DNA from: Elusimicrobia bacterium GWA2_56_46
GTDB taxonomy: Bacteria; Elusimicrobiota; Elusimicrobia; Elusimicrobiales; UBA9959
NCBI GenBank assembly: GCA_001799575.1
Contig: MGTT01000028.1
Span: 1 to 64,000, forward strand
Reading direction: 5' to 3'
DNA: 64,000 nucleotides
The notes under the pieces are model-generated. The model had not been told where the DNA came from, did not search any database, and saw only the letters and a list, made by a program, of their open reading frames with translations. A program made the position numbers and the translations under genes. The stretch's first letter is position 1. Every line of letters begins with the position of its first letter. Shown here one piece after another: positions 1-64,000 of this stretch.

Positions 1-2
1 AA

Positions 3-179
3 CCAGTGCCTTATCCCGAACGTATGCCGGTCCCTGCGAAAAAGTTGACCGCGGCTGAACAGAAGGCCGCCTGGGCAAAGATGCGCGATAAAGGCGAGCT
101 TACGGATGAAGGATACAACTACCTGCTAGAGATGCAGAAAGTTATGGAAAGTATGGTCCAAATGAGCGCTGTACGATGA
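3..179 (+). CDS. C-terminal end of an unidentified protein (5' cut by window)
   Basis: Reading frame 3 is open from the first bases of the window to a TGA at 177-179, giving a 58-residue C-terminus (PVPYPERMPVPAKKLTAAEQ... ending QMSAVR). It is charged and looks helical, with no domain I recognise. A strong hairpin with a T-run follows 28 bases after the stop, as expected at the end of a transcription unit, which supports this as the real end of a gene. The start lies upstream of the window, so function cannot be judged. Confidence 0.6.
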   Translation, partial: PVPYPERMPVPAKKLTAAEQKAAWAKMRDKGELTDEGYNYLLEMQKVMESMVQMSAVR

Positions 180-206
180 CTTGAAATTAGGTTCAACAGA
201 TTAGTG

Positions 207-240
207 ACCGGAGGGCTTTTGAGCCCTCCGGTTTTGTTTG
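207..240 (+). terminator. intrinsic terminator after the first gene
   Basis: ACCGGAGGGCT (207-217) and AGCCCTCCGGT (222-232) form a perfect 11-bp stem with a TTTG loop, followed by TTTGTTTG. It lies just after the stop at 179, so it should end that transcript. Confidence 0.85.
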
Positions 241-413
241 TCCGGGGACAGGGGACGCTGTTTACTATCGATTCCGCTGAAAAACCCCCTGTTTTAATTT
301 GCAGGGGCGCAAAAGCGAGTTTTATTTTTGCTCCGCCGATATTTTTGGCGCCCAAGTCCGCTTTTTTACCGTAAAATCACTTTCCGACGCTGAAATGCGC
401 GCTAAACCGGCTT

Positions 414-839
414 TTACGCCGGCACCGCAATCGGCGCTATACTTCCAATCCCGGCCGCGGCCTGTTGCGCCTCCCAGGTGACGCGCCGACACCAGCGTTT
501 TATGTTGCACGCGGCTCCGATAAAGTAGTTTTGCAGCCGGGTTTTTTTATTCCCCCGATACCGCGCCCGGCGTAATCCGTAACCTCTCACCAATTCACTT
601 TGTGTGCTTTCAATCCCGTTGCGGCGGCGCATATCCTTTTTAAATTCTTCAGTCTGCATAAGTTTACGGCGGGCTTGTGTAAGCGTGTGATGTTCATTAA
701 CCCGCAGCATACGGTCTCGCTCGCCCTTGTCAAGTATCTCCGCCTGCTCGTCAACAAACCTGCCAAGCAGATCATCAAAGGCACGGCCACCTACAACTTC
801 CCCCGCCGCCACAAGATCCTCAATTGTTATTTTCACCAT
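414..839 (-). pseudogene. C-terminal remnant of a DDE transposase (IS1182/IS5-like)
   Basis: The minus strand encodes about 141 residues from ATG 839 to a stop at 414. They contain the run NGIESTQSELVRGYGLRRAR, then YRGNKKTRLQNYFIGAACNIKRW, which is the typical C-terminal signature of DDE transposases of the IS1182/IS5 type (family knowledge). The catalytic DDE core, expected N-terminal to this, is missing: the sequence upstream on the minus strand is the antisense of the MFS gene. The frame stays open through that antisense region by chance. This is therefore a truncated, inactive insertion-sequence remnant; I saw no terminal inverted repeats. Confidence 0.75.
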
Positions 840-1004
840 AGCTGTCCTGAGACCAAGAATCGGAAAGGCAATAAGCGCGTGGTTCCCTATCCGGCGCCAA
901 GGATAGTCGGATGCCGGTTCAACGCCATAACATTTATAGTAAAATGATGTGTGTTCGCCGATGCCACCGCGGACATCAATATACCAAAGCGGGTACTGGA
1001 GCCT

Positions 1005-2456
1005 ATGCTGAAAAAAATAGTGTCGTATTTCGCGGAATTTAAGGTCCTCAAAACCGCGAGCCGGGATTTCTGGCTGACCAATGCCATACAGTTCATGGAC
1101 GGGCTGGCGTACTTCTCGATGATAAATGTCATCACGCTTTACCTCAGCCTTAATTGCGGTTTCAATGATATGCAGTCCGGCGCGTGGGTGGGGATCTTCA
1201 CTCTCTATGTCACCGCCTTCGTGCTGGGCGTGGGCTCGATCTGCGACGCTATCGGCATGCGCAAAAGTTTTTTCATCGCGGCCGGCTCCTTGTGCCTGGC
1301 GCGCGGAGGCATGGGTCTGGCGCCGATGTTCCTGAATGGCGTCGCGCTGCAATACACCGTCATGGCCCTGATACTGCTGCTTTCGTTCGGCACGGCCTTT
1401 ATGGTCACGGCTATCCCCGTGGGCGTGCGCCGTTTCACCACTAAAGACAACCGCTCCACCGGATTCAACGTCTATTACCTGCTGATGAACGTGGGCGCGG
1501 TGCTGGCGGGCTTTGCCGTCACCGACGGGTTCCGGAACTGGCTGGGCGAGGTCAATGGCAATCTGGCCATACTCGCGTTCGGCGGCGTTATGGCGGCCTG
1601 CTGCTACTTCGTCTCGACCTTTGTGGACGAACACAACTACGCCGACGAAAGCGAGCGCACTCACGCCGATCTTACGCGCAGGCCGCTTGCCATCTTCAAG
1701 GAAGTGTGGAAAGAAAGCGCGTTCCTCAAGCTTATCCTGTTTTTGGCGCTTACACTCGGCGTGCGCCTGGTGTTCACGAACCAGTTTCTCATCATGCCCA
1801 AGTATTACACCCGCGTGATGTACTCCGACTTCGCGCTCGGCCTGGCCAACTCTATAAACCCCGTCATTATCGTGGTGGGTCTGATACTGCTGATCCCCGT
1901 TATACAGCGCTTCTCCACGTTCAAGCTGATAGTGGTGGGGATGTCCGTGTCGGCGGTCTCGCTGCTGTTCATGGCCGTGCCCGCCCGCTGGATGATCGGC
2001 CTGCCCGGAGTGCATAACCTCTCGGAGGCGTACCTGTTCGTGATAGTGGCGCAGATCGTGGTATTCGCGTTCGGGGAACTTATCTTCTCTCCGCGGTTCA
2101 CCGAGTATATTTCGGTGGTCGCGCCCAAAGAGAAAGTGGCTTCGTATATGGGGCTCTCCGCCCTGCCGATGTTCATAGCGAAACCGATAAACGGCTTCAT
2201 CAGCGGCATACTGGTCTCCGGCTACTGCTACGATGGCATCCGCGCCAAGATAGATTCCGGCAATATCGCCTACGGCCGCTCGCCGGAGTTCATGTGGATG
2301 CTGTACCTGGTCGCCGCCCTGCTCAGCCCTGTCGCGGTAATAGCTATGCGCCGCGTCCTCAACGGGGAAAGGGCTCAAACCAGGCATGAGGTGCACGACA
2401 TACCGGAATCCGTCTCCGGCGAGCCGGATCAGGCTATGGAGGATTCCGCCGCCTGA
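1005..2456 (+). CDS. MFS-family transporter (POT/peptide-transporter-like)
   Basis: A protein of about 483 residues with about twelve hydrophobic segments, among them LAYFSMINVITLYLSLN and the loop GSICDAIGMRKSFF, which fits the conserved loop after TM2 of major facilitator transporters. The segment GVRRFTTKDNRSTGFNVYYL resembles proton-dependent oligopeptide transporters, but the substrate cannot be read. ATG 1005 (MLKKIVSYF) is preferred; a GTG at 951 would add 18 residues that look unlike a transporter N-terminus. The ribosome site is weak in both cases. The gene runs 15 bases ahead of the ankyrin gene, so the two probably form an operon. Confidence 0.8.
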   Translation: MLKKIVSYFAEFKVLKTASRDFWLTNAIQFMDGLAYFSMINVITLYLSLNCGFNDMQSGAWVGIFTLYVTAFVLGVGSICDAIGMRKSFFIAAGSLCLARGGMGLAPMFLNGVALQYTVMALILLLSFGTAFMVTAIPVGVRRFTTKDNRSTGFNVYYLLMNVGAVLAGFAVTDGFRNWLGEVNGNLAILAFGGVMAACCYFVSTFVDEHNYADESERTHADLTRRPLAIFKEVWKESAFLKLILFLALTLGVRLVFTNQFLIMPKYYTRVMYSDFALGLANSINPVIIVVGLILLIPVIQRFSTFKLIVVGMSVSAVSLLFMAVPARWMIGLPGVHNLSEAYLFVIVAQIVVFAFGELIFSPRFTEYISVVAPKEKVASYMGLSALPMFIAKPINGFISGILVSGYCYDGIRAKIDSGNIAYGRSPEFMWMLYLVAALLSPVAVIAMRRVLNGERAQTRHEVHDIPESVSGEPDQAMEDSAA

Positions 2457-2471
2457 AATAAGGAAATCATT

Positions 2472-3161
2472 ATGAAAAAATATCTGCCTATTATCAAAGA
2501 CGCGGCTGTTCTGATGCTGGTGTCTACGATGTTCGTCACGCTGTGCAACATGTTCTTCAAATCGCTTAAGAAGACCGTGGACGCCGACCCCGTCGTTACG
2601 GCCATGCTCCAGAATAATATCGCCGCCGCGCGGGAATTGCTGGGCGACAAAGGCCTCGCCGGATCAGGAACGCGATATCCCTCGCTTGAGGCCTATCAGC
2701 GCGCCCGTCTGGAACTGCCCGACGACTTCGGCCGCACGCCGCTGATGTGGACAGCCTACGCGAATATCTCCGGAGAAGAGCGGATGAAGAAAACCGATGC
2801 CGAACGGGCCCCGTTCGCCGAGCTTTTCATCAAAGCGGGCGCCGGGCTGGACACGCGGGACAAGGACGGCTGGACCGCGCTTATGTGGGCCTCCTGGAGC
2901 GGCCTGACTTCGGTCGCGGGCAAACTGGCCGACGCCGGCGCGTCCCTGACTCTCTCCGACCGCCAGGGCAACACCGCCCTTATGCTGGCCGCCATGCGTG
3001 GAAATGCCGGCATAGTGCAGTTGCTTATGGACAAAAAAATCGACTGTTCCGCCGCGGATAAACAAGGCAAAAAAGCCGCAGATCTCGCGCGTGAAGGCCT
3101 AGCAAGCTATCCCGATAAAAAGCAGTCCTACGATAAAATACTGGAACTGTTGGGGACGTAG
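2472..3161 (+). CDS. ankyrin-repeat protein with N-terminal membrane anchor
   Basis: The 229-residue product has a hydrophobic N-terminus (residues about 8-28, DAAVLMLVSTMFVTLCNMFF), suggesting a signal anchor. It continues with ankyrin repeats recognisable from GRTPLMWTAYAN, DGWTALMWASWSG and QGNTALMLAAMRGNAGIVQL at about residues 85-205. Ankyrin repeats bind partner proteins; the partner is unknown. A ribosome site (AAGGAAA) precedes ATG 2472. It follows the MFS gene by 15 bases, so co-transcription is likely and it may regulate or scaffold the transporter (inference). Its 3' end overlaps the start of a REP-like repeat. Confidence 0.8.
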   Translation: MKKYLPIIKDAAVLMLVSTMFVTLCNMFFKSLKKTVDADPVVTAMLQNNIAAARELLGDKGLAGSGTRYPSLEAYQRARLELPDDFGRTPLMWTAYANISGEERMKKTDAERAPFAELFIKAGAGLDTRDKDGWTALMWASWSGLTSVAGKLADAGASLTLSDRQGNTALMLAAMRGNAGIVQLLMDKKIDCSAADKQGKKAADLAREGLASYPDKKQSYDKILELLGT

Positions 3162-3206
3162 CTTCCGATCTTCCTAATAATTAGGAAGTTAGGAAACAGC
3201 GTCCCC
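3152..3206. repeat. REP-like nested inverted repeat
   Basis: GGGGACG (3152-3158) and CGTCCCC (3200-3206) flank a perfect inner inverted repeat, CTTCCTAAT (3170-3178) and ATTAGGAAG (3180-3188). The left half recurs with two mismatches at 6070-6095, and GGGGAC-type variants occur near 244-262 and 11937-11950. The form matches REP/RAYT-type dispersed palindromes; no REP-associated transposase is in the window. It could also act as a terminator for the ankyrin gene. Confidence 0.65.
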
Positions 3207-3343
3207 TGTTTGCTCGGAAGGCGCTGTGGAATCCAGCCGGGTTGGTCGGGATTTTACCTATAGCCTCGCGTACAACTCCGTATGGCGGCCATTGTGGCGG
3301 TTGGGTATACTTGTTACGGGCGTAGGTGTTTAGGGGGATTTCT

Positions 3344-5995
3344 GTGGGGACACACCTTTTTATCAGTCTGGTATATAATACAAGTCTGCTTCTGGTTCTG
3401 GTCGCCATATACTCAGGGATTAAATTTAAGATTCCGTTTGAGTCAGCCCTCCCATCCCGCACGAGAGATATTCTTACCGGTATCCTGATCGGCCTTATCG
3501 GTGTCGCGTTAATGGCGAGTCCGTGGAAATTTAAGCCAGGTATATACTTTGACGCGCGATCCGTACTCCTGTGCGTTACCGGTCTGTTTTTCGGTTTGAT
3601 ACCTACGGTGTTGGCGGTGGTGATAATCGGCTCATTCAGGATTTTTGTGGACGGAGTTGGCGCGTTATCTGGCCTGGGAGTTATACTCACTTCTGCGGGG
3701 CTGGGCCTGCTCTGGCAGCGCTGGCGGCCGGGCTTGAAACAGCAGGGTAAACTGTTAGAGTTGTACCTGTTTGGCTTATTGGTGCATTTGCTTATGTTGG
3801 CCTGTATGTTTATTCTGCCCCGGCCTGTGGCGTTTGATATCCTGCGCCATATCAGTTTGCCCGTGATGATAATTTTTCCTGTGGGGACGGTTCTGCTTAG
3901 TATTCTCATAATCCGTCAGAATGTAAGCAGGCAGATGAATGAAAAGCTCTGGGAATCAAAAAAACTTCTTGAGAGTGTCGTAGAAAATGTTCCGTTGATG
4001 ATCTTTCTTAAGGAAGCAAAAGACCTGCGTTATGTCATATTCAATCACGCGGGCGAGGAACTTCTGGGATATGACCGTAAGGCATTGCTTGGCAAGAATG
4101 ACCTGGACCTTTTTCCACCCGAACAGGCTGCTCAGTTCATGGCCGGGGATCGTGAAGTGCTGAATGGAGAAACAGGTGTTTTGGATATCCCGGAAGAATT
4201 CATCGATACAGCCGGGAAAGGTCGGCGGGTGCTTCATACTAATAAAGTCTGTATCCGGGGGAACGATGGTGACACAAAATATCTGCTGGGTATTTCTGAG
4301 GATATCACCGAGCGCAAGAAGATTGAATCTGATATGCATGAGTCGTATGAAATGGAGAGAATGTCCAACGCCATCCGTCAGAACTCGTTATTGCCTATTT
4401 CGCTGCATGAGAAGTTGACCATTAATCTTGCCAGTCTGCTTTCCATCCCATGGCTAACGCTGGAACCTAAAGGTTCTGTTTTTCTCGTAAGTGGGGAAAA
4501 TATGCATTTAGCGGTTCAACAGGGGCTGGCGCCTGCCTCGCTGGTTTTATGCGCTAAAATTCCGTTCGGAAAATGTTTGTGTGGCAAGGCCGCCGAGAGC
4601 GGAGAGATCTTTACCTCAACCGACGTCGGCCCTGAGCATGAGACCGTTTATGAAGGGATGCAGCCGCATGGCCATTGCTGTGTGCCCATTATTGCGGCCG
4701 GCACTACTTTGGGGGTTCTCAATCTTTATTTAAAAGCGGGGGCGGACATCAGCGCGAAGCAACTGGAGTTTATTCGGACTGTCGCAAATATAATCGCCTT
4801 GGACATTGTCCATTCGCGTGTCGAGGAACAGTTTGCGCAATCCCAGAAGATGGAGGCCATCGGACAGATGGCCGGTGGGATCGCTCACGATCTTAATAAT
4901 ATCCTTACCGCGATTATAGGCTACGGCAACTTTCTCAGCGCGGCTATCCCGGTTGGCGATCCGAAGCACGCTGATTCTGACGAAATAATAAAGGCCGGAG
5001 AACGGGCCGCAACTCTGATACATCAACTACTGACCTTCAGCCGAAAGCAGGTGGTTCAGTCCAGCGCCTTAAACCTGGATCAGATAATCCCTGAAACTAT
5101 AAAAATGCTCCGCAGAATGATTCCAGAAAATATCGAGTTCAAAACACACCTCAAGTCAGCGCCTGCAAACGTGCTGGCCAACCAGGGACAACTGGGACAG
5201 GTGATTATAAACCTGGCGGTCAACGCAAGGGACGCCATGCCGAAGGGCGGAATACTAACTTTTGAAACCGCCCAAACCGAGCTTGATAAGAATTACGCAT
5301 CTACCCACGTAGGTGTTTTGCCCGGTCGCTACGTCATGCTGGCGGTCAGCGACACCGGTAACGGGATGAGTCCGGAGGTTGTAGCGCACCTGTTCGAGCC
5401 TTTCTTCACCACCAAGGAACAGGGCAAAGGGACCGGCCTTGGGCTTTCCACAGTGTATGGCATCGTCAAACAAAGCGGCGGGAACATCTTCGTTTATAGC
5501 GAGCTCGGCAAAGGGACGACTTTTAAAATATATCTGCCCATAGTCGCTGAAAAAGCTGGGGAGACGCCGGTGAAAAAGTCGTCCATTATGTCTTATCGCG
5601 GAACGGAAACAATTCTGCTTGTTGAGGATGAAGATGCTGTCCGTAAGTTTGTGTCCAGGCTTTTATCACAGAATGGATACTCCGTCCTGGAGGCTGCCAC
5701 ACCCAGGGAAGCCATCGCGTTCTGCGAGGCCCGGCATGACATAACTCTAATGCTCACAGATCTGATTATGCCGCAGATGGACGGTTATGTATTGGCAAAG
5801 ACTGTAGCCACCCTGGCTCCCCTGATGAAGGTGGTTTTCATGTCTGGTTACACCGACAATGTCCTCACCCAGCAAAACCTTATGAAACCAGGCACGATGC
5901 TCCTGGAAAAACCGCTAAAAGAGGATACTATCCTCCGGAAAGTCAGGGAAGTCCTGAATGGGGAACCACAATTACTCAGGAGTCTATCACTTTGA
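3344..5995 (+). CDS. hybrid sensor histidine kinase (5TM-PAS-GAF-HisKA-HATPase-receiver)
   Basis: The 883-residue protein begins with a five-helix membrane domain of the LytS type (about residues 5-190; DARSVLLCVTGLFFG). A PAS domain follows (about 215-340), then a GAF domain (about 360-490). The HisKA box GGIAHDLNN holds the phospho-acceptor His near residue 511. The ATPase carries NLAVNARDAM and GKGTGLGLSTVYG. A C-terminal receiver has LLVEDED and LTDLIMP, with the phospho-Asp near 804. GTG 3344 is chosen because AGGGGG at 3332-3337 sits at good spacing; GTG 3326 is an alternative. No partner regulator lies next to it, and the receiver lacks an output domain, so signalling probably passes on to a separate protein. 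The gene is bracketed by two same-direction copies of a 26-bp repeat. Confidence 0.9.
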   Translation: MGTHLFISLVYNTSLLLVLVAIYSGIKFKIPFESALPSRTRDILTGILIGLIGVALMASPWKFKPGIYFDARSVLLCVTGLFFGLIPTVLAVVIIGSFRIFVDGVGALSGLGVILTSAGLGLLWQRWRPGLKQQGKLLELYLFGLLVHLLMLACMFILPRPVAFDILRHISLPVMIIFPVGTVLLSILIIRQNVSRQMNEKLWESKKLLESVVENVPLMIFLKEAKDLRYVIFNHAGEELLGYDRKALLGKNDLDLFPPEQAAQFMAGDREVLNGETGVLDIPEEFIDTAGKGRRVLHTNKVCIRGNDGDTKYLLGISEDITERKKIESDMHESYEMERMSNAIRQNSLLPISLHEKLTINLASLLSIPWLTLEPKGSVFLVSGENMHLAVQQGLAPASLVLCAKIPFGKCLCGKAAESGEIFTSTDVGPEHETVYEGMQPHGHCCVPIIAAGTTLGVLNLYLKAGADISAKQLEFIRTVANIIALDIVHSRVEEQFAQSQKMEAIGQMAGGIAHDLNNILTAIIGYGNFLSAAIPVGDPKHADSDEIIKAGERAATLIHQLLTFSRKQVVQSSALNLDQIIPETIKMLRRMIPENIEFKTHLKSAPANVLANQGQLGQVIINLAVNARDAMPKGGILTFETAQTELDKNYASTHVGVLPGRYVMLAVSDTGNGMSPEVVAHLFEPFFTTKEQGKGTGLGLSTVYGIVKQSGGNIFVYSELGKGTTFKIYLPIVAEKAGETPVKKSSIMSYRGTETILLVEDEDAVRKFVSRLLSQNGYSVLEAATPREAIAFCEARHDITLMLTDLIMPQMDGYVLAKTVATLAPLMKVVFMSGYTDNVLTQQNLMKPGTMLLEKPLKEDTILRKVREVLNGEPQLLRSLSL

Positions 5996-6069
5996 ATGAC
6001 AACCCGGCGGACGATACGGGGAAAAGCGGCGTTGAAATTCCGGAATCCGCGCCCGTCCGGTAGGGCCCA

Positions 6070-6095
6070 GGGGACATAGCTTCCAATCTTCCTAA
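6070..6095 (+). repeat. second copy of the REP half-unit
   Basis: This 26-base stretch matches 3152-3177 at 24 of 26 positions in the same orientation (GGGGACATAGCTTCC then AATCTTCCTAA). It lacks the right half of the palindrome. Together the two copies flank the sensor kinase gene. Confidence 0.6.
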
Positions 6096-6148
6096 ATCGC
6101 TTTCCCACCAAACATAGACTGCTGTGAATTATACATTGTCTAGCAAAC

Positions 6149-6177
6149 TTGACATATTGTCATGTTTAAGGTACACT
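6149..6177 (+). promoter_or_regulatory. sigma-70-like promoter with overlapping operator
   Basis: TTGACA (6149-6154), a 17-base spacer and TACACT (6172-6177) form a good promoter 42 bases ahead of the membrane-protein gene. The palindrome TGACA-TAT-TGTCA (6150-6162) covers the -35 box. It is a plausible binding site for the XRE regulator encoded by the second gene of the operon, which would then repress itself. Confidence 0.7.
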
Positions 6178-6219
6178 TTTCCGAGGCGGTAAAGCCTGAC
6201 GGACAATAGGAGAAACAAA

Positions 6220-6600
6220 ATGGAAAGGAAAGTTAAGTTAATGAAATTGAGCGGTCTTGTGGCGTTCTTTTTATCGATGGCTATCGCATTCGCGTTGTCG
6301 GATCTGCCCGTGTTCTTAAAATGGGTGTGTTCTTCGCTGTTTATCCTGGCCATTATCGGAATATTTCTGAAGAAGCGCGCCGTGGACAACGTTGATGAGA
6401 GGGAAATGTATATTGAACACGTGGCGGGCTGGGTCTCGGGTATCCTGACGCTTATCGTGGTCAATATTTTTATCATATCGGATGTTCTCAAGGGCGGGCA
6501 TTTCGACCACAGGTTATTCGCCTTGATCTTGGTCTGGGTCGCGTCAAAGGCTGTTGTCTCCGTGGCGATGGGAGGCGGCCGTGGCAAAATTGGTCAATAG
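6220..6600 (+). CDS. small multi-spanning membrane protein (DUF2178-like), XRE partner
   Basis: The 126-residue protein has about four hydrophobic helices: GLVAFFLSMAIAFALSDL, WVCSSLFILAIIGIFL, GWVSGILTLIVVNIFII and LFALILVWVASKAVVSV. The charged loop KKRAVDNVDEREMYIEH lies between the second and third. This shape, placed directly ahead of a short XRE regulator, is a common arrangement in which the membrane protein is annotated as DUF2178 or similar; the biochemical role is unknown. AGGAGA precedes ATG 6220. Its last 20 bases overlap the regulator gene, so the two are translationally coupled. Confidence 0.75.
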   Translation: MERKVKLMKLSGLVAFFLSMAIAFALSDLPVFLKWVCSSLFILAIIGIFLKKRAVDNVDEREMYIEHVAGWVSGILTLIVVNIFIISDVLKGGHFDHRLFALILVWVASKAVVSVAMGGGRGKIGQ

Positions 6601-6781
6601 GGTAAAGGTATGCCGCGCCGAACGGGACATTTCCCAGGAGGCGTTAGGGAAAGCGGTGGGGGTGGCGAGGCAGACGATAGTGGCGATAGAGGGGGAGGAT
6701 TATTCGCCGTCGGTAGTGCTGGCGCTGAAGATAGCGAGGTATTTCAAGAAGCCGCTGGAGGAGATTTTCACCTTGAAATAA
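6581..6781 (+). CDS. XRE-family transcriptional regulator (YozG-like)
   Basis: A 66-residue HTH-only protein: NRVKVCRAERDISQEALGKA, then VGVARQTIVAIEGEDYSPSV, the classical XRE/Cro fold, ending in PLEEIFTLK as in YozG-like regulators. GTG 6581 is chosen because GGGAGG lies about 6 bases upstream and the HTH begins at once; an ATG at 6554 would add residues that look like read-through of the neighbouring frame. It overlaps the membrane-protein gene by 20 bases. The palindrome over the shared promoter suggests autoregulation. Confidence 0.85.
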   Translation: MAKLVNRVKVCRAERDISQEALGKAVGVARQTIVAIEGEDYSPSVVLALKIARYFKKPLEEIFTLK

Positions 6782-6862
6782 GGAAGCTTCTTTTGTCCCC
6801 CGGATCACTTATAAAGACTGTTTTCCATCAAAACGGCTAGTTTTGCCCTGTCGACAAATTTT

Positions 6863-8620
6863 TCAAGTCCACTTCTTCTGATCTAACAACTTTAGGAAAT
6901 TCCGTTTTGGCTTGTGCGCGGCGCGGACCGATTCCAGATAAGGAGCGAACTCCGTCTCGCGTCCGATCTGTATCATCAAAAAGCGGATGGTTCGCAGCAG
7001 TTCCACCGCCTGCCCATAAGCCACGACATTCTTCTGCGACAATATAGGCTCGATCTGTTTGCGATATACGGCCAGAGCATCTTCCGGGTGGTCTTTTTCC
7101 CGCAGAGAGGCAAGCTTCATCGAGAGGGAATCGGAGCATCCGCCATCTTTGGCTTCGCGCCAGGCGGTCTCGGCATCCTTCTCCCAAAGAAATATCTCTA
7201 CCAAATCCGAGTTGTCGACCCGGTACCAGGTCAAACCGTCTTTCTTGGCTTTCTGTTTGTGTCCAGCAATGGATTCTCTCAGACAGGCCAAAGCCTTCTC
7301 CCGCCATGTCTGCCACTGGCCGACCTTGTCGGCATGTTCTTTCAGTTTGCGGTAAGGATGAAGCCCTGGCGATTCCATAAACTGCTGCCAGACAAGCCTC
7401 ATAGCATCGTCATGGCGCTTGAGGCGGTGATACTCGGCGGCGACGAAGTCCCTGAGGCGCGAATCCGTCCGTTCCGGGAAGGCTTTCAGCCCCCGCTCGG
7501 CCCAATCCAGGGCGGCGTCCTCTTTTCCTGCCGCCTTATAAGCTTCGGCTATCTGAAGATAAGAATAGGCGTAGGAGAGGTCGCGGCTTTTGACTGCGAC
7601 CAATTCCTCGATGTCGTTGGCGACTTTGGCGAGGTCTTCCATTATATGCGTGATCCGGAAACGCCCGTGAAAACCTGCGGGATCGCGTTGACCGGGTCCC
7701 AATTGGGGGATATTCTTCCACTCGGCTTCAGCCAGTTTCCGATATAGGGCAAGTCCTTTTTTACCCAGGACTTTCTGGTAAGCGACCGCCGCCCCAGAGA
7801 AAGTATCGTAGCCGGTGCTCGTTTCCCATTTGAAAAGTCGTTTTGTCAGCGTTTCAGGGTCCGGCAAAGCTTCTTTGCAGGCGGCCAGATGGATTTCCTG
7901 GAGGCGGTCAAGAATGGGGCGCATATAGCCGTCGGAGTCGTCCATTGAACCCAATGCCTTTTCAACTTTGGCAAGGGCGAATTCTGCAAGTTCGATGACC
8001 TCGGAAGCGCGGCCCTCTTTCAAAAGCGTATCAATCTGGTTTACGACTTCGTCTATGCCGCGCGAAAAGCCATAGGCGCTTCGGTAATCCACATAGCCGT
8101 GCGAAGCGGTCGCATGTATTATGGCTTTACGGAAGGTGGCTAAGTTCAGACTTTTGTTGTCCTGTTTGGCCGCTTTCATGAAAATGCGTTCGCGCAAAAG
8201 ATCGTTTTCAAGCGATTCGTCCAGCAGCATATCAACAAGGGTGGATTTGTCCTGCCTGGCCAGGAAATCCCGCGCCTCATCCATTGTCACCGGACGTTCG
8301 CCCGTATCGCTGACGGAACGGGCGTCTTTCTGCACCCCAGCCAGCCATTCCAGAGAGGTTGCCACGCAATGTTTACAGAAATCGCCCTCGGCGCCGACCG
8401 GACAATCGCAAAAATATTCAAAACGGCGGTCTTTGGCTGATATCCTCACATGGTATTTTTCCGTGCCTTGCACTGTGGCAACAATATGGCCGCCATGTTC
8501 AGTGAGGGAGATGACCCTGCCGTTGGCTTGGTATTGCTCGCCTCGTGAAAATGAGCGTTCATCAGCCAAGTCTTTTATGGCGTGCCGATTAAGCAGTTTG
8601 AGCAAACTTTCGTTGGGCAT
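6863..8620 (-). CDS. SWIM zinc-finger protein with helical repeats
   Basis: The 585-residue protein has a SWIM zinc finger near its N-terminus (about residues 70-85; FEYFCDCPVGAEG then DFCKHC, i.e. CxC...CxH). It is followed by a long alpha-helical, TPR-like region in which repeat units such as YLQIAEAYKAAGKEDAALDW are visible. SWIM domains bind DNA or protein. Relatives of this build are usually annotated only as SWIM zinc-finger proteins. It is the last gene of a five-gene minus-strand operon, 12 bases after the preceding gene. An active role is not indicated by any catalytic motif. Confidence 0.8.
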   Translation of the reverse strand: MPNESLLKLLNRHAIKDLADERSFSRGEQYQANGRVISLTEHGGHIVATVQGTEKYHVRISAKDRRFEYFCDCPVGAEGDFCKHCVATSLEWLAGVQKDARSVSDTGERPVTMDEARDFLARQDKSTLVDMLLDESLENDLLRERIFMKAAKQDNKSLNLATFRKAIIHATASHGYVDYRSAYGFSRGIDEVVNQIDTLLKEGRASEVIELAEFALAKVEKALGSMDDSDGYMRPILDRLQEIHLAACKEALPDPETLTKRLFKWETSTGYDTFSGAAVAYQKVLGKKGLALYRKLAEAEWKNIPQLGPGQRDPAGFHGRFRITHIMEDLAKVANDIEELVAVKSRDLSYAYSYLQIAEAYKAAGKEDAALDWAERGLKAFPERTDSRLRDFVAAEYHRLKRHDDAMRLVWQQFMESPGLHPYRKLKEHADKVGQWQTWREKALACLRESIAGHKQKAKKDGLTWYRVDNSDLVEIFLWEKDAETAWREAKDGGCSDSLSMKLASLREKDHPEDALAVYRKQIEPILSQKNVVAYGQAVELLRTIRFLMIQIGRETEFAPYLESVRAAHKPKRNFLKLLDQKKWT

Positions 8621-8632
8621 GGCAAAATTTAC

Positions 8633-9604
8633 CTACAGCGTGGAATCCTCGTATCTCGTTCCAGCGGCCGCTTCAGCCAGGCAGAAGCGCGCGCCCTGGT
8701 TATCGCTTGGATTGAGCCAGAGTATACGTTCAAAGACGCCTTTAGCGCCATTCAGGTCTCCCAGCGTCCAGCGGCAGAGTCCCAGCCCGTGCAGGCAGCG
8801 CAGGAACGGCCGGTTATTGATGCGATTCCAAGCCAAGACCCCCTTGAAATTGGAGCCCAATGACAGCTCTGCGATGGCTACGCCGGCTTCGTAATTCCTC
8901 TGCGCCTTCTCCACGAGCAGTCTACGCGAGCCGTCGCCAAAAGCCCAGTGGCCGAGGTGGGCGTGCGCATCCAGAACACGCAAGTCTTTCTCAAGGCACT
9001 GGTGCAGGACGCGATATGACTTTTCGGCCTCTCCGGCGTCGTGAAGATCGACGGCTTTGCCGATCGGATCCGAATCCGGATCGTCGCAATCGAAGCCGGG
9101 CAGTATTTGCTCCATTTCAAAACTTGGCCGCGGCCCCGCGGAGATGATAGGTTTGAAGTATTCCGGGATCAGTTCGCCGTCTTCTCCCCAATATTCTTCT
9201 TTGGGGTCCCATAGGGCTTCATCTTCAAGCTTTAGCGGAACCAACCCGAGGGCGGGAATATCCAGTCTCATGGCTAGCACCTGGCCGTTCAAATACGTCG
9301 TGCGGCCATAGGTCCACGCCTTGCGGGGCCGCACCGTAAGGATGTGGGCTTCGGCTTCTGTCCTGATCCCCGCGCCTGGCCGTAGGGTCACTGCCTCGCC
9401 CGTATCAACAGTCCGGCACCGTATCCCGGTTTGTTTGACCGCGATTGCGACCAGGTCTACGTTTTCTCTGCCGGCCAGTCTCTCCGCCACAGAGCGGCTA
9501 CCCTTGCCCTCCAAGACTTGCAGACGCCGCTCAACCCTGCGCTTGAGATCGTTCAATTCCTTGGATGACAATTTGTCTATATCCTCCGGCATATGTTTAT
9601 CCAT
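8633..9604 (-). CDS. conserved hypothetical protein with C-terminal TPR-like region
   Basis: This 323-residue protein has an N-terminal coiled-coil-like segment (SSKELNDLKRRVERRLQVLE), a middle beta-rich part (about residues 50-140) and a C-terminal helical-repeat part (about 175-310; GLCRWTLGDLNGAKGVFERI fits a TPR). I do not recognise a family. Its ATG shares one base with the stop of the preceding gene (TAATG at 9604), so translation is coupled to the DUF5677 gene, and the SWIM gene follows 12 bases later. It probably works with the SWIM protein; the function is unknown. Confidence 0.75.
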   Translation of the reverse strand: MDKHMPEDIDKLSSKELNDLKRRVERRLQVLEGKGSRSVAERLAGRENVDLVAIAVKQTGIRCRTVDTGEAVTLRPGAGIRTEAEAHILTVRPRKAWTYGRTTYLNGQVLAMRLDIPALGLVPLKLEDEALWDPKEEYWGEDGELIPEYFKPIISAGPRPSFEMEQILPGFDCDDPDSDPIGKAVDLHDAGEAEKSYRVLHQCLEKDLRVLDAHAHLGHWAFGDGSRRLLVEKAQRNYEAGVAIAELSLGSNFKGVLAWNRINNRPFLRCLHGLGLCRWTLGDLNGAKGVFERILWLNPSDNQGARFCLAEAAAGTRYEDSTL

Positions 9605-10506
9605 TATAGTTCTTTCAATATTTCTGACATTTTATCGCCGTATAACCGCATAGTTTTACTCTGTGGTACCAGATCACTTTTATCAGAGATTTCATCAGTT
9701 ACTATCTTGAGAGCTTTATGTGTCTCAAATAAAGCGACTATTTCTTCCTTTACATCCTCTTTCCCAAGATTTAATAAATCATGGATTTGCACACAAGTGT
9801 CACGAAGAAGGACAGCGGCAGTCAGAATGATTTTGTCAATCCCCTCATCGGAAGGGGATAACTGGCAGGTGATAGAGTTATCACCAGGCTGAGCATAAAA
9901 TAGTAAATCAGAGCCATGAGCGACCGATGAGCATATCCGAAACAATGTTAAGTACGAATCTTCGAAAGAAGTTCCACCAGATTTTAACTGTTTGCATAAA
10001 TCCCTGAAGTTGAGCAGGGGGGGGCCATTTTCGATAAAAGCTCTCCATTTGTCTTCCGGCAAAGTCGTCTTGACTTCTTCCAAATATCTAACAAGATCAT
10101 CTGTTAATGACGTTTCCTTCGATTTCTTAGCCGGGAGGTCTGTCAAGTTACGGTCATCTATGGCGAAATTCCAGGCTACCCATAACTTTGCGAACTTCTG
10201 TTTGTCGTCAGATTTTGAAAGGGCAAGCAAATAAGTGCTGGTGTAAAACATTGTACGTAATAAAACCAAGCTTTCATGCGACAGCCCACTTCCACATAAT
10301 TTTATGATTCCATAGTATAGACGCATCTGCTTTGCAAAAACACCGCAAATGCACGTATTAAAATTTGTGCCATTACCAATTCCGACTATAGTCTTGTCCC
10401 CAAGCAACTGAGATGTTTTTGCCCAAAACTTTTCTGCGAAGTCAAAGTATTGATAATATCTCTTATGCAGAGCAGGACAATTAATATCTTCTGTCGGCAG
10501 TTTCAT
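9604..10506 (-). CDS. DUF5677-like protein
   Basis: A 300-residue all-helical protein. FAKQMRLYYGIIKLCGSGLSHESLVLLRTMFY resembles DUF5677, a helical domain common in defence and accessory regions with no proven activity. ATG 10506 (MKLPTEDINC) is chosen because it overlaps the DUF1016 stop by one base (TAATG); the frame is open upstream, but that would mean a long overlap. The later part VAHGSDLLFY recalls HEPN-like helical domains, though no clear RxxxxH RNase motif is seen. AT-richer codon use than its backbone neighbours is consistent with transfer. Confidence 0.7.
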   Translation of the reverse strand: MKLPTEDINCPALHKRYYQYFDFAEKFWAKTSQLLGDKTIVGIGNGTNFNTCICGVFAKQMRLYYGIIKLCGSGLSHESLVLLRTMFYTSTYLLALSKSDDKQKFAKLWVAWNFAIDDRNLTDLPAKKSKETSLTDDLVRYLEEVKTTLPEDKWRAFIENGPPLLNFRDLCKQLKSGGTSFEDSYLTLFRICSSVAHGSDLLFYAQPGDNSITCQLSPSDEGIDKIILTAAVLLRDTCVQIHDLLNLGKEDVKEEIVALFETHKALKIVTDEISDKSDLVPQSKTMRLYGDKMSEILKEL

Positions 10507-11657
10507 TAAGTTTTTTTCCTCTTTTTTCTGCCCAGTTCGGTCTCTATTTCCTGTATTGTCGGCAGGCTTGATTTGAGAGCCTCCGGCAATGAACGCGTAA
10601 TTTGCGTTTTCCATTGCGCGATGCTTATGGGTTTTACATATCCGCGCAGGGCATACTCCGCCATCATTTTATTTTTCTGTTTCACCAGCAGCAGGCCGAT
10701 TGTCGGCTTGTCATCGCTATGACGCAAAACATCGTCAACCACATTCATATACATATTCAATTGGCTTACGTGCCCCGGCTCAAGTTTGCCCGCCTTAAGT
10801 TCTATAACCACGTAGCAGCGCAGTTTTAGATGGTAAAACAGGAGGTCTATATAGAAATCGCTGTCTCCAAGTTCAAGATGCACTTGGCGTCCGACAAAGG
10901 CAAATCCCTGGCCCAGCTCCAGGAGGAATTTCTGGATGTGATCAATCAGCGATTGCTCCACCTCTTTTTCGCGCCGAGTATCCGCAGTACCGAGAAAATC
11001 AAACAGGTACGGATCCTTAAATATCTGGCGGGCCATATCGGAATCAGTCGGAGGCATAGCAGCCGGGAAATTATTAACGGCTTTCCCAGCACGTTCATGG
11101 GCACAGTTTTCTATTTGGAGGCATAACACCGGCTGTGACCATCCATGTTCTGCGGCTTTACGTGCGTACCAGATGCGAGAGGCCTGATCTTTCAATTTAT
11201 CAAGGAGCGTAATATTGTGATACCAGGTTATTTGTGCAAGTGCCGCTTGCACAAATGGCTTTTCCGGCCAGGCCGCAGCAAAAGCGCGCATATATTTAAG
11301 ATTGCGGGGCGAAAAGCCTTTCATATCAGGGAATTCTTTGGTCAGGTCGGTTGAGAGACGGTCTATTACTTTAGCTCCCCAGCCTTCTCCGCGCTGCTTG
11401 TTCAAGATGTTTTGCCCAATATCCCAATACAAAAGCACCAACGCCGAATTACTGGACATGACGACCCGCAGGCGTTCACTGCATATACGCTCTTTAAGGG
11501 CGGAAAGCAAGGATGCGTAACTGGCTGAAACTGGCGCGGTAGACGGAGCCACTGGAAAAACCACATCGTCTTTCATGTGGCCCATGTGTAAACGGCTATT
11601 TATCAAATCCCCGCTTGTTTTTTTTACAATGGACTTGTTAGTTTTTTTTGATGACAT
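10506..11657 (-). CDS. DUF1016 / YhcG-type PD-(D/E)XK nuclease family protein
   Basis: The 383-residue protein has an N-terminal helical domain (LVLLYWDIGQNILNKQ, GFSPRNLKYMRAFAAAW) and a C-terminal PD-(D/E)XK-like nuclease domain with DSDFYIDLLFYHLKLRCYVV and IELKAG. This is the usual layout of YhcG/DUF1016 proteins. The D...(x)n...E-x-K triad is visible (FYIDLLF, VIELKAG). Such proteins are associated with mobile elements and with restriction-modification regions; the substrate is not established. It is the second gene of the five-gene operon, 27 bases after the HTH gene and coupled by TAATG to DUF5677. Confidence 0.85.
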   Translation of the reverse strand: MSSKKTNKSIVKKTSGDLINSRLHMGHMKDDVVFPVAPSTAPVSASYASLLSALKERICSERLRVVMSSNSALVLLYWDIGQNILNKQRGEGWGAKVIDRLSTDLTKEFPDMKGFSPRNLKYMRAFAAAWPEKPFVQAALAQITWYHNITLLDKLKDQASRIWYARKAAEHGWSQPVLCLQIENCAHERAGKAVNNFPAAMPPTDSDMARQIFKDPYLFDFLGTADTRREKEVEQSLIDHIQKFLLELGQGFAFVGRQVHLELGDSDFYIDLLFYHLKLRCYVVIELKAGKLEPGHVSQLNMYMNVVDDVLRHSDDKPTIGLLLVKQKNKMMAEYALRGYVKPISIAQWKTQITRSLPEALKSSLPTIQEIETELGRKKRKKT

Positions 11658-11684
11658 AAATCGCCCGCTTAAAATGTAACGATC

Positions 11685-11873
11685 CTAAATTCTCTGATAT
11701 CTCTTGCCTTTGGCTTTTGCCACTTCGGTTTTCAGGAAAAACAGGGCTGAATTGCCGCCCAGTTTTCCCCATGGAGTAATCTTGCCAAGTTTAATCCACT
11801 TAAATAGGGTGGGATGGGTGATTCCCAGTGCTTGGCAGGTTTCACGGGTGCTCAAAATATCTTCAGGTTTCAT
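11685..11873 (-). CDS. small helix-turn-helix DNA-binding protein (excisionase/MerR-like)
   Basis: The 62-residue protein is almost entirely one helix-turn-helix of the HTH_17 type: ILSTRETCQALGITHPTLFK then WIKLGKITPWGKLGGN. It resembles excisionases and small antitoxin-like regulators. As first gene of the minus-strand operon it probably regulates it. No clear ribosome site lies ahead of ATG 11873, and I could not place a convincing promoter in the AT-rich bases upstream. Confidence 0.7.
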   Translation of the reverse strand: MKPEDILSTRETCQALGITHPTLFKWIKLGKITPWGKLGGNSALFFLKTEVAKAKGKRYQRI

Positions 11874-12072
11874 GATACATCACATTAAACCAAATATTTA
11901 TAGGCCAATTAAACAATTTCATTGTCAGTTCCGTCAGGGGACGTTGTTGATTTGGTGACTAATTTTTTTTAATTTTAAAAATGACCGACTGTGTTTTCGC
12001 GATCTGAAGAGGCCCTGGTGGGTTTGGACTAGGATGTGCGCCTTCCATAGACAGGCAGCATGCGCAGTTGAT

Positions 12073-12109
12073 ATCGAACCTCGCGCACACCAAGTGCGCA
12101 AGGTTCGAT
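12073..12109. repeat. long interrupted palindrome
   Basis: ATCGAACCT (12073-12081) and GCGCAC (12083-12088) pair with GTGCGC (12094-12099) and AGGTTCGAT (12101-12109). Only one C-A mismatch interrupts the 16-position stem and the loop is ACCAA. It sits 17 bases ahead of an intrinsic terminator on the plus strand. It could be part of a small RNA, a recombination site or a protein-binding site; the sequence does not decide. Confidence 0.6.
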
Positions 12110-12125
12110 CAGCACGGAATAAAAT

Positions 12126-12156
12126 AAAAACCCCCGTGAAGGGGGCTTTTTTATTT
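12126..12156. terminator. bidirectional intrinsic terminator
   Basis: CCCCC-GTGAA-GGGGG (12131-12145) is flanked by A-rich bases on the left and by a TTTTTT run on the right, so it can end transcription from either side. From the minus strand it would stop read-through of the CBASS genes before the HTH-DUF1016 operon. Confidence 0.75.
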
Positions 12157-12285
12157 AACTCCGGGAAATAGAGGCAGTTCGGAACTATTTCCTGACCCAG
12201 ACGCCGGCGCGCCTATGCCATAGCAACCACAGATTTTGAACATCACGGTCCCGCCACGTTTGGAGGAAGGCACAAGGAGATAGCT

Positions 12286-12313
12286 GTAAGAAAAACGTAT
12301 ATGTTTTTCTTAC
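12286..12313. terminator. 11-bp inverted repeat just after the CD-NTase gene
   Basis: GTAAGAAAAAC (12286-12296) and GTTTTTCTTAC (12303-12313) are perfect inverted repeats around GTATAT, 33 bases beyond the stop of the last CBASS gene. The position fits a transcript-end hairpin, but the stem is AT-rich and no T-run follows on the minus strand, so RNA-stabilising or protein-binding roles are equally possible. Confidence 0.45.
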
Positions 12314-12345
12314 AAAAGCAGGGTAAACGAAATAGCAGCGAAGGA

Positions 12346-13242
12346 TTAGACTCGGCCGTCGTTCCACATCTTGATGATAGCAGTAATAAACGTTTGGCAC
12401 TTTTCAGGGGTCCAAGTTACCAATGAATCTCCACGCAAGAGATAATATTGGTAATTGACACAGACAAAGTCCGTCCTGTCAGCCTTTCGAAGCCACTCCA
12501 TAACTGCGACGAAGGTGTCTTGATAGTTGCCTTTGAATTCTGACTTTGGAGCGTTATAGAGAAGGCCTTCAATAAAATAAGACGGCGCTAGGTCGGCGTC
12601 AATTGCTCCCTCATCTACGAGGCGCGTCCTCATGTTTTTCAAGATTCGAGTAAAGGGCTTGAGCATTTGCCCCGTTGCTTGATGGTGCTGTGTTAGGTTT
12701 TTAGAGTGCTCCTTTGGATAATTCTTGATGGATGTTCCATCACTGCCCTTAAAGTATATCCCTTCAGTGTAATCTTGGTCGCGGTGGCTTCTGAAATGTT
12801 TGTACCGACGGTATTGGCAGGCGGGAATAACATCTGCGCTCCGACGATTCCCCTTTGCCTTTATCTTGATGGCCTTCTTGCCTGACACCACATCGTCGCC
12901 AAATGTATCTTTGAGGGCCTTGATAACATCAGCCTTGTAGGTCGCATACAGATACTCAGCGGTCACGAAGCTTTGATTGTATAGTGCCACCTGGTCAGGA
13001 GGAAGTTTCGATATATCCTTGAAGAAAGTCGAGTTGAGCTGAATGACGATGTCTACATCACTTTCTTTGTAGATGTTTGTATCGTTGCCATACGAGCCTT
13101 GAAGGTAGATTTCGTAGTCCTTCCCTGCGTAGCCTGCAGTAGAACTTTCAAGAGCTGCCTTTATGGTCGCATAGGTGCTTGCTGAGGTCGTAACGGCGCC
13201 CTGCTTCGCCCAAGTCTCCAACTGTGATTCTGAGATGGTCAC
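12346..13242 (-). CDS. CBASS CD-NTase (cyclic oligonucleotide synthase)
   Basis: The 298-residue protein carries the nucleotidyltransferase signature QGSYGNDTN (about residues 48-56) followed by SDVDIVIQL (about 60-68), which gives the first two metal-binding aspartates. ADVIPACQYR near 135-145 gives the third. This is the layout of DncV/CdnE-like enzymes, which make a cyclic di- or trinucleotide on phage infection (family knowledge). The clade, and so the product, cannot be read. Its GTG start at 13242 overlaps the capV stop (GTGA), so the two are coupled and capV is its effector. It is the last gene of the BREX operon. No Cap2/Cap3 or HORMA/TRIP13 gene is present, which makes this a minimal type I CBASS. 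Confidence 0.85.
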   Translation of the reverse strand: MTISESQLETWAKQGAVTTSASTYATIKAALESSTAGYAGKDYEIYLQGSYGNDTNIYKESDVDIVIQLNSTFFKDISKLPPDQVALYNQSFVTAEYLYATYKADVIKALKDTFGDDVVSGKKAIKIKAKGNRRSADVIPACQYRRYKHFRSHRDQDYTEGIYFKGSDGTSIKNYPKEHSKNLTQHHQATGQMLKPFTRILKNMRTRLVDEGAIDADLAPSYFIEGLLYNAPKSEFKGNYQDTFVAVMEWLRKADRTDFVCVNYQYYLLRGDSLVTWTPEKCQTFITAIIKMWNDGRV

Positions 13243-14183
13243 TGTGGCACCTCTGGTTTCTCCATAAAGTCTCTGATCCTCTGCTCATGAGTGGCAAATG
13301 ACTCGCGGCCGGCACGATAGAGCATGTCCAGCTTCACCATGTCGTGTTCCATAAGGTCAGTTGCCATCTCAGGTTTGACGAACGTGTCGCTGACACGCAC
13401 CGTGGGGACGTCCTTGTAAAGTACCTGTCGAAGCTGTTCCATTGATTGAGTATTCACATTCAGCGTTTTCTGAAGAAGGCGGACGCTTCTCAAGCGCCTA
13501 ACCAACCAGTCAAATCCCCAGCAGCTGGGCTCTGGATAAGACCCAACACCAATGCTGATTACGCGAAGGTCATCGTGGGCATGCTTTAGTGCGACGGTCG
13601 CATCAGCAATCGCGTAGAGGCATGGGTTGTTCGCGCAATATCCCCCGTCCATCAACTCAATTATGTCGCCCTTGCTAGTCTTTAGCCTTGGACGTTCAAA
13701 GAAAGGATAGGCCGAACACGATGCTTCTATAGCTTCACTAATCTTACAACCGAATCCCGGTACGAATGTCCCTTGTCGTCCATGCGCTTGCTGAATATTG
13801 GTCTTGAATATCATCGGCTTTTCGAAGTCCCATTGGGTGGCAACAATGCCGATGCTGGTATTAAATTCGCTAAAGGTCCTTTCGCCGAATACGGCTTTTG
13901 CCAATGTGTTTAGTGCTCCGCTTCGAGTGTGTGCGCAACGGGCGCGCATTACTGTCGGTACGTGCTCCTTATAAAGCGTATGAATTTCATCGACCCTCTT
14001 CCCAAGTGCGATTAATGCTGCAATTATAGCTCCAGTGCTGGTTCCATAAACCAACTGGAAGTGTTGTGAGAGTTCACTGCCGCAGACGGCTTCAATTTCC
14101 TTCAAGACTCCCAGGGTGTAAAAACCCTTGGCTCCTCCACCATCCAACGATAATATCCGGAACAACGATTTGTTGGAGTTCAT
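13239..14183 (-). CDS. capV: CBASS effector: patatin-like phospholipase CapV
   Basis: The 314-residue protein shows all patatin motifs: the oxyanion loop DGGGAKGFYTLG (about residues 14-25), the nucleophile elbow GTSTG (about 47-51) and the catalytic Asp in LMDGGYCANNP (near 178). In CBASS, CapV is activated by the cyclic nucleotide and degrades the inner membrane, killing the infected cell (family knowledge). The ATG at 14183 follows the brxL TAA directly with no gap, and the stop overlaps the CD-NTase start by four bases. This fixes it between BREX and the cyclase in one transcript. The order effector then cyclase is normal for type I CBASS. Confidence 0.88.
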   Translation of the reverse strand: MNSNKSLFRILSLDGGGAKGFYTLGVLKEIEAVCGSELSQHFQLVYGTSTGAIIAALIALGKRVDEIHTLYKEHVPTVMRARCAHTRSGALNTLAKAVFGERTFSEFNTSIGIVATQWDFEKPMIFKTNIQQAHGRQGTFVPGFGCKISEAIEASCSAYPFFERPRLKTSKGDIIELMDGGYCANNPCLYAIADATVALKHAHDDLRVISIGVGSYPEPSCWGFDWLVRRLRSVRLLQKTLNVNTQSMEQLRQVLYKDVPTVRVSDTFVKPEMATDLMEHDMVKLDMLYRAGRESFATHEQRIRDFMEKPEVPQ

Positions 14184-16232
14184 TTATTCCACCAGTGCTT
14201 TCAGCAGGGCGTCTGCCAGGTCTGAATAGAACTCGATGCTGATCTTGGTCGCCATGTCGTCGGACAGATTGAAGAGTTGCTTGCGAGCCGAGATGGGCAT
14301 GAGCAAGGTGGTAGCTCCCTTCTCGACCGCAAGCTCGGCGATGGCCACCGGGTTGGGCACCATCTCTACCGATCCGCCCAGGTTGAGGGCCCCGACAATA
14401 ATGAGGCCTCCCTTGTTGCTCCGCTCCAGAAGCCCTCCACAGAGGGATAGGAGGACGGCTAGTCCAAGGCCCGCGCCGGAATGGTCAGTGTCTATGGCTC
14501 GCAACTGGACGGAGAACTCATGGGCGCGGGGATCGCGGTCTCCGACCAGGCTTTTTGCCCGGGTATAAAGGTTTTGTTCGCCATAGCGTACGCTCTCGCG
14601 GAAAGACGGCGGGACAGGGGCATTGAGAATCTTCACGCCGCTGCCGGGACCGACCGTTGATTCGATACGATAGAGGCCGGGAGCAGCGTCCTGGCCGCCA
14701 GGGCTGATGGCCCAGACCTGACCCGGGGGCAGTGGGTCGCTGTCAATACGGTCCTCGCTATGGAGCTCGGGCGTCATTACGAACTGCTCGACGCCTTCTA
14801 CACCCATGAAATAGCTGAAGTGGGTGTTACGGAACTCAGTCTTGAGGATGCGCTTCTGCTGCTCCTTTACCCTCCGCCGGCACTCCAGGGCCTGGCGGAC
14901 GATTTTCTCCAATTCTTCGTTCGGGATAGGCATGTTGGGGTCGGGGAATAATAACTTGATGAGGCCGTTCACGGTTTTGGTCGCTGCCTCGATGTCGCGC
15001 CCGCTCAGCGCCCCGCCCCAGTTAACACGGCCCTGGAGAGTGGATACCCGGCTCGTTTCTCGCAGTCTGGACCAGCACTCCGACAGAAAGTCGCTCACCA
15101 GCCCGAAGTGATTAGTCAGATTCTCATGCGGATTTACCTTCGGGAAGTCCCAGCCGGGCACATAGGCATGCAGGCGGTCCATGAATGCCGTGTCAGTGCG
15201 TATCTCCTGGGGAAGGGGGCCAAGAAGGTGGCCGACCCGCTGTTGTTGCTCCACATCAACGTCCAGGTTGCCCACCAGTACGATGCTGCCGGCCGCCCGG
15301 ATGCTCTCCTTGCCCCGGGAGAACTCGCCGGAGGCCATGTAGCCCTTCATGATGTTGACTCCGTCCTTCTGGTCGAAGGAGATGCCGGCGATCTCATCGA
15401 AGCAGACGACATCGTAGTGGCAGACGAGGCCCCGCTGACCGCTGGCGTTGTTCACGAACATTTTGGCCACGGTGGCCTTGCCGCCTGAAATCAGATGGGA
15501 GTTCGGGGATATCTGCTGGAAGAGATGGCTCTTGCCAGTGCCTCGCGGGCCTAGTTCAACCAGGTTGTAGTTCCGCTCTACAAAGGGGACCATGCGCAGA
15601 AGGGTCACCCACTTCGCCCTATCGGACAGTGTAGAGGGTTCCAGTCCCACGGATCGGATAAGAAGGTCGCGCCATTCCTCGACCGTGAACTGGGACCTGC
15701 CCTTGGCCAGGATGCTAAGCACATCCGACTGGGAGAGTTGAATGGCCCGCAGGCTCAGGATGGCGAACGGGCGGCCGTTCTGCTCCTGTGCGATGGCGGC
15801 GTCATAGGACAGAGTGACCTCGGCGTAGAACCCATCGGTCAGCATCCTCTCGTGCTCATGCACCAGCCGGTCTTCGATGCGCGCGTCCTTGATCTGGAGG
15901 CTCGGCAGTTCCGCAAGAAAGCAGTCGTTCTTCTGATCCAACCGGGCCTTCACGATGTCGATGATCTTGACTGAACCTTTCTCTCTCGCCCGGGCTTTGA
16001 ACAGTTCTTCCTGGCCGGTGCGCACCGTCTTGTCAACGAGCTGGCGCTCCACGACCTTGAGACCTTCGGATATCTCGCTCTCGTTGACCGTGGCGCAGTA
16101 GCGGCCGAGCAGGAATTCGACTACGTAAGTCGGGATGGGATACTGCCGGCTGTAACGCCGGACCAGGTCCTTGCGGACCATGAATCCCTCGAAAGCTGAA
16201 GCTGCCAATTTATCCAGTTTATCAAGTTCCAT
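14184..16232 (-). CDS. brxL: BREX protein BrxL (AAA+ with Lon-like C-terminal domain)
   Basis: The product of about 682 residues has an N-terminal BrxL domain, an AAA+ core with Walker A GPRGTGKSHLF (about residue 225-235) and Walker B VVCFDEIAG (about 275), and a C-terminal domain like the Lon protease (about 580-680; DTDHSGAGLGLAVLLSL). The Lon-type serine is present, but the position of the catalytic lysine (GGLKEK in Lon) reads VPNPVA, so classical Lon proteolysis is unlikely. BrxL is an essential part of type 1 BREX. ATG 16232 is preferred because AAGGAT lies upstream; a TTG at 16241 overlaps the pglZ stop. capV follows without a gap. Confidence 0.9.
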   Translation of the reverse strand: MELDKLDKLAASAFEGFMVRKDLVRRYSRQYPIPTYVVEFLLGRYCATVNESEISEGLKVVERQLVDKTVRTGQEELFKARAREKGSVKIIDIVKARLDQKNDCFLAELPSLQIKDARIEDRLVHEHERMLTDGFYAEVTLSYDAAIAQEQNGRPFAILSLRAIQLSQSDVLSILAKGRSQFTVEEWRDLLIRSVGLEPSTLSDRAKWVTLLRMVPFVERNYNLVELGPRGTGKSHLFQQISPNSHLISGGKATVAKMFVNNASGQRGLVCHYDVVCFDEIAGISFDQKDGVNIMKGYMASGEFSRGKESIRAAGSIVLVGNLDVDVEQQQRVGHLLGPLPQEIRTDTAFMDRLHAYVPGWDFPKVNPHENLTNHFGLVSDFLSECWSRLRETSRVSTLQGRVNWGGALSGRDIEAATKTVNGLIKLLFPDPNMPIPNEELEKIVRQALECRRRVKEQQKRILKTEFRNTHFSYFMGVEGVEQFVMTPELHSEDRIDSDPLPPGQVWAISPGGQDAAPGLYRIESTVGPGSGVKILNAPVPPSFRESVRYGEQNLYTRAKSLVGDRDPRAHEFSVQLRAIDTDHSGAGLGLAVLLSLCGGLLERSNKGGLIIVGALNLGGSVEMVPNPVAIAELAVEKGATTLLMPISARKQLFNLSDDMATKISIEFYSDLADALLKALVE

Positions 16233-16237
16233 AATAA

Positions 16238-18592
16238 TCAATCCTTACCGCCAATAGTCGTCGGACGCTTGGCCACAACTCGGCCGGAAACGTCCAGAAG
16301 TACCACGCTGGCCGCAGTCCCCTCAAGAGAGGCATCTTCTACCAGAAGGCCGGCTTTGCCCTCGGCATCGACCGGTTTAGGGGATGCCAGGCTTGAACCG
16401 GCATCGCTGGCCTTGGTTCTTATGTCTAAGTTCATGCCGGCCACAAAGGGCTCCACTGTTATTCGGCAGCGCATCTTGAGCCATTGCACATCCACGATTC
16501 GGACCACGGTGTCGGACACCGCTGTATCCCCGTGGAAGGTCAACTCGGGGAGCAGGCATTCCTGCAAGCTCAGGCCTCCGTGCGCGTATTGTATGCCGTT
16601 GCCAAAACAGCGCGCTCCGGTGGCATACGCGAAAACCTCGGAGGAATTCCAGTACCATCCAGCCGTGGGGATCTTTGCCTGGGATTCCGGCTTGATGGTC
16701 GCGCATCTTGCCCATCGGCTTTCGGCCAGATACTTTGGCAATACCATCGAGTCCAGATTGCAGGGAGCGAGGAGCCAACCATGATCGGTAACCACATTCA
16801 CCTGCTTCCAGCCGGCGGCAATCAAGGCGTCAATGCGGTTAATCAGAAGTTCCAGGATATCTTGCACTTGGGCGGCCAGTTTGGCCTGGATGGTGTGCCC
16901 AAGCTTGTCAAACTCTCCGTATTCTGTCCACGCCCGGGCATCCGCGTCAAACGGTTTTCCGGTTTCCGCTTCAGAAAGCCACTGGAAGCCCATACCTGTT
17001 ACGAGGTCTTTGAATCGGGCGGAATTGAGGGGCTGCCCCGCATCGCGGATCTCCGGCGAGAAGTCCGCCGGCAGGCGATGCCCGATGAGCTTTTGGGTTA
17101 CTGGGGAGACCGCCGGTTTGGCTGTGGCTGTCACGGTCGGCAAGGCCGCCCATCGTCGGTTCTGGTTGACCCTGAGATTCCTGTTCTGCGCCAACTGGGA
17201 CAACCGGACCCCGAGGTCAAAACGCAGACCATCAACGAACAGGACGCAGGTGCCAGGCTCAATGGTGGCATCCTCTGCCCGGGCATCGTTGCCAGGAAGC
17301 GGATTGGCTCCGACCAGTTTCTGGAAATGCTCGGCAGTATCCTGCAGCCAGGGCAGATACACGGCGTGGATGACTGCAGCGACAGATCGCCAATCCTCGG
17401 CGCTTCGAACCTCGGCCGAGGCGCGCAGAGCGGCATCATCCGCGAGGTATGCCCCTTGCGCGTAAAGGTCGGCCATTGCTTTAGGGGAGTCACCTCCCAA
17501 TGCGGTGGCCGTATGCTTTGCCAGAGCGCTCAGATACTCCATGGCCAGAGCCAAGGGGCTCATGCCGAGCTGCGCCCATACCCATTGCCGCCTGGGGGCA
17601 TGCTCACTTTCCAGCATGGCTATGCGGGCCCTTGCCTCGGCCGGGCCAAGTCCGGAGAACTCTCGCAGGGCTTCTCTGAGGTTCTTCTCCGCTATATCGT
17701 TTTCATCCGGCCAGGTTTCCTTCCTGAAAGGCAGGATAGCCGGTTTTGCTTGGCGCAGTAGATTCGGGATTCCCGGGTAAAGCGAGGGGGCCTCGGCAAA
17801 ACGCTCCCAGACGCCCATCCAGGGACCTTCCGAGAGTCCGAGCTTCTCGCCGGCCACAATCTCACCGTCACCTTCCGGGTCGAAGCTGTATTCAGCTTTG
17901 CATCGGGAGCAGAAGGCCGCCCAGCGCGCCTGGTCCCAACGCTTCCTCGCCTCCGTGGGCTCGCTAATCCATTCGAGAAGGTTGCGCGGGGTGTCCTCGA
18001 CCATGAGCTTGTCGAAATCCTCGGCTTCGAGCCGTTTGCCGCGAAGGCGGAAGAGTGAGGCGACGGCTAACTGGGGCAGCGAACCGCGCATGGCGCGGCG
18101 GGTTGCGTCATCCTTGGCCACATCAAGGCCCAGGCCGCTTTCCTCCGAAACCAAAAACGCCTCAACAGTCCAATCCCGGCCGTTGCGTTGGCACCAGGTG
18201 GTCCCCCTGTATTGGAGTTCGACAAGAGGTTTTAAGCTGTCGGGGCAGTCGTCTACGGCGCGCAGTATCTGTCGGCTAATCTTGGGCAAGTAAACGACAG
18301 GAATCTTGTTTTCAGTAATGGGCATCTCAGCCAGAGCCCGTTCAATCACGCAGCGTAGCCATATGGCCGGTCCCTGGCGATGTTCGGGGGTGTATGACCC
18401 ATACACCAGCAATTCCGGCATTGTTCGGCGCAGTTGCTCAACCAGCGGCTGCCATTGGCCGTCCGTATCAGTCCAAAGGATGGCGGCTGGCGGGACTTCC
18501 CCTGGCGCGTTGCGTCCAGCAACGGAGAGGGACTTTTTGAGGGCTTCGATCAGCGTGGTGTTTTCTCTTTCAGCAGCCATAAAATTAAGCAT
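16238..18592 (-). CDS. pglZ: BREX phosphatase-like protein PglZ
   Basis: A protein of about 784 residues of the alkaline-phosphatase superfamily. The metal site is visible as FVDGLRFDLGVRLSQL (about 460) and VNVVTDHGWLLAP (about 600). The N-terminal part resembles the BREX-1 variant sometimes called PglZ type B, but I cannot assign the type firmly. PglZ is a core component of all BREX types. ATG 18592 (MLNFMAAER) is chosen because TGAGGG lies about 8 bases upstream; ATG 18607 would extend the overlap with abiEii. It overlaps the abiEii stop and is followed at once by brxL, so it is within the operon. Confidence 0.88.
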   Translation of the reverse strand: MLNFMAAERENTTLIEALKKSLSVAGRNAPGEVPPAAILWTDTDGQWQPLVEQLRRTMPELLVYGSYTPEHRQGPAIWLRCVIERALAEMPITENKIPVVYLPKISRQILRAVDDCPDSLKPLVELQYRGTTWCQRNGRDWTVEAFLVSEESGLGLDVAKDDATRRAMRGSLPQLAVASLFRLRGKRLEAEDFDKLMVEDTPRNLLEWISEPTEARKRWDQARWAAFCSRCKAEYSFDPEGDGEIVAGEKLGLSEGPWMGVWERFAEAPSLYPGIPNLLRQAKPAILPFRKETWPDENDIAEKNLREALREFSGLGPAEARARIAMLESEHAPRRQWVWAQLGMSPLALAMEYLSALAKHTATALGGDSPKAMADLYAQGAYLADDAALRASAEVRSAEDWRSVAAVIHAVYLPWLQDTAEHFQKLVGANPLPGNDARAEDATIEPGTCVLFVDGLRFDLGVRLSQLAQNRNLRVNQNRRWAALPTVTATAKPAVSPVTQKLIGHRLPADFSPEIRDAGQPLNSARFKDLVTGMGFQWLSEAETGKPFDADARAWTEYGEFDKLGHTIQAKLAAQVQDILELLINRIDALIAAGWKQVNVVTDHGWLLAPCNLDSMVLPKYLAESRWARCATIKPESQAKIPTAGWYWNSSEVFAYATGARCFGNGIQYAHGGLSLQECLLPELTFHGDTAVSDTVVRIVDVQWLKMRCRITVEPFVAGMNLDIRTKASDAGSSLASPKPVDAEGKAGLLVEDASLEGTAASVVLLDVSGRVVAKRPTTIGGKD

Positions 18593-19604
18593 TAAGCCGG
18601 CCCTCAAGCCTGGCCAATTCCCCTATGATGCTCTCCCAATCCGGAGCGTTCCCGAAAATCATATCCTGCATTGCAGCATAGTCCCGTTTAAGGTTCTCCA
18701 TTCTGGTTTTATCCGGTAGGAGGTGAAAGGTGCCGGGTTTTGCAGTTTCATAATTTGCCCAGGCCTGCGCGAAGAAAAGTTGCTTATGCTGAACCACTCT
18801 CTTTAGAAGATCCTGCTGCCCAATAGCGCGCTGGCCGATATCATGAACAAGCAGGCGGTAGAGGTCATAATAGTGCCGCGAGAGGCGTTCCGCAGCGTGT
18901 TTGCCGGCTGGTCGGTGATATTCCGCATGCAGCAGGGTGGCTTTTTCCCAAAAGGTGCGCTCTGCCGCCAATGTACGCACGCTGCAGGCTGGGGCAGTGA
19001 ACGCTTTTGGGAAGTCCTCGGCGGCGTAAGGTTTGATCTCGGCGTCTATGGCCGGCCAGTCGTCGGAACGTGCGCCCATTTCCAGGCGGATAGCCGGACG
19101 CACATACCGCAGGCTGCCGGAGAGTTCGCTGTGGGGATATTCAAAAATAATAGTCTGCTGGTCCTGGTCATCCAATTTCAGTGTCCAGCCGGAAGTTCCC
19201 AGTACAGATGCAAAGTCCCGGTGCAGTTCCGGCAACAAGCGCTCACGTACGGTTTCCAGACATTTATTGGTAAGGGCCTCAAGCCGCCGCCGTATCTCTT
19301 TCTTACTGATGCCATTCTGCTCCGGGTCATGGTCGTCCGCAAAGCCCAGGTCCCGCCGGCTTAGGGAAAGGTCTACGTCCTCTGAAAAGCGCTCAATAGC
19401 ATTGAACACTTTGGAAAGCGAGGTGCCGCCTTTGAAAATTAGTTGGGGCCTGAATTTCAATACACCAAAAAGCCTGTGTAATGTCCAGCACACCCAGAAA
19501 TCCTTTTCTATTATCGGCGCGGCAATATGAGGCGCATGCCTGCCTTCCGACGCCTGAAATAGTTCGGCGCGTTCCCGCGAAGATTGCTTTGCTACGGTAT
19601 CCAT
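18585..19604 (-). CDS. AbiEii-type nucleotidyltransferase toxin
   Basis: The 339-residue protein has the AbiEii/AbiGii nucleotidyltransferase core: LIFKGGTSLSKVFNAIERF then SEDVDLSLSRRDLG (about residues 56-85), with the GG-S motif and the D-x-D metal site. Members of this family transfer nucleotides to tRNA or act as toxins of type IV toxin-antitoxin systems, and AbiE gives abortive phage resistance (family knowledge). It lies 4 bases after abiEi and overlaps pglZ, inside the BREX operon. AbiEii-like genes do occur in some BREX loci, so it may be either a component or a guard. Confidence 0.82.
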   Translation of the reverse strand: MDTVAKQSSRERAELFQASEGRHAPHIAAPIIEKDFWVCWTLHRLFGVLKFRPQLIFKGGTSLSKVFNAIERFSEDVDLSLSRRDLGFADDHDPEQNGISKKEIRRRLEALTNKCLETVRERLLPELHRDFASVLGTSGWTLKLDDQDQQTIIFEYPHSELSGSLRYVRPAIRLEMGARSDDWPAIDAEIKPYAAEDFPKAFTAPACSVRTLAAERTFWEKATLLHAEYHRPAGKHAAERLSRHYYDLYRLLVHDIGQRAIGQQDLLKRVVQHKQLFFAQAWANYETAKPGTFHLLPDKTRMENLKRDYAAMQDMIFGNAPDWESIIGELARLEGRLNA

Positions 19605-19608
19605 GAGG

Positions 19609-20235
19609 TTATTTCCCTGTCCCGATAATTCGCGCCAGCAGTGGGCGCATCCATATCGCGCCGTGCCGCAGGTCTTTGCGTAATTGCTTTTTCGCCTCGG
19701 GGGGCAGTGCTTTTTGCAGGCGCGCTATTACGTCATCGTTTACGTTTTCCGGCTTAGTGTATCGCAAAGCTTCAAATAGGAGTGAGCTTATTTTTCCCTT
19801 GGCGGCCATACGGCGTGGGGCAACATGTATAAACTTCAGGGAATATGCGCCGATGTTGATATTTCTTGAAGGGCCATCCGTGAGATACACTCGTTGCGCT
19901 GGCACTTGGGTTGATAAACCGAGCAAGTTGGCTGCCAGCGCACCAGATGCTACTACTTTGCTGTCTGTGCGGCGAGCTATGGCTTGTGCTACGGCATCAG
20001 CAGATGGCGGCAGCTCTCCACCTAGTTTTTCATTGAACGATGGGTAATAATAAAGAGAGGTTCCAATCCTCTTTATGGTGCCCACGCGCGCAAGACGTGA
20101 TAGCGCTTGGCGGACAGCAGTCGGGCGTCCCATGTTAAGGAATTCGGTGCCGAAAAACACCGCTCCGCGGCCCCGGTGGATGATCGAGGCGATTATTCTG
20201 CCTTCAATACCTTTTATTGCCTTTTTTTGTTTCAT
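19609..20235 (-). CDS. AbiEi-like antitoxin (DUF6088 / winged helix)
   Basis: The 208-residue protein starts with a winged-helix-like region (NMGRPTAVRQALSRLARVGT then IKRIGTSLYYYP, about residues 32-65) and continues as in AbiEi/DUF6088 proteins (ASGALAANLLGLSTQVPAQR). AbiEi represses its own promoter and counters the AbiEii toxin (family knowledge). A 63-base gap after pglX could hold a small promoter, so the pair might be expressed on its own as well as from the BREX transcript. It is followed after 4 bases by the toxin gene. Confidence 0.8.
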   Translation of the reverse strand: MKQKKAIKGIEGRIIASIIHRGRGAVFFGTEFLNMGRPTAVRQALSRLARVGTIKRIGTSLYYYPSFNEKLGGELPPSADAVAQAIARRTDSKVVASGALAANLLGLSTQVPAQRVYLTDGPSRNINIGAYSLKFIHVAPRRMAAKGKISSLLFEALRYTKPENVNDDVIARLQKALPPEAKKQLRKDLRHGAIWMRPLLARIIGTGK

Positions 20236-20298
20236 ATCTTGTCACACAAATCTATAGTTTTCTGTGACAAAAAGCAAGCGATTAATAGCAAAAAGTGC

Positions 20299-23200
20299 TT
20301 ATTTGGTAATGCTATTTTTAAGTCTTGCCTTTTGTTTCTGCTCAGTTGTTAAATGGGAGTCATTTGCTCTGACTCCAGTAAAATCATTGCCATCCCAGAA
20401 CCAAGGGAATTCGTCCTTGGGCCGATGGGGCTCCTTGCCACGGTCCTTGTCCCACTTGATGTTGGGCTTCCAGCGGAGAATGCCCGCGCCGGTGCGTCCG
20501 CTGGGAAGGTCGTCGACCAGAAAGGGGCGAATATTTAGTCGGACACCATCGTTGATGTCAGGTTCCCAGCCGATGGGCTGCTGGTGGATGGGCTTCCAGC
20601 GGACAAAGATATCAAAGGGCGGTTCGCCCTTAAGGATGGCCTCTAGGCGCTTTTTGAGTTCTGTTGCAGCCGCGAGCCTGTCCTCAGCACCCTCTTCGCC
20701 ATTCTTGACGCCGTCGTTTTGGCGGTTTATCCATTCACCAAGGTAGCTATAGGTGAGGCTCTCCAGGAGTTTACGGCCCTTGCCATTCCCCTCGGCCAGC
20801 TTGTGGTAATTGACGAGAGCGTGGAAACCGTCGCGGCTTCGACCGTCCCAGATGTGCCAGATGAATGGGCGATGATGAAAGAGTTTGCAGTGCTCCTCAA
20901 AGAAGCTGTCGCGGAGCCATTTATCGAGGTCGCGGTCGGGCTTAATGCCGCAGGCGGCGAGAAGTGTGGCGAAGCGGTCGGCGGCGGGGTTCTCCCCACG
21001 GACTGAGGGGATGCAGACGATTCCATCATCGTCGGCAAATTTCTCAAGGTCGTCGGTGTTCAGTGTTGGGCAGTCGGGGAAAGTGGAGCCGGTTTGGCGT
21101 GGCCAGCGATATCCCAAGAGACGTGCGACAGATATATGTAAAGGGTCCGTAGAATCTTTTGGGTGGCCTGAAAAGAGCCACTGTGTTGGGTTCTCGGAAT
21201 GTGGTGCTGGTATCCCTTTGGGATACTGTCGCGATGCTACTTCCTGCCAATGTGGGAGGTCAAATGGGATCTTTGTTACCGAACCTGTTTCCACCTTGAT
21301 TTCGGGATCAATCTTGCGAACCTCTGCATTAAATTGGCTGCTTGAACAATAAGCCCACAGAGGAAGAAGGAGCTTCGGATCATCGATTACAACTGCAGCG
21401 ACATTGCTGTCAAAAATCTCGCCCAAGTAAATGCTGCTTCGTAATTCGCGCATTAAACTCACTGCTATGCCTTTCTTGCCCCAAGCTGCTTGCCCCTGTA
21501 GACGAGCAATATGCGAGCCGTTCCCTTGCCAACGCAAGACGTATTCACATCCGCCATAATCGATTGTTGCATCAACTGTGCTCCGCATCCATTTCCAATT
21601 ATCTTGATTGGCCTCAAATTCCCAGAAGAACCTCTTGGCGAAGGCATCGTCGCCGGTCTTTATGCCTTGGGAGCTGTTCGCCTGGCGGGAAAGCAGTGGG
21701 GCTTTTGTTGCATCTCCGAATAGAATGCGAGAATCTGGGTTTTCCAATTGGGCCTTTTGGTTGAGCCAAAGATGGACGCCGTTCCGGAGCATCTTTTCTT
21801 TCTCGCTTAGGGTGTCGACCTCAGCAGCATCTATTGCGAAGAAAGTATTGTTTTCAGAGGGGGATATTTTTGACAGAATGGGCAGAATTACGAAAGCGCC
21901 CGCCGCTGCGGAACTCTCAAACCCACCTTCCCCCAGTTTGGGGAGAGAGTTAATAGTGACATTCTGTAAAATATTTTCACGAAATAATTGATAATTGGCT
22001 GCGAATGTCCACCCCCATGGAACCACCAGGCCGACACTGCCGCCTTTTCGAACATAATCAAGACATCGACTGATGAAGCATGTGGCCAAATCAGCTTTAG
22101 CTTCTGGATAAATCCGGTCGCAGTAGCCTTTCAGAGCAGTGTCTTGTTTCCCTCGACCAAGATACGGAACATTGGTAACGACAAAAGTAAAGTGGTCAGA
22201 CAAGATTTCTGCAGCACGAGCCATGCCTTGGGCAGCAACAGCCATTTCGGTAAAGTCATCTTCGGCTTTGCCTTCAAGGGTGAGAGCTTTTTCTATAACG
22301 GGACGTAGATCGGCGAATGTGATGGGGTCCCCGATCTTTACTTGGGGTAGGAGGTTCGGATTAATAAGACTTCCCAATACAGACGCCTGCTGAAATAATT
22401 CCCACATTTGGCCTAATGGGAAGGAAAGTTTATCGTCCCCGCTAGATATTTTTAGCCAAGCATCCTTCTTTGCATTCACTGCTAGGCCGGAGCATGCAAT
22501 ATTTAGTGCGGGCAATTTAGTCCAGCCTAAATGCTTCCATGCAGAAATCGCCAAATTGAAGGCTGCAATTTGAGTACAGCGAGCGTCAAGCTCAAGCCCG
22601 AAAATATTGTCCTTCAGGACAGCATCCACCGTCGCAGCCAAACTCAGCTTCTCTTCCTCCATCCTTAGGCGAAAAAGCAGCTCGAAAATAGCCACCAGGA
22701 AATGCCCCGACCCGCAGCACGGATCGAGCGCCTTCAACTCGGCCGCCTTTTTCGGCCACCCCTCGAACACCCCCGCCGCCGGCCGCCACGGCCCGCCCTT
22801 GCCGTCCGTGCCTCGCACAAAGCGCAGATAATCGAACGAGTACCCGCCCGCGGCCTTGAGCGCCACCGCCCGCCGTAGTTCATCCTCGTCCTTGGCATTC
22901 TCGGCCAGCTTCGGATTGGCCGCCAGCACCTTCCCCGCATGCCAGGCCCCGATAGTGTTGTGCAGGAGAAAGAGCACCATGTAATGCTCGGTGAAGAGCT
23001 GGGTCACGGCCGGCAAAGTGTCGCCGGTTATCTTTTCGCCAGAGCTGTTTACTTCATCCTTCTTCTTACTCTGCCAGAACTGGTAGACCCAGCCCAAAGA
23101 GTCATCGGCCTTGAACACCTCGGGCGGAAGCCCGCTTAGGATGGTCTCAAGCTTTAGACGATGCTCCCGCGCGAGTGCCACCTGGAGTAACGGATCATCC

Positions 23201-23634
23201 GGCCGGAATATCTGCGGAAGCATTTGCTGCGCACACCGGCTTGCGTAGAGCCACAGGTCCACCTTCTCCTTATCGGCTAGTTCCTTGCATTCCGCGAGGC
23301 TCATCGGCACCCCATGGGTCGGTTCGATTAGGAGGTCGTTCTCGGCCAGGAACCTGGCGAAGACCATCCGGTGCCAGTGCTCGTACGCGCACTCATGTGC
23401 CAAGTGGGAGATATGAAGCCGACCGCTGGCGCCCTGTCCATCCCCTAACTGCCGTGCGTGTGCCCGCAGATGATTGCGCAGCCGACGCTCATCTGGGCTC
23501 TGGTGCGGATAAGGCTCATGGTGATGGACCGCCATGGCTTCCAAGGCTGCGCGAGCGCCTTCCTCGGCCCGGTCCCGGGCGTCGATGATGGCGCGTTCCA
23601 GTTTGTTTCGAAGGTCTGTGGGGAGTGCTGGCAT
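20299..23634 (-). CDS. pglX: BREX adenine-specific DNA methyltransferase PglX
   Basis: The 1111-residue protein is a large N6-adenine methyltransferase of the Eco57I-like group. Motif I is LDPCCGSGHFLVAIFELL (about residues 305-325). Motif IV reads VVTNVPYLGRGKQ (about 483), i.e. NVPY instead of the usual NPPY. A long C-terminal target-recognition region follows. In BREX it marks self DNA at one strand of a short non-palindromic site, and is also needed for phage restriction (family knowledge). It lies about ten bases after brxC, so it is co-transcribed. Length is normal for PglX; no frameshift was seen. Confidence 0.9.
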   Translation of the reverse strand: MPALPTDLRNKLERAIIDARDRAEEGARAALEAMAVHHHEPYPHQSPDERRLRNHLRAHARQLGDGQGASGRLHISHLAHECAYEHWHRMVFARFLAENDLLIEPTHGVPMSLAECKELADKEKVDLWLYASRCAQQMLPQIFRPDDPLLQVALAREHRLKLETILSGLPPEVFKADDSLGWVYQFWQSKKKDEVNSSGEKITGDTLPAVTQLFTEHYMVLFLLHNTIGAWHAGKVLAANPKLAENAKDEDELRRAVALKAAGGYSFDYLRFVRGTDGKGGPWRPAAGVFEGWPKKAAELKALDPCCGSGHFLVAIFELLFRLRMEEEKLSLAATVDAVLKDNIFGLELDARCTQIAAFNLAISAWKHLGWTKLPALNIACSGLAVNAKKDAWLKISSGDDKLSFPLGQMWELFQQASVLGSLINPNLLPQVKIGDPITFADLRPVIEKALTLEGKAEDDFTEMAVAAQGMARAAEILSDHFTFVVTNVPYLGRGKQDTALKGYCDRIYPEAKADLATCFISRCLDYVRKGGSVGLVVPWGWTFAANYQLFRENILQNVTINSLPKLGEGGFESSAAAGAFVILPILSKISPSENNTFFAIDAAEVDTLSEKEKMLRNGVHLWLNQKAQLENPDSRILFGDATKAPLLSRQANSSQGIKTGDDAFAKRFFWEFEANQDNWKWMRSTVDATIDYGGCEYVLRWQGNGSHIARLQGQAAWGKKGIAVSLMRELRSSIYLGEIFDSNVAAVVIDDPKLLLPLWAYCSSSQFNAEVRKIDPEIKVETGSVTKIPFDLPHWQEVASRQYPKGIPAPHSENPTQWLFSGHPKDSTDPLHISVARLLGYRWPRQTGSTFPDCPTLNTDDLEKFADDDGIVCIPSVRGENPAADRFATLLAACGIKPDRDLDKWLRDSFFEEHCKLFHHRPFIWHIWDGRSRDGFHALVNYHKLAEGNGKGRKLLESLTYSYLGEWINRQNDGVKNGEEGAEDRLAAATELKKRLEAILKGEPPFDIFVRWKPIHQQPIGWEPDINDGVRLNIRPFLVDDLPSGRTGAGILRWKPNIKWDKDRGKEPHRPKDEFPWFWDGNDFTGVRANDSHLTTEQKQKARLKNSITK

Positions 23635-23643
23635 ATTAGTCGC

Positions 23644-26600
23644 CTATGAGATCACCACCGGGCCCTTTTTTATATGGGTCAGCAATTCCTTTTCCTTCCC
23701 TGATACCCAGGCCTTCACGTCTTCAGCTGTCTTCAGTGTCGGGCTCGTCAGATGGACATGCTGGGTCTTGGGCTCAAGCAGCTTCGCCGCAGTCAAGAGC
23801 GCCTGTATGAACTGCTGCGGTAAGGCCGTGGTCTTGACCTTCCATGAGTCCAGCGGGCAGGATTCCAGGCACTGCAGCAGAGCCTCGTCGTCACCGACAT
23901 CCAACTTGGGCGCGGTGGCTATGCCGGCATCTTCGAGGATAGCCTTTTGCTGGGCCGCTTTGAGGTTGCCCCAGGTCTCGTTGGATTCCAACTGATCCAT
24001 CTGCTTCTTGAATACGGAGGCGTATTCTGCCAATGCATGGTTTACCGCTTCCCGAAGTATCTTGACCGCTGCCTTGTGTATTGGTGGGACTGGGTCGCTC
24101 GAATCAAGCAGTCTGCGATCCTCGCGTACAGCTACGGCTTGCTTGCGCAGATCTTCTATCCCTGACAACTGGCTGCCGTAGGATAGAAGCTTCTCCAGCG
24201 TTGCCCAGGCGGGAAGGCGCTTGGCCGCCAATTCAGCCTTTCCGGCCCACTCCTTGAGGTTATTGGTGAGAACGTCATGCTGGGCCAGAATGGCGGAAAG
24301 GAGTTCATTGCCGGCCATACTGCGTAGCGTTTCGATGTGGGCCAGCGCAGGGCGTTCAGGCATGGGGGCATCGTCACCGGCGCGGCTGGCCGTCTCTAAC
24401 AGCTTGGTCAGTAACTGCTCGGCCTTGGCGAGCTCCTCGCCGGGCTTGCACTGGATTTCCGCAGTCTGGAAGAGTTTACGCAGCTTAATCTTCTGCGCGG
24501 CATCAATGTTGACGGACTCGACACGAAACTCTGCGATTGATATCCTTGACTGGTCGAGGCTGCCGATGGGGAGGCTGGTCCCGTTATGAACCGCGCGCAG
24601 GTGTCCGGCGGTGTGCAGGAGGATGAGTCCCGCGTCTACGGCATCGCGCGACCAACCATAAGGGCTGTCCTCGAAATTGGCCCGGACTTCTTTGCCTTTT
24701 TTTCCGGCTCCGACAATTGAGAGTATCGCGGCGCAGACGGGGTGTTTTGCCGGCTTGTCGTTGAAGCCGATCAACTTAAGCGCCGCCTCATCCCCGTTCT
24801 TGGCCCGGGTGATAACGCCATCCCAGCGGTCATGATCCGCCTCCCGGAAATTCGGGAAGAGTCGGTCCAGGGAAGCCTCGGCTGCGGCCCGGACCTTGTC
24901 GCAGAGTTCGACACCGAAGCACTCTGTGCCGCCGCCCTGGAAAGCCTTGCTACCGTCTACGATTTGGCGGATGATCTCATCCCGCTTTGATTCCGCCTCC
25001 TGGAGGCGTGCCTTCATCGCATTTTGTGCCTCGCGGCCTTCCTCGGTGTTGGGTACGCCCTTGAAGTCAAGGGTGGACCTCACTGCCTCACAATCCACGA
25101 TGACCTTCTTGAGGTCCTCGGGACTGGTTTTGGGAATGAATACGAACACTATGGGACTGTCCGCTCCGGCAGCGCGGGCCGCATTGAGGACGGAGGTTTC
25201 GCTGTCGCCCCAGCCGTCCCGTATCCAGACGGGAATCTCGTGGCCCTTTGCCACCGGGGGCTGGTCACCGAAGTGGAGCACAATCTTGCGCGGCTCCTTG
25301 CTCTTGCCGTGCATGAGCTTGATTCCTCCGACGCTCTCATTGAGCGCTGCAGAAAACAGTGTCGCCCGCTTTCCGGTCACCGCTGTAGGGTCGTTGTTGA
25401 GTCGGGCCTGCCGGTTGCGAAACTCTCTTTCCCATTCGCTGCTCTCGCGGGTCTGAAGGCTGTACTCTTCATCCAGCTTAATGAGCTTGCCGTCGTCCAC
25501 CAGCTTCTGAAGGATGCGGGGCACATCGCGGCGCATGTTTGCCCCATCGCTGCCCAGGTCGCTGACCAGGAGATCGGCAAGCATCTCAGCGGTCGCCCGG
25601 ACACCAATATCCACACCTTGAGTGCGGGGCAGTTTTCGGATCAGGAAAATCAGGCCGCAAAGTCGGCGCCTCAGAATGCCGTCGTGGGAGCCGTCGTCGA
25701 ACTTGCGGATGGTTTCGTCTATCTCTCGCAGAAGTATGCCGGTTCGCAGGAGGTCCGGCTGGAGTTGCTCAAAAATAAAATCCGTCGGCACGACAGTCCC
25801 GAGCGGTTTGTCAGCGATATCACGGATTGCGTCGTAGACGATGCGCAGTTGGGTGCGCAATTGGGCAGTAGTCCCAGGCACGTCGGCCGCGCGCAGGGCG
25901 TGCTCCCAAAAGCGCCTTCTGACCGGCAGCAGGGGATAATCCTCAACGATGATGTTTCGGTCCTCCGAGCGGGCCGCGATGGTAGTGCCCGCGAGCTGAC
26001 GGTCGATCTCGCCGGCATGGGAATCCAGGCATTCCTGGACAGCCTTGACCCGGTCGGCCTTTTTGGCCAGGACGACGCGTCGCGTGACCGTCTCCACGTC
26101 GAGGTCGGAGAGCTCTACCGGGATGGTGAACCGGCCGCGCAGACGTTGGAGGAGCGGGACACTGCCCGCCAGAGCGGTCTGTCCCGCGCCGATGAGCATG
26201 ATCCGGCTGTCGGTCTGTTTGCACAGTGCCTCGGCTACCTCTTGGACATCCGTCGAACGCTGGGCGCTGTCGCCGATATAGAGCTGGACCTCATCCAGAA
26301 CGATGATAGTGCAAGGGATCTGCCCATCGACCGTCAGAACTTCGCGGATCATCTGTACGAACTCGGCTGTTGTGATGTCTTCTACCACCGGGAACTGTGC
26401 CCGAAGCGTGGCACGGGACTGTTTTTCGTCCGGCGCAAAGGCGGGGTCGGCTGAGAGCAAGGCCTTGGCCAGCAAAGGACTCACGTAGAGGTCTTGCAGT
26501 TCGCGGTTGAAGTCCTTGCCAGCCGCCTCAACGCTCTTTCGGACCTTGTCGTAGAGTCCGTTCTTCTTGAGCCAGATGCAGAAGCGGGCTTGAGGCAGGG

Positions 26601-27087
26601 ATTCGGGAAGGTCTTTGGACTTGAGCACAATTCCCAGGACGGTCAAGCGCACGCTTGCCCCTCCACCGGAGGGGAGTGTGCCGGATGCGGCGTGGAGACC
26701 GCCGTGGCGTTTCCCCACGGTGCTAAGCTCCTTGAATAAATCCGCTACTTCCTGCGGGAGGCTTACGAGGCCGCGTGCGGTGGCCCCGTCGGAGAACTTT
26801 GTATCCACCCATAGGTGGCGCAGCATTTTGAGTAGGTGCGATTTGCCGCTTCCGAAAAAGCCGCTGACCCAGGCTGCCGGCTGTACTGGTGATCCGACGT
26901 TCCCGATGAACGATTCGAGGATGCGGATCATTCCTTCCTTATATTGGCCCTCGCATACGAAGTGCTCTATCTCATAGCGGAGAGTGTCGATCTCCTTCTG
27001 TGTCGAGCCCTCGGTCACGGCCGCTACGCCGTCGTTAAGGAGCTTTGCGGTGGATGGATTACGTTGGAAGATTTCGCTGTTTTTCAT
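23644..27087 (-). CDS. brxC: BREX ATPase BrxC
   Basis: The 1147-residue protein has a P-loop near its N-terminus, VSGFFGSGKSHLLKMLRHLW (about residues 60-79), and a Walker B, TIIVLDEVQLYIG (about 265). Long helical regions follow, as in BrxC/PglY (DUF499-related) ATPases. It is a core BREX component thought to power the complex. The ATG at 27087 overlaps the brxB stop by four bases (ATGA). The long open frames on the opposite strand are codon-bias shadows. Length agrees with the family. Confidence 0.9.
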   Translation of the reverse strand: MKNSEIFQRNPSTAKLLNDGVAAVTEGSTQKEIDTLRYEIEHFVCEGQYKEGMIRILESFIGNVGSPVQPAAWVSGFFGSGKSHLLKMLRHLWVDTKFSDGATARGLVSLPQEVADLFKELSTVGKRHGGLHAASGTLPSGGGASVRLTVLGIVLKSKDLPESLPQARFCIWLKKNGLYDKVRKSVEAAGKDFNRELQDLYVSPLLAKALLSADPAFAPDEKQSRATLRAQFPVVEDITTAEFVQMIREVLTVDGQIPCTIIVLDEVQLYIGDSAQRSTDVQEVAEALCKQTDSRIMLIGAGQTALAGSVPLLQRLRGRFTIPVELSDLDVETVTRRVVLAKKADRVKAVQECLDSHAGEIDRQLAGTTIAARSEDRNIIVEDYPLLPVRRRFWEHALRAADVPGTTAQLRTQLRIVYDAIRDIADKPLGTVVPTDFIFEQLQPDLLRTGILLREIDETIRKFDDGSHDGILRRRLCGLIFLIRKLPRTQGVDIGVRATAEMLADLLVSDLGSDGANMRRDVPRILQKLVDDGKLIKLDEEYSLQTRESSEWEREFRNRQARLNNDPTAVTGKRATLFSAALNESVGGIKLMHGKSKEPRKIVLHFGDQPPVAKGHEIPVWIRDGWGDSETSVLNAARAAGADSPIVFVFIPKTSPEDLKKVIVDCEAVRSTLDFKGVPNTEEGREAQNAMKARLQEAESKRDEIIRQIVDGSKAFQGGGTECFGVELCDKVRAAAEASLDRLFPNFREADHDRWDGVITRAKNGDEAALKLIGFNDKPAKHPVCAAILSIVGAGKKGKEVRANFEDSPYGWSRDAVDAGLILLHTAGHLRAVHNGTSLPIGSLDQSRISIAEFRVESVNIDAAQKIKLRKLFQTAEIQCKPGEELAKAEQLLTKLLETASRAGDDAPMPERPALAHIETLRSMAGNELLSAILAQHDVLTNNLKEWAGKAELAAKRLPAWATLEKLLSYGSQLSGIEDLRKQAVAVREDRRLLDSSDPVPPIHKAAVKILREAVNHALAEYASVFKKQMDQLESNETWGNLKAAQQKAILEDAGIATAPKLDVGDDEALLQCLESCPLDSWKVKTTALPQQFIQALLTAAKLLEPKTQHVHLTSPTLKTAEDVKAWVSGKEKELLTHIKKGPVVIS

Positions 27088-27647
27088 TTTGTTATTACTC
27101 CGCCATGGAGGGTAATGGGGACCGCCAGATAGTTCCAGCCGTCGCGCGCATTGAGCAGTCTGTAATTGTTGTTCTCGTATTCCCCCGGGAAGAACAAGAC
27201 AAGCCGGCCCTTAATGTCTTGCTCCACCTCTTTGAGCACCAGAGAAACTTTCGTGTAGCCAAAGAGGCTCGCGATCCCATAGACGCCGATGACGGTATCC
27301 TCTGTAACTTCCGGGGAGTTAAGGGTCTTGCGTAACTCATCGGCTGCGAACCGGACGAACTCGATTTGTAGTTTCATGGAGAGGTCCTTTGGTTCCTCGA
27401 AGTAGGACTCCCGATAATCCATCTCCGACATCCATTTTGCGAAGACTGGGGTAAAGTCGAAGAGCTTCCAGGAATGCCCGGCTTCCGTGGTGCGGGTCTC
27501 GAACTCGTCGAGCCGGGCGCGAAGTTTGCGTTCGTCGTCTTTGTCGTACACCACGAAGATGGTCTTCTGCGCGCCAGCCAGGTTCCGCTGCCAAGGCGCG
27601 GATATGTAGCTGTGGTATCGTGTAGCCAGGTCTTCAATTCGTCCCAT
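27084..27647 (-). CDS. brxB: BREX protein BrxB (DUF1788)
   Basis: A protein of 187 residues matching DUF1788: MGRIEDLATRYHSYISAPWQ, the strand TIFVVYDKDDER and the C-terminal GRLVLFFPGEYENNNYRLLN. BrxB is a small core protein of type 1 BREX with no known catalysis. ATG 27647 is preferred over 27668 because GAGGAAAGG lies 8-16 bases upstream of it. It overlaps the end of brxA by 14 bases and brxC by 4, so translation is coupled throughout. Confidence 0.88.
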   Translation of the reverse strand: MGRIEDLATRYHSYISAPWQRNLAGAQKTIFVVYDKDDERKLRARLDEFETRTTEAGHSWKLFDFTPVFAKWMSEMDYRESYFEEPKDLSMKLQIEFVRFAADELRKTLNSPEVTEDTVIGVYGIASLFGYTKVSLVLKEVEQDIKGRLVLFFPGEYENNNYRLLNARDGWNYLAVPITLHGGVITK

Positions 27648-28467
27648 GGAGCAACCGCCTTTCCTCATCGGTGAATAGCTGGACCGGAGAGATGTCGATG
27701 ACGCCGCCGGAGGACTTTAGGTCGATATATCCGGCACGTTTGGCGTCCATCGCGATGAAAATCAGCTCGTCCGTGGAAATATCCAGGACTTTTGCCCAAA
27801 TGGTCTCCAGCAGGGCGTGACCCCGTGCGCCCAAGATGTAGCCGAGGGTCAGGGCGTAGGTGGCCACAATTGGGGTGGGGCGGACGGGTTGCCTGTTCTT
27901 GCGGCTGTGTCCCTTTAGATGGCCTGATTGGGTCCATGATGCCGAGGTGTTGCGGACGATCTTATCCAGAACCGCTTCATTAAACCTGGACCCTGTTCCC
28001 CTGTTGAGGGCATCGGTTAAGGTTTGCCGTCCGAGCTCTTCTCCGGTGCGCATGCGGATGATGGGCTGAGCGGTCATCCGCAGGAGAGGATCGCGAGCCA
28101 GGGCGAGCAGCAGGGCCAGGAGGGGCCGCCCCCGTTCATCCGATTGCCATAAGCGTCGCATCAGTCTAAAAATCATGATACGGGGATCAAGGCCATAGAG
28201 TTCGCTGAGCCGCTGGTCCGAAAGCTTGCGTGTTGCGGCTGTGCGTTTTCCCAGGCAATTCTGGTCAATGATTAAGGAGCGGTATTCTGCGCGGGTTGTG
28301 GCTGGGTCTGAATCCTGCATAAGGGTGGACAATTCTTCCAGCATGATCGTCCGGCTGGTATGGGTGCCCCTATCTCCAAATCGGAATCCGACCAAGTCCT
28401 GGGATGCGATTTCCAGTTGTTCGGGCGAAAGAGAAAAGCCTATCTCTGCGGCTGCTGTTGTAACCAT
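27634..28467 (-). CDS. brxA: BREX protein BrxA (DUF1819)
   Basis: A protein of 277 residues fitting DUF1819/BrxA, a small helical DNA-binding protein that opens most type 1 BREX operons. Typical stretches are SDERGRPLLALLLALARDPL, LLRMTAQPIIRM and a C-terminal winged-helix-like part. ATG 28467 is chosen because the predicted promoter (-10 at 28498-28503) lies upstream of it and would fall inside any longer protein from 28518. No strong ribosome site precedes it. It is the first gene of the BREX-CBASS operon. Confidence 0.87.
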   Translation of the reverse strand: MVTTAAAEIGFSLSPEQLEIASQDLVGFRFGDRGTHTSRTIMLEELSTLMQDSDPATTRAEYRSLIIDQNCLGKRTAATRKLSDQRLSELYGLDPRIMIFRLMRRLWQSDERGRPLLALLLALARDPLLRMTAQPIIRMRTGEELGRQTLTDALNRGTGSRFNEAVLDKIVRNTSASWTQSGHLKGHSRKNRQPVRPTPIVATYALTLGYILGARGHALLETIWAKVLDISTDELIFIAMDAKRAGYIDLKSSGGVIDISPVQLFTDEERRLLHGTN

Positions 28468-28475
28468 ATGTTTTA

Positions 28476-28527
28476 GCCGGCTAGTTGGCCGGCGAATATT
28501 ATACCACAAATAAATCATTTAATACAA
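28476..28527 (-). promoter_or_regulatory. promoter of the BREX operon with GC-rich palindrome
   Basis: On the minus strand, TTGTAT (28522-28527), an 18-base spacer and a perfect TATAAT (28498-28503) make a strong sigma-70-like promoter. The predicted start, near 28491, lies inside a palindrome with two GCCGGC arms (28476-28481 and 28488-28493). That is a plausible operator for a BREX regulator or a 5' RNA hairpin. The leader to the brxA ATG would be about 24 bases. Confidence 0.7.
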
Positions 28528-28629
28528 AAATACTTTACTTTAAGAGAGATTTCCATAAAAAGTGGGTTGACTCGGCCACTGCATTGAAGGTAGGTTCCTC
28601 TTGTTGGCGACGTGCCGAGGAGGGGCTCT

Positions 28630-28791
28630 ATGCCGAAGAAGCGAAAAATAGTGATTACAGAATTCTCTATCCAGATACATTCAGATGGCGAGATTGTCTG
28701 GGGCGGCTTCGATAAATTCTTGTGGTGGTTATTGACCCGGAAGCCGGCCGAGGGATTTCTGCCGTACGTGCGGAAAATTCAGAAACTCTGA
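28630..28791 (+). CDS. small 53-residue basic protein, unknown
   Basis: ATG 28630 is preceded by GAGGAGGGG at ideal spacing and opens a 53-residue frame (MPKKRKIVITEFSIQIHSDG, then EIVWGGFDKFLWWLLTRKPA) ending in TGA at 28789-28791. The strong ribosome site and the same-strand run of small genes after it support translation. No family is recognised. It is the first plus-strand gene beyond the BREX promoter and probably belongs to the mobile element. Confidence 0.55.
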   Translation: MPKKRKIVITEFSIQIHSDGEIVWGGFDKFLWWLLTRKPAEGFLPYVRKIQKL

Positions 28792-28911
28792 TAGCCAGGA
28801 GCAAAGTGGGTTCTGTTTTTCAGGCGCGAGGAAATGCCTTGCTTTCTTCGAAGAAACCTTGTAGATCATGATCATGCCGACGGGCGGCCGACGTAAAAGG
28901 AGGGTAACAGC

Positions 28912-29109
28912 ATGAATCACGGAGAGTTCGAGAAGCTGAAAAAACGGGTATTCCGATTCCGGGAGCTTAAGAACGCTATAAGCTGGAGCAACAGGTCGAA
29001 GTGGCCGGGCTACATCATTCACGGTGATGACGGTTCTTATTGGACCTGCCGCCCCGTGGATTTCGATCGGCTCATCAAAGCCGGCTACGAGGCCGCGCCG
29101 ATTGTCTGA
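28912..29109 (+). CDS. small hypothetical protein
   Basis: A 65-residue protein (MNHGEFEKLKKRVFRFRELK, later SWSNRSKWPGYIIHGDDGSYW) with a very good ribosome site (AGGAGGG at 28899-28905). No family is recognised. It opens a closely spaced plus-strand series of small genes that leads to the tyrosine recombinase, as is common at one end of integrative elements. Confidence 0.65.
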   Translation: MNHGEFEKLKKRVFRFRELKNAISWSNRSKWPGYIIHGDDGSYWTCRPVDFDRLIKAGYEAAPIV

Positions 29110-29122
29110 ACGGGAGGACGCA

Positions 29123-29335
29123 ATGACCTTTTATCAGGACCTGATAATCAAAGCCACCGGCGTGAATAGGCAGGACGCCGAATACATCGAAGATATCATG
29201 CGGAACGATATCTTCCACTCCACGCTGGACTGGCAGACGCGGGCACGTCTTGTGCGGGCCGCAAAGACGGCGGCGAAGCTGCTGGCCGCATACCGCTCCG
29301 ACCCCGCGCTGGCCGGGTACTTCCCCCGCGCCTGA
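29123..29335 (+). CDS. small hypothetical protein
   Basis: A 70-residue, mostly helical protein (MTFYQDLIIKATGVNRQDAE then YIEDIMRNDIFHSTLDWQTR). ATG 29123 has GGGAGGA about 6 bases upstream and follows the previous stop by 13 bases. The pattern of a short helical protein with a conserved-looking DWQTRARLVRAAKTA segment resembles small phage or integrative-element proteins, but I cannot name a family. Confidence 0.65.
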   Translation: MTFYQDLIIKATGVNRQDAEYIEDIMRNDIFHSTLDWQTRARLVRAAKTAAKLLAAYRSDPALAGYFPRA

Positions 29336-29353
29336 GATCTGAAGGAGGACAAG

Positions 29354-29695
29354 ATGAAGATAATGATAACGCTGGAAGCGAAGCTGGAGATGGGGCAGGG
29401 CGATATTTACGGAACGGCCTTGATGGGCTATATGCCGGCCGGAACCTACTACAAAGACCTCGTGCGCATCTTTGGCGAGCCGCAATCCGGTCGGTCTCCC
29501 GATGGGAAGATTCAGGTGGAATGGTTTGGCCGCATAAACGGCATGGTATTCACCATCTACGATTACAAAACCTGCATGATTCCGCAGGACAACATAGACT
29601 GGCATATCGGCGGCGATATAAAGTTGGTTGCCGCGCTGGTAATTGAGTATTTCAAGAAAGCCAGGTCAGAAGCAGACAAGGAGGTAGGGCCATGA
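29354..29695 (+). CDS. hypothetical protein, alpha/beta, mobile-element operon
   Basis: A 113-residue protein starting MKIMITLEAKLEMGQGDIYG. The middle part GEPQSGRSPDGKIQVEWFGR then INGMVFTIYDYK looks like a small beta-sheet domain; similar text is found in small conserved phage/plasmid proteins without known function. GAAGGAGG lies upstream of ATG 29354. It overlaps the next gene by four bases (ATGA), so the two are coupled. Confidence 0.68.
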   Translation: MKIMITLEAKLEMGQGDIYGTALMGYMPAGTYYKDLVRIFGEPQSGRSPDGKIQVEWFGRINGMVFTIYDYKTCMIPQDNIDWHIGGDIKLVAALVIEYFKKARSEADKEVGP

Positions 29696-30150
29696 AAGCA
29701 AGCGAGGCAAAGGTCGGAGAGAAATATCTCTCCAGGACAGGTATCCCGGTCACGCTGGTGGGATCCAAGGCCGGTAAGTTCCAGATTAAACTGGAAACCA
29801 CCGGCACGGCTGTCGGCGTGAACGGCGATTACGAACTGCGACCGTATGACGAGAAGGGCATCGACAAGGAATCCCGCATACTGCTGAAGCTCAACGGCAA
29901 AGGTAAGGGCGGCAAGACCAAGGCGAAGAAAGCCGGGTCGCTGTCGGCTATTATAGACCCGTATCTGCTGGCTGGGGGCAAGATGGTGGCCGAGATCGCC
30001 GCCGAGGTGACCAAGAAAGCTGGTGAAGCCGCCAAGGGTCGCGATATAAACGCCAATGTCCGCGCCAGACTTGTGTGCTATACGCGCAAAGGCTGGCAAG
30101 TCGTTAAGGACGATAAGAAGCGCGTCAAAGTTGTCAGGAAGACGGCATAG
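29692..30150 (+). CDS. hypothetical basic protein, mobile-element operon
   Basis: The 152-residue protein is rich in Lys and Arg and ends VKDDKKRVKVVRKTA, suggesting nucleic-acid binding. The N-terminal third (ASEAKVGEKYLSRTGIPVTL) looks like a small beta barrel. No family is recognised. It overlaps the previous gene by four bases and precedes the tyrosine recombinase by 12 bases, placing all of 28.9-31.0 kb in one operon. Confidence 0.68.
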   Translation: MKASEAKVGEKYLSRTGIPVTLVGSKAGKFQIKLETTGTAVGVNGDYELRPYDEKGIDKESRILLKLNGKGKGGKTKAKKAGSLSAIIDPYLLAGGKMVAEIAAEVTKKAGEAAKGRDINANVRARLVCYTRKGWQVVKDDKKRVKVVRKTA

Positions 30151-30162
30151 GACAGAAGATTT

Positions 30163-31044
30163 ATGAAGGCGGACACTTTACAGGAAGGCTTTCTCTCGCA
30201 TCTCCGGAATGAGCGCGGCCTGGCCGCAAGCACCGTCGCCACTTACGGCCATCACCTCAAGGCTTACCTGAATACGCTCAAGGAACGCGGTATAGTGCCT
30301 GCCGCCGCCACAAGTAAAGTTGTAACGGCCTATCTGGCCGGACTGCATCGGAGAGGCCTCCGGTCGCCGTCAATATTCTGTGCCGCGATCGCGGTCCGTG
30401 CCTTTTATCATTTTCTGATGGCGCAGGGGGACACTTCGAGCGATCCGACGGCGGACCTGCGGCTTCCCAAGCTAACAATGCGCGTCAGCGAGCCGCTGTC
30501 CATCGAAGAGGTCCGGAGATTGCTGGTATCGCCGTCTGGTCGCAGCTTTACCGGCATCCGCGACAGGGCCATCCTGGAGCTTCTATATTGCGGTCTGCGA
30601 ATCAGCGAGGCTCTGGGGCTGGAGGCGGCGCATGTTCATTTTGACGAGGGATACGTTAAGGTTTTAGGCAAAGGCTCCAAGGAACGGCTGGTGCCGATAG
30701 GGAAGATGGCCGCCGAATCGCTGAGGTGGTATATAAATATAAGGAATAGGCGATTCGCCGCCCCGTCCGCCGCCTTATTCCTATCCCGGTCCGGAAGCCG
30801 CCTCAGCAAGAACGGCTTCTGGCGCAGATTCAAGCTTCACGCCACAAGGGCGGGGATTACGCGGTCAGTCCATCCCCATCTCTTGAGGCATTCGTATGCG
30901 GTGCATCTTTTGGCGGGGCATGCCGACCTGCGGTCGCTGCAGCTTCTGCTCGGCCACAGCAGCTTGCAGACCACTCAAAAATATCTGAATCTGGATTTCA
31001 ACGCCTTGAAAGAAACCTGCCGTCGGGCCCACCCGAGGTTTTAG
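30163..31044 (+). CDS. tyrosine recombinase / phage-type integrase (XerC/D-like)
   Basis: The 293-residue protein has an N-terminal SAM-like DNA-binding domain (about residues 1-90) and a catalytic domain holding the full tyrosine-recombinase set: Arg146 (CGLRISEA), His239 and Arg242 (HPHLLRH), His265 (LGHSS) and the nucleophile Tyr274 (TTQKYLNL). The size and build are those of XerC/D and integron-like integrases rather than large phage integrases. It closes the operon of small genes and its end overlaps that of the convergent gene 31041-31862 by 4 bases. It may resolve or mobilise the element together with, or instead of, the serine recombinase at 38.4-40.0 kb. Confidence 0.9.
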   Translation: MKADTLQEGFLSHLRNERGLAASTVATYGHHLKAYLNTLKERGIVPAAATSKVVTAYLAGLHRRGLRSPSIFCAAIAVRAFYHFLMAQGDTSSDPTADLRLPKLTMRVSEPLSIEEVRRLLVSPSGRSFTGIRDRAILELLYCGLRISEALGLEAAHVHFDEGYVKVLGKGSKERLVPIGKMAAESLRWYINIRNRRFAAPSAALFLSRSGSRLSKNGFWRRFKLHATRAGITRSVHPHLLRHSYAVHLLAGHADLRSLQLLLGHSSLQTTQKYLNLDFNALKETCRRAHPRF

Positions 31045-31862
31045 CGCTGTGCAGGCTGTTTAGCTGACAAGAATTGCTGAAACTGCTCCCGCAAGGCAGG
31101 AAGCATCCGAATAACCGCCTCAACATATCTTCGTTCATCTTTTGACGGGGCTAACTTCCACATCGCAAGTCTCTTCTTAAGCTTGGAAACGTCCGTTATT
31201 TTCAATGGCGGGGCCGGGCTCTTTACTTGCTTGGGGAATTTGGGTTTCCCTTCGCGCAGCCATTGCCGGTAGGCATTAGTGCCGCTCATAAAGATAGAGC
31301 GCATTTGGAGGGAAAGGCCATTGCCTTGCGCTTTGGACTGGACAACCTTATTCCAGTAATGCTGCGGCTTTTCCAAAATCCGGTCATCATCCGTAACTGC
31401 GACCAAATCTATCCAACGGCCAATCCAGTCCCAACGGACCCGCCCTGTGGCAAACAGAGTGTATGGCACCAGAGCGGCAAACCAGAAGTAAAGTTCATAT
31501 CTTCGGATCGGTGCTCCGCGCTTAACGCCGTGCAGCGCGGCGGGCGCGGCTTTCTGAAAAGCCCCGAGGACCGAGAGTTTGTCAGCCAGGGAACTCAGCG
31601 TAACCAATTCCTCGGCGGAGATCGTCGGGTAGTATCCCTGAAGTTCGCCGTATAGCCTGAGAACCGCGCGCTCCCGCGTATTCCAATATTTCTGATCATG
31701 GCGCGGCTTTGCGTATTTCAGAAGGGCGGGCGGCGCAAGTCTCCTGAGAAATTCCAGGAACCGTGGCTCGCCGCCGTATTTTACAAGGCTCTCGGCTAAA
31801 TCCTCGAAAGAATCAGTTTCGAAATTGTCCCCATAGCCGGGGAAGGCATTTCTTTTTTTCAT
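31041..31862 (-). CDS. hypothetical protein, convergent to the integrase
   Basis: A 273-residue protein (MKKRNAFPGYGDNFETDSFE) of mainly helical make-up, ending ALREQFQQFLSAKQPAQR. No family is recognised and no catalytic motif stands out; the repeated basic-aromatic content (YELYFWFAALVPYTLF) is not a clear membrane span. ATG 31862 is chosen because the frame upstream would run into the promoter region of the diverging HTH gene. It is the only minus-strand gene in the element and lies back to back with 31962, so it could be a repressor-like or lysogeny-type gene by position only. Confidence 0.65.
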   Translation of the reverse strand: MKKRNAFPGYGDNFETDSFEDLAESLVKYGGEPRFLEFLRRLAPPALLKYAKPRHDQKYWNTRERAVLRLYGELQGYYPTISAEELVTLSSLADKLSVLGAFQKAAPAALHGVKRGAPIRRYELYFWFAALVPYTLFATGRVRWDWIGRWIDLVAVTDDDRILEKPQHYWNKVVQSKAQGNGLSLQMRSIFMSGTNAYRQWLREGKPKFPKQVKSPAPPLKITDVSKLKKRLAMWKLAPSKDERRYVEAVIRMLPALREQFQQFLSAKQPAQR

Positions 31863-31961
31863 GGTATACCAAATCGCGCCAATCAGGCCGGATTTGGGAT
31901 GTTTTAGAATTCTACAACATTTTCCATGATGAATATGATGAGCGTGAAAGGAGGCGAACAA

Positions 31962-32162
31962 ATGAGAATACTCACCGTCAAAGACATGCTGCAGAGCCTG
32001 TGCATCAGCAGGTCGCAGCTTTACTACTGGGAGGAAGTCGGCAAAATCCCACCGGCCCGGCGGCTATCGAACGGAAAGCGCTACTACCTGCCCCAGGACC
32101 TGGAAAAAATCGAGAGAATGCTGGGGAAAAGTACTGTGATAAAGAGCAATGAGCATGAATGA
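31962..32162 (+). CDS. MerR-like / excisionase-type HTH protein
   Basis: A 66-residue protein with the winged-helix pattern LTVKDMLQSLCISRSQLYYW then EEVGKIPPARRLSNGKRYYL, as in the DNA-binding domain of MerR regulators and in phage excisionases. AAAGGAGG lies 8 bases upstream of ATG 31962. It overlaps the primase gene by 14 bases. The bases between 31862 and 31962 should hold the divergent control region that it may bind. Confidence 0.8.
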   Translation: MRILTVKDMLQSLCISRSQLYYWEEVGKIPPARRLSNGKRYYLPQDLEKIERMLGKSTVIKSNEHE

Positions 32163-34968
32163 AAGCGAGCTGATAGATTCTCTCCTTGGCCGGCTGGATA
32201 AAGTGCGGCAAAACGGCAAGGGCTTCCTTGCCCGCTGCCCCGCGCACGAGGACAAGGAGAATAGCTTGTCTATAAGCACAGGCGACGACGGGCGGGTGCT
32301 GATGAAATGTTTCGCTGGTTGCCGGACCGAAGATGTCCTCGGGCAGCTCGGCCTCAAGATGCGGGACCTGTTCCCGAAACGGCCATCGCAGAAAAGCCTT
32401 ACCGTTTCAGAGTTAGCGGCAGACAAAAAGTTGCCAGAAGACTTCCTTAAAGAGTTGGGTGTCATAGACCAGATAGATCTTTTCGACAAGCAGTTCGTGC
32501 GGATTACTTATCGTCGGCAGGATGGGGCCATGTCGCCGCGTCAGCGCATGCGCTCGGCCCTCAAAGCTAAGGAGGGTTCAGCCTGGTCGAAAGGTAAAGG
32601 CATCTTGATGCCTTACGGCTTATGGAAGCTGTCAATGGCCAAGGAGGCGGGATATCTTGTTCTGGTCGAAGGCGAAAGCGATTGTTGGTCGCTCTGGTTC
32701 CATAAATTCCCGGCACTTGGCCTCCCCGGCGCCGAGATGGCCAAGCTCCTGCAGCCGGAGCAACTTGAAGGTATTCCGCGTATTTATATTTTGCAGGAAC
32801 CTGATCAGGGCGGGGAAAGTTTTGTCAGAGGCGTTGCGCGGCGATTAGCTGAACTTGGGTGGCAGGGTTCGGTGTCTGTAATCACGCTAAACGGTATCAA
32901 AGACGCTAATGACCTGCATAAACACTCACCGGAGAATTTCGAGGCCGCGTTTAGGAAAGCATTAGAAGCCGCCGTTCCTGCGCCTCAGCCGAAAGATAAA
33001 GAAACAGATGCGCCATGCGTGGCCATTCCGGCGATTTGCGCTGATAATAACAACCTTACAGAAGTGACGGGCCTATCCTGGGCGGCTGTGCATAACGCCA
33101 ATCGCCCGCCGAAATGGTTCCGTTGCGGCGGGATACCCATGCGGATCGAGTCCAATGATGACAGCCGCCCGATTTTACGTGATATAACCCAGGACCGGCT
33201 GCGCCACCTGCTCGCCCGGCATATCTTCTGGTACATCAAGAATAAAGATGGCGACCGTGTGCCCGCTTTGCCGCCCATACACGTGGTTAAGGATATGCTG
33301 GCCACGCCGAATATCCCGCTTCCTGTCCTGACCAGAGTAGTGGAATCCCCGGTCTTTGCCCCTGACGGCCGCCTTGAGACCGCGCCGGGCTATCATGAAG
33401 CAAGCCGGACCTATTATGCTCCCGCCCTGGGATTCATCGTCCCTACTGTCTCCGATAAGCCTGATGGCGAAGAATTAACCAAGGCCAAAAATTTGCTAAC
33501 CGAGCTACTGTGCGATTTCCCGTTCGTTTCCGAAGCCGAGCGCGCCCATGCCGTTTCTATGCAGATACTGCCGCATGCGCGTGATCTTATAACCGGGCCG
33601 ACCCCGCTTTACCTGATAGAAGCGCCCTCGCCCGGCACGGGAAAAACCCTGATAACCGATGTTATCACCTATCCCGCGCAGGGCCGGCCGGTAACCACCA
33701 TGACCGAGGGCCGCGATGAGGACGAATACCGCAAACGCATCACGGCCAAGCTGATGACCGGCCCGTCTATTGTCATGCTGGATAACATCAGGCGGCGTCT
33801 GGATTCGGCCGCATTTTCAGCGGCCATCACGTCGCCGTGCTGGGAAGACCGGGTACTGGGGGAATCAAAGATTATCAGCCTCCCCGTGCGCTGTATGTGG
33901 CTGGCGACCGGCAATAATCCGGCGCTTTCGAGCGAGATGGCGAGGCGCACTGTCCGGGTGCGACTGGACGCCAAGATTGATCAGCCCTGGCTGCGGCAGA
34001 GTTTCAGGCATCATGATTTGCGCAGCTGGGTAAAAGAGCATCGCGGGGAGCTGGTATGGGCCAGCCTTACGCTTATCCAATCCTGGCTTAAGGCGGGGCG
34101 GCCATTGGCCAAAGGTCGGACGCTTGGCATGTTCGAATCCTGGTCTGAAGTTATGGGCGGCATCCTGGGTAACGCGGGCATTAGCGGGTTTCTTGGTAAT
34201 CTGGAGCAATTTTACGCTGATTCCGATGCCGAGAGCGCCGCCTGGCGCGTGCTTGTTAAAGCGTGGTGGGATAAATTCGAGGGAGCTGAAGTAGGCGTTT
34301 CCGAACTATTCGAATTGGCTAGCGCACTTGATGACGGGCCTGAGTTGGGAAAGGGCAGCGAAAAGAGCCAGAAGACGCGCTTGGGGCAGGAGCTTGTCAA
34401 AATGCGCGACCGGCAGTTTGGCGAGCTGCGTATTGTCCTGGCAGGCGAACGCCAGCGGGCAAAACGCTGGAAGCTGATCTATATGATCGGCCAGGGCAGT
34501 GAACCTGTGAACCTTAGTGAACCTAATTCAACCCTACCTATAGTTGATGAAAATAATATTCTAAACACTAAGGTAATAGGAAAAGGTTCACCTACGTTCA
34601 CAGGTTCACTTACTCAAGTAGCGCAAACCCTACCTTCAAGTCCAGCCGAATCGCTTTTTAATCCTGACGAACTCGCTTTGCTAAAGGATTCCCCGCCAGA
34701 AGACGTGGCCGGGCTCACGAATCTTAAAAAGGCCTTTCCCGGCAGCACCGTAAGGGCCGTGTTGCCCGCGCCTACTGAGGAACCCATATCCGACACTGAG
34801 CGCAAAGCACTGGAGATGGAGGCGCATCTTAAAGAAGTGTGCAGGCGGAGAAACCTCGCTTTTGCGGATATAGAAAGGTTGTGGCCGTCGGTGGAAAAGC
34901 GCCGCCGCCAGCAGAAAAAGGAGGAACGTGAAAATGAAAAAGATAAAAACGAAAAACCCGGCTGGTGA
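32149..34968 (+). CDS. mobile-element DNA primase-helicase (CHC2-like Zn, TOPRIM, P-loop ATPase)
   Basis: The 939-residue protein starts with a CHC2-type zinc finger (FLARCPAHEDKENS ... MKCFAGCRTEDVLGQLG, about residues 27-65). A TOPRIM domain follows (LVLVEGESDCWSLWFHKFPA, about 165-250; IYILQEPDQGG), then an ATPase with Walker A IEAPSPGTGKTLITD (about 485-500), like DUF927-type plasmid and satellite replication proteins. The C-terminus is basic (KRRRQQKKEERENEKDKNEK). It should prime and unwind the element's own DNA. ATG 32149 overlaps the HTH gene; ATG 32155 is an alternative. Such proteins are typical of satellites and integrative elements with autonomous replication. Confidence 0.85.
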   Translation: MSMNESELIDSLLGRLDKVRQNGKGFLARCPAHEDKENSLSISTGDDGRVLMKCFAGCRTEDVLGQLGLKMRDLFPKRPSQKSLTVSELAADKKLPEDFLKELGVIDQIDLFDKQFVRITYRRQDGAMSPRQRMRSALKAKEGSAWSKGKGILMPYGLWKLSMAKEAGYLVLVEGESDCWSLWFHKFPALGLPGAEMAKLLQPEQLEGIPRIYILQEPDQGGESFVRGVARRLAELGWQGSVSVITLNGIKDANDLHKHSPENFEAAFRKALEAAVPAPQPKDKETDAPCVAIPAICADNNNLTEVTGLSWAAVHNANRPPKWFRCGGIPMRIESNDDSRPILRDITQDRLRHLLARHIFWYIKNKDGDRVPALPPIHVVKDMLATPNIPLPVLTRVVESPVFAPDGRLETAPGYHEASRTYYAPALGFIVPTVSDKPDGEELTKAKNLLTELLCDFPFVSEAERAHAVSMQILPHARDLITGPTPLYLIEAPSPGTGKTLITDVITYPAQGRPVTTMTEGRDEDEYRKRITAKLMTGPSIVMLDNIRRRLDSAAFSAAITSPCWEDRVLGESKIISLPVRCMWLATGNNPALSSEMARRTVRVRLDAKIDQPWLRQSFRHHDLRSWVKEHRGELVWASLTLIQSWLKAGRPLAKGRTLGMFESWSEVMGGILGNAGISGFLGNLEQFYADSDAESAAWRVLVKAWWDKFEGAEVGVSELFELASALDDGPELGKGSEKSQKTRLGQELVKMRDRQFGELRIVLAGERQRAKRWKLIYMIGQGSEPVNLSEPNSTLPIVDENNILNTKVIGKGSPTFTGSLTQVAQTLPSSPAESLFNPDELALLKDSPPEDVAGLTNLKKAFPGSTVRAVLPAPTEEPISDTERKALEMEAHLKEVCRRRNLAFADIERLWPSVEKRRRQQKKEERENEKDKNEKPGW

Positions 34969-35308
34969 GCCGCCGGAGAAGTTGTATACCGGAGGTCCGC
35001 TGATAAGCTGGATAGCCACAAGCGAGTGGGAGGCCGTCTATGCGGTGCCGGAAGGCGAGCGGCTATTCGAAACCAGCCCGTTGATCGGCTGGGCGCTGGT
35101 AGGCGTACCCAAAGATGGCACGAAAAGGCTAATCGCAGAGGTTGCTGGTGTTCGCGCCAAGATAGACGAGCATTTCTTCCTGTGCGGCCATGAAAAACAC
35201 TTTCTTGGGTATCGGCAAGCGGGCGTGAATGCCGACGAGCATTTCAAGAAAGAGGCACTTGCCTATCGCGAGCGCATAAAGCTGGAAGGACGCAAGGGGA
35301 AGCTATGA
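34934..35308 (+). CDS. hypothetical protein, mobile element
   Basis: A 124-residue protein (MKKIKTKNPAGEPPEKLYTG, later FLCGHEKHFLGYRQAGVNAD). ATG 34934 has AGGAGG about 9 bases upstream; a GTG at 34928 is also possible. The first bases overlap the end of the primase gene in another frame. No family is recognised. The four-base overlap with the next gene (35305-35308) shows coupling. Confidence 0.65.
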   Translation: MKKIKTKNPAGEPPEKLYTGGPLISWIATSEWEAVYAVPEGERLFETSPLIGWALVGVPKDGTKRLIAEVAGVRAKIDEHFFLCGHEKHFLGYRQAGVNADEHFKKEALAYRERIKLEGRKGKL

Positions 35309-35898
35309 AACGTAAACCGCAGGCCCGGCACAAGACCGAGGACATCCAGAAGGCTGTCGCCAGGATACAGAACGGCGAGTCGCTTAGCGTCGTAGCTAAG
35401 GATGTCGGCGTTTCAAAGTCTCTCGCCTCGTATTGGGTGGAGCATGCCGACCGGCTGGTTCCTGCGGATTCTGTTTCGTCGTCACCTAAGAGTATACTGC
35501 GCACGCGCCGGTTCATCGAGCAATGCGCCGTCACTATCGCTCTCGCGTTTGAGCGGTTGAAGATCGAACTCAAGAAAGATTCGCCTAAGGGCGTGAAAGA
35601 TTTGGGCTTGTTGATTGCGGTTTTGCACGATAAACAGACTCAGGCCGCGCAGAGGCTTGAGGTCCCGTCGTCGGATGACGACCAGGAATGGTCGGCTTCC
35701 GAGGACACTCTGCTCATCCTGAGGCAGCATAAGTCGAGCAAAGTCAGCACACCTTCTGAAAAAAATATCGTCGAGGCCAGCGTGGACGTGTCCGCCCTCG
35801 AACAACAAAAGACCGCGCCGCCGTCGGACGCGCCAGTCGCCGCATCGCCGCAGAAGGCGGGCGAAACGTCGGCGTTACCGCGTCCTGGAGGCAATTGA
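35305..35898 (+). CDS. HTH protein, candidate terminase small subunit
   Basis: The 197-residue protein has an N-terminal helix-turn-helix of the transposase/terminase-small type (EDIQKAVARIQNGESLSVVA then KDVGVSKSLASYWVEHADRL, about residues 12-52). The middle is helical and the tail is low-complexity and Pro/Ala/Ser-rich. Its position, two genes ahead of the terminase large subunit, and the DNA-binding head make it a candidate small subunit. This is inference from position; the family is not certain. Confidence 0.65.
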   Translation: MKRKPQARHKTEDIQKAVARIQNGESLSVVAKDVGVSKSLASYWVEHADRLVPADSVSSSPKSILRTRRFIEQCAVTIALAFERLKIELKKDSPKGVKDLGLLIAVLHDKQTQAAQRLEVPSSDDDQEWSASEDTLLILRQHKSSKVSTPSEKNIVEASVDVSALEQQKTAPPSDAPVAASPQKAGETSALPRPGGN

Positions 35899-35939
35899 AT
35901 GTGCATTCAAGTGACTATTTCTCGTCGGAGGGCAGGGCT

Positions 35940-36158
35940 ATGAAGACCGCCGGAAAAAATAGCGTAAAAAAGCGGGCCAATAGGCGGCAAGCTCCCCTCT
36001 CGCCCGAGGCTAGAACAAAAACTGGAAATAATTCCGCCAAGCGTTCTAGAACGGGCAAATTCCTCGACGAGAGCGAAACCGGCTGTTTTAGAACGGTTTG
36101 TAGAACAAGGCACTATTTCGTAGAACGGGAGGCTCAAAATGGCACAACCAAAGCGTAA
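35940..36158 (+). CDS. small basic protein overlapping the terminase start
   Basis: A 72-residue, Arg/Lys/Thr-rich frame (MKTAGKNSVKKRANRRQAPL) with a ribosome site (GGAGGGC). It overlaps the terminase gene by 20 bases. Five TAGAAC motifs (36011, 36047, 36089, 36101, 36121) fall inside it. Four are read in one frame as an x-R-T repeat and the fifth in another, so the frame may be a by-product of a repeated DNA site rather than a needed protein. Confidence 0.4.
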   Translation: MKTAGKNSVKKRANRRQAPLSPEARTKTGNNSAKRSRTGKFLDESETGCFRTVCRTRHYFVEREAQNGTTKA

Positions 36159-37713
36159 AACACGGGCTCAGGCGGTGGATCCGCTGTCTGATTTCTTCAC
36201 ATTCGCCAGGGAGACATTGGGCTATGACGCGCTCGGCCCGCTTCACCTGTCCTGGTATGAGGCACTCCTGCGCCACGACCATATGCTGCTCTTATCGCCG
36301 CGCTCGCATCTTAAGACCACGGCGGTTACTGTCGCGTACGCGCTCTGGCGGCTGGCCAAGAACCCGAACCTGCGTATACTGCTGCTTAATGAAATCCTGG
36401 CAAACGCGCAGAGCTTCCTCCATGAGATAAAGGAGCATATCATCAAGAACAAGCGTTTCAAACGGCGCTATGGGCGGCTGGACGTTAACGCCGGGAAATG
36501 GACGGATACCTCTATCACCATCCCGCGCACGAAGATAATGAAAGAGCCGTCCATAGCTGTCTGCGGTGTCCTGGGAACGGTAGTCTCCATGCACCCGGAC
36601 CTTATCCTCGCGGACGACCTGATTTCTGTTAATAATTCGCTTACGATGGGCCAGCGTAACAAGACCTCCCATTGGTTCCGCTCCGTGGTGCTGCCTATGC
36701 TGGAGCCGAAGGGGCAAATAGTCGTGATAGGGACGCGCTATCACTATGCCGACCTTTATTCTGAAATCCTGACCGATCCGGGGTTCGCGAGCTGGCATAA
36801 GATAGTGGAGCGGGCGCAATGGGTGGACGAAGCCGGCCAGAAGCACATCCTGTTCCCTAAACGGTTCCCGGAGGAAGAGCTTCAACGGCTCATGCTGGAA
36901 ATGGGCTCCGCTTCGTTCAACTGCCAGATGCTGAACGACCCAAGCGGTCAGGAGGGCGCGGACTTCAAAGTAGCATGGCTCGACCAAGGTAGATACGAGC
37001 AGCTGCCAGACCGCCCGACTATGTTTACGGGCGTGGACCTAGCTATCGGGCGCTCCGAAGCTAATTCGCGCTTTGCCATAGTCACTATCGCGATGGACCG
37101 CGACGGCACATGCTATATAGTAAACGCCTACCGCGACCGCATCCCATTCGCGGAGCAGCTTAAAGCCGTCAAGCGCATTCATAAGCTGTACCATCCCCGG
37201 CTTATAACTATAGAGGCAAATGGTTACCAGAGCGTTTTCATCGAGACGCTGCGCACCGATCCGGAAACGCGGCTGCTGCCGTTAAAGCCCATCAATACGC
37301 AAGGCGATAAGCACGCCCGGCTGCGCGGGCTGGCGCCATTGCTTGAAAGCGGCGCTATCCGGTTGCCACGGCGCGATATCGGGAACTGGGTGGGGCAGCT
37401 TGAGGAGGAACTTTTACAGTTCCCGCATGGGGCGAACGACGATATGCTGGACGCCTTATGGATAGCGTTGCAGGCCGTAGAAGCCCAGCGCGTTGAGCCG
37501 AGGATTTTATACACGAGCGACCTCGGCGGTGCGGATTCCGAATACTTCGGCCCCCAGAAGCGGAAATGCCATCATTGCGGCAAAATCAGCAAGCCGGAGT
37601 CGGCCATCTGTTCCCACTGCGGGAAACGCTTTATGGAAGATTACATGGACCCAGGCGGGCATGATACGGACCTTGCGGAAGCCCTGCGGCGGTCCCTTGA
37701 GAACAATAGATAA
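36139..37713 (+). CDS. phage-type terminase large subunit with C-terminal zinc ribbons
   Basis: The 524-residue protein has the terminase ATPase (Walker A-like SPRSHLKTTAVT, about residues 53-64; Walker B DLILADDLIS, about 155) and an RNaseH-like nuclease domain with acidic residues in FTGVDLAIGRSE (about 296) and GANDDMLDALW (about 432-442). An extra C-terminal part has two CxxC pairs, KCHHCGK and AICSHCGKRF, i.e. a zinc-ribbon pair, which is unusual for TerL. Terminases cut and package DNA into proheads. No portal, protease or capsid gene follows, so packaging would need a helper phage. Confidence 0.88.
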   Translation: MAQPKRKTRAQAVDPLSDFFTFARETLGYDALGPLHLSWYEALLRHDHMLLLSPRSHLKTTAVTVAYALWRLAKNPNLRILLLNEILANAQSFLHEIKEHIIKNKRFKRRYGRLDVNAGKWTDTSITIPRTKIMKEPSIAVCGVLGTVVSMHPDLILADDLISVNNSLTMGQRNKTSHWFRSVVLPMLEPKGQIVVIGTRYHYADLYSEILTDPGFASWHKIVERAQWVDEAGQKHILFPKRFPEEELQRLMLEMGSASFNCQMLNDPSGQEGADFKVAWLDQGRYEQLPDRPTMFTGVDLAIGRSEANSRFAIVTIAMDRDGTCYIVNAYRDRIPFAEQLKAVKRIHKLYHPRLITIEANGYQSVFIETLRTDPETRLLPLKPINTQGDKHARLRGLAPLLESGAIRLPRRDIGNWVGQLEEELLQFPHGANDDMLDALWIALQAVEAQRVEPRILYTSDLGGADSEYFGPQKRKCHHCGKISKPESAICSHCGKRFMEDYMDPGGHDTDLAEALRRSLENNR

Positions 37714-37728
37714 GCGCATGGGAGGCAT

Positions 37729-38172
37729 ATGAAAATCACTGAAATCCAGGAACACTTGAAGCGGCTCGGCCTGCGTAAAGCATACCGGCCTTACGTGGAG
37801 CCTGAAAGCGGAGCGGCGATGCTCAAGGTCCGCCGTCCGGCGCAGATTGTGGATGGCCGCTTGCACGGCTCCGAGATAGACCTCTATTCCGCCGAGACGT
37901 TCCGCGTCTGGACGGCCAAGAAGAAGAAAGCCAAAACCCTGGCGCAGAAGCATAAGCTGCAGGTCCGGCTGCTGGACGGGGAGGCCGAGTTGTTTGTCCC
38001 GGCCGCCTTAGCGGATACAATTCTGTCCGCGTTCGGAGCATGGACCAGACGCGAGCTGACTCCAGAGCAGTTGGAAGCCGCGCGGGCGCGTATGCGGAAG
38101 GTCCGTAATGGCCTTTCCTTGCGGAAAATCCCTGTCAAGAACGAGGTTACAGGAGCCGGAGGCGGGTATTGA
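37729..38172 (+). CDS. hypothetical protein after terminase
   Basis: A 147-residue basic protein (MKITEIQEHLKRLGLRKAYR). The segment AETFRVWTAKKKKAKTLAQK suggests nucleic-acid binding. No family is recognised; it is too small and without the features of a portal protein. GGGAGGC lies upstream of ATG 37729, 15 bases after the terminase stop, so it is in the same operon. Confidence 0.65.
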   Translation: MKITEIQEHLKRLGLRKAYRPYVEPESGAAMLKVRRPAQIVDGRLHGSEIDLYSAETFRVWTAKKKKAKTLAQKHKLQVRLLDGEAELFVPAALADTILSAFGAWTRRELTPEQLEAARARMRKVRNGLSLRKIPVKNEVTGAGGGY

Positions 38173-38178
38173 GGCTCT

Positions 38179-38376
38179 ATGCACCTGACTGCCCAGGATA
38201 TAGCCGAGTTTCGCAATCTCTACCGGCAACACTATGGGGTGGATCTGAGCGAAGCCGTCGCCCGCGAAAAGGCGGAGCAGTTGCTCCGGCTTGTTAAGGC
38301 AGTGTGGGGCAGTAAATCTCAAAGTCAATCCGGTGGGCAGCGAAGCCCGCCACCTCCCGAATTACATAAGCCTTGA
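38179..38376 (+). CDS. small hypothetical protein
   Basis: A 65-residue protein, mostly helical (MHLTAQDIAEFRNLYRQHYG then VDLSEAVAREKAEQLLRLVK). The pattern xxFRxLYxxxYGxxLSxxxAxExAxxLLxLV is that of small conserved phage and integrative-element proteins often found next to recombinases. It starts 6 bases after the previous stop. Role unknown. Confidence 0.7.
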   Translation: MHLTAQDIAEFRNLYRQHYGVDLSEAVAREKAEQLLRLVKAVWGSKSQSQSGGQRSPPPPELHKP

Positions 38377-38415
38377 TTTCAGGCGGAACGGAGTATATCA
38401 TTCAGGTGTAAGATT

Positions 38416-40035
38416 ATGCAGACATTTACGAATAACGCGAAACCGCACATGAAATATTTCATGTATGCCCGCAAGTCCACGGATTCCGAGGACCGGCAGG
38501 TAGCGTCCATCGATTCCCAGATAGGCGAGTTGTTGAAGATCGCCGGACGGGACGATTTGGATATAGTGGAACGCTTTGCGGAATCCAAGTCGGCGAAAGC
38601 TCCGGGCCGGCCGGTTTTCAACCAAATGATAAAGCGCATAGATCGCGGCGAGGCGCAGGGGATTATCTGCTGGAAGCTGGACCGCCTCGCCCGTAATCCG
38701 ATTGACGGCGGCACAATATCCTGGATGCTTCAGCGGGGCAAGCTGCTGCATATCCAGACCTATGACCGCGCCTATCTGCCTACCGACAATGTGCTGATGA
38801 TGTCGGTCGAATTCGGGATGGCGAACCAGTATGTGCGGGACCTGGCGACAAACGTGAAGCGGGAATTGCGGCGCAAGGCGGAAATGGGCTGGCGTCCGGG
38901 TCAGGCGCCGACCGGCTACCTGAACTCGCCTGACAAGGAGAAAGGAAAACGCATTATCACCCCGGACCCGAACCTCTTCCCTGCCTTACGGCGCATGATT
39001 GGAATGATACTTGCCCGGACGCATACTCTCCCGCAGGTTCACGCGCTTGCGACCAACCAATGGTGCCTGAGGAACCGCAATGGCCGCAAAATAGCGCTGA
39101 GCACTTTTTACAGGATGTTGTCCTTGCCATTTTACTACGGAGCTTATGAATACCCTGGAGGCAGCGGGATTTGGCATCATGGCAATCACGAGCCGCTGCT
39201 CACCAAGGCTGAATTTGATAAATTGCAGGCCATCATTAAGAGCGAAACGACCACGCGGCCCAAAAGCTATTTCTTTGCCTACAGAGGATTGCTGCACTGC
39301 GCCCAATGCGGGGCTTTGGTTACAGCGGAGAATAAACATAAGCGGACTTCCAGCGGCAGGCTTATCGATTACATCTATTACCACTGCACCAGGCGCAAAG
39401 ATCCCAATTGCAGACAGAAATGTATCGAGGAAAAAGATTTGGAGAAGCAGGCGAAGGAACTGCTTGAGCGCATTGAAATCCCCCAGGATTTTTGCGACTG
39501 GGCGGTTCAGAAATTGAGGGGTGAATGCGGCAGGGAAACAGAGATGCGGGCCAACATTATTGACCAGCAACGCAAGGCTTATGACCAGTGCGTTCAGAAA
39601 CTGGACAAGCTGCTGGAACTGCGGCTTTCAGGGGAAATAGACGAGGATCAGTTCCTCGCCAAGAAAGAGGAACTTATCAAAGAAAAGGCCAGACTGACCG
39701 AACTATTGCGAGATAGCGACAACCGCGTGGATGCCTGGCTGATCCAGGCTGAAAAGGCGCTCAATTTCGCGCAAACAGCCAGGGAATCATTTGAAAGCGG
39801 GGATGATACCGTCAAGCGCGAGATTCTGGCCGCACTGGGCACCAACTGGACGCTGAAAGACGGGAAACTGGACGTTCTTATAGAGGAACCGCTGCGGCAT
39901 ATAGGCAATTGCGCCAAAATGGTTCGAACCCTGCAGGAAACGTCGAAAAGCGGGTTCGAACCAGAAAAAAACGCGGCCCGTCGTCGAGAAACGAGTGGGT
40001 CTGCGTATGAGTGTCTAAAAATCCTCCGGGACTAG
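38416..40035 (+). CDS. large serine recombinase (site-specific integrase)
   Basis: The 539-residue protein has a resolvase-type catalytic domain with Ser21 in YARKSTDSEDRQ and the arginine in GIICWKLDRLARN, then the Recombinase domain (about residues 150-280), a zinc ribbon (LLHCAQCGALVTAENK ... CRQKC, about 294-340) and a long coiled coil (about 375-440). This is the complete build of large serine integrases. The gene stops at TAG 40033-40035, which lies inside the 3' end of tRNA-Gln (40024-40094, opposite strand). The last residues are thus encoded by the tRNA, as expected if integration took place there. It most likely integrates and excises the element. Confidence 0.9.
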   Translation: MQTFTNNAKPHMKYFMYARKSTDSEDRQVASIDSQIGELLKIAGRDDLDIVERFAESKSAKAPGRPVFNQMIKRIDRGEAQGIICWKLDRLARNPIDGGTISWMLQRGKLLHIQTYDRAYLPTDNVLMMSVEFGMANQYVRDLATNVKRELRRKAEMGWRPGQAPTGYLNSPDKEKGKRIITPDPNLFPALRRMIGMILARTHTLPQVHALATNQWCLRNRNGRKIALSTFYRMLSLPFYYGAYEYPGGSGIWHHGNHEPLLTKAEFDKLQAIIKSETTTRPKSYFFAYRGLLHCAQCGALVTAENKHKRTSSGRLIDYIYYHCTRRKDPNCRQKCIEEKDLEKQAKELLERIEIPQDFCDWAVQKLRGECGRETEMRANIIDQQRKAYDQCVQKLDKLLELRLSGEIDEDQFLAKKEELIKEKARLTELLRDSDNRVDAWLIQAEKALNFAQTARESFESGDDTVKREILAALGTNWTLKDGKLDVLIEEPLRHIGNCAKMVRTLQETSKSGFEPEKNAARRRETSGSAYECLKILRD

Positions 40036-40094
40036 GATTCGAACCTAGACAAAGCGGTTCAGAGCCGCTTGTGCTACCGTTACACCATCCCGGA
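40024..40094 (-). tRNA. tRNA-Gln (CTG)
   Basis: On the minus strand the acceptor TCCGGGA (40094-40088) pairs with TCCCGGA (40031-40025), with G as discriminator. The anticodon stem AGCGG/CCGCT encloses the loop CTCTGAA with anticodon CTG. The T-arm holds GGTTCGAATCC. U1-A72 is the bacterial glutamine identity pair. CCA is not encoded. The 3' end overlaps the serine recombinase stop codon. Confidence 0.93.
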
Positions 40095-40104
40095 AGATTG
40101 GATT

Positions 40105-40133
40105 ATTATATATTTTCCAGGACGCCCTGCCAA
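40105..40133 (-). promoter_or_regulatory. promoter of tRNA-Gln
   Basis: On the minus strand TTGGCA (40128-40133), a 17-base spacer and a perfect TATAAT (40105-40110) lie just ahead of the tRNA; the predicted start is about 4 bases before its 5' end. Confidence 0.75.
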
Positions 40134-40217
40134 CCGGCGGCGCTATTTAGTAGAATAATACCGTTGCGTATCCCGCAATTGCCGAAGCCGTGAACTTTGC
40201 GTTCCGGGCCAAAAGTG

Positions 40218-40289
40218 CGGGGCATAGTGAAATGGTTCTCACGCGTGCTTTGGGAGCATGAGTTCCAGGTTCAATTCCTGGTGCCCCGA
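40218..40289 (+). tRNA. tRNA-Pro (TGG)
   Basis: The acceptor CGGGGCA (40218-40224) pairs with TGCCCCG (40282-40288); the discriminator is A. The anticodon stem CGTGC/GCATG encloses TTTGGGA with anticodon TGG, and the T-arm has GGTTCAATTCC. C1-G72 is the typical bacterial proline pair. CCA is not encoded. It is transcribed towards the PAP2 phosphatase gene, 29 bases away. Confidence 0.93.
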
Positions 40290-40317
40290 TCTTAAGTGTT
40301 TTCAGGAGTCAATTAAT

Positions 40318-41043
40318 ATGTCCATGCGAAAACTCAGGTTACTTTTTCTTCTCGCGGCGATTGCGGTTTTCCGCGCCCCGGTTGCTTACGCGGCCGATAC
40401 GTGGGTCGCTCCTCGCACGGTTTATTACCTTACCCGGCAACAGCAGCAATTCCCGGAATTAAAAGTTCCGCCGGCCGTGGGTTCCAAGGAGGCCCTGGCG
40501 GATCTGGCAGCGGTGCGCGACTGGCAGCAAAAACGTACGGAAGAGCAATGCGCAAAAGCCAGGTCGGAAGCTCACGCCGAGTATGACGAGTTTTTCGGGG
40601 ATATCAGCCCGTTCCCCAGGCCTCTGCCGGACGGGGCCGCGGCTATTTTTAAACGCCTCAAGGCCGAGACCGACTGGATAAATGTAAAGGTAAAAGACCG
40701 CTTCAAAAGGCCCCGGCCGTTTGAGAGCGCTCCCGACCTGAAACACTGCCTCGACAGGATAGGCGGCCCGTCTTATCCCAGCGGCCACGCCACCGTCGCC
40801 CGGATCTACGCGCTTGTTCTTTCGCATCTTGTTCCCGTCCGTCGTTCCGAGTTCCTTGCCCGCGCGGATGAGGCGGCGCTTAACCGCGTTATCAGCGGCG
40901 TTCATTATCCCTCCGATATCGAAGGGGGGAAGAAGCTGGCGGACGCCGTTTATGCCCGGTTCCTGAAACGCCGGACTTTCCAGGCGGACATGAAATCCCT
41001 GAAAGGATATCTGTCCGTGACCGCGCTTCCTGCAGCGAAATAG
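40318..41043 (+). CDS. secreted class A acid phosphatase (PAP2 family)
   Basis: The 241-residue protein starts with a signal peptide (MRKLRLLFLLAAIAVFRAPV, cut after AYAA) and has the three PAP2 motifs: KVKDRFKRPRP, PSYPSGHATVA with the first catalytic His, and NRVISGVHYPSD with the second. The order and spacing are those of class A non-specific acid phosphatases of the periplasm. ATG 40318 is chosen because AGGAG lies 9 bases upstream; the frame is open further into the tRNA. A clear terminator follows at 41068. It probably frees phosphate from organic esters outside the inner membrane. Confidence 0.9.
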   Translation: MSMRKLRLLFLLAAIAVFRAPVAYAADTWVAPRTVYYLTRQQQQFPELKVPPAVGSKEALADLAAVRDWQQKRTEEQCAKARSEAHAEYDEFFGDISPFPRPLPDGAAAIFKRLKAETDWINVKVKDRFKRPRPFESAPDLKHCLDRIGGPSYPSGHATVARIYALVLSHLVPVRRSEFLARADEAALNRVISGVHYPSDIEGGKKLADAVYARFLKRRTFQADMKSLKGYLSVTALPAAK

Positions 41044-41067
41044 GCGGCAGGCCGGCCTCTTCCGGAG

Positions 41068-41092
41068 AAAAGCCCCCGAAGGGGCTTTTTTC
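41068..41092 (+). terminator. intrinsic terminator after the PAP2 gene
   Basis: AAAAGCCCC-CGAA-GGGGCTTTT (41068-41089) is a perfect stem with a tetraloop and runs into TTTTC. It ends 1 base ahead of the arsR -35 box. Confidence 0.88.
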
Positions 41093-41128
41093 TTGACAAG
41101 CGTTTGGCAATTTGGCAAAATAGCCAAA
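41093..41128 (+). promoter_or_regulatory. arsR promoter with ArsR operator
   Basis: TTGACA (41093-41098) and CAAAAT (41116-41121) are 17 bases apart. The inverted repeat TTTGGC (41111-41116) / GCCAAA (41123-41128) covers the -10 box, and another TTTGGCAA lies at 41103-41110. Bound ArsR would block the polymerase; arsenite would release it. The predicted start falls at about 41128, two bases before the ATG, so the arsR mRNA seems leaderless. Confidence 0.75.
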
Positions 41129-41129
41129 T

Positions 41130-41420
41130 ATGAAGCCTAAAACAAAGAACGATTACGCCGCCCAGGCCGCCGTGATAAAGGCTCTGGCGCATCCTACCCG
41201 GCTGCTGATACTCAATTCCCTTAAAAGGAAAGAAACCTGCGTCTGCGAGCTTACCGGAATGGTGGGGGACGACGTTTCCACGGTTTCAAAACATCTGCTG
41301 GTTCTGAAGAACGCCGGCCTGGTGGCCGCCCGCCGGGAGGGGAACTGGCTGTATTACCGCCTTATCTGCCCCTGCGTGCTTGATTTCACGGCCTGCCTGG
41401 CGGGCGTAAAAAAGAGGTAA
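41130..41420 (+). CDS. arsR: ArsR-family arsenic-responsive repressor
   Basis: A 96-residue ArsR/SmtB protein: HPTRLLILNSLKRKETCVCE has the metalloid-binding C-x-C in the alpha-3 helix, and VSTVSKHLLVLKNAGLVAAR is the winged helix. Extra cysteines near the end (ICPCVLDFTAC) could take part in As(III) binding. No ribosome site lies ahead of ATG 41130, in line with a leaderless message. It controls the six genes behind it through the palindrome over its promoter. Confidence 0.9.
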   Translation: MKPKTKNDYAAQAAVIKALAHPTRLLILNSLKRKETCVCELTGMVGDDVSTVSKHLLVLKNAGLVAARREGNWLYYRLICPCVLDFTACLAGVKKR

Positions 41421-41426
41421 CTGACT

Positions 41427-42392
41427 ATGTTTAAACCGGTGCAGCTTTTCGCGGATTGGTTTGTTTACTCCCTGCTGGGTTTTCACCCCGGCGCCCTGGC
41501 CGGGGGGGCGGTCAATTTTTTTGTTTTCGACACCATTAAGATCTTTATCCTGCTCTCCTGCATAATCTTCGCCGTTTCCGTACTGCGCACTTTCCTGCCT
41601 CCTTCAAGGGTGAGGGAGATAATCCTCAAAAAAAGCCGTTTCTCCGGGCATTTATGGGCCGCGGCCCTGGGGATAGTGACGCCTTTCTGTACCTGCAGCG
41701 CCATTCCGCTGTTCCTGGGCTTTATCCAGACCGGGATACCGCTGGGAGTCACTTTTTCTTTTCTGGTGGCTTCTCCGATGATAAACGAGGTGGCGCTGGT
41801 GATGCTGTTCGGCATGTTCGGAGTTAAAATAGCCATGCTTTATGCGTTCAGCGGTTTTACCATAGCCGTAATTTCCGGCCTGATAATCGGCAGGCTTAAT
41901 CTTGAACATTTGCTGGAGGGGTTCGATCTTTCAAAGCGGATAAAGAATGTCGCGTTCGGGGCCGAGATGCCCTGGCCGGAGCGGCTTTCATTTGCCCGGG
42001 AATATACGTCGGACATCCTTAAAACAGTATGGCCGTATGTGCTTATCGGCATAGGTGTCGGCGCCTGGATACACGGCTATGTGCCGGAAAACTTCCTCGC
42101 CCGCTGGGCGGGCGCGGATAAATGGTATGCCGTGCCGCTGGCGACGCTTGTGGGCATTCCGCTTTATTCCAACGCCGCCGGGGTTATTCCGTTAGTCAGC
42201 GCGCTTACGGAAAAGGGCGTGGCGCTGGGAACCACCCTGGCTTTTATGATGGCGGTGACCGGTCTGTCCCTGCCCGAATTTATGATCTTGAGGCGTGTGA
42301 TGAAAGTCAGGCTTCTGCTTATCTTTTTCGGTATAGTGGGCGCGGGGATCATGTTTACGGGATTTTTGTTCAATTGGGTGATTACGCGATAA
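41427..42392 (+). CDS. permease of the DUF318/YraQ (ArsP-like) family
   Basis: The 321-residue membrane protein has about eight helices and the family motif TPFCTCSAIPLFLGFIQTGI, with a Cys pair at the membrane surface and its second-half counterpart VGIPLYSNAAGVIPLVSAL. Members called ArsP export organoarsenicals; other members are linked with thioredoxin-like partners. In this operon a role in arsenic, perhaps organic or trivalent forms, is likely. It begins 6 bases after arsR and is followed by a thioredoxin-like gene after 13 bases, a usual pairing for this family. Confidence 0.85.
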   Translation: MFKPVQLFADWFVYSLLGFHPGALAGGAVNFFVFDTIKIFILLSCIIFAVSVLRTFLPPSRVREIILKKSRFSGHLWAAALGIVTPFCTCSAIPLFLGFIQTGIPLGVTFSFLVASPMINEVALVMLFGMFGVKIAMLYAFSGFTIAVISGLIIGRLNLEHLLEGFDLSKRIKNVAFGAEMPWPERLSFAREYTSDILKTVWPYVLIGIGVGAWIHGYVPENFLARWAGADKWYAVPLATLVGIPLYSNAAGVIPLVSALTEKGVALGTTLAFMMAVTGLSLPEFMILRRVMKVRLLLIFFGIVGAGIMFTGFLFNWVITR

Positions 42393-42405
42393 GAAGGAGG
42401 CGGAT

Positions 42406-42648
42406 ATGATCAAGATACAGATATTGGGCATGGGCTGCGCGAAATGCGCCAGACTTTACGCGGCGGTGGAAACTGCGGCCAAAGAACTTGGCATAGAGTA
42501 CGAGATGGAAAAGGTGGATGATATAGACAGGATAACCGAGAGGGGCGTTATGATGACGCCCGCCCTGGTGATAAATGACGAGGTGAAGTTTGCGGGCAGA
42601 GTACCATCATTGGAAGACCTTAAAAAAATAATCCTGGCGGCGAAATAA
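42406..42648 (+). CDS. small redox-active thioredoxin-like protein (MTH895/TM0996 family)
   Basis: An 80-residue thioredoxin-fold protein: KIQILGMGCAKCARLYAAVE carries the CxxC redox pair, and GVMMTPALVINDEVKFAGRV the cis-proline. Length and sequence fit the MTH895/TM0996 group that accompanies DUF318 permeases. It may keep the permease Cys pair or the bound arsenic in reduced form (inference). AGAAGGAGG lies ahead of ATG 42406. Confidence 0.88.
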   Translation: MIKIQILGMGCAKCARLYAAVETAAKELGIEYEMEKVDDIDRITERGVMMTPALVINDEVKFAGRVPSLEDLKKIILAAK

Positions 42649-42649
42649 T

Positions 42650-43213
42650 ATGGCGGACCAATGCGCCCGCGGCGGTAACGGCCCGGAAAAGGCGCTGAAA
42701 TTAGCGCTTCTGGCTTTTGTGATCCTGAGCCTGGGCGGTGTCGCGTATAAAATAGCGGCCTCTTCCGCCAGGACCCCGGCGGTTTCCGTGGTGGAATCGG
42801 CCCCGCTTGCGGCTGAACCGGAGTCAAAGGCTCCGGTTAAGGCCGCAAAGCCTTTGGTTAAGGCTGCAACGGAGGCAAAAACAGCCGTGGTTTATTATTT
42901 TTATACCAATACCCGCTGTTCTTCCTGTAAAACCATAGAGACTTATACGCGCGAAGCGGTGGAGAAAAACTTCACCGCCGGTTATAAAGAATGGAAGGTG
43001 ATTTTTAAAAGCGTGAACGTGGAGGAAGAGGCTGATAAGCATTTTGTGCGGGATTATTGGCTTAACTCCAAGTCTGTGGTCGTTCAGAAATTCTCCGGCG
43101 AAAAAGCGCTCAAGTGGGCCAAGCTTGAAAAAGTCTGGCAGCTGCTTGGCGATAAGGACGCTTTTGTAAGTTATGTCGCCGGCGAAACACATAAACTGCT
43201 GGATGAAAAATGA
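42650..43213 (+). CDS. ArsF-family protein (membrane-anchored, CxxC)
   Basis: The 187-residue protein has an N-terminal transmembrane helix (about residues 18-38), an Ala/Pro linker and a thioredoxin-like domain with the CSSC pair in YFYTNTRCSSCKTIETY. This is the build of proteins named nitrophenyl compound nitroreductase subunit ArsF. They are always paired with ArsG and thought to deliver reduced aromatic arsenicals or reducing power (family knowledge, limited). It starts one base after the previous gene and overlaps arsG by four bases (ATGA). Confidence 0.82.
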   Translation: MADQCARGGNGPEKALKLALLAFVILSLGGVAYKIAASSARTPAVSVVESAPLAAEPESKAPVKAAKPLVKAATEAKTAVVYYFYTNTRCSSCKTIETYTREAVEKNFTAGYKEWKVIFKSVNVEEEADKHFVRDYWLNSKSVVVQKFSGEKALKWAKLEKVWQLLGDKDAFVSYVAGETHKLLDEK

Positions 43214-43902
43214 GCGCTGAATTCTGGGCCGCGGTTTTGACGGCTTTGTGGACAGGGGTTATCACTTCGGTGAACCCCTGCCCGCTGGCCACGAACATAG
43301 CCGCCCTGACGTACATCTCAAAACATTCGGGTTCCCACCGCCTGGCGGTGCTGGCGCACGGCGGCCTTTACGCTCTGGGGCGGGCGCTGGCCTATATCAT
43401 CATCGGCTTCCTGCTGGTCAAAAGTCTGCTGAGCGCGCCGTCGTTTTCTTTTTTCATGCAGAAATACGGCGACCAGGCGCTGTCGCCCATACTGGTATTG
43501 GCCGGAATGTACATGCTGGAGATGTTCGGACGGGGTTTTGAGGGCTTTAATTTTTTCGACCTTGCAAAATTCAAGGCGAAAGGCGGGGCGGTTTCTTCAT
43601 TGTTCATGGGTTTTGTCTTCGCGCTGGCTTTCTGCCCCATTTCGGCCGCGCTTTACTTCGGGGTAATAATCCCGCTGGCCGTAAAGAATTCGGCGGCTTT
43701 TTCCCTGCCGCTGCTTTACGGCCTGGGCACCGCCCTGCCGGTCATCGGCCTGGCTGTAATTCTGGACTTCGGTCTTAAGAAAGTTTCCGCCGTAACCGGC
43801 CTTGCCGCAAAATTCGAAAAATACGCCAAACCCGCCACCGCCTGGGTGTTTATAGCCTGCGGCGTCTATCTGGGGCTTAAGGATATTTTCGGCGTTTTGT
43901 AG
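43210..43902 (+). CDS. ArsG-family efflux permease (CcdA/DsbD-like)
   Basis: The 230-residue, six-helix protein resembles CcdA/DsbD: VNPCPLATNIAALTYIS and FALAFCPISAALYFG hold one conserved Cys each, in the first and fourth helices. This is the arrangement of electron-transferring CcdA proteins and of the permease called aromatic aminobenzylarsenical efflux ArsG. With arsF it could pass electrons across the membrane or export trivalent aromatic arsenic; the two ideas are not separated by sequence. Coupled to arsF by overlap. Confidence 0.82.
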   Translation: MSAEFWAAVLTALWTGVITSVNPCPLATNIAALTYISKHSGSHRLAVLAHGGLYALGRALAYIIIGFLLVKSLLSAPSFSFFMQKYGDQALSPILVLAGMYMLEMFGRGFEGFNFFDLAKFKAKGGAVSSLFMGFVFALAFCPISAALYFGVIIPLAVKNSAAFSLPLLYGLGTALPVIGLAVILDFGLKKVSAVTGLAAKFEKYAKPATAWVFIACGVYLGLKDIFGVL

Positions 43903-43957
43903 CGGGATTTTACAGCGGGATTTACGGCTGAAATAAAAACAACGGGAGAAAACTTAT

Positions 43958-44719
43958 ATGAAAACACATGAAAACACGCGGCAGCTTGTGAGGAAAGCTT
44001 ATGGCAAAGTAGCCAAAAAATCGGTTTCCTGCTGTTCCGGCTCTTCCTGCCGCGGCGGGACGGCTTCCGACGCTTCCGAGGGGGAACTCGGGCTTTCCTG
44101 CGGCAATCCGGTGACGTTCTCGAAGATAAAGAAAGGCATGACCGTGCTGGATCTGGGCAGCGGGGCCGGTAAGGACGTCTTTATAGCCGCGCCGCTGGCC
44201 GGTGTTAAAGGAAAGGTGATCGGCGTGGATATGACGCCGGAGATGCTCAAACTCGCCAGGGTCAATCTGCTGAGGTTTACAAAACGCACCGGCTTGTCCA
44301 ATGTGGAATTCCGCAAGGGGACGATCGAGAAACTCCCCGTAAAAGACGCCGAAGCAGATTTGATCATCTCCAACTGCGTGATCAACCTGTCGCCGGATAA
44401 ACAGGAGGTTTTTCGCGAAGCTTTCAGGGCGCTTAAACCGGGCGGGTTTATTGTCGTAAGCGACATAGTGCTTAACCGCGAACTGCCGCCCTCGCTCAAA
44501 AACCACGCCGGACTTTACGCCGCCTGCGTGGCCGGGGCGCTCCGGCGCGGTGATTACCTGGGCGCTATAAAGGCCGCGGGTTTTAAGGGTATCAAACTGC
44601 TCAGCGATAATATCTACCGCGCCGAAGGCGGCTGTTCCGACCCCACCGCTTCCAAAACTGTCAAGGCGCTGGCCGGCGCGGCCTCCAGCATAACGGTATA
44701 CGCGCGGAAAGGCAGATAA
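43958..44719 (+). CDS. arsM: arsenite S-adenosylmethionine methyltransferase ArsM
   Basis: The 253-residue protein starts with the Cys-rich [12 protein letters not shown], then the SAM site [20 protein letters not shown] and the further arsenic-binding cysteines in [13 protein letters not shown] and [14 protein letters not shown]. This set is diagnostic of ArsM, which methylates As(III) to di- and trimethyl forms. The C-terminal domain is the short form. It follows arsG by 55 bases and acr3 comes 16 bases later. Methylated products could leave through the permeases of the same operon. Confidence 0.92.
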
Positions 44720-44735
44720 AAAAGGAGACCTGGCA

Positions 44736-45803
44736 ATGAACGGGATAATAGCGAAGCTTTCTTTTCTGGACAGGTATCTGACTTTGTGGATCTTCCTTGC
44801 CATGGCGGCGGGGGTGGGCGCGGGCTGGCTCTGGCCGAGAGCCGTAGCGGACTTTAACGCGGCTTCAAGCGTGGGGACGACCTCCATCCCGATAGCCATC
44901 GGCCTGATCCTCATGATGTACCCGCCGCTGGCCAAAGTTAAATACGAGGAGATGCGCAGGGTTTTCGCCAACAAGAAAGTTCTGGCGCTTTCACTGGTTC
45001 AGAACTGGCTGGCGGGGCCGGTTCTTATGACGGCCCTCGCTGTGATCTTTTTACGGGACAAGCCGGAATATATGGTGGGGCTTATAATGATAGGCCTCGC
45101 GCGCTGCATAGCCATGGTGATCGTCTGGAACGACCTGGCCCGGGGCGACCGGGAATACTGCGCGGGTCTGGTGGCGTTTAACTCCGTGTTCCAGGTGCTG
45201 TTATTTCCGGTTTACGCCTGGTTCTTTATCACTATCGTGCCGCGCTGGCTGGGGCTGGAGGGGGCGGTGGTGAAGATTACCATGGGTGAAATAGCCAAAA
45301 GCGTGTTCATATACCTGGGCATCCCTTTTATCGCCGGCATAGTAACGCGGTTCTCGCTTATCGCGGCGAAGGGCCGGGAATGGTACGCTGAAAAATTCAT
45401 CCCGGTGATAAGTCCGCTGACGCTGGCGGCGCTGCTTTTCACCATAATCGTGATGTTCTCCATTAAGGGGGAAAATATCGTTAAAGTGCCGCTGGACGTG
45501 GTGCGCGTGGCGATACCGCTGCTGGTTTACTTCACGGTGATGTTCTTCGCTTCTTTCTATATGAGCAAAAAGGCCGGGGCCTCTTACGCGGAATCCGCCA
45601 CGCTGTCCTTTACGGCGGCTTCCAACAACTTCGAACTGGCCATAGCGGTGGCGATAGCCACTTTCGGCATAAACAGCGGAGAGGCTTTTTCCGCCGTCAT
45701 AGGGCCGCTTGTGGAGGTCCCGGTTTTGATAGGCCTTGTGAATGTCGCGCTCTGGATAAGAAAAAAATACTTTCCCGATAACGCGGATCCCATTCCTTTA
45801 TAA
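44736..45803 (+). CDS. acr3: arsenite efflux transporter Acr3
   Basis: A 355-residue, ten-helix transporter. It carries the Acr3 signature with the essential Cys in [19 protein letters not shown], and the conserved Glu-containing helix near the end ([18 protein letters not shown]). Acr3 pumps arsenite out using the proton motive force. It is the last gene of the arsenic operon, with AAGGAGACC before ATG 44736. No arsC reductase is seen, so arsenate reduction would have to be encoded elsewhere. Confidence 0.95.
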
Positions 45804-45840
45804 AGCTTTCGGAAATTGCTATTTTATCTTTGTACTCCTG

Positions 45841-47007
45841 ATGAACAAACCGCTGCCTAAGGTTAAACTTGCCTATGCCCCCGCGGGGCCTAACGCTTTC
45901 CGGCGTATGATCGGTTCCGTAGAAGGCGCGTCTCCCGGAGAGATAGTCGCGGTCTATAACAAGAACGGCCAGCCTTACGGCGTCGGACTTTTTAATCCCC
46001 GCAGCCAGATAGCGCTGCGCATCTTTACCAGGGAAAACCCGGACACTTTCGACCTGACGGCTTTTATAAAAAGACAGGTGGCCCGCGCCGTTGAGTTCCG
46101 GCAAAAGGTGTTGAAGCTGGATAAAACCACCAATGCCTGTCGTCTGGTTCATGACTACGGAGACGGCCTGCCCGGGCTCGTTGTGGATATGTACGGCGAC
46201 AATATCGTTCTTGAATTCTATTCTTTCGCCATGTACCGGCTGGCTTCATTTCTGGAGGCCGCTTTCAGGGAGCATTTTCCCAAAGCCGTTTTCCACCACC
46301 GCGCCAGTTCTTACACCGAAACGATGGAGGGCTTTACCCTTAAGCCGCAGACCGGTCCCGGCAAAAAGGTCCGCGTCGCCGAGAATGGGGTCCAGTTCGA
46401 AGTGGATCTGGCCGGCGGACATAAGACAGGTTTTTTCTGCGATCAGCGCGACAACCGGCTTTACGCTTCAACGCTTGCGGAAGGCAGGAGCGTCCTGGAT
46501 ATCTGTTCCTATACGGGCGGCTTCGGCATTTACGCCATGAAGCTGGGCGGGGCAAAAGAGGTCACCTGCGTGGAGCTGGACGCCGAAGCCGTGGAACTCT
46601 CAAAACGCAACGCCAATATCAACAAGGTAAAAATAGACGCCGTCTGCTCCGACGCATTTCCCTATATGCGCCAGATGTTCCAGAACAGCAAGAAGTACGA
46701 TATGGTGATACTGGATCCCTACAAGCTGGTGGCTTCGCGGGAAGACCGTGAGTACGGAATTTTTAAATACAGGGATTTCAACCGCCTGGCGCTGTCGCTG
46801 GTGGCCGAGGGGGGGGTCTTCCTGAGCTGTTCGTGCAGCGGCATGGTTTCGATGGAAGAGTTCTCTTTCCTGGTCCGCACGGCCGCGACCAACGCGGGGC
46901 GGCGGGCGCAGATCTTCCGGAAGTCCGGCGCCGGCGCCGACCACCCGGTGGCCGCCGATTATCCCGAAGGCGAATACCTGAAGGCCGTCTGGGCCCGGGT
47001 TTACTGA
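45841..47007 (+). CDS. 23S rRNA (cytosine-C5) methyltransferase, RlmI-like
   Basis: The 388-residue protein has an N-terminal PUA domain (EIVAVYNKNGQPYGVGLFNP, about residues 35-80), an EEHEE-like middle part and a SAM-dependent methyltransferase with GFFCDQRDNR, LDICSYTGGFGIYAM and the catalytic cysteine motif FLSCSCSGM. This is the layout of RlmI, which makes m5C1962 in 23S rRNA. The DPP motif reads DPY (VILDPYKLV), a tolerated change. It stands alone 37 bases after acr3 and ends before a terminator. Confidence 0.88.
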   Translation: MNKPLPKVKLAYAPAGPNAFRRMIGSVEGASPGEIVAVYNKNGQPYGVGLFNPRSQIALRIFTRENPDTFDLTAFIKRQVARAVEFRQKVLKLDKTTNACRLVHDYGDGLPGLVVDMYGDNIVLEFYSFAMYRLASFLEAAFREHFPKAVFHHRASSYTETMEGFTLKPQTGPGKKVRVAENGVQFEVDLAGGHKTGFFCDQRDNRLYASTLAEGRSVLDICSYTGGFGIYAMKLGGAKEVTCVELDAEAVELSKRNANINKVKIDAVCSDAFPYMRQMFQNSKKYDMVILDPYKLVASREDREYGIFKYRDFNRLALSLVAEGGVFLSCSCSGMVSMEEFSFLVRTAATNAGRRAQIFRKSGAGADHPVAADYPEGEYLKAVWARVY

Positions 47008-47027
47008 TAGCTTTCATGTGCTCAAGC

Positions 47028-47058
47028 CCCGGTCCCGCCCGGCGGGGGCCGGGTTTTT
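47028..47058 (+). terminator. intrinsic terminator after the rRNA methyltransferase
   Basis: CCCGG (47028-47032) with CCCG (47034-47037) pairs with CGGG (47043-47046) and CCGGG (47049-47053) across a small bulge, followed by TTTTT. It lies 20 bases after the stop. Confidence 0.75.
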
Positions 47059-47212
47059 GCTTTGCGCGCGGCCGGGGAAATGCTAAAATATGTTTATAGC
47101 GTTGCCGGAGCAGTCCGCCCTACCAGCTTCCTACGGATAGTCTTTATCCCCAAGGTCGTAAAAATACGCGGGCCCAGTGTCGCGGCAGTTTGTCGCGGAA
47201 CGGTATCTCAGT

Positions 47213-49015
47213 ATGATAACCATCAGGAACATTTATAAATCTTTTTCCTCGCAGTCCCTGTTCGAGGGCGCGTCCCTTCAGATAAACGAGGGCGAGCGCT
47301 TCGCGCTGGTGGGGCCCAACGGTTCCGGCAAGTCCACGCTTTTCAAGATGATGCTCCGCGAGGAAGAGGCCGACGACGGAGAGATCCAGTTCAAGAAGAA
47401 CGTGGTCGTGGGCTATCTGCCGCAGGAGAACGCCCCGACTTCGGAACGCACGGTCGTGGACGAGACTCTCGACGGCGCGGAGGATTTCGACGGCCGCAAG
47501 GGGGCCGAGGCGAAAGCCGTGCTGATGGGGCTTGGTTTCAAGGTTTCAGATTTCAGCCGCAGGGTGAACACGCTGAGCGGCGGCTGGGCCATGCGCGTGG
47601 CGATGGCGCGGCTCCTGGTGAAAAAACCGGATCTGCTGCTCCTGGACGAGCCCACCAATCATCTGGATCTGGATTCGCTGCTGTGGCTTCAGGATTACCT
47701 GGCCGGCTACCAGGGCGCGGTTTTTGTTATCTCACACGACCGCTCTTTCATCAATACCGTTTGCAACGCTATAATTTCGGTGCAGGACAAGACCCTGCGC
47801 GCTTATTACGGAGACTACGAGCATTTCCTCGCGCAGCGCCAGTCGGAGAAGGATAAGCTCCTCTCCCAGTGGAAGCAGCAGCAGGATGATATCGCCCAGA
47901 TGAAAGACTTTATCGCCCGCAACAGGGCGCGCGTTTCCACGGCGTCCCGCGTGCAGAGCATGATCAAGCGGCTCGACAAGCTTGAGCTGGTGCAGTTGCC
48001 GGAAGAGACCAAAACGGTCAGGATCCGCTTTCCCCAGCCGGGCCGCACCGGCACAAAGGTCCTGGAGCTGAAGAACCTGAACAAGGTCTACAATGTGCCG
48101 GGCCAGGAACCTATACGGGTCTACGAGAATTTTGATTTCGAGCTTTACCGCGGCCAGAAGATGGCCTTTGTGGGCCATAACGGCGCGGGTAAATCCACGC
48201 TGTTGAAGCTGCTGGCGGGCGTAATAGAGCCGGATTCGGGCGAGCGCGTCCTCGGTCTGAACGTTAAAACCGGATATTTTTCGCAGCACCGGGAAGGGAT
48301 ACTGGAGCCGCGCCACACCGTCCTGCAGGAAGCCATGGATAACGACAGGATGAACCCGGAGCTCATGGTAAGGACCGTGCTCGGGACTTTCCTGTTCCCG
48401 GGCGATAATGTCTACAAAAAAACGGCCGTGCTGAGCGGCGGAGAGAAAAGCCGGCTGATGCTGGTGAAACTGCTGCTGGATCCGCCGAACGTCATTCTGA
48501 TGGACGAACCTACCACCCACCTGGATATGCCCAGCGTGGACGCGCTTATCGGCGCGCTGAAAGAATTCGAAGGGACGCTCTGCTTTATAAGCCACGACCT
48601 CTATTTTATAAACGCCCTGGCTGATTCCGTGGTGCATATAGAGAAAGGCAAGACCACTGTCTATCCCGGCAATTACGATTATTTCCGCCACCGGCAGCTG
48701 GCTATGCAGGCGGAAACGGAGGCCGCCGCCCCCTCCGGCGGGGAAGCCAGGCCCCCGGAGGCGCGGGCCGACACCGCCGCGTGGGAAGAGAAGAAGCGCC
48801 AGGAGGCGGAGGCCCGCAAGCGTTCCCGCCGCGGGGACACGCTTAAAAAGGACATAGCCTATTCCCGGAAAACAATAGAAACTCTGGCCGCGAAAATGTC
48901 CGCGCCCGAAATTTATTCGGATTATAAGCAGGTTAAAGAACTGGGCGACAAGATCCACGCCCTCGAAGCCAGGGTCGCCGCCGCCACGGAAGAACTTAAG
49001 GCGATAGAGGGGTAA
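47213..49015 (+). CDS. ABC-F family ATPase (ribosome-associated)
   Basis: The 600-residue protein has two ABC cassettes without membrane parts: Walker A GPNGSGKSTLFKMML and GHNGAGKSTLLKLLA, signatures LSGGWAMRVAMARLL and LSGGEKSRLMLVKLL, and Walker B LLLLDEPTNHLDLDS and VILMDEPTTHLDMPS. A P-site-tRNA-interacting linker lies between them (about residues 225-300) and there is a C-terminal coiled coil (about 540-600) as in Uup/YheS. ABC-F proteins act on stalled ribosomes or give antibiotic protection; which one cannot be told. ATG 47213 (MITIRNIYKSF) is preferred over 47177 because the family begins so. Confidence 0.9.
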   Translation: MITIRNIYKSFSSQSLFEGASLQINEGERFALVGPNGSGKSTLFKMMLREEEADDGEIQFKKNVVVGYLPQENAPTSERTVVDETLDGAEDFDGRKGAEAKAVLMGLGFKVSDFSRRVNTLSGGWAMRVAMARLLVKKPDLLLLDEPTNHLDLDSLLWLQDYLAGYQGAVFVISHDRSFINTVCNAIISVQDKTLRAYYGDYEHFLAQRQSEKDKLLSQWKQQQDDIAQMKDFIARNRARVSTASRVQSMIKRLDKLELVQLPEETKTVRIRFPQPGRTGTKVLELKNLNKVYNVPGQEPIRVYENFDFELYRGQKMAFVGHNGAGKSTLLKLLAGVIEPDSGERVLGLNVKTGYFSQHREGILEPRHTVLQEAMDNDRMNPELMVRTVLGTFLFPGDNVYKKTAVLSGGEKSRLMLVKLLLDPPNVILMDEPTTHLDMPSVDALIGALKEFEGTLCFISHDLYFINALADSVVHIEKGKTTVYPGNYDYFRHRQLAMQAETEAAAPSGGEARPPEARADTAAWEEKKRQEAEARKRSRRGDTLKKDIAYSRKTIETLAAKMSAPEIYSDYKQVKELGDKIHALEARVAAATEELKAIEG

Positions 49016-49017
49016 GG

Positions 49018-49098
49018 CTGTCATCCCGGCAATTTGTTAGCCGGGATCCACTAAGAAAAGATTCATGGATTCCTGCCAAAAACATGCAGGAATGACAG
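49018..49098. repeat. 81-base composite palindromic repeat
   Basis: Outer arms CTGTCAT (49018-49024) and ATGACAG (49092-49098) enclose two inner hairpins: ATCCCGGC/GCCGGGAT (49023-49030/49040-49047) and ATTCCTGC/GCAGGAAT (49069-49076/49086-49093). A related unit, GTCATTCCCGC and its complement, is at 63274-63306. Such GTCATTCC-GC palindromes are common dispersed repeats; this one fills the gap between the ABC-F and typA genes and may also end transcription. Confidence 0.65.
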
Positions 49099-49122
49099 AC
49101 AGTTAGGGAGAACCACTAATTC

Positions 49123-50961
49123 ATGCAACAAGACAACGCAAAGCGCAGGCAGGACCTGAGAAATATCGCCATTATCGCCCACGTCGACCACGGTAAAACG
49201 ACGCTGGTGGACGCCATGCTCAGGCAGACCGGCGCTTTCACGGACAAGAGCGGCGAATCCCGCGAGTGCATCATGGACTCCAACGACCTGGAGCGGGAGC
49301 GCGGTATCACCATCCTTTCCAAGAATACTTCCGTCAAATACGGGGAAACCACCATTCATATCGTGGACACTCCCGGCCACGCCGACTTCGGCAGCGAAGT
49401 GGAGCGCGTGCTGCGCATGGTGGACGGCGTCCTGTTGCTGGTGGACGCGCTGGACGGGCCCATGCCGCAGACCCGTTTTGTTCTTAAGAAAGCGCTGGCC
49501 CTCGGCCTCCGGCCCATCGTGGTGATAAACAAGGTGGATCGGCCTAATTGCGACCCCCACGCCGCGCTGGACAAGGTTTTCTCGCTGTTCATGGAGCTGG
49601 GCGCCAGCGATCATCAACTGGATTTTCCCACTGTTTACGCTGTGGGCCGCGACGGCTGGGCCTCCAGGGATTATAATGTCAAGGCCAACGACCTCTCCTA
49701 TCTCTTCGATACGATAATAAAGTACGTGCCCGGTCCGCTGGATAAGGACTCCGAGCCCCTGCGTATGCTGGTGACCATGCTGGATTACAGTTCTTACACC
49801 GGACGCATAGGCATAGGCCGGATCTTCCAGGGAAAGGTGGCGACCGGACAGATGATCTCTCTGGCCTCTCCCGCCTCCCAGCCGGTCACGCGCAAAGTCG
49901 TGCAACTTATGGGGTTCAAGGGCCTCACGCGGACGGCCGTGCAGTCGGCGCGTTCCGGCGATATCGTGGCCATGGCCGGCCTGGAGGGTATAGAGGTTGG
50001 AGACACCGTCTCAAGCGCGGAGAACCCGGGCGTCCTGCCGGGCCTTGAGATAGAACTGCCGACCCTTTCCATGGAATTTTACGCCAACGACGGGCCTTTT
50101 TCCGGCCGGGACGGAAAATTCGTGACCATCACCCAGCTCCGCGAAAGGCTTTACCGCGAGCAGCAGATAAACGTAGGCCTCAAAGTGGAAGATATACCGG
50201 GCCAGGCCGGTTTCAAGGTTTCGGGCCGCGGCGAGCTGCACCTCTCCATACTTATCGAGACCATGCGCCGCGAGGGCTACGAGCTTTGCGTTTCCAAGAT
50301 GGCCGTCATCACGCACCAGGAGAACGGCGTTACCGTCGAGCCGGTGGAATACCTGGTCCTGGACGCTCCCACGGAGTTCCAGGGCGTTACGATGGAGGCA
50401 TTGGGCCGCAGGGGCGCCCAGATGAAGGACATGAAAGTCTGCGACGACGGGCGCGTGCGCTTCGAATACGTCGTTTCCTCCAGGGCGCTGATCGGCTTCA
50501 AGTCGGAGTTCATGACCCTGACCAAGGGTTCCGGCCTGATGCATCACAACTTCCACGGCTTCATGCCCGAGGGCGGGTTCCAGCCCCCGCAGCGCAACGG
50601 CGTTTTCATCGCCAAGGAGAGCGGCAAGACCGCCGGTTACGCCCTGAACGGACTGCAGGACCACGGCATCATGTTCATAAGTCCCAACCAGGACGTTTAC
50701 TCCGGCCAGATCGTGGGCGAGCACTGCCGGTCCAACGATCTTGTGGTGAATCCCTGTAAAGAGAAGAAGCAGACCAATATGCGCTCCTCCACTTCCGATA
50801 TGTCCATAACGCTTACGCCGCCGCTCAACATGAGTCTCGAACAGGCCATCGAGTACGTGGAAGAGGACGAGTTCGTGGAGGTGACGCCCAAATCCCTGCG
50901 CCTCCGCAAAAAGGTCCTGGACCATTCCCTGCGCAAGCGGGGCGAGAAAGAATATTTTTAA
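49123..50961 (+). CDS. typA: ribosome-binding GTPase TypA/BipA
   Basis: The 612-residue protein has the translational GTPase motifs [15 protein letters not shown] (G1), DTPGHADFG (G3) and NKVDRPN (G4), then domains II, III and V and the BipA-specific C-terminal domain ([20 protein letters not shown]). It is near-identical in layout to TypA/BipA, which helps 50S assembly under stress and low temperature. GGGAGAACC lies ahead of ATG 49123. The CYTH gene starts 13 bases after it, so the two may be co-transcribed. Confidence 0.97.
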
Positions 50962-50974
50962 GGAGCAGGTTCTG

Positions 50975-51478
50975 ATGCCCTCGAATATAGAAATAAAAGC
51001 CAGGGCCGGGGATTGGGAACGCCAACTGGAACTCGCCCGCACGCTTGCCGATAAGACCGAAGAATTAACGCAGGAAGACACGTTCTTCAACTGTCCGGAA
51101 GGGCGGCTGAAGCTGCGGGAAATAAAGGGCGGGGAAAGTTATCTGATCTTCTATCTTCGTTCCGACCTCAAGGGCCCGAAGGGGTCAGTCTACTATCCTT
51201 CCCCCGTAAAAGACCCCGCAACAATGAAGTCGCTGCTGGGCGCGGCGCTGGGTTTCGGAAAAACCGTAAAAAAGAAAAGGCGGCTTTTCCTGGCCGGGGC
51301 CACGCGCATACACTTTGACGAAGTGGAAGGCCTGGGCAGGTTCATAGAACTTGAAGTCTGCATGAAGACCGGCGCCGGCCTGGCCGAGGGCGAGGCCGTT
51401 GTCGGAAGTTTCATGGAGCGGCTGGGCATAGCCGAAAAAGATCTGCTTGAAGGCGCCTATGCCGATATGTTGGTTTGA
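50975..51478 (+). CDS. CYTH-domain protein (class IV adenylate cyclase / triphosphatase-like, CyaB)
   Basis: The 167-residue protein opens with the CYTH signature NIEIKARAGDWER (E-x-E-x-K variant EIKAR) and continues with alternating charged strands, ending GRFIELEVCMKTGAG. CYTH enzymes act on triphosphates: cAMP synthesis, thiamine triphosphate or tripolyphosphate hydrolysis. The similarity to CyaB is clear but the substrate is not. AAGGAG precedes ATG 50975, 13 bases after typA. Confidence 0.85.
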   Translation: MPSNIEIKARAGDWERQLELARTLADKTEELTQEDTFFNCPEGRLKLREIKGGESYLIFYLRSDLKGPKGSVYYPSPVKDPATMKSLLGAALGFGKTVKKKRRLFLAGATRIHFDEVEGLGRFIELEVCMKTGAGLAEGEAVVGSFMERLGIAEKDLLEGAYADMLV

Positions 51479-51499
51479 AACCGTTCCGTCTTGTGTGGA

Positions 51500-51528
51500 T
51501 TGTAATCAAGTGCCGACTTTTATAGAAT
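51500..51528 (+). promoter_or_regulatory. promoter of the response-regulator gene
   Basis: TTGTAA (51500-51505), a 17-base spacer and TAGAAT (51523-51528) lie 31 bases ahead of ATG 51560. Confidence 0.55.
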
Positions 51529-51559
51529 AATCGCGGCGCTTACACCGGTTGGGGGGAAA

Positions 51560-51982
51560 ATGCAGCACAAGATCCTGATAGTGGATGATGAAGAAAACAT
51601 AAGGTTCGTAATTAAAGAAGCCTTTTCAAACGTTTACCAGGTGTTTACGGCGTCGGAAGGCCTGGCCGCGCTGGAGATCATAAAGAAAGAGCGGCCCACG
51701 CTGGTGCTGCTGGACTTGAAGATGCCCGGCATTTCCGGTCTGAAAGTCCTGAGCATGGTGAAAGAGGCCGGCCTCTCCCCCGTGATCTGGATGCTTACCG
51801 GCGAGGAGGATCTGGAGGTCGCGCTTAAGGCCCTCAAGATGGGCGCTTCAGGCTATCTGACCAAGCCTTTTGAGATAAAAAAAATACGCGATATCGTGCT
51901 GAGCGTGGTGACGGGCAGCGAACAGAAAGAGCAGCACGATACCCGGGGGGACAGACCCTGGACCGTGAAGAAGAAAAAATAA
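51560..51982 (+). CDS. single-domain response regulator
   Basis: The 140-residue protein is a bare receiver domain: KILIVDDEENIRFVIKEAF with the acidic pair, the phospho-Asp in VLLDLKMPGISGLKV (about residue 54), the switch Thr in WMLTGEEDLEVAL and the Lys in YLTKPFEIKKIRDIV. The tail (TRGDRPWTVKKKK) is basic and has no output domain. It may act through protein contact. No kinase is adjacent; the hybrid kinase at 3.3-6.0 kb is far away. Confidence 0.93.
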   Translation: MQHKILIVDDEENIRFVIKEAFSNVYQVFTASEGLAALEIIKKERPTLVLLDLKMPGISGLKVLSMVKEAGLSPVIWMLTGEEDLEVALKALKMGASGYLTKPFEIKKIRDIVLSVVTGSEQKEQHDTRGDRPWTVKKKK

Positions 51983-51997
51983 AAAGTGGGATTTTCC

Positions 51998-53215
51998 TTA
52001 AAATTTATAGCTTACGGTAAGGGCCGGCAGATGGGCGGAGGCGTTGTATTTTCCGTCAAGCCTGGCGTTTATCGTGGACGCGGTACCGCCCGCGCTGTTC
52101 CTTATGGCGCGTTCCATAAACATGAGATACATATAAGCGGCGTCCACGGTTACGTCCCCTTTGGTCCAGCACGCGCCGAGGGAGAAAGCCAGCCTGTCGG
52201 CGTCCGGTACGCGGGTTTCAAAGTGTCCGGACGGAACCGGGGTCATATCGTAGAACGCGCCCGCGCGGAATTTCCAGGCGGCGGAGTAATTATACCGGGC
52301 GCCCAGGCGGAAAGCCCAGACGCTTTTCCAGAGTTTGTTTTCCGTGGAGACGGCGGCCGCGCCGGCGGTGGTTGTGTAATCTATGACCAGTTTGTGGTAG
52401 ACGGCCCAGTTTGTGTAGTCGGCTTCCGCGCTGAACAGCCATTTGTCTCCGTATTTACAGGCCGCGCCCAGTTGGAACGTGTCCGGCAGGGTGATCTTAG
52501 TGCCGGCATCCCCGTCGGCCGCTGAGGGGCCGGGAACCGGCAGTTTTATGCCGCCGTCCACGGTTATCTTCACCTTGCTTCGGTAGCCGGTTCCGAACCG
52601 CCATTTATTCACATTGTATAAAGCGGCGGCATTGTAGCTCAGGCCGGTTCCGCTGCCTTTAAGCGTCTGCTCGATGCTCCCCGCTATGATTTTATCCATT
52701 TCGGCTGTCAGGCTGACCCAATCCACCCCCAGACCGAACGAGAGCTTTTCTGTAACCTTATAAGCGGCGTTCAGGTTGTAATTTGTCGTCCGTATCATGG
52801 AGAATGTCGCGACGGTTCTGGTATTGGCGGCCTCTTTGTCCCAATTGGTCTCAAGGCCGAATGGCGCGTTCACTCCCAGGCCGAAGGCCCATTTGCCGTT
52901 TAATTTATGCGTGGCGTAGAAATGAGGGGGGAAATGAAGCTTTTTGGAGACGCGGTCGGTCTGTCCGCCGTTGGCCGCGGTATTGGCATGTTCCATCAGA
53001 GGGTAAACCATGACGGAGCCGAGGGAGAGGTGCGTTTTCTCCAGGTCCGCCAGGGCCGCCGGGTTGTACCAGGCCGCTGAAGCGTCGTCGGCCGCGGCTA
53101 CAAAGGCGTTGCCCATGCCCGCCGCGGAAGCGCTCTGCTCGGCCAGGCGGAAGCCGGCTGAATATAAATCCGGGGCAAGAAGCGCGAGCGCGGCCGTCAA
53201 AGTGAGTTTTTTCAT
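51998..53215 (-). CDS. outer-membrane protein of the FadL/OmpP1/TodX family
   Basis: The 405-residue protein starts with a signal peptide (MKKLTLTAALALLAPDLYSA) and then has the family's N-terminal hatch sequence GFRLAEQSASAAGMGNAFVA, ADDASAAWYNPAALA. It continues as amphipathic beta strands to a C-terminal aromatic residue (ALTVSYKF), as outer-membrane barrels do. FadL proteins take up long-chain fatty acids or other hydrophobic compounds. It shows that the cell has an outer membrane. It converges with the response-regulator gene, 15 bases away. Confidence 0.92.
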   Translation of the reverse strand: MKKLTLTAALALLAPDLYSAGFRLAEQSASAAGMGNAFVAAADDASAAWYNPAALADLEKTHLSLGSVMVYPLMEHANTAANGGQTDRVSKKLHFPPHFYATHKLNGKWAFGLGVNAPFGLETNWDKEAANTRTVATFSMIRTTNYNLNAAYKVTEKLSFGLGVDWVSLTAEMDKIIAGSIEQTLKGSGTGLSYNAAALYNVNKWRFGTGYRSKVKITVDGGIKLPVPGPSAADGDAGTKITLPDTFQLGAACKYGDKWLFSAEADYTNWAVYHKLVIDYTTTAGAAAVSTENKLWKSVWAFRLGARYNYSAAWKFRAGAFYDMTPVPSGHFETRVPDADRLAFSLGACWTKGDVTVDAAYMYLMFMERAIRNSAGGTASTINARLDGKYNASAHLPALTVSYKF

Positions 53216-53224
53216 GGGTTTTTT

Positions 53225-53253
53225 ATTTTATTAGTATTGCCGGCAAAGGTCAA
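53225..53253 (-). promoter_or_regulatory. promoter of the fadL-like gene
   Basis: On the minus strand TTGACC (53248-53253), a 17-base spacer and TAAAAT (53225-53230). The predicted start is about 3 bases before the ATG at 53215, leaving almost no leader and no ribosome site. Confidence 0.55.
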
Positions 53254-53336
53254 CCATTTTCTTCTTGAAATGGCTATCATATATTGAGTAGATTGTTATA
53301 TAAGCAACGGGCTTAAAAAAACCGCCGGAGGTCGTC

Positions 53337-54563
53337 ATGATTGATCTAGCGAAGAACCTTGCAACCGCTCCAAGACGCACCAAAGCTTCCGTGATACGCG
53401 AGCTCCTCAAATTCACCAATAAACCCGGCGTCATCTCTTTCGCCGGCGGGCTTCCCGACCCCGAGCTGTTCCCCTACGATTTTGTGGCCGGCGCCGTTAA
53501 AGAAATAATGGCCAAGAAAGGCAGGGTGGCTCTGCAGTACGGCCCCACGGACGGTTTGCCGGAATTCAAGGAAGAGTTCGTTAAATTCCTGCAGAAGCAC
53601 GAGGGTGTGAGTGTCAAGCCCGCCAATATCATCGTCACCACCGCTTCGCAGCAGGCCCTGGATATCGTGGGCCGCCTGTTCATAGACGCGTCCGACCCGG
53701 TGCTGGTGGAAATGCCCAGCTATATGGGCGGCCTGCAGGTGTTCAAGTCTTACGGCGCGGATTTTGTCGGGGTCAGGATGGACGATGAAGGCATTATGAC
53801 CGACGATCTGGAGGAGCGGCTTCAGTGGCTGAAGAAGCAGGACGAGCATTACAAATTCCTGTATCTGGTCCCGGATTTCCAGAATCCCAGCGGCGTGACG
53901 CTCTCCGAGGAGAGACGGCGGCGGGTCATAAAACTTTCTGAAGAATATAATATCGCCGTGGTCGAGGATTCGCCCTACCGGCAGGTCCGTTTCGAGGGCT
54001 CCGCTCCCAAGATGATCTACCGCCTGGACAAAGAGACCCACAACACCGATAATATCATCTCCCTGTTCACGTTCTCCAAGACTTTCGCCCCGGGCCTCCG
54101 GATAGGGGTAATTGTCGCACACGAGCAGATCATCAAAAAGATGGAGATCCTCAAACAGTCGCTGGATCTCTGTTCCTCAAGCCTTAACCAGCTTATAGCC
54201 GCGGAATTCCTGCGGAGCGGCCATTTCGAAAAACATATCGCGCTGGTGAAAAAAGTTTACAAGACGAAGAAGGACACCATGCTGGCCGCTCTTGAAAAAT
54301 ATATGCCGGAAGGCGTGACGTGGACCAGGCCCGAAGGCGGGCTCTTCCTCTGGGTGAAGCTGCCGGAGAGCATGAGCGCCGACGATATGTTCGAGGACGC
54401 TATCAGGGAGAACGTGGCGTACGTCATCGGCTCCGCTTTTCACTGCGACGGTTCCGGCAAAAACACCATGCGCCTGAATTTCTCATACGCCACCCCGGCG
54501 GATATAGACGAGGGGATAAAGCGCCTGGCTACCGCCGTGAAGAAGAGACTGGTGCTTAAATGA
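53337..54563 (+). CDS. PLP-dependent aminotransferase (class I, LysN/MocR-like catalytic type)
   Basis: The 408-residue enzyme belongs to the fold-type I aminotransferases: the tyrosine and QNPSGVTLSEERRRR loop, the PLP-binding lysine in SLFTFSKTFAPGLRIGV (about residue 247) and the C-terminal RLNFSYATPADIDEGI. It is of the group annotated 2-aminoadipate or aromatic aminotransferase; the substrate cannot be read. CGGAGG precedes ATG 53337. Its stop overlaps the start of the PduS-like gene by four bases (ATGA at 54560), which ties it to the microcompartment operon. Confidence 0.9.
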   Translation: MIDLAKNLATAPRRTKASVIRELLKFTNKPGVISFAGGLPDPELFPYDFVAGAVKEIMAKKGRVALQYGPTDGLPEFKEEFVKFLQKHEGVSVKPANIIVTTASQQALDIVGRLFIDASDPVLVEMPSYMGGLQVFKSYGADFVGVRMDDEGIMTDDLEERLQWLKKQDEHYKFLYLVPDFQNPSGVTLSEERRRRVIKLSEEYNIAVVEDSPYRQVRFEGSAPKMIYRLDKETHNTDNIISLFTFSKTFAPGLRIGVIVAHEQIIKKMEILKQSLDLCSSSLNQLIAAEFLRSGHFEKHIALVKKVYKTKKDTMLAALEKYMPEGVTWTRPEGGLFLWVKLPESMSADDMFEDAIRENVAYVIGSAFHCDGSGKNTMRLNFSYATPADIDEGIKRLATAVKKRLVLK

Positions 54564-55918
54564 CCGGAGGGGGGAGGCCGCCGACACTGTCCCCGTTCCC
54601 GGCCCGGCTGAGAGCGGCGGGGGTCGTGGGCGCGGGCGGGGCCGGTTTCCCGGCCTATATCAAGGCCCGGAGCAGGGCGGAATATGTGCTGGCGAACGCG
54701 GCCGAATGCGAACCGCTCCTCAAGAAAGATCGGACGCTTCTGGAATATCACCCCGAAAAAGTTTTTGACGGCCTGGAACTCATGATGCGTTCCACCGGCG
54801 CGGCCGCCGGGATCCTCGGCATCAAGAAAAAACACGAAAAGCTAATCAGGCGCCTGGAAGAAATAGCCGGAACCAGGAAGAACGTTTCCGTGGCCAAACT
54901 GGGGGATTACTACCCGGCCGGGGACGAGCACTGCCTGGTCTATGACCTCACCGGCCGCGTGACGCCCATGGGCGGCTTTCCCCTCGACGCGGGCTGCGTG
55001 GTCTGCAACGTGGAAACGCTCTATAACGCCGCGCTTTCCGACAGGGAGCCGGTCACCGCCAAATATCTCACCGTCACCGGCGCCGTGAAAAAACCCTGCA
55101 CTATCAAGGTACCTATAGGCATCACCTACGCCGAGGCTATAGAGATAGCCGGAGGACTTAAGATACGGCACGCCGCGGGAATAGACGGCGGCCCGATGAT
55201 GGGAAAGGTAATAACGGATTTCAATACCCTGGTGAACAAGTCTTCGGGTGGGATCATCGTTCTTCCCCGGGATCATCCGCTGATAGTGAAAAAAGTCAGG
55301 AGCCGGCCGGTCTTTTCCCGGATCGGACGATCCGTCTGCGACCAGTGCTCTTTCTGCACCGAACTCTGCCCGCGCTATCTTTTAGGGCACAGCGTTCAGC
55401 CGCACCGCGCCATGCGTTCGCTGATGTTCGCCGGCGGGCGGGAAAAACTGCACAGCGAATTCGCGCTTCTCTGCTGCGAATGCTCCCTCTGCAGCCTTTA
55501 TTCCTGCCCGGAAAACCTCGACCCGAGGGAAGTCTGCGCGGCCGCCAAAGCCGATCTGCGCGAGGTGAAGACCGGCTTTAAAAATTCCGCTTTGAACACC
55601 GGCCGCGCTCCGGCGCCGCATCCGGTGCGGGAAGAGCGCAAGACGCCGGTTTCAAAACTGATCAGGAGGCTCGGTCTCGCCGATTATGATACCGACGCGC
55701 CGTTCTTGGAGCATGATTATGAACCGCGGCGCGTAAAGATACAACTGAGCCAGCACATAGGCGTTCCGTGTTCGCCTAAAGTGAGCGTCGGAGACCTGGT
55801 GAAAAAAGGCTCTGTCGTGGGGGATGTCGGGCCGGACGAACTCGGCTGCCCGGTGCACGCCAGCATAGGCGGGAAGATCTCGAAAGTGAATGAGAAATAC
55901 GTGGAGATAACAGCGTAA
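54560..55918 (+). CDS. PduS/RnfC-like flavo-iron-sulfur protein of the microcompartment
   Basis: The 452-residue protein has the N-terminal glycine-rich NADH/FMN part (GVVGAGGAGFPAYIKA, about residues 18-33), a SLBB-like region (YLTVTGAVKKPCTIKV), two 4Fe-4S cluster motifs (CDQCSFCTELCP and CCECSLCSLYSCP, about 258-320) and a C-terminal RnfC-like barrel. This matches PduS, which binds the shell protein PduT and moves electrons, perhaps to re-oxidise NADH from the lumen or to reduce cobalamin. No cobalamin enzyme is in this window, so electron transfer is the more likely job. Confidence 0.9.
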   Translation: MTGGGRPPTLSPFPARLRAAGVVGAGGAGFPAYIKARSRAEYVLANAAECEPLLKKDRTLLEYHPEKVFDGLELMMRSTGAAAGILGIKKKHEKLIRRLEEIAGTRKNVSVAKLGDYYPAGDEHCLVYDLTGRVTPMGGFPLDAGCVVCNVETLYNAALSDREPVTAKYLTVTGAVKKPCTIKVPIGITYAEAIEIAGGLKIRHAAGIDGGPMMGKVITDFNTLVNKSSGGIIVLPRDHPLIVKKVRSRPVFSRIGRSVCDQCSFCTELCPRYLLGHSVQPHRAMRSLMFAGGREKLHSEFALLCCECSLCSLYSCPENLDPREVCAAAKADLREVKTGFKNSALNTGRAPAPHPVREERKTPVSKLIRRLGLADYDTDAPFLEHDYEPRRVKIQLSQHIGVPCSPKVSVGDLVKKGSVVGDVGPDELGCPVHASIGGKISKVNEKYVEITA

Positions 55919-55929
55919 AAGACGATCTT

Positions 55930-56478
55930 ATGCATAACGCTATAGGTGGAGTGGAACTTTCAAGCGTGGCCAAGGGGTTCGAAGCCGCGGACGCCATGCT
56001 TAAGGCTTCGGACGTGACGCTTCTCCTTTCCCGTTCCGTCTGTCCCGGAAAATATATCGTTCTCGTCTCCGGCGAAGTCGGGGCTGTGAATGCCGCGATC
56101 CAGGCCGGCGCCGGGAAAGCCTCACACGCGCTGATAGATAATTTCGTCATTCCCAACATACATCCGGAAGTTTTCCCGGCCATTGAGGGCACGGCGGTGG
56201 TGGAGGAGCTGGAGGCTTTGGGGATCATAGAATCATTTTCGGTTTCGGCCCTGATAGAGGCCGCCGACGCCGCCGTCAAGGCCGGTTCGGTGAAACTGCT
56301 GGAAATACGCCTGGCTATGGCGTTGGGCGGCAAGGCTTTCGTGACCATGACCGGCGGCGTGGCCGCGGTGGAGACCGCCGTGGCGGCCGGCGCGGCCGTG
56401 GCCGGTAAAAAAGGACTATTGGTCGAAAAAGTGGTCATCCCCCGGCCCAGAAAAGAACTACTGAGGGAAATGATATAA
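55930..56478 (+). CDS. BMC-T shell protein, PduT-like with Fe-S cysteine
   Basis: The 182-residue protein has two BMC domains in tandem (about residues 4-88 and 93-175; VELSSVAKGFEAADAMLKAS). Cys38 in SRSVCPGKYIVLVSG sits exactly where PduT has the cysteine that holds a 4Fe-4S cluster in the trimer pore (family knowledge). It directly follows the PduS-like gene (11 bases), the same pairing as pduS-pduT, so electrons could cross the shell here. Confidence 0.92.
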   Translation: MHNAIGGVELSSVAKGFEAADAMLKASDVTLLLSRSVCPGKYIVLVSGEVGAVNAAIQAGAGKASHALIDNFVIPNIHPEVFPAIEGTAVVEELEALGIIESFSVSALIEAADAAVKAGSVKLLEIRLAMALGGKAFVTMTGGVAAVETAVAAGAAVAGKKGLLVEKVVIPRPRKELLREMI

Positions 56479-56509
56479 TTTGACGGACACCCGGGAGGAA
56501 AATATCGCC

Positions 56510-57286
56510 ATGAACAAGAACAGAATACCCATGATAGCCGGTAACTGGAAGATGCACCTTAACGCCAAAGAAGCGGGGGAACTGGCTTTGGCCCTTAAAA
56601 AGGGCCTCAACCCCGATCTGCCGCACGAAGTGCTGGTGGCCCCGACTTACACCAATCTCTGGGCGGTCAGGCAGGCCCTGGCCGGCTCGAAGATAATCCT
56701 CTCCTCGCAGGACGTGCATTGGGAGGAAAAAGGCGCGTTTACCGGCGCGGTGTCGCCGGCCCAGGTTCTGGACGCCGGGTGCACCCACGCTATCATCGGC
56801 CACTCCGAGCGCCGCAAGATCTTCGGCGAGACCGACGAGATCGTAAATAAAAAGATGAAAGCCGCTTTAAAGCATAATCTCGTCCCCGTCCTGTGTATCG
56901 GCGAAACTTTGGAAGAAAGAGAATCCCAGCGGACCTACCGCGTGCTGGAAACCCAGCTCGCCGGGGCTTTCTCCGGCCTGAAAGCGGAAGAGACCGTCCG
57001 TGTGGTCATAGCCTACGAGCCTGTTTGGGCCATCGGCACCGGCAAGACCGCGACCCCCGAGCAGGCCCAGGACGCCCACGTCTTTATCAGGCGGCAGATG
57101 GAAAAGCTCTACGGCAAGGACTATGCCTCCAGGGTCCGCGTCCTTTACGGCGGTTCGGTCAAGGCCGACAATATCGACAGCCTCATGGCTCAGCCCGATA
57201 TAGACGGCGCGCTGGTCGGCGGAGAAAGTCTCAAGGCCGACAAGTTCCTGCGCGTCATCCATTTCGAAGAAGCGCTTGCCAGGTAA
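56510..57286 (+). CDS. tpiA: triosephosphate isomerase
   Basis: The 258-residue enzyme has all the motifs: Lys in IAGNWKMHLN, His in AIIGHSERRKIF, the catalytic Glu in IAYEPVWAIGTGK and the phosphate loop LYGGSVKADN. ATG 56510 has GGGAGGAA at 56493-56500. It interconverts glyceraldehyde-3-phosphate and dihydroxyacetone phosphate. It lies between shell genes, 31 bases after BMC-T, so it is probably co-expressed with the BMC to take the triose released by DeoC. No targeting helix is seen, so it may act in the cytosol. It could also be the cell's only TIM. Confidence 0.95.
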   Translation: MNKNRIPMIAGNWKMHLNAKEAGELALALKKGLNPDLPHEVLVAPTYTNLWAVRQALAGSKIILSSQDVHWEEKGAFTGAVSPAQVLDAGCTHAIIGHSERRKIFGETDEIVNKKMKAALKHNLVPVLCIGETLEERESQRTYRVLETQLAGAFSGLKAEETVRVVIAYEPVWAIGTGKTATPEQAQDAHVFIRRQMEKLYGKDYASRVRVLYGGSVKADNIDSLMAQPDIDGALVGGESLKADKFLRVIHFEEALAR

Positions 57287-57309
57287 AAGGCCGCAGGAGA
57301 TAAAACAAC

Positions 57310-57942
57310 ATGGAAGAGGGATTGACCAAAGAGATAGTGGAAGAGCTGAAACTCCGCGCCGAGCGTTCCAAGACGCCGGTGCCCGTGGGTGTTTCCAACA
57401 GGCACGTGCATTTTACCAAAGAGGACTTTAAGGCCGTTTTCGGCGCCGAGGCCGAGCCGGTCCTGTTCCGCCAGCTCCGCCAGCCGGGTTTTTTCGCCTG
57501 CGACGAAATGGTCGTTGTGGAGGGCCCCAAGGGCGCGCTCAAAAATGTCAGGATGATCGGCCCTTACCGGACCTACACGCAGATAGAGATCAGTCTTGGC
57601 GACGCCAGGGCGCTGGGCGTAGAGCCGCCGATAAGGGACTCCGGCAAACTGGACAACACTCCCGGTATAAAGATAACGGGCCCGAAAGGTTCAGTGACCC
57701 TTAAAAAGGGCGTTATCCTGTCCAAGCGGCATATCCATTTTCATCCGAAGGACGCCGAACTTATGAAGATCAAGGACGGGACCGAGGTGCGCGTGCGCTG
57801 CGGTTCCGGGACCGAAAGGGAAACGGTTTACGAACGGGTGCTGTGCCGCGTGTCGGATAAATTCGCGCTGGAACTCCACCTGGACGTGGAAGAGGCCAAC
57901 GCCGCCGGCCTGAAGAACAACGATCCGGCGTATATAGTGTAA
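57310..57942 (+). CDS. pduL: phosphate propanoyl/acetyltransferase PduL
   Basis: The 210-residue protein is a duplicated PduL barrel with the zinc-binding VPVGVSNRHVHFTKEDFKAV (about residues 25-45) and LSKRHIHFHPKDAELMKI (about 137-155). PduL transfers acyl from CoA to phosphate and so frees CoA inside the compartment while making acetyl-phosphate for ATP. The extra N-terminus EEGLTKEIVEELKLRAERS is a likely encapsulation helix. It follows tpiA by 23 bases, with a ribosome site (GGAG). Confidence 0.94.
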   Translation: MEEGLTKEIVEELKLRAERSKTPVPVGVSNRHVHFTKEDFKAVFGAEAEPVLFRQLRQPGFFACDEMVVVEGPKGALKNVRMIGPYRTYTQIEISLGDARALGVEPPIRDSGKLDNTPGIKITGPKGSVTLKKGVILSKRHIHFHPKDAELMKIKDGTEVRVRCGSGTERETVYERVLCRVSDKFALELHLDVEEANAAGLKNNDPAYIV

Positions 57943-58028
57943 GGATGAAGGATGAGGGATAAAGGACGAAGGGCCGCGAAGAATTTTTTGGGATTAATTT
58001 AAGACGGAGTTTTACAGGAGGAATAAAA

Positions 58029-58316
58029 ATGGAAGCACTTGGAATGATAGAAACCAAAGGTTTAACGGCCTGCATAGAAGCGGCGGACGCCGCCGTGAAA
58101 GCGGCCAACGTGAAACTGGTCGGCTATGAAAAAGTCGGTTCCGGCCTTGTCACCATCCTGTTCCGCGGCGAAGTGGCCGCCTGCCGCGCCAGCTGCGACG
58201 CCGGGGCCGCCGCCGCGCAGAAAGTGGGGGAACTGGTGTCCGTGCACGTGATACCTTCTCCGCACGCAGATCTTGAAGGCAGGCTGCCTATCGCGCTGGA
58301 AGCGAAAAAGAAGTAA
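58029..58316 (+). CDS. BMC-H hexameric shell protein (PduA/EutM-like)
   Basis: The 95-residue protein is a single BMC domain close to Pdu[21 protein letters not shown], then the pore region [20 protein letters not shown] and [15 protein letters not shown]. It forms hexagonal facets with a small central pore. AGGAGG lies 9 bases upstream. It is the first of two BMC-H genes here (the other is at 62960). Confidence 0.97.
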
Positions 58317-58323
58317 TCTAGCC

Positions 58324-58407
58324 CTGAAGCTCTGAAGCGGGGATATACCCATAACTTCAGGTCTTCATAATCTAAAAGCTGGTTGCTTCAGCTCTTCAGA
58401 GCTTCAG
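58324..58407. repeat. 13-bp inverted repeat between BMC genes
   Basis: CTGAAGCTCTGAA (58324-58336) and TTCAGAGCTTCAG (58395-58407) are perfect inverted repeats, with further CTTCAG words between. It fills the gap between BMC-H and BMC-P and could be an RNA hairpin that sets how much of each is made. Confidence 0.6.
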
Positions 58408-58428
58408 CGCTATTACGACGGAGGATCT

Positions 58429-58737
58429 ATGTTATTTGCCAGAGTGGTAGGCAACGTGGTCTGCACGCGCAAGGACGACAAGCTTGTGGGCGTAAAACTC
58501 CTGATGGTCCAGCCGGTCGGCCTGGAAGACAAACCGCGCGGGAATATTCTGGTGGGTATCGACGCCGTCGGCGCTGGAGAGGGCGAACTGGTTCTGCTGG
58601 TGCAGGGCTCCAGCGCCAGGCAGACTTCCAAGACAGAAAATACGCCGGTGGACTGCACGATCTTCGCTATCGTGGACACCATAGAGAAAGACGGGAAAAC
58701 CGTGTTCAACAAGCGAAGCGACAAGATGATTGTTTGA
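58429..58737 (+). CDS. BMC-P pentameric vertex protein (EutN/CcmL/PduN family), copy 1
   Basis: The 102-residue protein is a clear EutN-type vertex protein: MLFARVVGNVVCTRKDDKLV, then LVGIDAVGAGEGELVLLVQG, SSARQTSKTENTPVDCTIFA. Five copies close each corner of the shell. ATG 58429 has CGGAGG upstream. It is the most typical of the three copies in the locus. Confidence 0.95.
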   Translation: MLFARVVGNVVCTRKDDKLVGVKLLMVQPVGLEDKPRGNILVGIDAVGAGEGELVLLVQGSSARQTSKTENTPVDCTIFAIVDTIEKDGKTVFNKRSDKMIV

Positions 58738-58787
58738 TAGAAGTGATTATAACCACTAATCACTAGACACTAACCACTGGCTTTTAT

Positions 58788-60206
58788 ATGCCTATAACCG
58801 ACGAAGAACTTCAGCGCATAGTGGCGGAGGTGGTTAAAAATCTGGATGTGGACGCGGCGCCGCTCGGGGATCAGGGCCGCTCCGGCGGGCCCGTATTTTC
58901 TTCCGTGGACGCGGCTGTCGGCTCCGCCCGGGAAGCCCAGGAGACGTTCCAGGCCCTGGGTCTGGAGGCGCGTTCAAAGATCATCGAAGCCATGCGCAAG
59001 GCGTCGGCTGATAATGCCGCCCGCTGGGCGCAGCTGGCCGTAACCGAGACCGGCATGGGCCGTGTGGAAGACAAGATCCGCAAAAACCTTCTCGTCGCCG
59101 CCAGGACTCCCGGCGTAGAAGATCTCCGCTCGGTGTCCTATACCGGGGACAAGGGCCTTACCCTGGTGGAATGGGCGCCGTTCGGAGTGGTGGCCGCCAT
59201 AACTCCTTCCACCAACGCCGCGGCGACCATTATCAGCAACGCCATCGGCATACTGGCCGCCGGCAACTCGGTCGTTTTTTCGCCTCATCCGTCCGCCAAG
59301 GGCTGCGCGCAGGACTGCGTGCGCGCGCTTAATTCCGCCGTGATCTCGGCGGGGGGGCCCGCGAATCTCGTAACCACCCTGGAAAACCCGACCCAGGAAT
59401 CCACAAGGGAGCTTTTGGCCCATCCCGGGGGCCGCATGAATCTCGTCACCGGCGGCCCGGCCATAGTAAAAGTCGCCATGACCGCGGGCAAGGCCTGCAA
59501 GACCATCGCCGCCGGCCCGGGTAATCCGCCCGTCGTCGTGGACGAGACCGCCGTGTTTCCCGACTGCGCCCGCGAGATCATCACCGGCTGCGGTTTCGAT
59601 AATAATGTCCTGTGCATCGCAGAAAAAGAGGTGATCGTGACGGAAAAGGCCAGAAGCAGGTTCCTTGAGAGCATGCGTAAAGATCCCAGGGCCTGCGAAC
59701 TCAATTCTTCCCAGATGGACAAGCTGGCCGGGCTCGCCATTCTCGAACCCGGCAAAGAACCCAGGGTCAACAGGGAATTCATCGGCAGGAACGCGGCGGT
59801 CATCGCCAGGGCTATAGGCCTCGATCTGCCGGACGAGGTGCGCGTGCTCTGGTCCGAGGTCTCCGGCGACCACCCTTTCGCGGTTTCCGAACAGCTTATG
59901 CCCGTGCTGCCGGTGATTTCCGCGCGCGATACCGACGCCGCCATAGAACTGGCTTATAAACTGGAATGGGAGCATCATCATACCGCCGGGATGTATTCCA
60001 CCGATGTCGGAAACATGACCCGGATGGGACGCCGCATGGCCTGTTCCATCTTCGTGAAGAACGCCTGCACCCTGTACGGGCTGGGCATGGGAGAGGGCTA
60101 CGCTTCCATGTCCATCGGCACGCCGACGGGCGACGGCATTACCAAAACTTCGCATTTCGTCAGGCCGCTGCAGTGCAGCCTCGTCGGATACATGAGAATA
60201 GCGTAA
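58788..60206 (+). CDS. CoA-acylating aldehyde dehydrogenase of the microcompartment (PduP/EutE-like)
   Basis: The 472-residue enzyme has the PduP/EutE layout: an N-terminal helix ITDEELQRIVAEVVKNL (likely encapsulation peptide), the NAD site region and TPSTNAAATIISNAIG, AAGPGNPPVVVDETA, and the catalytic Cys in FDNNVLCIAEKEVIV (about residue 275). It turns acetaldehyde into acetyl-CoA with NAD. In this locus acetaldehyde would come from DeoC. A repeat-rich gap of 50 bases separates it from the BMC-P gene, and the second BMC-T follows 11 bases later. Confidence 0.95.
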   Translation: MPITDEELQRIVAEVVKNLDVDAAPLGDQGRSGGPVFSSVDAAVGSAREAQETFQALGLEARSKIIEAMRKASADNAARWAQLAVTETGMGRVEDKIRKNLLVAARTPGVEDLRSVSYTGDKGLTLVEWAPFGVVAAITPSTNAAATIISNAIGILAAGNSVVFSPHPSAKGCAQDCVRALNSAVISAGGPANLVTTLENPTQESTRELLAHPGGRMNLVTGGPAIVKVAMTAGKACKTIAAGPGNPPVVVDETAVFPDCAREIITGCGFDNNVLCIAEKEVIVTEKARSRFLESMRKDPRACELNSSQMDKLAGLAILEPGKEPRVNREFIGRNAAVIARAIGLDLPDEVRVLWSEVSGDHPFAVSEQLMPVLPVISARDTDAAIELAYKLEWEHHHTAGMYSTDVGNMTRMGRRMACSIFVKNACTLYGLGMGEGYASMSIGTPTGDGITKTSHFVRPLQCSLVGYMRIA

Positions 60207-60217
60207 GGAGAATTTAT

Positions 60218-60769
60218 ATGCAGGCAAACATCGCCATCGGATTGTTGGAGACCACCTCCATAGCCAGGGGCATAGAAACGCTTGACGCCATGTGCAAGGC
60301 CGCCGGCGTGAAGCCGGAAACCGCCGCCGCCATCTCCAAAGGCAAATATATAATCATCATTTCAGGCCCCGTGGGGGAAGTGGAATCGGCGATGGCAAAG
60401 GGCGTGGAAACAGCCGGCGATACCGCGGCGGCCGCGCATGTCATCCGTAACATCCACTCCGGCGTGCTTTCCGCTTTGAACAGGAAGATAAAAGCCGGCA
60501 GGATAGAGGCCGTCGGGATCGTGGAGACCAGGGACGCCCTTCCCGCCGTGTTCGCGGCCGACGCCGCGGCCAAAGCGGCGTTCGTGCAAATGTCCGAGGT
60601 CAATACCGGCAAGGGCATAGGCGGCAAAGGCTATTTCATCGTAACCGGGGACGTGGGCGCGGTACGGACAGCCGTTTCCGCCGGAGTGAAAGCCATAGGC
60701 GAGGGTGCCGTAGTCGCCCGGATAGTCATTCCCAACGCCCACGAGCATGTTGTGGAAGCGATAGGATAG
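60218..60769 (+). CDS. BMC-T tandem shell protein, second copy
   Basis: The 183-residue protein has two BMC domains (MQANIAIGLLETTSIARGIE; then RIEAVGIVETRDALPAVFAA from about residue 93). It lacks the Cys of the first copy: its pore loop reads SKGKYIIIISGPVGEVESAM. It may form trimers with a larger or gated pore for bulky substrates and cofactors. AAGGAG lies upstream of ATG 60218. It follows the aldehyde dehydrogenase and precedes the RpiB-like gene by 12 bases. Confidence 0.92.
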   Translation: MQANIAIGLLETTSIARGIETLDAMCKAAGVKPETAAAISKGKYIIIISGPVGEVESAMAKGVETAGDTAAAAHVIRNIHSGVLSALNRKIKAGRIEAVGIVETRDALPAVFAADAAAKAAFVQMSEVNTGKGIGGKGYFIVTGDVGAVRTAVSAGVKAIGEGAVVARIVIPNAHEHVVEAIG

Positions 60770-60781
60770 GAAGGAGGCTTT

Positions 60782-61228
60782 ATGCGGCTTGTTATCGGTT
60801 CGGATCATGCGGGTTTTGAGGCCAAGGAAAAGCTGAAGAAATTTATCCAGAGCCTCGGGCACGATGTGACCGACTTCGGCTGCTACTCCGCCGAACCGGT
60901 GGATTTTCCCGATATCGCCATGCTTGTGGGTGACGCGGTGCGCAAAAAAGAGTTTGAAAAGGGGGTGCTGATAGACGGCTTTAACGGCGCTATGCCCCTG
61001 GCCGCCAATAAAATCCCGGGTATACGCGCCGTGGGCGCGTATGATATTATTTCGGCGCGTTTCGCCGCGGCCCACGAGGACTGCAATGTATTGTGTCTGG
61101 GCGGCAAGACTCACGGCGAACTTGCCCTGCAGGAAATGATCAAGGCGTGGCTGAATACGCCTTTCGAGGGCGGCAAGTACCAGAAGCGTCTGGATAAGAT
61201 AACGGCGATAGAACAGCGCTGCTGCTGA
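60782..61228 (+). CDS. RpiB-like sugar-phosphate isomerase with altered active site
   Basis: The 148-residue protein is of the RpiB/LacA/LacB family: MRLVIGSDHAGFEAKEKLKK with the N-terminal Asp8-His9, and LAANKIPGIRAVGAYDIISA and AAHEDCNVLCLGGKT later. The loop that normally reads C-G-T-G-(I/V)-G with the catalytic Cys reads LIDGFNGAMPLAANK, so Asp65 replaces the Cys; Glu75 of the mycobacterial type is also absent. It may have shifted specificity or rely on another acid/base. RpiB is a hallmark of SPU microcompartments. GGAGG precedes ATG 60782. Confidence 0.85.
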   Translation: MRLVIGSDHAGFEAKEKLKKFIQSLGHDVTDFGCYSAEPVDFPDIAMLVGDAVRKKEFEKGVLIDGFNGAMPLAANKIPGIRAVGAYDIISARFAAAHEDCNVLCLGGKTHGELALQEMIKAWLNTPFEGGKYQKRLDKITAIEQRCC

Positions 61229-61234
61229 AGTAAT

Positions 61235-61543
61235 ATGAGACAAGCCAAAGTTATCGGCAGGGTGTTCTGTTCAAGGCAGTGCTGCGGCATGGATTCCAAG
61301 ACCCTGCTTCTGATACAGCCGCTGGACTGGGACACCGATAAGCCGGCCGGAGAACCGCTGGTGGCGGCCGACACGGTCGGCGCCGGCGCCGGCGAGACCA
61401 TTTTTTTTGTGGCGGCCAGGGAGGCCGCCGCGGCTTTCGAGGGTTGGGAGGGGGAAACTTCCGTAAAATCGGATCTTCCCCCGGTGGACGCCGCGATACT
61501 GGGGATTATAGACGGAAAAAATTTATGTTCATCGCAAAAGTAG
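61235..61543 (+). CDS. BMC-P vertex protein (EutN family), divergent copy 2
   Basis: The 102-residue protein has the EutN fold pattern: MRQAKVIGRVFCSRQCCGMD, LVAADTVGAGAGETIFFVAA, ending AAILGIIDGK. The usual GSSAR stretch is replaced by REAAAAFEGWEGE. A Cys pair (RQCCG) at the N-terminal loop is unusual. It begins 6 bases after the RpiB stop and overlaps the next BMC-P gene by 19 bases. Confidence 0.85.
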   Translation: MRQAKVIGRVFCSRQCCGMDSKTLLLIQPLDWDTDKPAGEPLVAADTVGAGAGETIFFVAAREAAAAFEGWEGETSVKSDLPPVDAAILGIIDGKNLCSSQK

Positions 61544-61824
61544 TCGGGAACGTGTGGGCCACCAGGAAGCACAGGGAACTTAAAACTTATCCCCTCCTCC
61601 TGGTGAAAGCCGTGGATCCATGCGGCTCGGGGAAATTTTCCGGTGACACCGCGCTCGCACTGGACGGCGGCGTGGGCGCCGGCCCCGGCGACGTGGTGCT
61701 GGTAGTGGACGAGGGCGGCTCCGCCCGCAAGGTGCTCGGCGCTCCCAGGTGCCCCGTGCGCACCGTTATCTGCGGCATTGTGGACCAGACAAGCTCCGGT
61801 GACGAGGTCAAAAAATATGCGTGA
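61525..61824 (+). CDS. BMC-P vertex protein (EutN family), copy 3
   Basis: The 99-residue protein is EutN-like: [60 protein letters not shown]. The common DAVGAG reads GGVGAG. It begins inside the previous gene (19-base overlap) and overlaps deoC by 8 bases, so all three are coupled. Different vertex proteins may fit different shell corners or form mixed pentamers. Confidence 0.88.
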
Positions 61825-62836
61825 TGAAGAAATAAAAAAGATAGCGGAGGAAGTGGCGAAGATCCTGAAAGAGACCAAAACGGGCCGAACCCCGTTCAAA
61901 TATACTATGCCGGGAGATTCGGTGTCCACAGGCAGCGCCGGCAAGATGTTCCAGCATCCGCTGGTGACCCCGCCGCCCGGCCAGGCGCGAGCCGCAAGCC
62001 GCGAGCCGCGGGCCGCCGGCGCGGAGAACAGCCGGGGCGATTGCCGGCTGGAGGAGAACACCTGCGGCCCCTCCTGCCAGAACTGCAATCCGCTTAACAA
62101 ATATACCGCCGGGCAGGTAAAGGAGATGGGAGTGGAACGCGTGAGTTTCTGCAATCCCAACCAGTCCAGCGGTTCCATAGCGGGCATGATAGACCATACC
62201 CTTCTTAAGGCCAACGCCACGCAGGAAGAGGTCGGCAGGCTCTGCGAGGAAGCGCGCAAATACCGCTTCGCTTCCGTCTGCGTGAATCCCGGCTATGTCG
62301 CCATGTGCGCGAGGCTGCTTAAAGGAAGTTGCGTCAAGGTCTGTACGGTCATAGGTTTCCCGCTCGGCTCCACCACTCCCACGGTAAAGGCCATCGAAGC
62401 CCGCGACGCCATAGCGAACGGCGCCGACGAGATAGACATGGTCATCAATATCGGGGCGCTTAAGTCCGGTAACGACCACTTTGTGCTGGAAGATATCAAG
62501 GCCGTGCGCGAGGCCACGCGCGGCAGGGTGCTGAAAGTTATCATAGAAACTTCCTATCTGACCAGGGACGAGAAGATCCGCGCCTGTGAAATGTCCAGGC
62601 AGGCCGACGCCGATTTCGTCAAGACGTCCACGGGTTTCGGTTCCGGCGGCGCCACCGTGGAAGACGTGGCCCTGATGCGTTCGGTGGTGGGCCCTGAAAT
62701 GGGCGTCAAGGCTTCCGGCGGCATTAAGGACGCGAAAGCGGCCGGGGATATGATAAAAGCCGGAGCGACGCGTTTAGGCACCAGCGCCAGCATCGCCATT
62801 GTGTCTGGCGGGCAGGCGGCGAAAGGGCAGTACTAA
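61817..62836 (+). CDS. deoC: deoxyribose-phosphate aldolase DeoC with N-terminal targeting extension
   Basis: The 339-residue protein is longer than usual DeoC (about 220). Residues 1-18 ([18 protein letters not shown]) form a likely encapsulation helix; a Pro/Ala linker follows, then a Cys-rich stretch (Cys76, 83, 87, 90; [10 protein letters not shown]) that could bind a metal or Fe-S cluster. The aldolase (from about 115) keeps [29 protein letters not shown], the Schiff-base lysine in [15 protein letters not shown] and [10 protein letters not shown]. It splits 2-deoxyribose-5-phosphate into acetaldehyde and glyceraldehyde-3-phosphate. It is the signature enzyme of SPU compartments. Confidence 0.94.
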
Positions 62837-62840
62837 AAAC

Positions 62841-62932
62841 AGTGGTCAGTAGACAGTGGTGAGTGGTCAGTGGGCAGGATGGAACATAATTTACTGACCA
62901 CTGAACACTAATCACTGACCACTGAACACTAA
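62841..62932. repeat. short repeats in direct and inverted order
   Basis: ACTGACCACTGAACACTAA occurs twice (62893-62911 and 62914-62932). Its inverse core AGTGGTCAGT occurs twice upstream (62841-62850 and 62862-62871), so a stem can form. The similar AGTGATTA/TAATCACT pair lies at about 58740-58765 between BMC-P and the aldehyde dehydrogenase. The stretch separates deoC from the last BMC-H gene. Confidence 0.6.
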
Positions 62933-62959
62933 ACGATGTAATTATTGAGGAGAACTAAT

Positions 62960-63253
62960 ATGTCAGAACCTAAAGAAGCGTTGGGAATGATCGAGACCAA
63001 GGGTTTCATCGGAATGATAGAATCTTCGGACGCTATGGCCAAAGCGGCCAAGGTCAGGCTCATCGGTTACGAGAAGATTGGCTCCGGCTATGTGACCACG
63101 CTGTGCGTGGGCGAGGTTGGCGCGGTGCGGGCGGCCGTGGAAGCGGGCGCGGCGGCCGCTCAGAAGGCCGGGGAACTTGTGGGTATGCACGTGATCCCCA
63201 GGCCCCACGACGATCTCGATAAATATATCGCAAAGATATCGGTAAAAGCCTAG
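62960..63253 (+). CDS. BMC-H hexameric shell protein, second copy
   Basis: The 97-residue single BMC domain ([20 protein letters not shown], then the pore part [20 protein letters not shown]) is close to the copy at 58029 but has GYVTTLCVG where that has GLVTILFRG, so pore-facing and edge residues differ. GAGGAGA precedes ATG 62960. It probably mixes with the first copy in the facets. Confidence 0.96.
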
Positions 63254-63273
63254 CAATATGAATTCAGTAACTA

Positions 63274-63306
63274 CGTCATTCCCGCTAAAAGCACGCGGGA
63301 ATGACG
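63274..63306. repeat. perfect 12-bp palindromic repeat
   Basis: CGTCATTCCCGC (63274-63285) and GCGGGAATGACG (63295-63306) flank a 9-base loop. It belongs to the same GTCATTCC-GC family as the element at 49018-49098 and lies between the BMC-H gene and the small-protein gene. Confidence 0.7.
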
Positions 63307-63349
63307 GGTTTACCGAATATTTACCTGTGACTTGTGACTGGTTTCGCTT

Positions 63350-63598
63350 ATGCTCACAAAAGGCGATATTGCCGACATCATTTCAAAACGCCTTGCCGAA
63401 AGCCCGGCTTCTGTTGAAGCGCCGGTTGTCGCAAGGGCTTCGAGACCTCTGCCTAAACGGGTCTTTATAACCGATTGGGAGATGAAGAGGCTGGTTAAGC
63501 CCGGCTGCAAGAGCGTAAAAGTGCCCGCCAACGCCATCGTAAGTCCGCTCTCGCTGGACTGGCTTGATTACGGCGGCATAGACGTCGTTCGCGAATAA
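63350..63598 (+). CDS. small BMC-associated protein with targeting-like helix
   Basis: The 82-residue protein starts with an amphipathic helix LTKGDIADIISKRLAES like the encapsulation peptides of its neighbours, then a Pro/Ala linker and the domain FITDWEMKRLVKPGCKSVKV, PANAIVSPLSLDWLDYGGID. The end (SPLxxDWLxxxGIxV) recalls the short N-terminal domain of EutT-like and other compartment-linked proteins. It has no catalytic residues that I can name; it may be a scaffold for cargo packing. The start has no strong ribosome site. nadC follows after 4 bases. Confidence 0.7.
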   Translation: MLTKGDIADIISKRLAESPASVEAPVVARASRPLPKRVFITDWEMKRLVKPGCKSVKVPANAIVSPLSLDWLDYGGIDVVRE

Positions 63599-63602
63599 CC
63601 CG

Positions 63603-64000
63603 ATGAATACCCGGTTCGATCCTCTTATAAAAGCGGCACTGAAGGAAGATATCGGCAGGGGCGACGTGACCACCGAGGTCTTTGTCCCGAAAGGGCTGCG
63701 ATTTGAAGGCCGGATGTTCGCCAAGACCGGGGGCGTTCTGGCCGGCGCGAGGGTGGCCAGGCGGGTGTTCGAATTAGCGGATCCGGGTTCTAAAACCAGA
63801 CTGCTGCTTAACGACGGAGCCCGCTTCGGAAAAAGCGCCGTTATACTTGAGGTGACCGGTTCAAGGCGTCTGCTGACCGCCGAACGCACGGCGCTGAATT
63901 TCATCCAGCATCTCTCCGGCGTCGCTACCCGCGCGGCCATTTTCGCGAAAGAGACAAAGGGGCGGCGCACCAGGGTATACGATACCCGCAAAACCATTCC
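63603..64000 (+). CDS. nadC: nicotinate-nucleotide pyrophosphorylase NadC (3' cut by window)
   Basis: The first 132 residues are present: MNTRFDPLIKAALKEDIGRG, DVTTEVFV, then TAERTALNFIQHLSGVATRA and the beginning of the catalytic barrel TRVYDTRKTIP. These are clear NadC (quinolinate phosphoribosyltransferase) sequences, a step of de novo NAD synthesis. The gene runs past the window end, so it is partial here. It starts 4 bases after the small BMC-associated gene, in the same direction, and so looks like part of the operon. Confidence 0.93.
   Translation, partial: MNTRFDPLIKAALKEDIGRGDVTTEVFVPKGLRFEGRMFAKTGGVLAGARVARRVFELADPGSKTRLLLNDGARFGKSAVILEVTGSRRLLTAERTALNFIQHLSGVATRAAIFAKETKGRRTRVYDTRKTI

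Follow-up and report, generated by a model that had tools for sequence, protein, structure and literature searches.

An element of about 11.5 kb in the stretch of Elusimicrobia DNA analysed here (64 kb, hereafter the window, which forms the start of a 236-kb contig of a 2.66-Mb draft genome) is probably an integrated satellite of Elusimicrobiota phages. With somewhat less assurance, it is taken to represent a distinct satellite family of this phylum, whose members would steal empty helper proheads by means of a complete terminase of their own (TerS, TerL and a private palindrome beside a shared cut core) while encoding neither portal nor capsid. No fewer than two lineages of TerL would belong to such a family, in which recombinases and replication genes would be exchanged around a constant TerS-site-TerL unit. 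An earlier note on this DNA had suggested a new satellite type carrying the adjacent BREX-CBASS genes as cargo. The satellite part of this suggestion has gained from the recurrence of capsid-less elements and from a packaging orientation opposite to that of prophages, while the cargo part is not supported, as the element has its left end downstream of the defence genes, in the interval that separates BREX from the outermost small gene.

All genes that had been named for positions 28,630 to 40,094 are present and intact, in the order small-gene block, tyrosine recombinase, AlpA-like regulator, primase-helicase, TerS-like protein, TerL and large serine recombinase (LSR), and on the plus strand with one exception. 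The small-gene block opens with a gene for 53 aa (28630..28791), which is 56-66% identical to the outermost prophage gene of G002:C27, G013:C22 and G013:C7. It is followed by three small genes of the same terminal module (65, 70 and 113 aa; 28912..29695), of which those at 29123 and 29354 share 61-71% and 52-57%, respectively, with prophage terminal genes, and by a gene for a 152-aa protein (29692..30150). The latter serves as marker of the terminal module, being 70-78% identical in the prophages of G002 and G013 (two in the latter), and is found as well in satellites G178:C49, G211:C81, G211:C124 and G211:C126. The XerC/D-like tyrosine recombinase (30163..31044; PF00589, 3e-39) shares 61% with its counterpart in G175:C69 and about 40% with those of G178:C49 and G211:C81. 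Next to it, an intact gene on the minus strand (31041..31961) encodes a 306-aa protein that gave no Pfam, PHROG or NCBIfam match and only a poor structure model (pLDDT 52). In PICIs, a repressor is found at the position divergent from the regulator-primase operon, which is where this gene sits in the window, and it is possibly a regulator as well. The operon itself consists of an AlpA/MerR-type HTH regulator (31926..32162; MerR 8e-9, Phage_AlpA 5e-5) and a 939-aa primase-helicase (32149..34968; phrog_10537, phrog_6088) with CHC2 zinc ribbon, primase and helicase regions, which has homologs at 57-61% in G211:C81, G178:C49 and G211:C85. As a family marker, the primase was discarded: its relatives occur in 40 IMG/VR loci, and those inspected resemble ordinary phages.

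The packaging genes are preceded by a gene for a 124-aa protein (34934..35308), 45% identical to the gene at the same place in G211:C126. The TerS-like small terminase (35305..35898), located upstream of TerL, is predicted to combine an N-terminal HTH with a helical hairpin in a model of moderate quality, whose fold-search matches stayed below significance; it shares 48-51% with satellite and 31% with prophage genes directly upstream of TerL. Its designation as TerS thus rests on position, size, homology to the prophage gene at the same position and predicted topology, while the identities of primase and TerL are firm. TerL (36139..37713; phrog_38, 8.5e-84; Terminase_6C) has kept its ATPase and nuclease residues. 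Two small genes (147 and 65 aa; 37729..38376) fill the interval up to the LSR, as two do in G211:C81 and G211:C124, and the LSR (38416..40035; Resolvase, Recombinase and Zn_ribbon_recom domains) is the likely integrase.

The absence of portal, capsid, protease and tail genes, likewise claimed before, was borne out: all open reading frames are accounted for, and a set of HMMs for virion proteins (portal, protease, capsid candidate, adaptor, tail), made from genes of related prophages, gave no match in positions 1-42000 of the window. The prophage genes used for this purpose had been confirmed via PHROGs (portal with minor head domain, head protease, head-tail adaptor, minor tail, tape measure), the 300-aa capsid candidate in the set being a candidate outside this confirmation. 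The earlier note had also proposed to look for the same gene order in related genomes, and this yielded five further capsid-less TerS/TerL elements from three genomes, belonging to three other species and each to another family of the class, so that six elements in four genomes are known together with that of the window. Common to them is the order replication genes, TerS, TerL, recombinase. G211:C81 has the order of the window (152-aa marker, tyrosine recombinase, an unassigned gene, small genes, primase-helicase, small gene, TerS, TerL, two small genes, LSR), and G178:C49 is its near relative on a contig cut in TerL. In G211:C126, another helicase is followed by TerS, TerL (72%), LSR and a marker-like gene. 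G211:C124 comprises TerL (94% to that of G211:C81), two small genes, LSR and a marker-like gene; as host genes follow directly on its LSR end, one end of this element is seen in the chromosome. G175:C69 consists of TerS (48%), TerL (73%), an excisionase-like HTH gene and a tyrosine integrase. Two further replication types occur within the same architecture. A portal after TerL was found neither in the window nor in the five elements, within 2.5-26 kb of downstream sequence (the contig of G178:C49 ending in TerL), while 18 TerL loci of related phages have it no more than 0.7 kb downstream of TerL. All known relatives come from draft contigs, of which several are cut at their ends, and terminal overlaps as a sign of circular contigs were not found. 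Genome G211, with its three TerL-bearing satellites, additionally holds the PICI-like locus G211:C85 (7531-8370), which has TerS and a site of the TerS-TerL type without TerL on a 13-kb contig.

The closest matches of the window TerL are on two Elusimicrobia groundwater MAG contigs (JACQPE010000108.1 and JACQPG010000158.1), to which a genome scan for TerL added no others; viral contigs gave no match, either with the single sequence or with an alignment. Phylogenetically, the TerLs of the window, G175:C69 and G211:C126 form one clade and those of G211:C81 and G178:C49 another (support 100/100 in both cases), and a single common satellite clade is not rejected (p-AU 0.37). Members of the former clade share a C-terminal zinc ribbon that is absent from the aligned prophage TerLs. 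With pairwise dN of 0.03-0.54 against dS from 0.48 to saturation, dN/dS stays far under 1 in four genes (those of TerL, TerS, primase and recombinase), and purifying selection acts on the first three of them.

Between terS and terL, prophages and satellites have a conserved site in common, which is a new finding. It is composed of a palindrome at the terS stop and, after about 25 nt, a near-palindromic core with the consensus TTCTCCGwCGGAGAA, followed after about 40 nt (39-42 nt in most loci) by TTGCGTAAAAATCC. In the window, the palindrome TTGAATGTGCATTCAA (35895..35910) is a candidate TerS-binding site and the core TTTCTCGTCGGAGGG (35918..35932, plus strand) a candidate terminase cut site, with TAGCGTAAAAAAGC (35960..35973, plus strand) as third conserved block. 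A combined site scan over 2.03 Mb gave 42 hits at 19 distinct places, all directly after terS and none elsewhere, the hit of the window lying exactly at the threshold and G211:C126 falling below it. Given its position and symmetry, the site is probably a packaging site, cos or pac. The palindrome reads TTGAATGnnCATTCAA or a close form thereof in the window, G175:C69 and G211:C126, ACCTAATnnnnnATTAGGT in G211:C81 and G178:C49, and CATAATGnnnCATTATG in most prophages. Satellites have thus kept the core and changed the palindrome, which is what a separate DNA specificity for each TerS would predict.

A search with TerL across the phylum also revealed full prophages in many families, such as G002:C27 and G013:C7, and these bring up the question of whether the element is a phage of the G002/G013 type that has lost its head and tail genes while keeping both ends and the packaging genes. 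The earlier note had named relatives with capsid and tail genes between the same borders as the sign of a deleted prophage, and relatives with such genes do exist. They share the left terminal block with the window: its genes between position 28630 and the tyrosine recombinase correspond to the terminal module of G002:C27, G013:C22 and G013:C7, with identities of up to 70-78% for the best-kept gene and with the 28630-like gene outermost, and in the circular form the module lies where theirs does with respect to the LSR. TerL (54%), TerS (31%), the layout of the TerS-TerL site and an LSR at the end of the element (at a tRNA in G013) agree as well. The close kinship to a phage that the left module implies counts against the satellite reading, and the missing virion genes and an LSR at a tRNA would suit a defective prophage too. 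The prophages differ, however, in their complete head and tail genes, in their palindrome and in the orientation of the packaging block. The LSR was mapped in seven prophages, and in every one of them TerL is directed away from it; in the four LSR satellites, TerL is directed towards it. Whereas a defective prophage has the borders and order of an intact phage with a part missing, here the left module is common and the primase-TerS-TerL block is inverted. The explanation was already weakened by G211:C81 and G211:C124; elements of other families repeat the order of the window, and two more replication types are known. A plain deleted prophage is improbable in view of the inverted packaging block, the separate TerL clades and the purifying selection on the intact genes of TerL, TerS and primase. 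Recurrence in three other species rather suggests a lasting way of life and not a broken virus. Less credible still is a chromosomal island that is moved by its recombinases only and carries TerS and TerL as passengers without a packaging role. Islands with primase and recombinase but no TerL do occupy comparable sites (G174:C47 at tRNA-Gln, and G188:C124), but TerS, TerL and the intervening site have been conserved as a unit in six elements, and dN/dS is low.

Where the satellite begins is a related matter. The minus strand at 6.86-28.5 kb encodes BREX, into which an AbiE pair is inserted, a CBASS system that includes a phospholipase, and other defence genes, and in a larger element of 6.8-40.0 kb, BREX, AbiE and CBASS would be satellite cargo. 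This alternative, which concerns the borders and overlaps with the satellite reading, is rather unlikely. In its favour, native synteny with G002:C6 ends at 6806 (to the left of this point, native chromosome resumes), the region of 6.8-28.5 kb yielded no recombinase gene, and a homologous BREX is cargo inside prophage G013:C7; a left border at 6.8 kb was in fact favoured at first from the end of this synteny. It was replaced by a bracket for attL at 28497..28590, where the match to DNA upstream of BrxA in G013:C7 ends (at about 28496) and prophage terminal homology starts (at about 28586-28606 for G002:C27 and G013:C22). This break leaves BREX outside, and the 28630-like gene is outermost in prophages. 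At the right end, the 3' end of the LSR gene overlaps that of tRNA-Gln(CTG) (40023..40095, minus strand), the likely attB, by 13 nt (40023-40035), which places the true end at about 40,023 rather than 40,094. With both borders so placed, the element spans about 28.55-40.02 kb, and BREX lies outside. No exact repeat of at least 13 nt within the window marks a duplication of the tRNA 3' end as attL, and an arm-symmetry search for attL returned chance matches only. Regarding the flanking chromosome, contig C19 probably precedes contig C28, as its last 90 bases match window positions 34-115 and it encodes an OPT transporter, a gene found near this tRNA-Gln in relatives.

The homologous BREX of prophage G013:C7, which resides at tRNA-His, is complete (G013:C7 105712-118364) and lies between late genes and terminal module, with identities to the window of 94% for BrxL, 88% for BrxB and 84% for BrxC. 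It does not contain the AbiEi/AbiEii pair that is found inside the BREX operon of the window between PglX and PglZ (18585-20235). In the late operon of the same prophage, the portal gene has neighbours on its two sides that encode a Mom-like DNA modification protein and a DNA methyltransferase (L024 13248-18015).

The 3' end of a tRNA gene is an unusual target for large serine recombinases. The overlap of LSR and tRNA nevertheless recurs in eight other loci, at tRNA-Ser, -Gln, -His, -Glu and -Asp (G000:C26 3517, G002:C35, G174:C47, G105:C2, G101:C57, G212:C136, G013:C7 and G013:C22). In prophage G105:C2, the LSR adjoins tRNA-Gln(CTG), meaning that this site is also used by prophages. CCA is encoded after tRNA-Gln in several relatives and missing in the window. 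The other tRNA-Gln (TTG) of the window's genome (G000:C26 15548-15590) is followed by GGATTTTTAGGCAGTCATACG, nearly identical to the window sequence after tRNA-Gln(CTG) and possibly the footprint of a related integration. The second LSR of this genome (34%; G000:C26 82-3603), at tRNA-Ser and beside an IS-type transposase at the contig end, belongs to another element.

According to the definitions in PMC6092414, PMC10690885, PMC10803314, PMC4936722 and PMC11389934, satellites in general carry an integrase and replication genes of their own, lack virion structural genes and form a recurring conserved unit distinct from prophages, and all of this applies to the window element with its six occurrences in four genomes. 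Satellites are, in addition, mobilised in helper-phage particles, as is proposed below for the window element. PICIs, including the Gram-negative type, are about 12-15 kb long and have an integrase, an AlpA/MerR-type regulator, a primase module, TerS in some cases and no structural genes (PMC6092414). The window element has integrase, regulator and primase module in PICI order, but it brings its own, catalytically preserved TerL where PICIs use that of the helper. Furthermore, PICI attachment sites are never used by prophages and PICI genes are exclusive to PICIs, whereas here both the tRNA site and the terminal module are shared with prophages. Capsid-forming PICIs (cfPICIs) encode TerS and TerL as well (PMC10690885), but the window element lacks their portal, capsid, protease, connector and HNH genes. 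PICMI, P4-like and AH14b-type satellites have their own integrase and primase and need helper particles (PMC10803314, PMC4936722). In contrast to the window element, however, PICMI has no terS, AH14b no identifiable terminases, and P4 relies on the terminase of its helper, which acts at a cos site of P4; matches to P4 sid or P4 regulators were not seen among the Pfam matches of the element. The Mulch/Flayer satellites of Streptomyces, as described in PMC10690885, possess portal and capsid genes alongside TerS and TerL but are short of key replication genes, which is the reverse of the situation in the window. TerS and TerL without portal and capsid are not described in these five sources, nor did a literature search, covering mostly non-subscription sources, return a satellite-helper system for Elusimicrobiota. 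Judged by these descriptions, a whole terminase without procapsid is unusual for a satellite and sets the element apart from the compared families.

For the satellite, a life cycle can be proposed from its gene content. We infer that the helper is a phage related to the Elusimicrobiota prophages, which would trigger the satellite via the AlpA-type regulator. The LSR, perhaps together with the tyrosine recombinase, would excise it from tRNA-Gln, and its primase-helicase would replicate the DNA. TerS may then bind its own palindrome after terS, while TerL would cut the shared core, dock on the helper portal and fill the heads of the helper with satellite DNA. For helpers whose genomes measure roughly 50-60 kb, several satellite copies would be expected per head unless capsid size is changed. 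The portal of this phage group was found in genomes G174, G175 and G188 and in neither G211 nor the window's genome (G000); G175 has a satellite contig plus a separate phage contig with TerL and portal. That the window's genome contains no helper prophage of this group is a point against the satellite reading, as are the draft state of the relatives and the fold search for TerS.

Among the satellite families compared here, some use the terminase of the helper, others contribute TerS alone and others a whole head, and the architecture of the window occupies the space left between these. A satellite of this kind would provide the complete motor and in this way compete with the phage for the prohead. 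The architecture also makes separable what lies in TerS and palindrome with regard to packaging specificity from what lies in TerL and portal. Finally, the element points to a satellite-helper system in the Elusimicrobiota.
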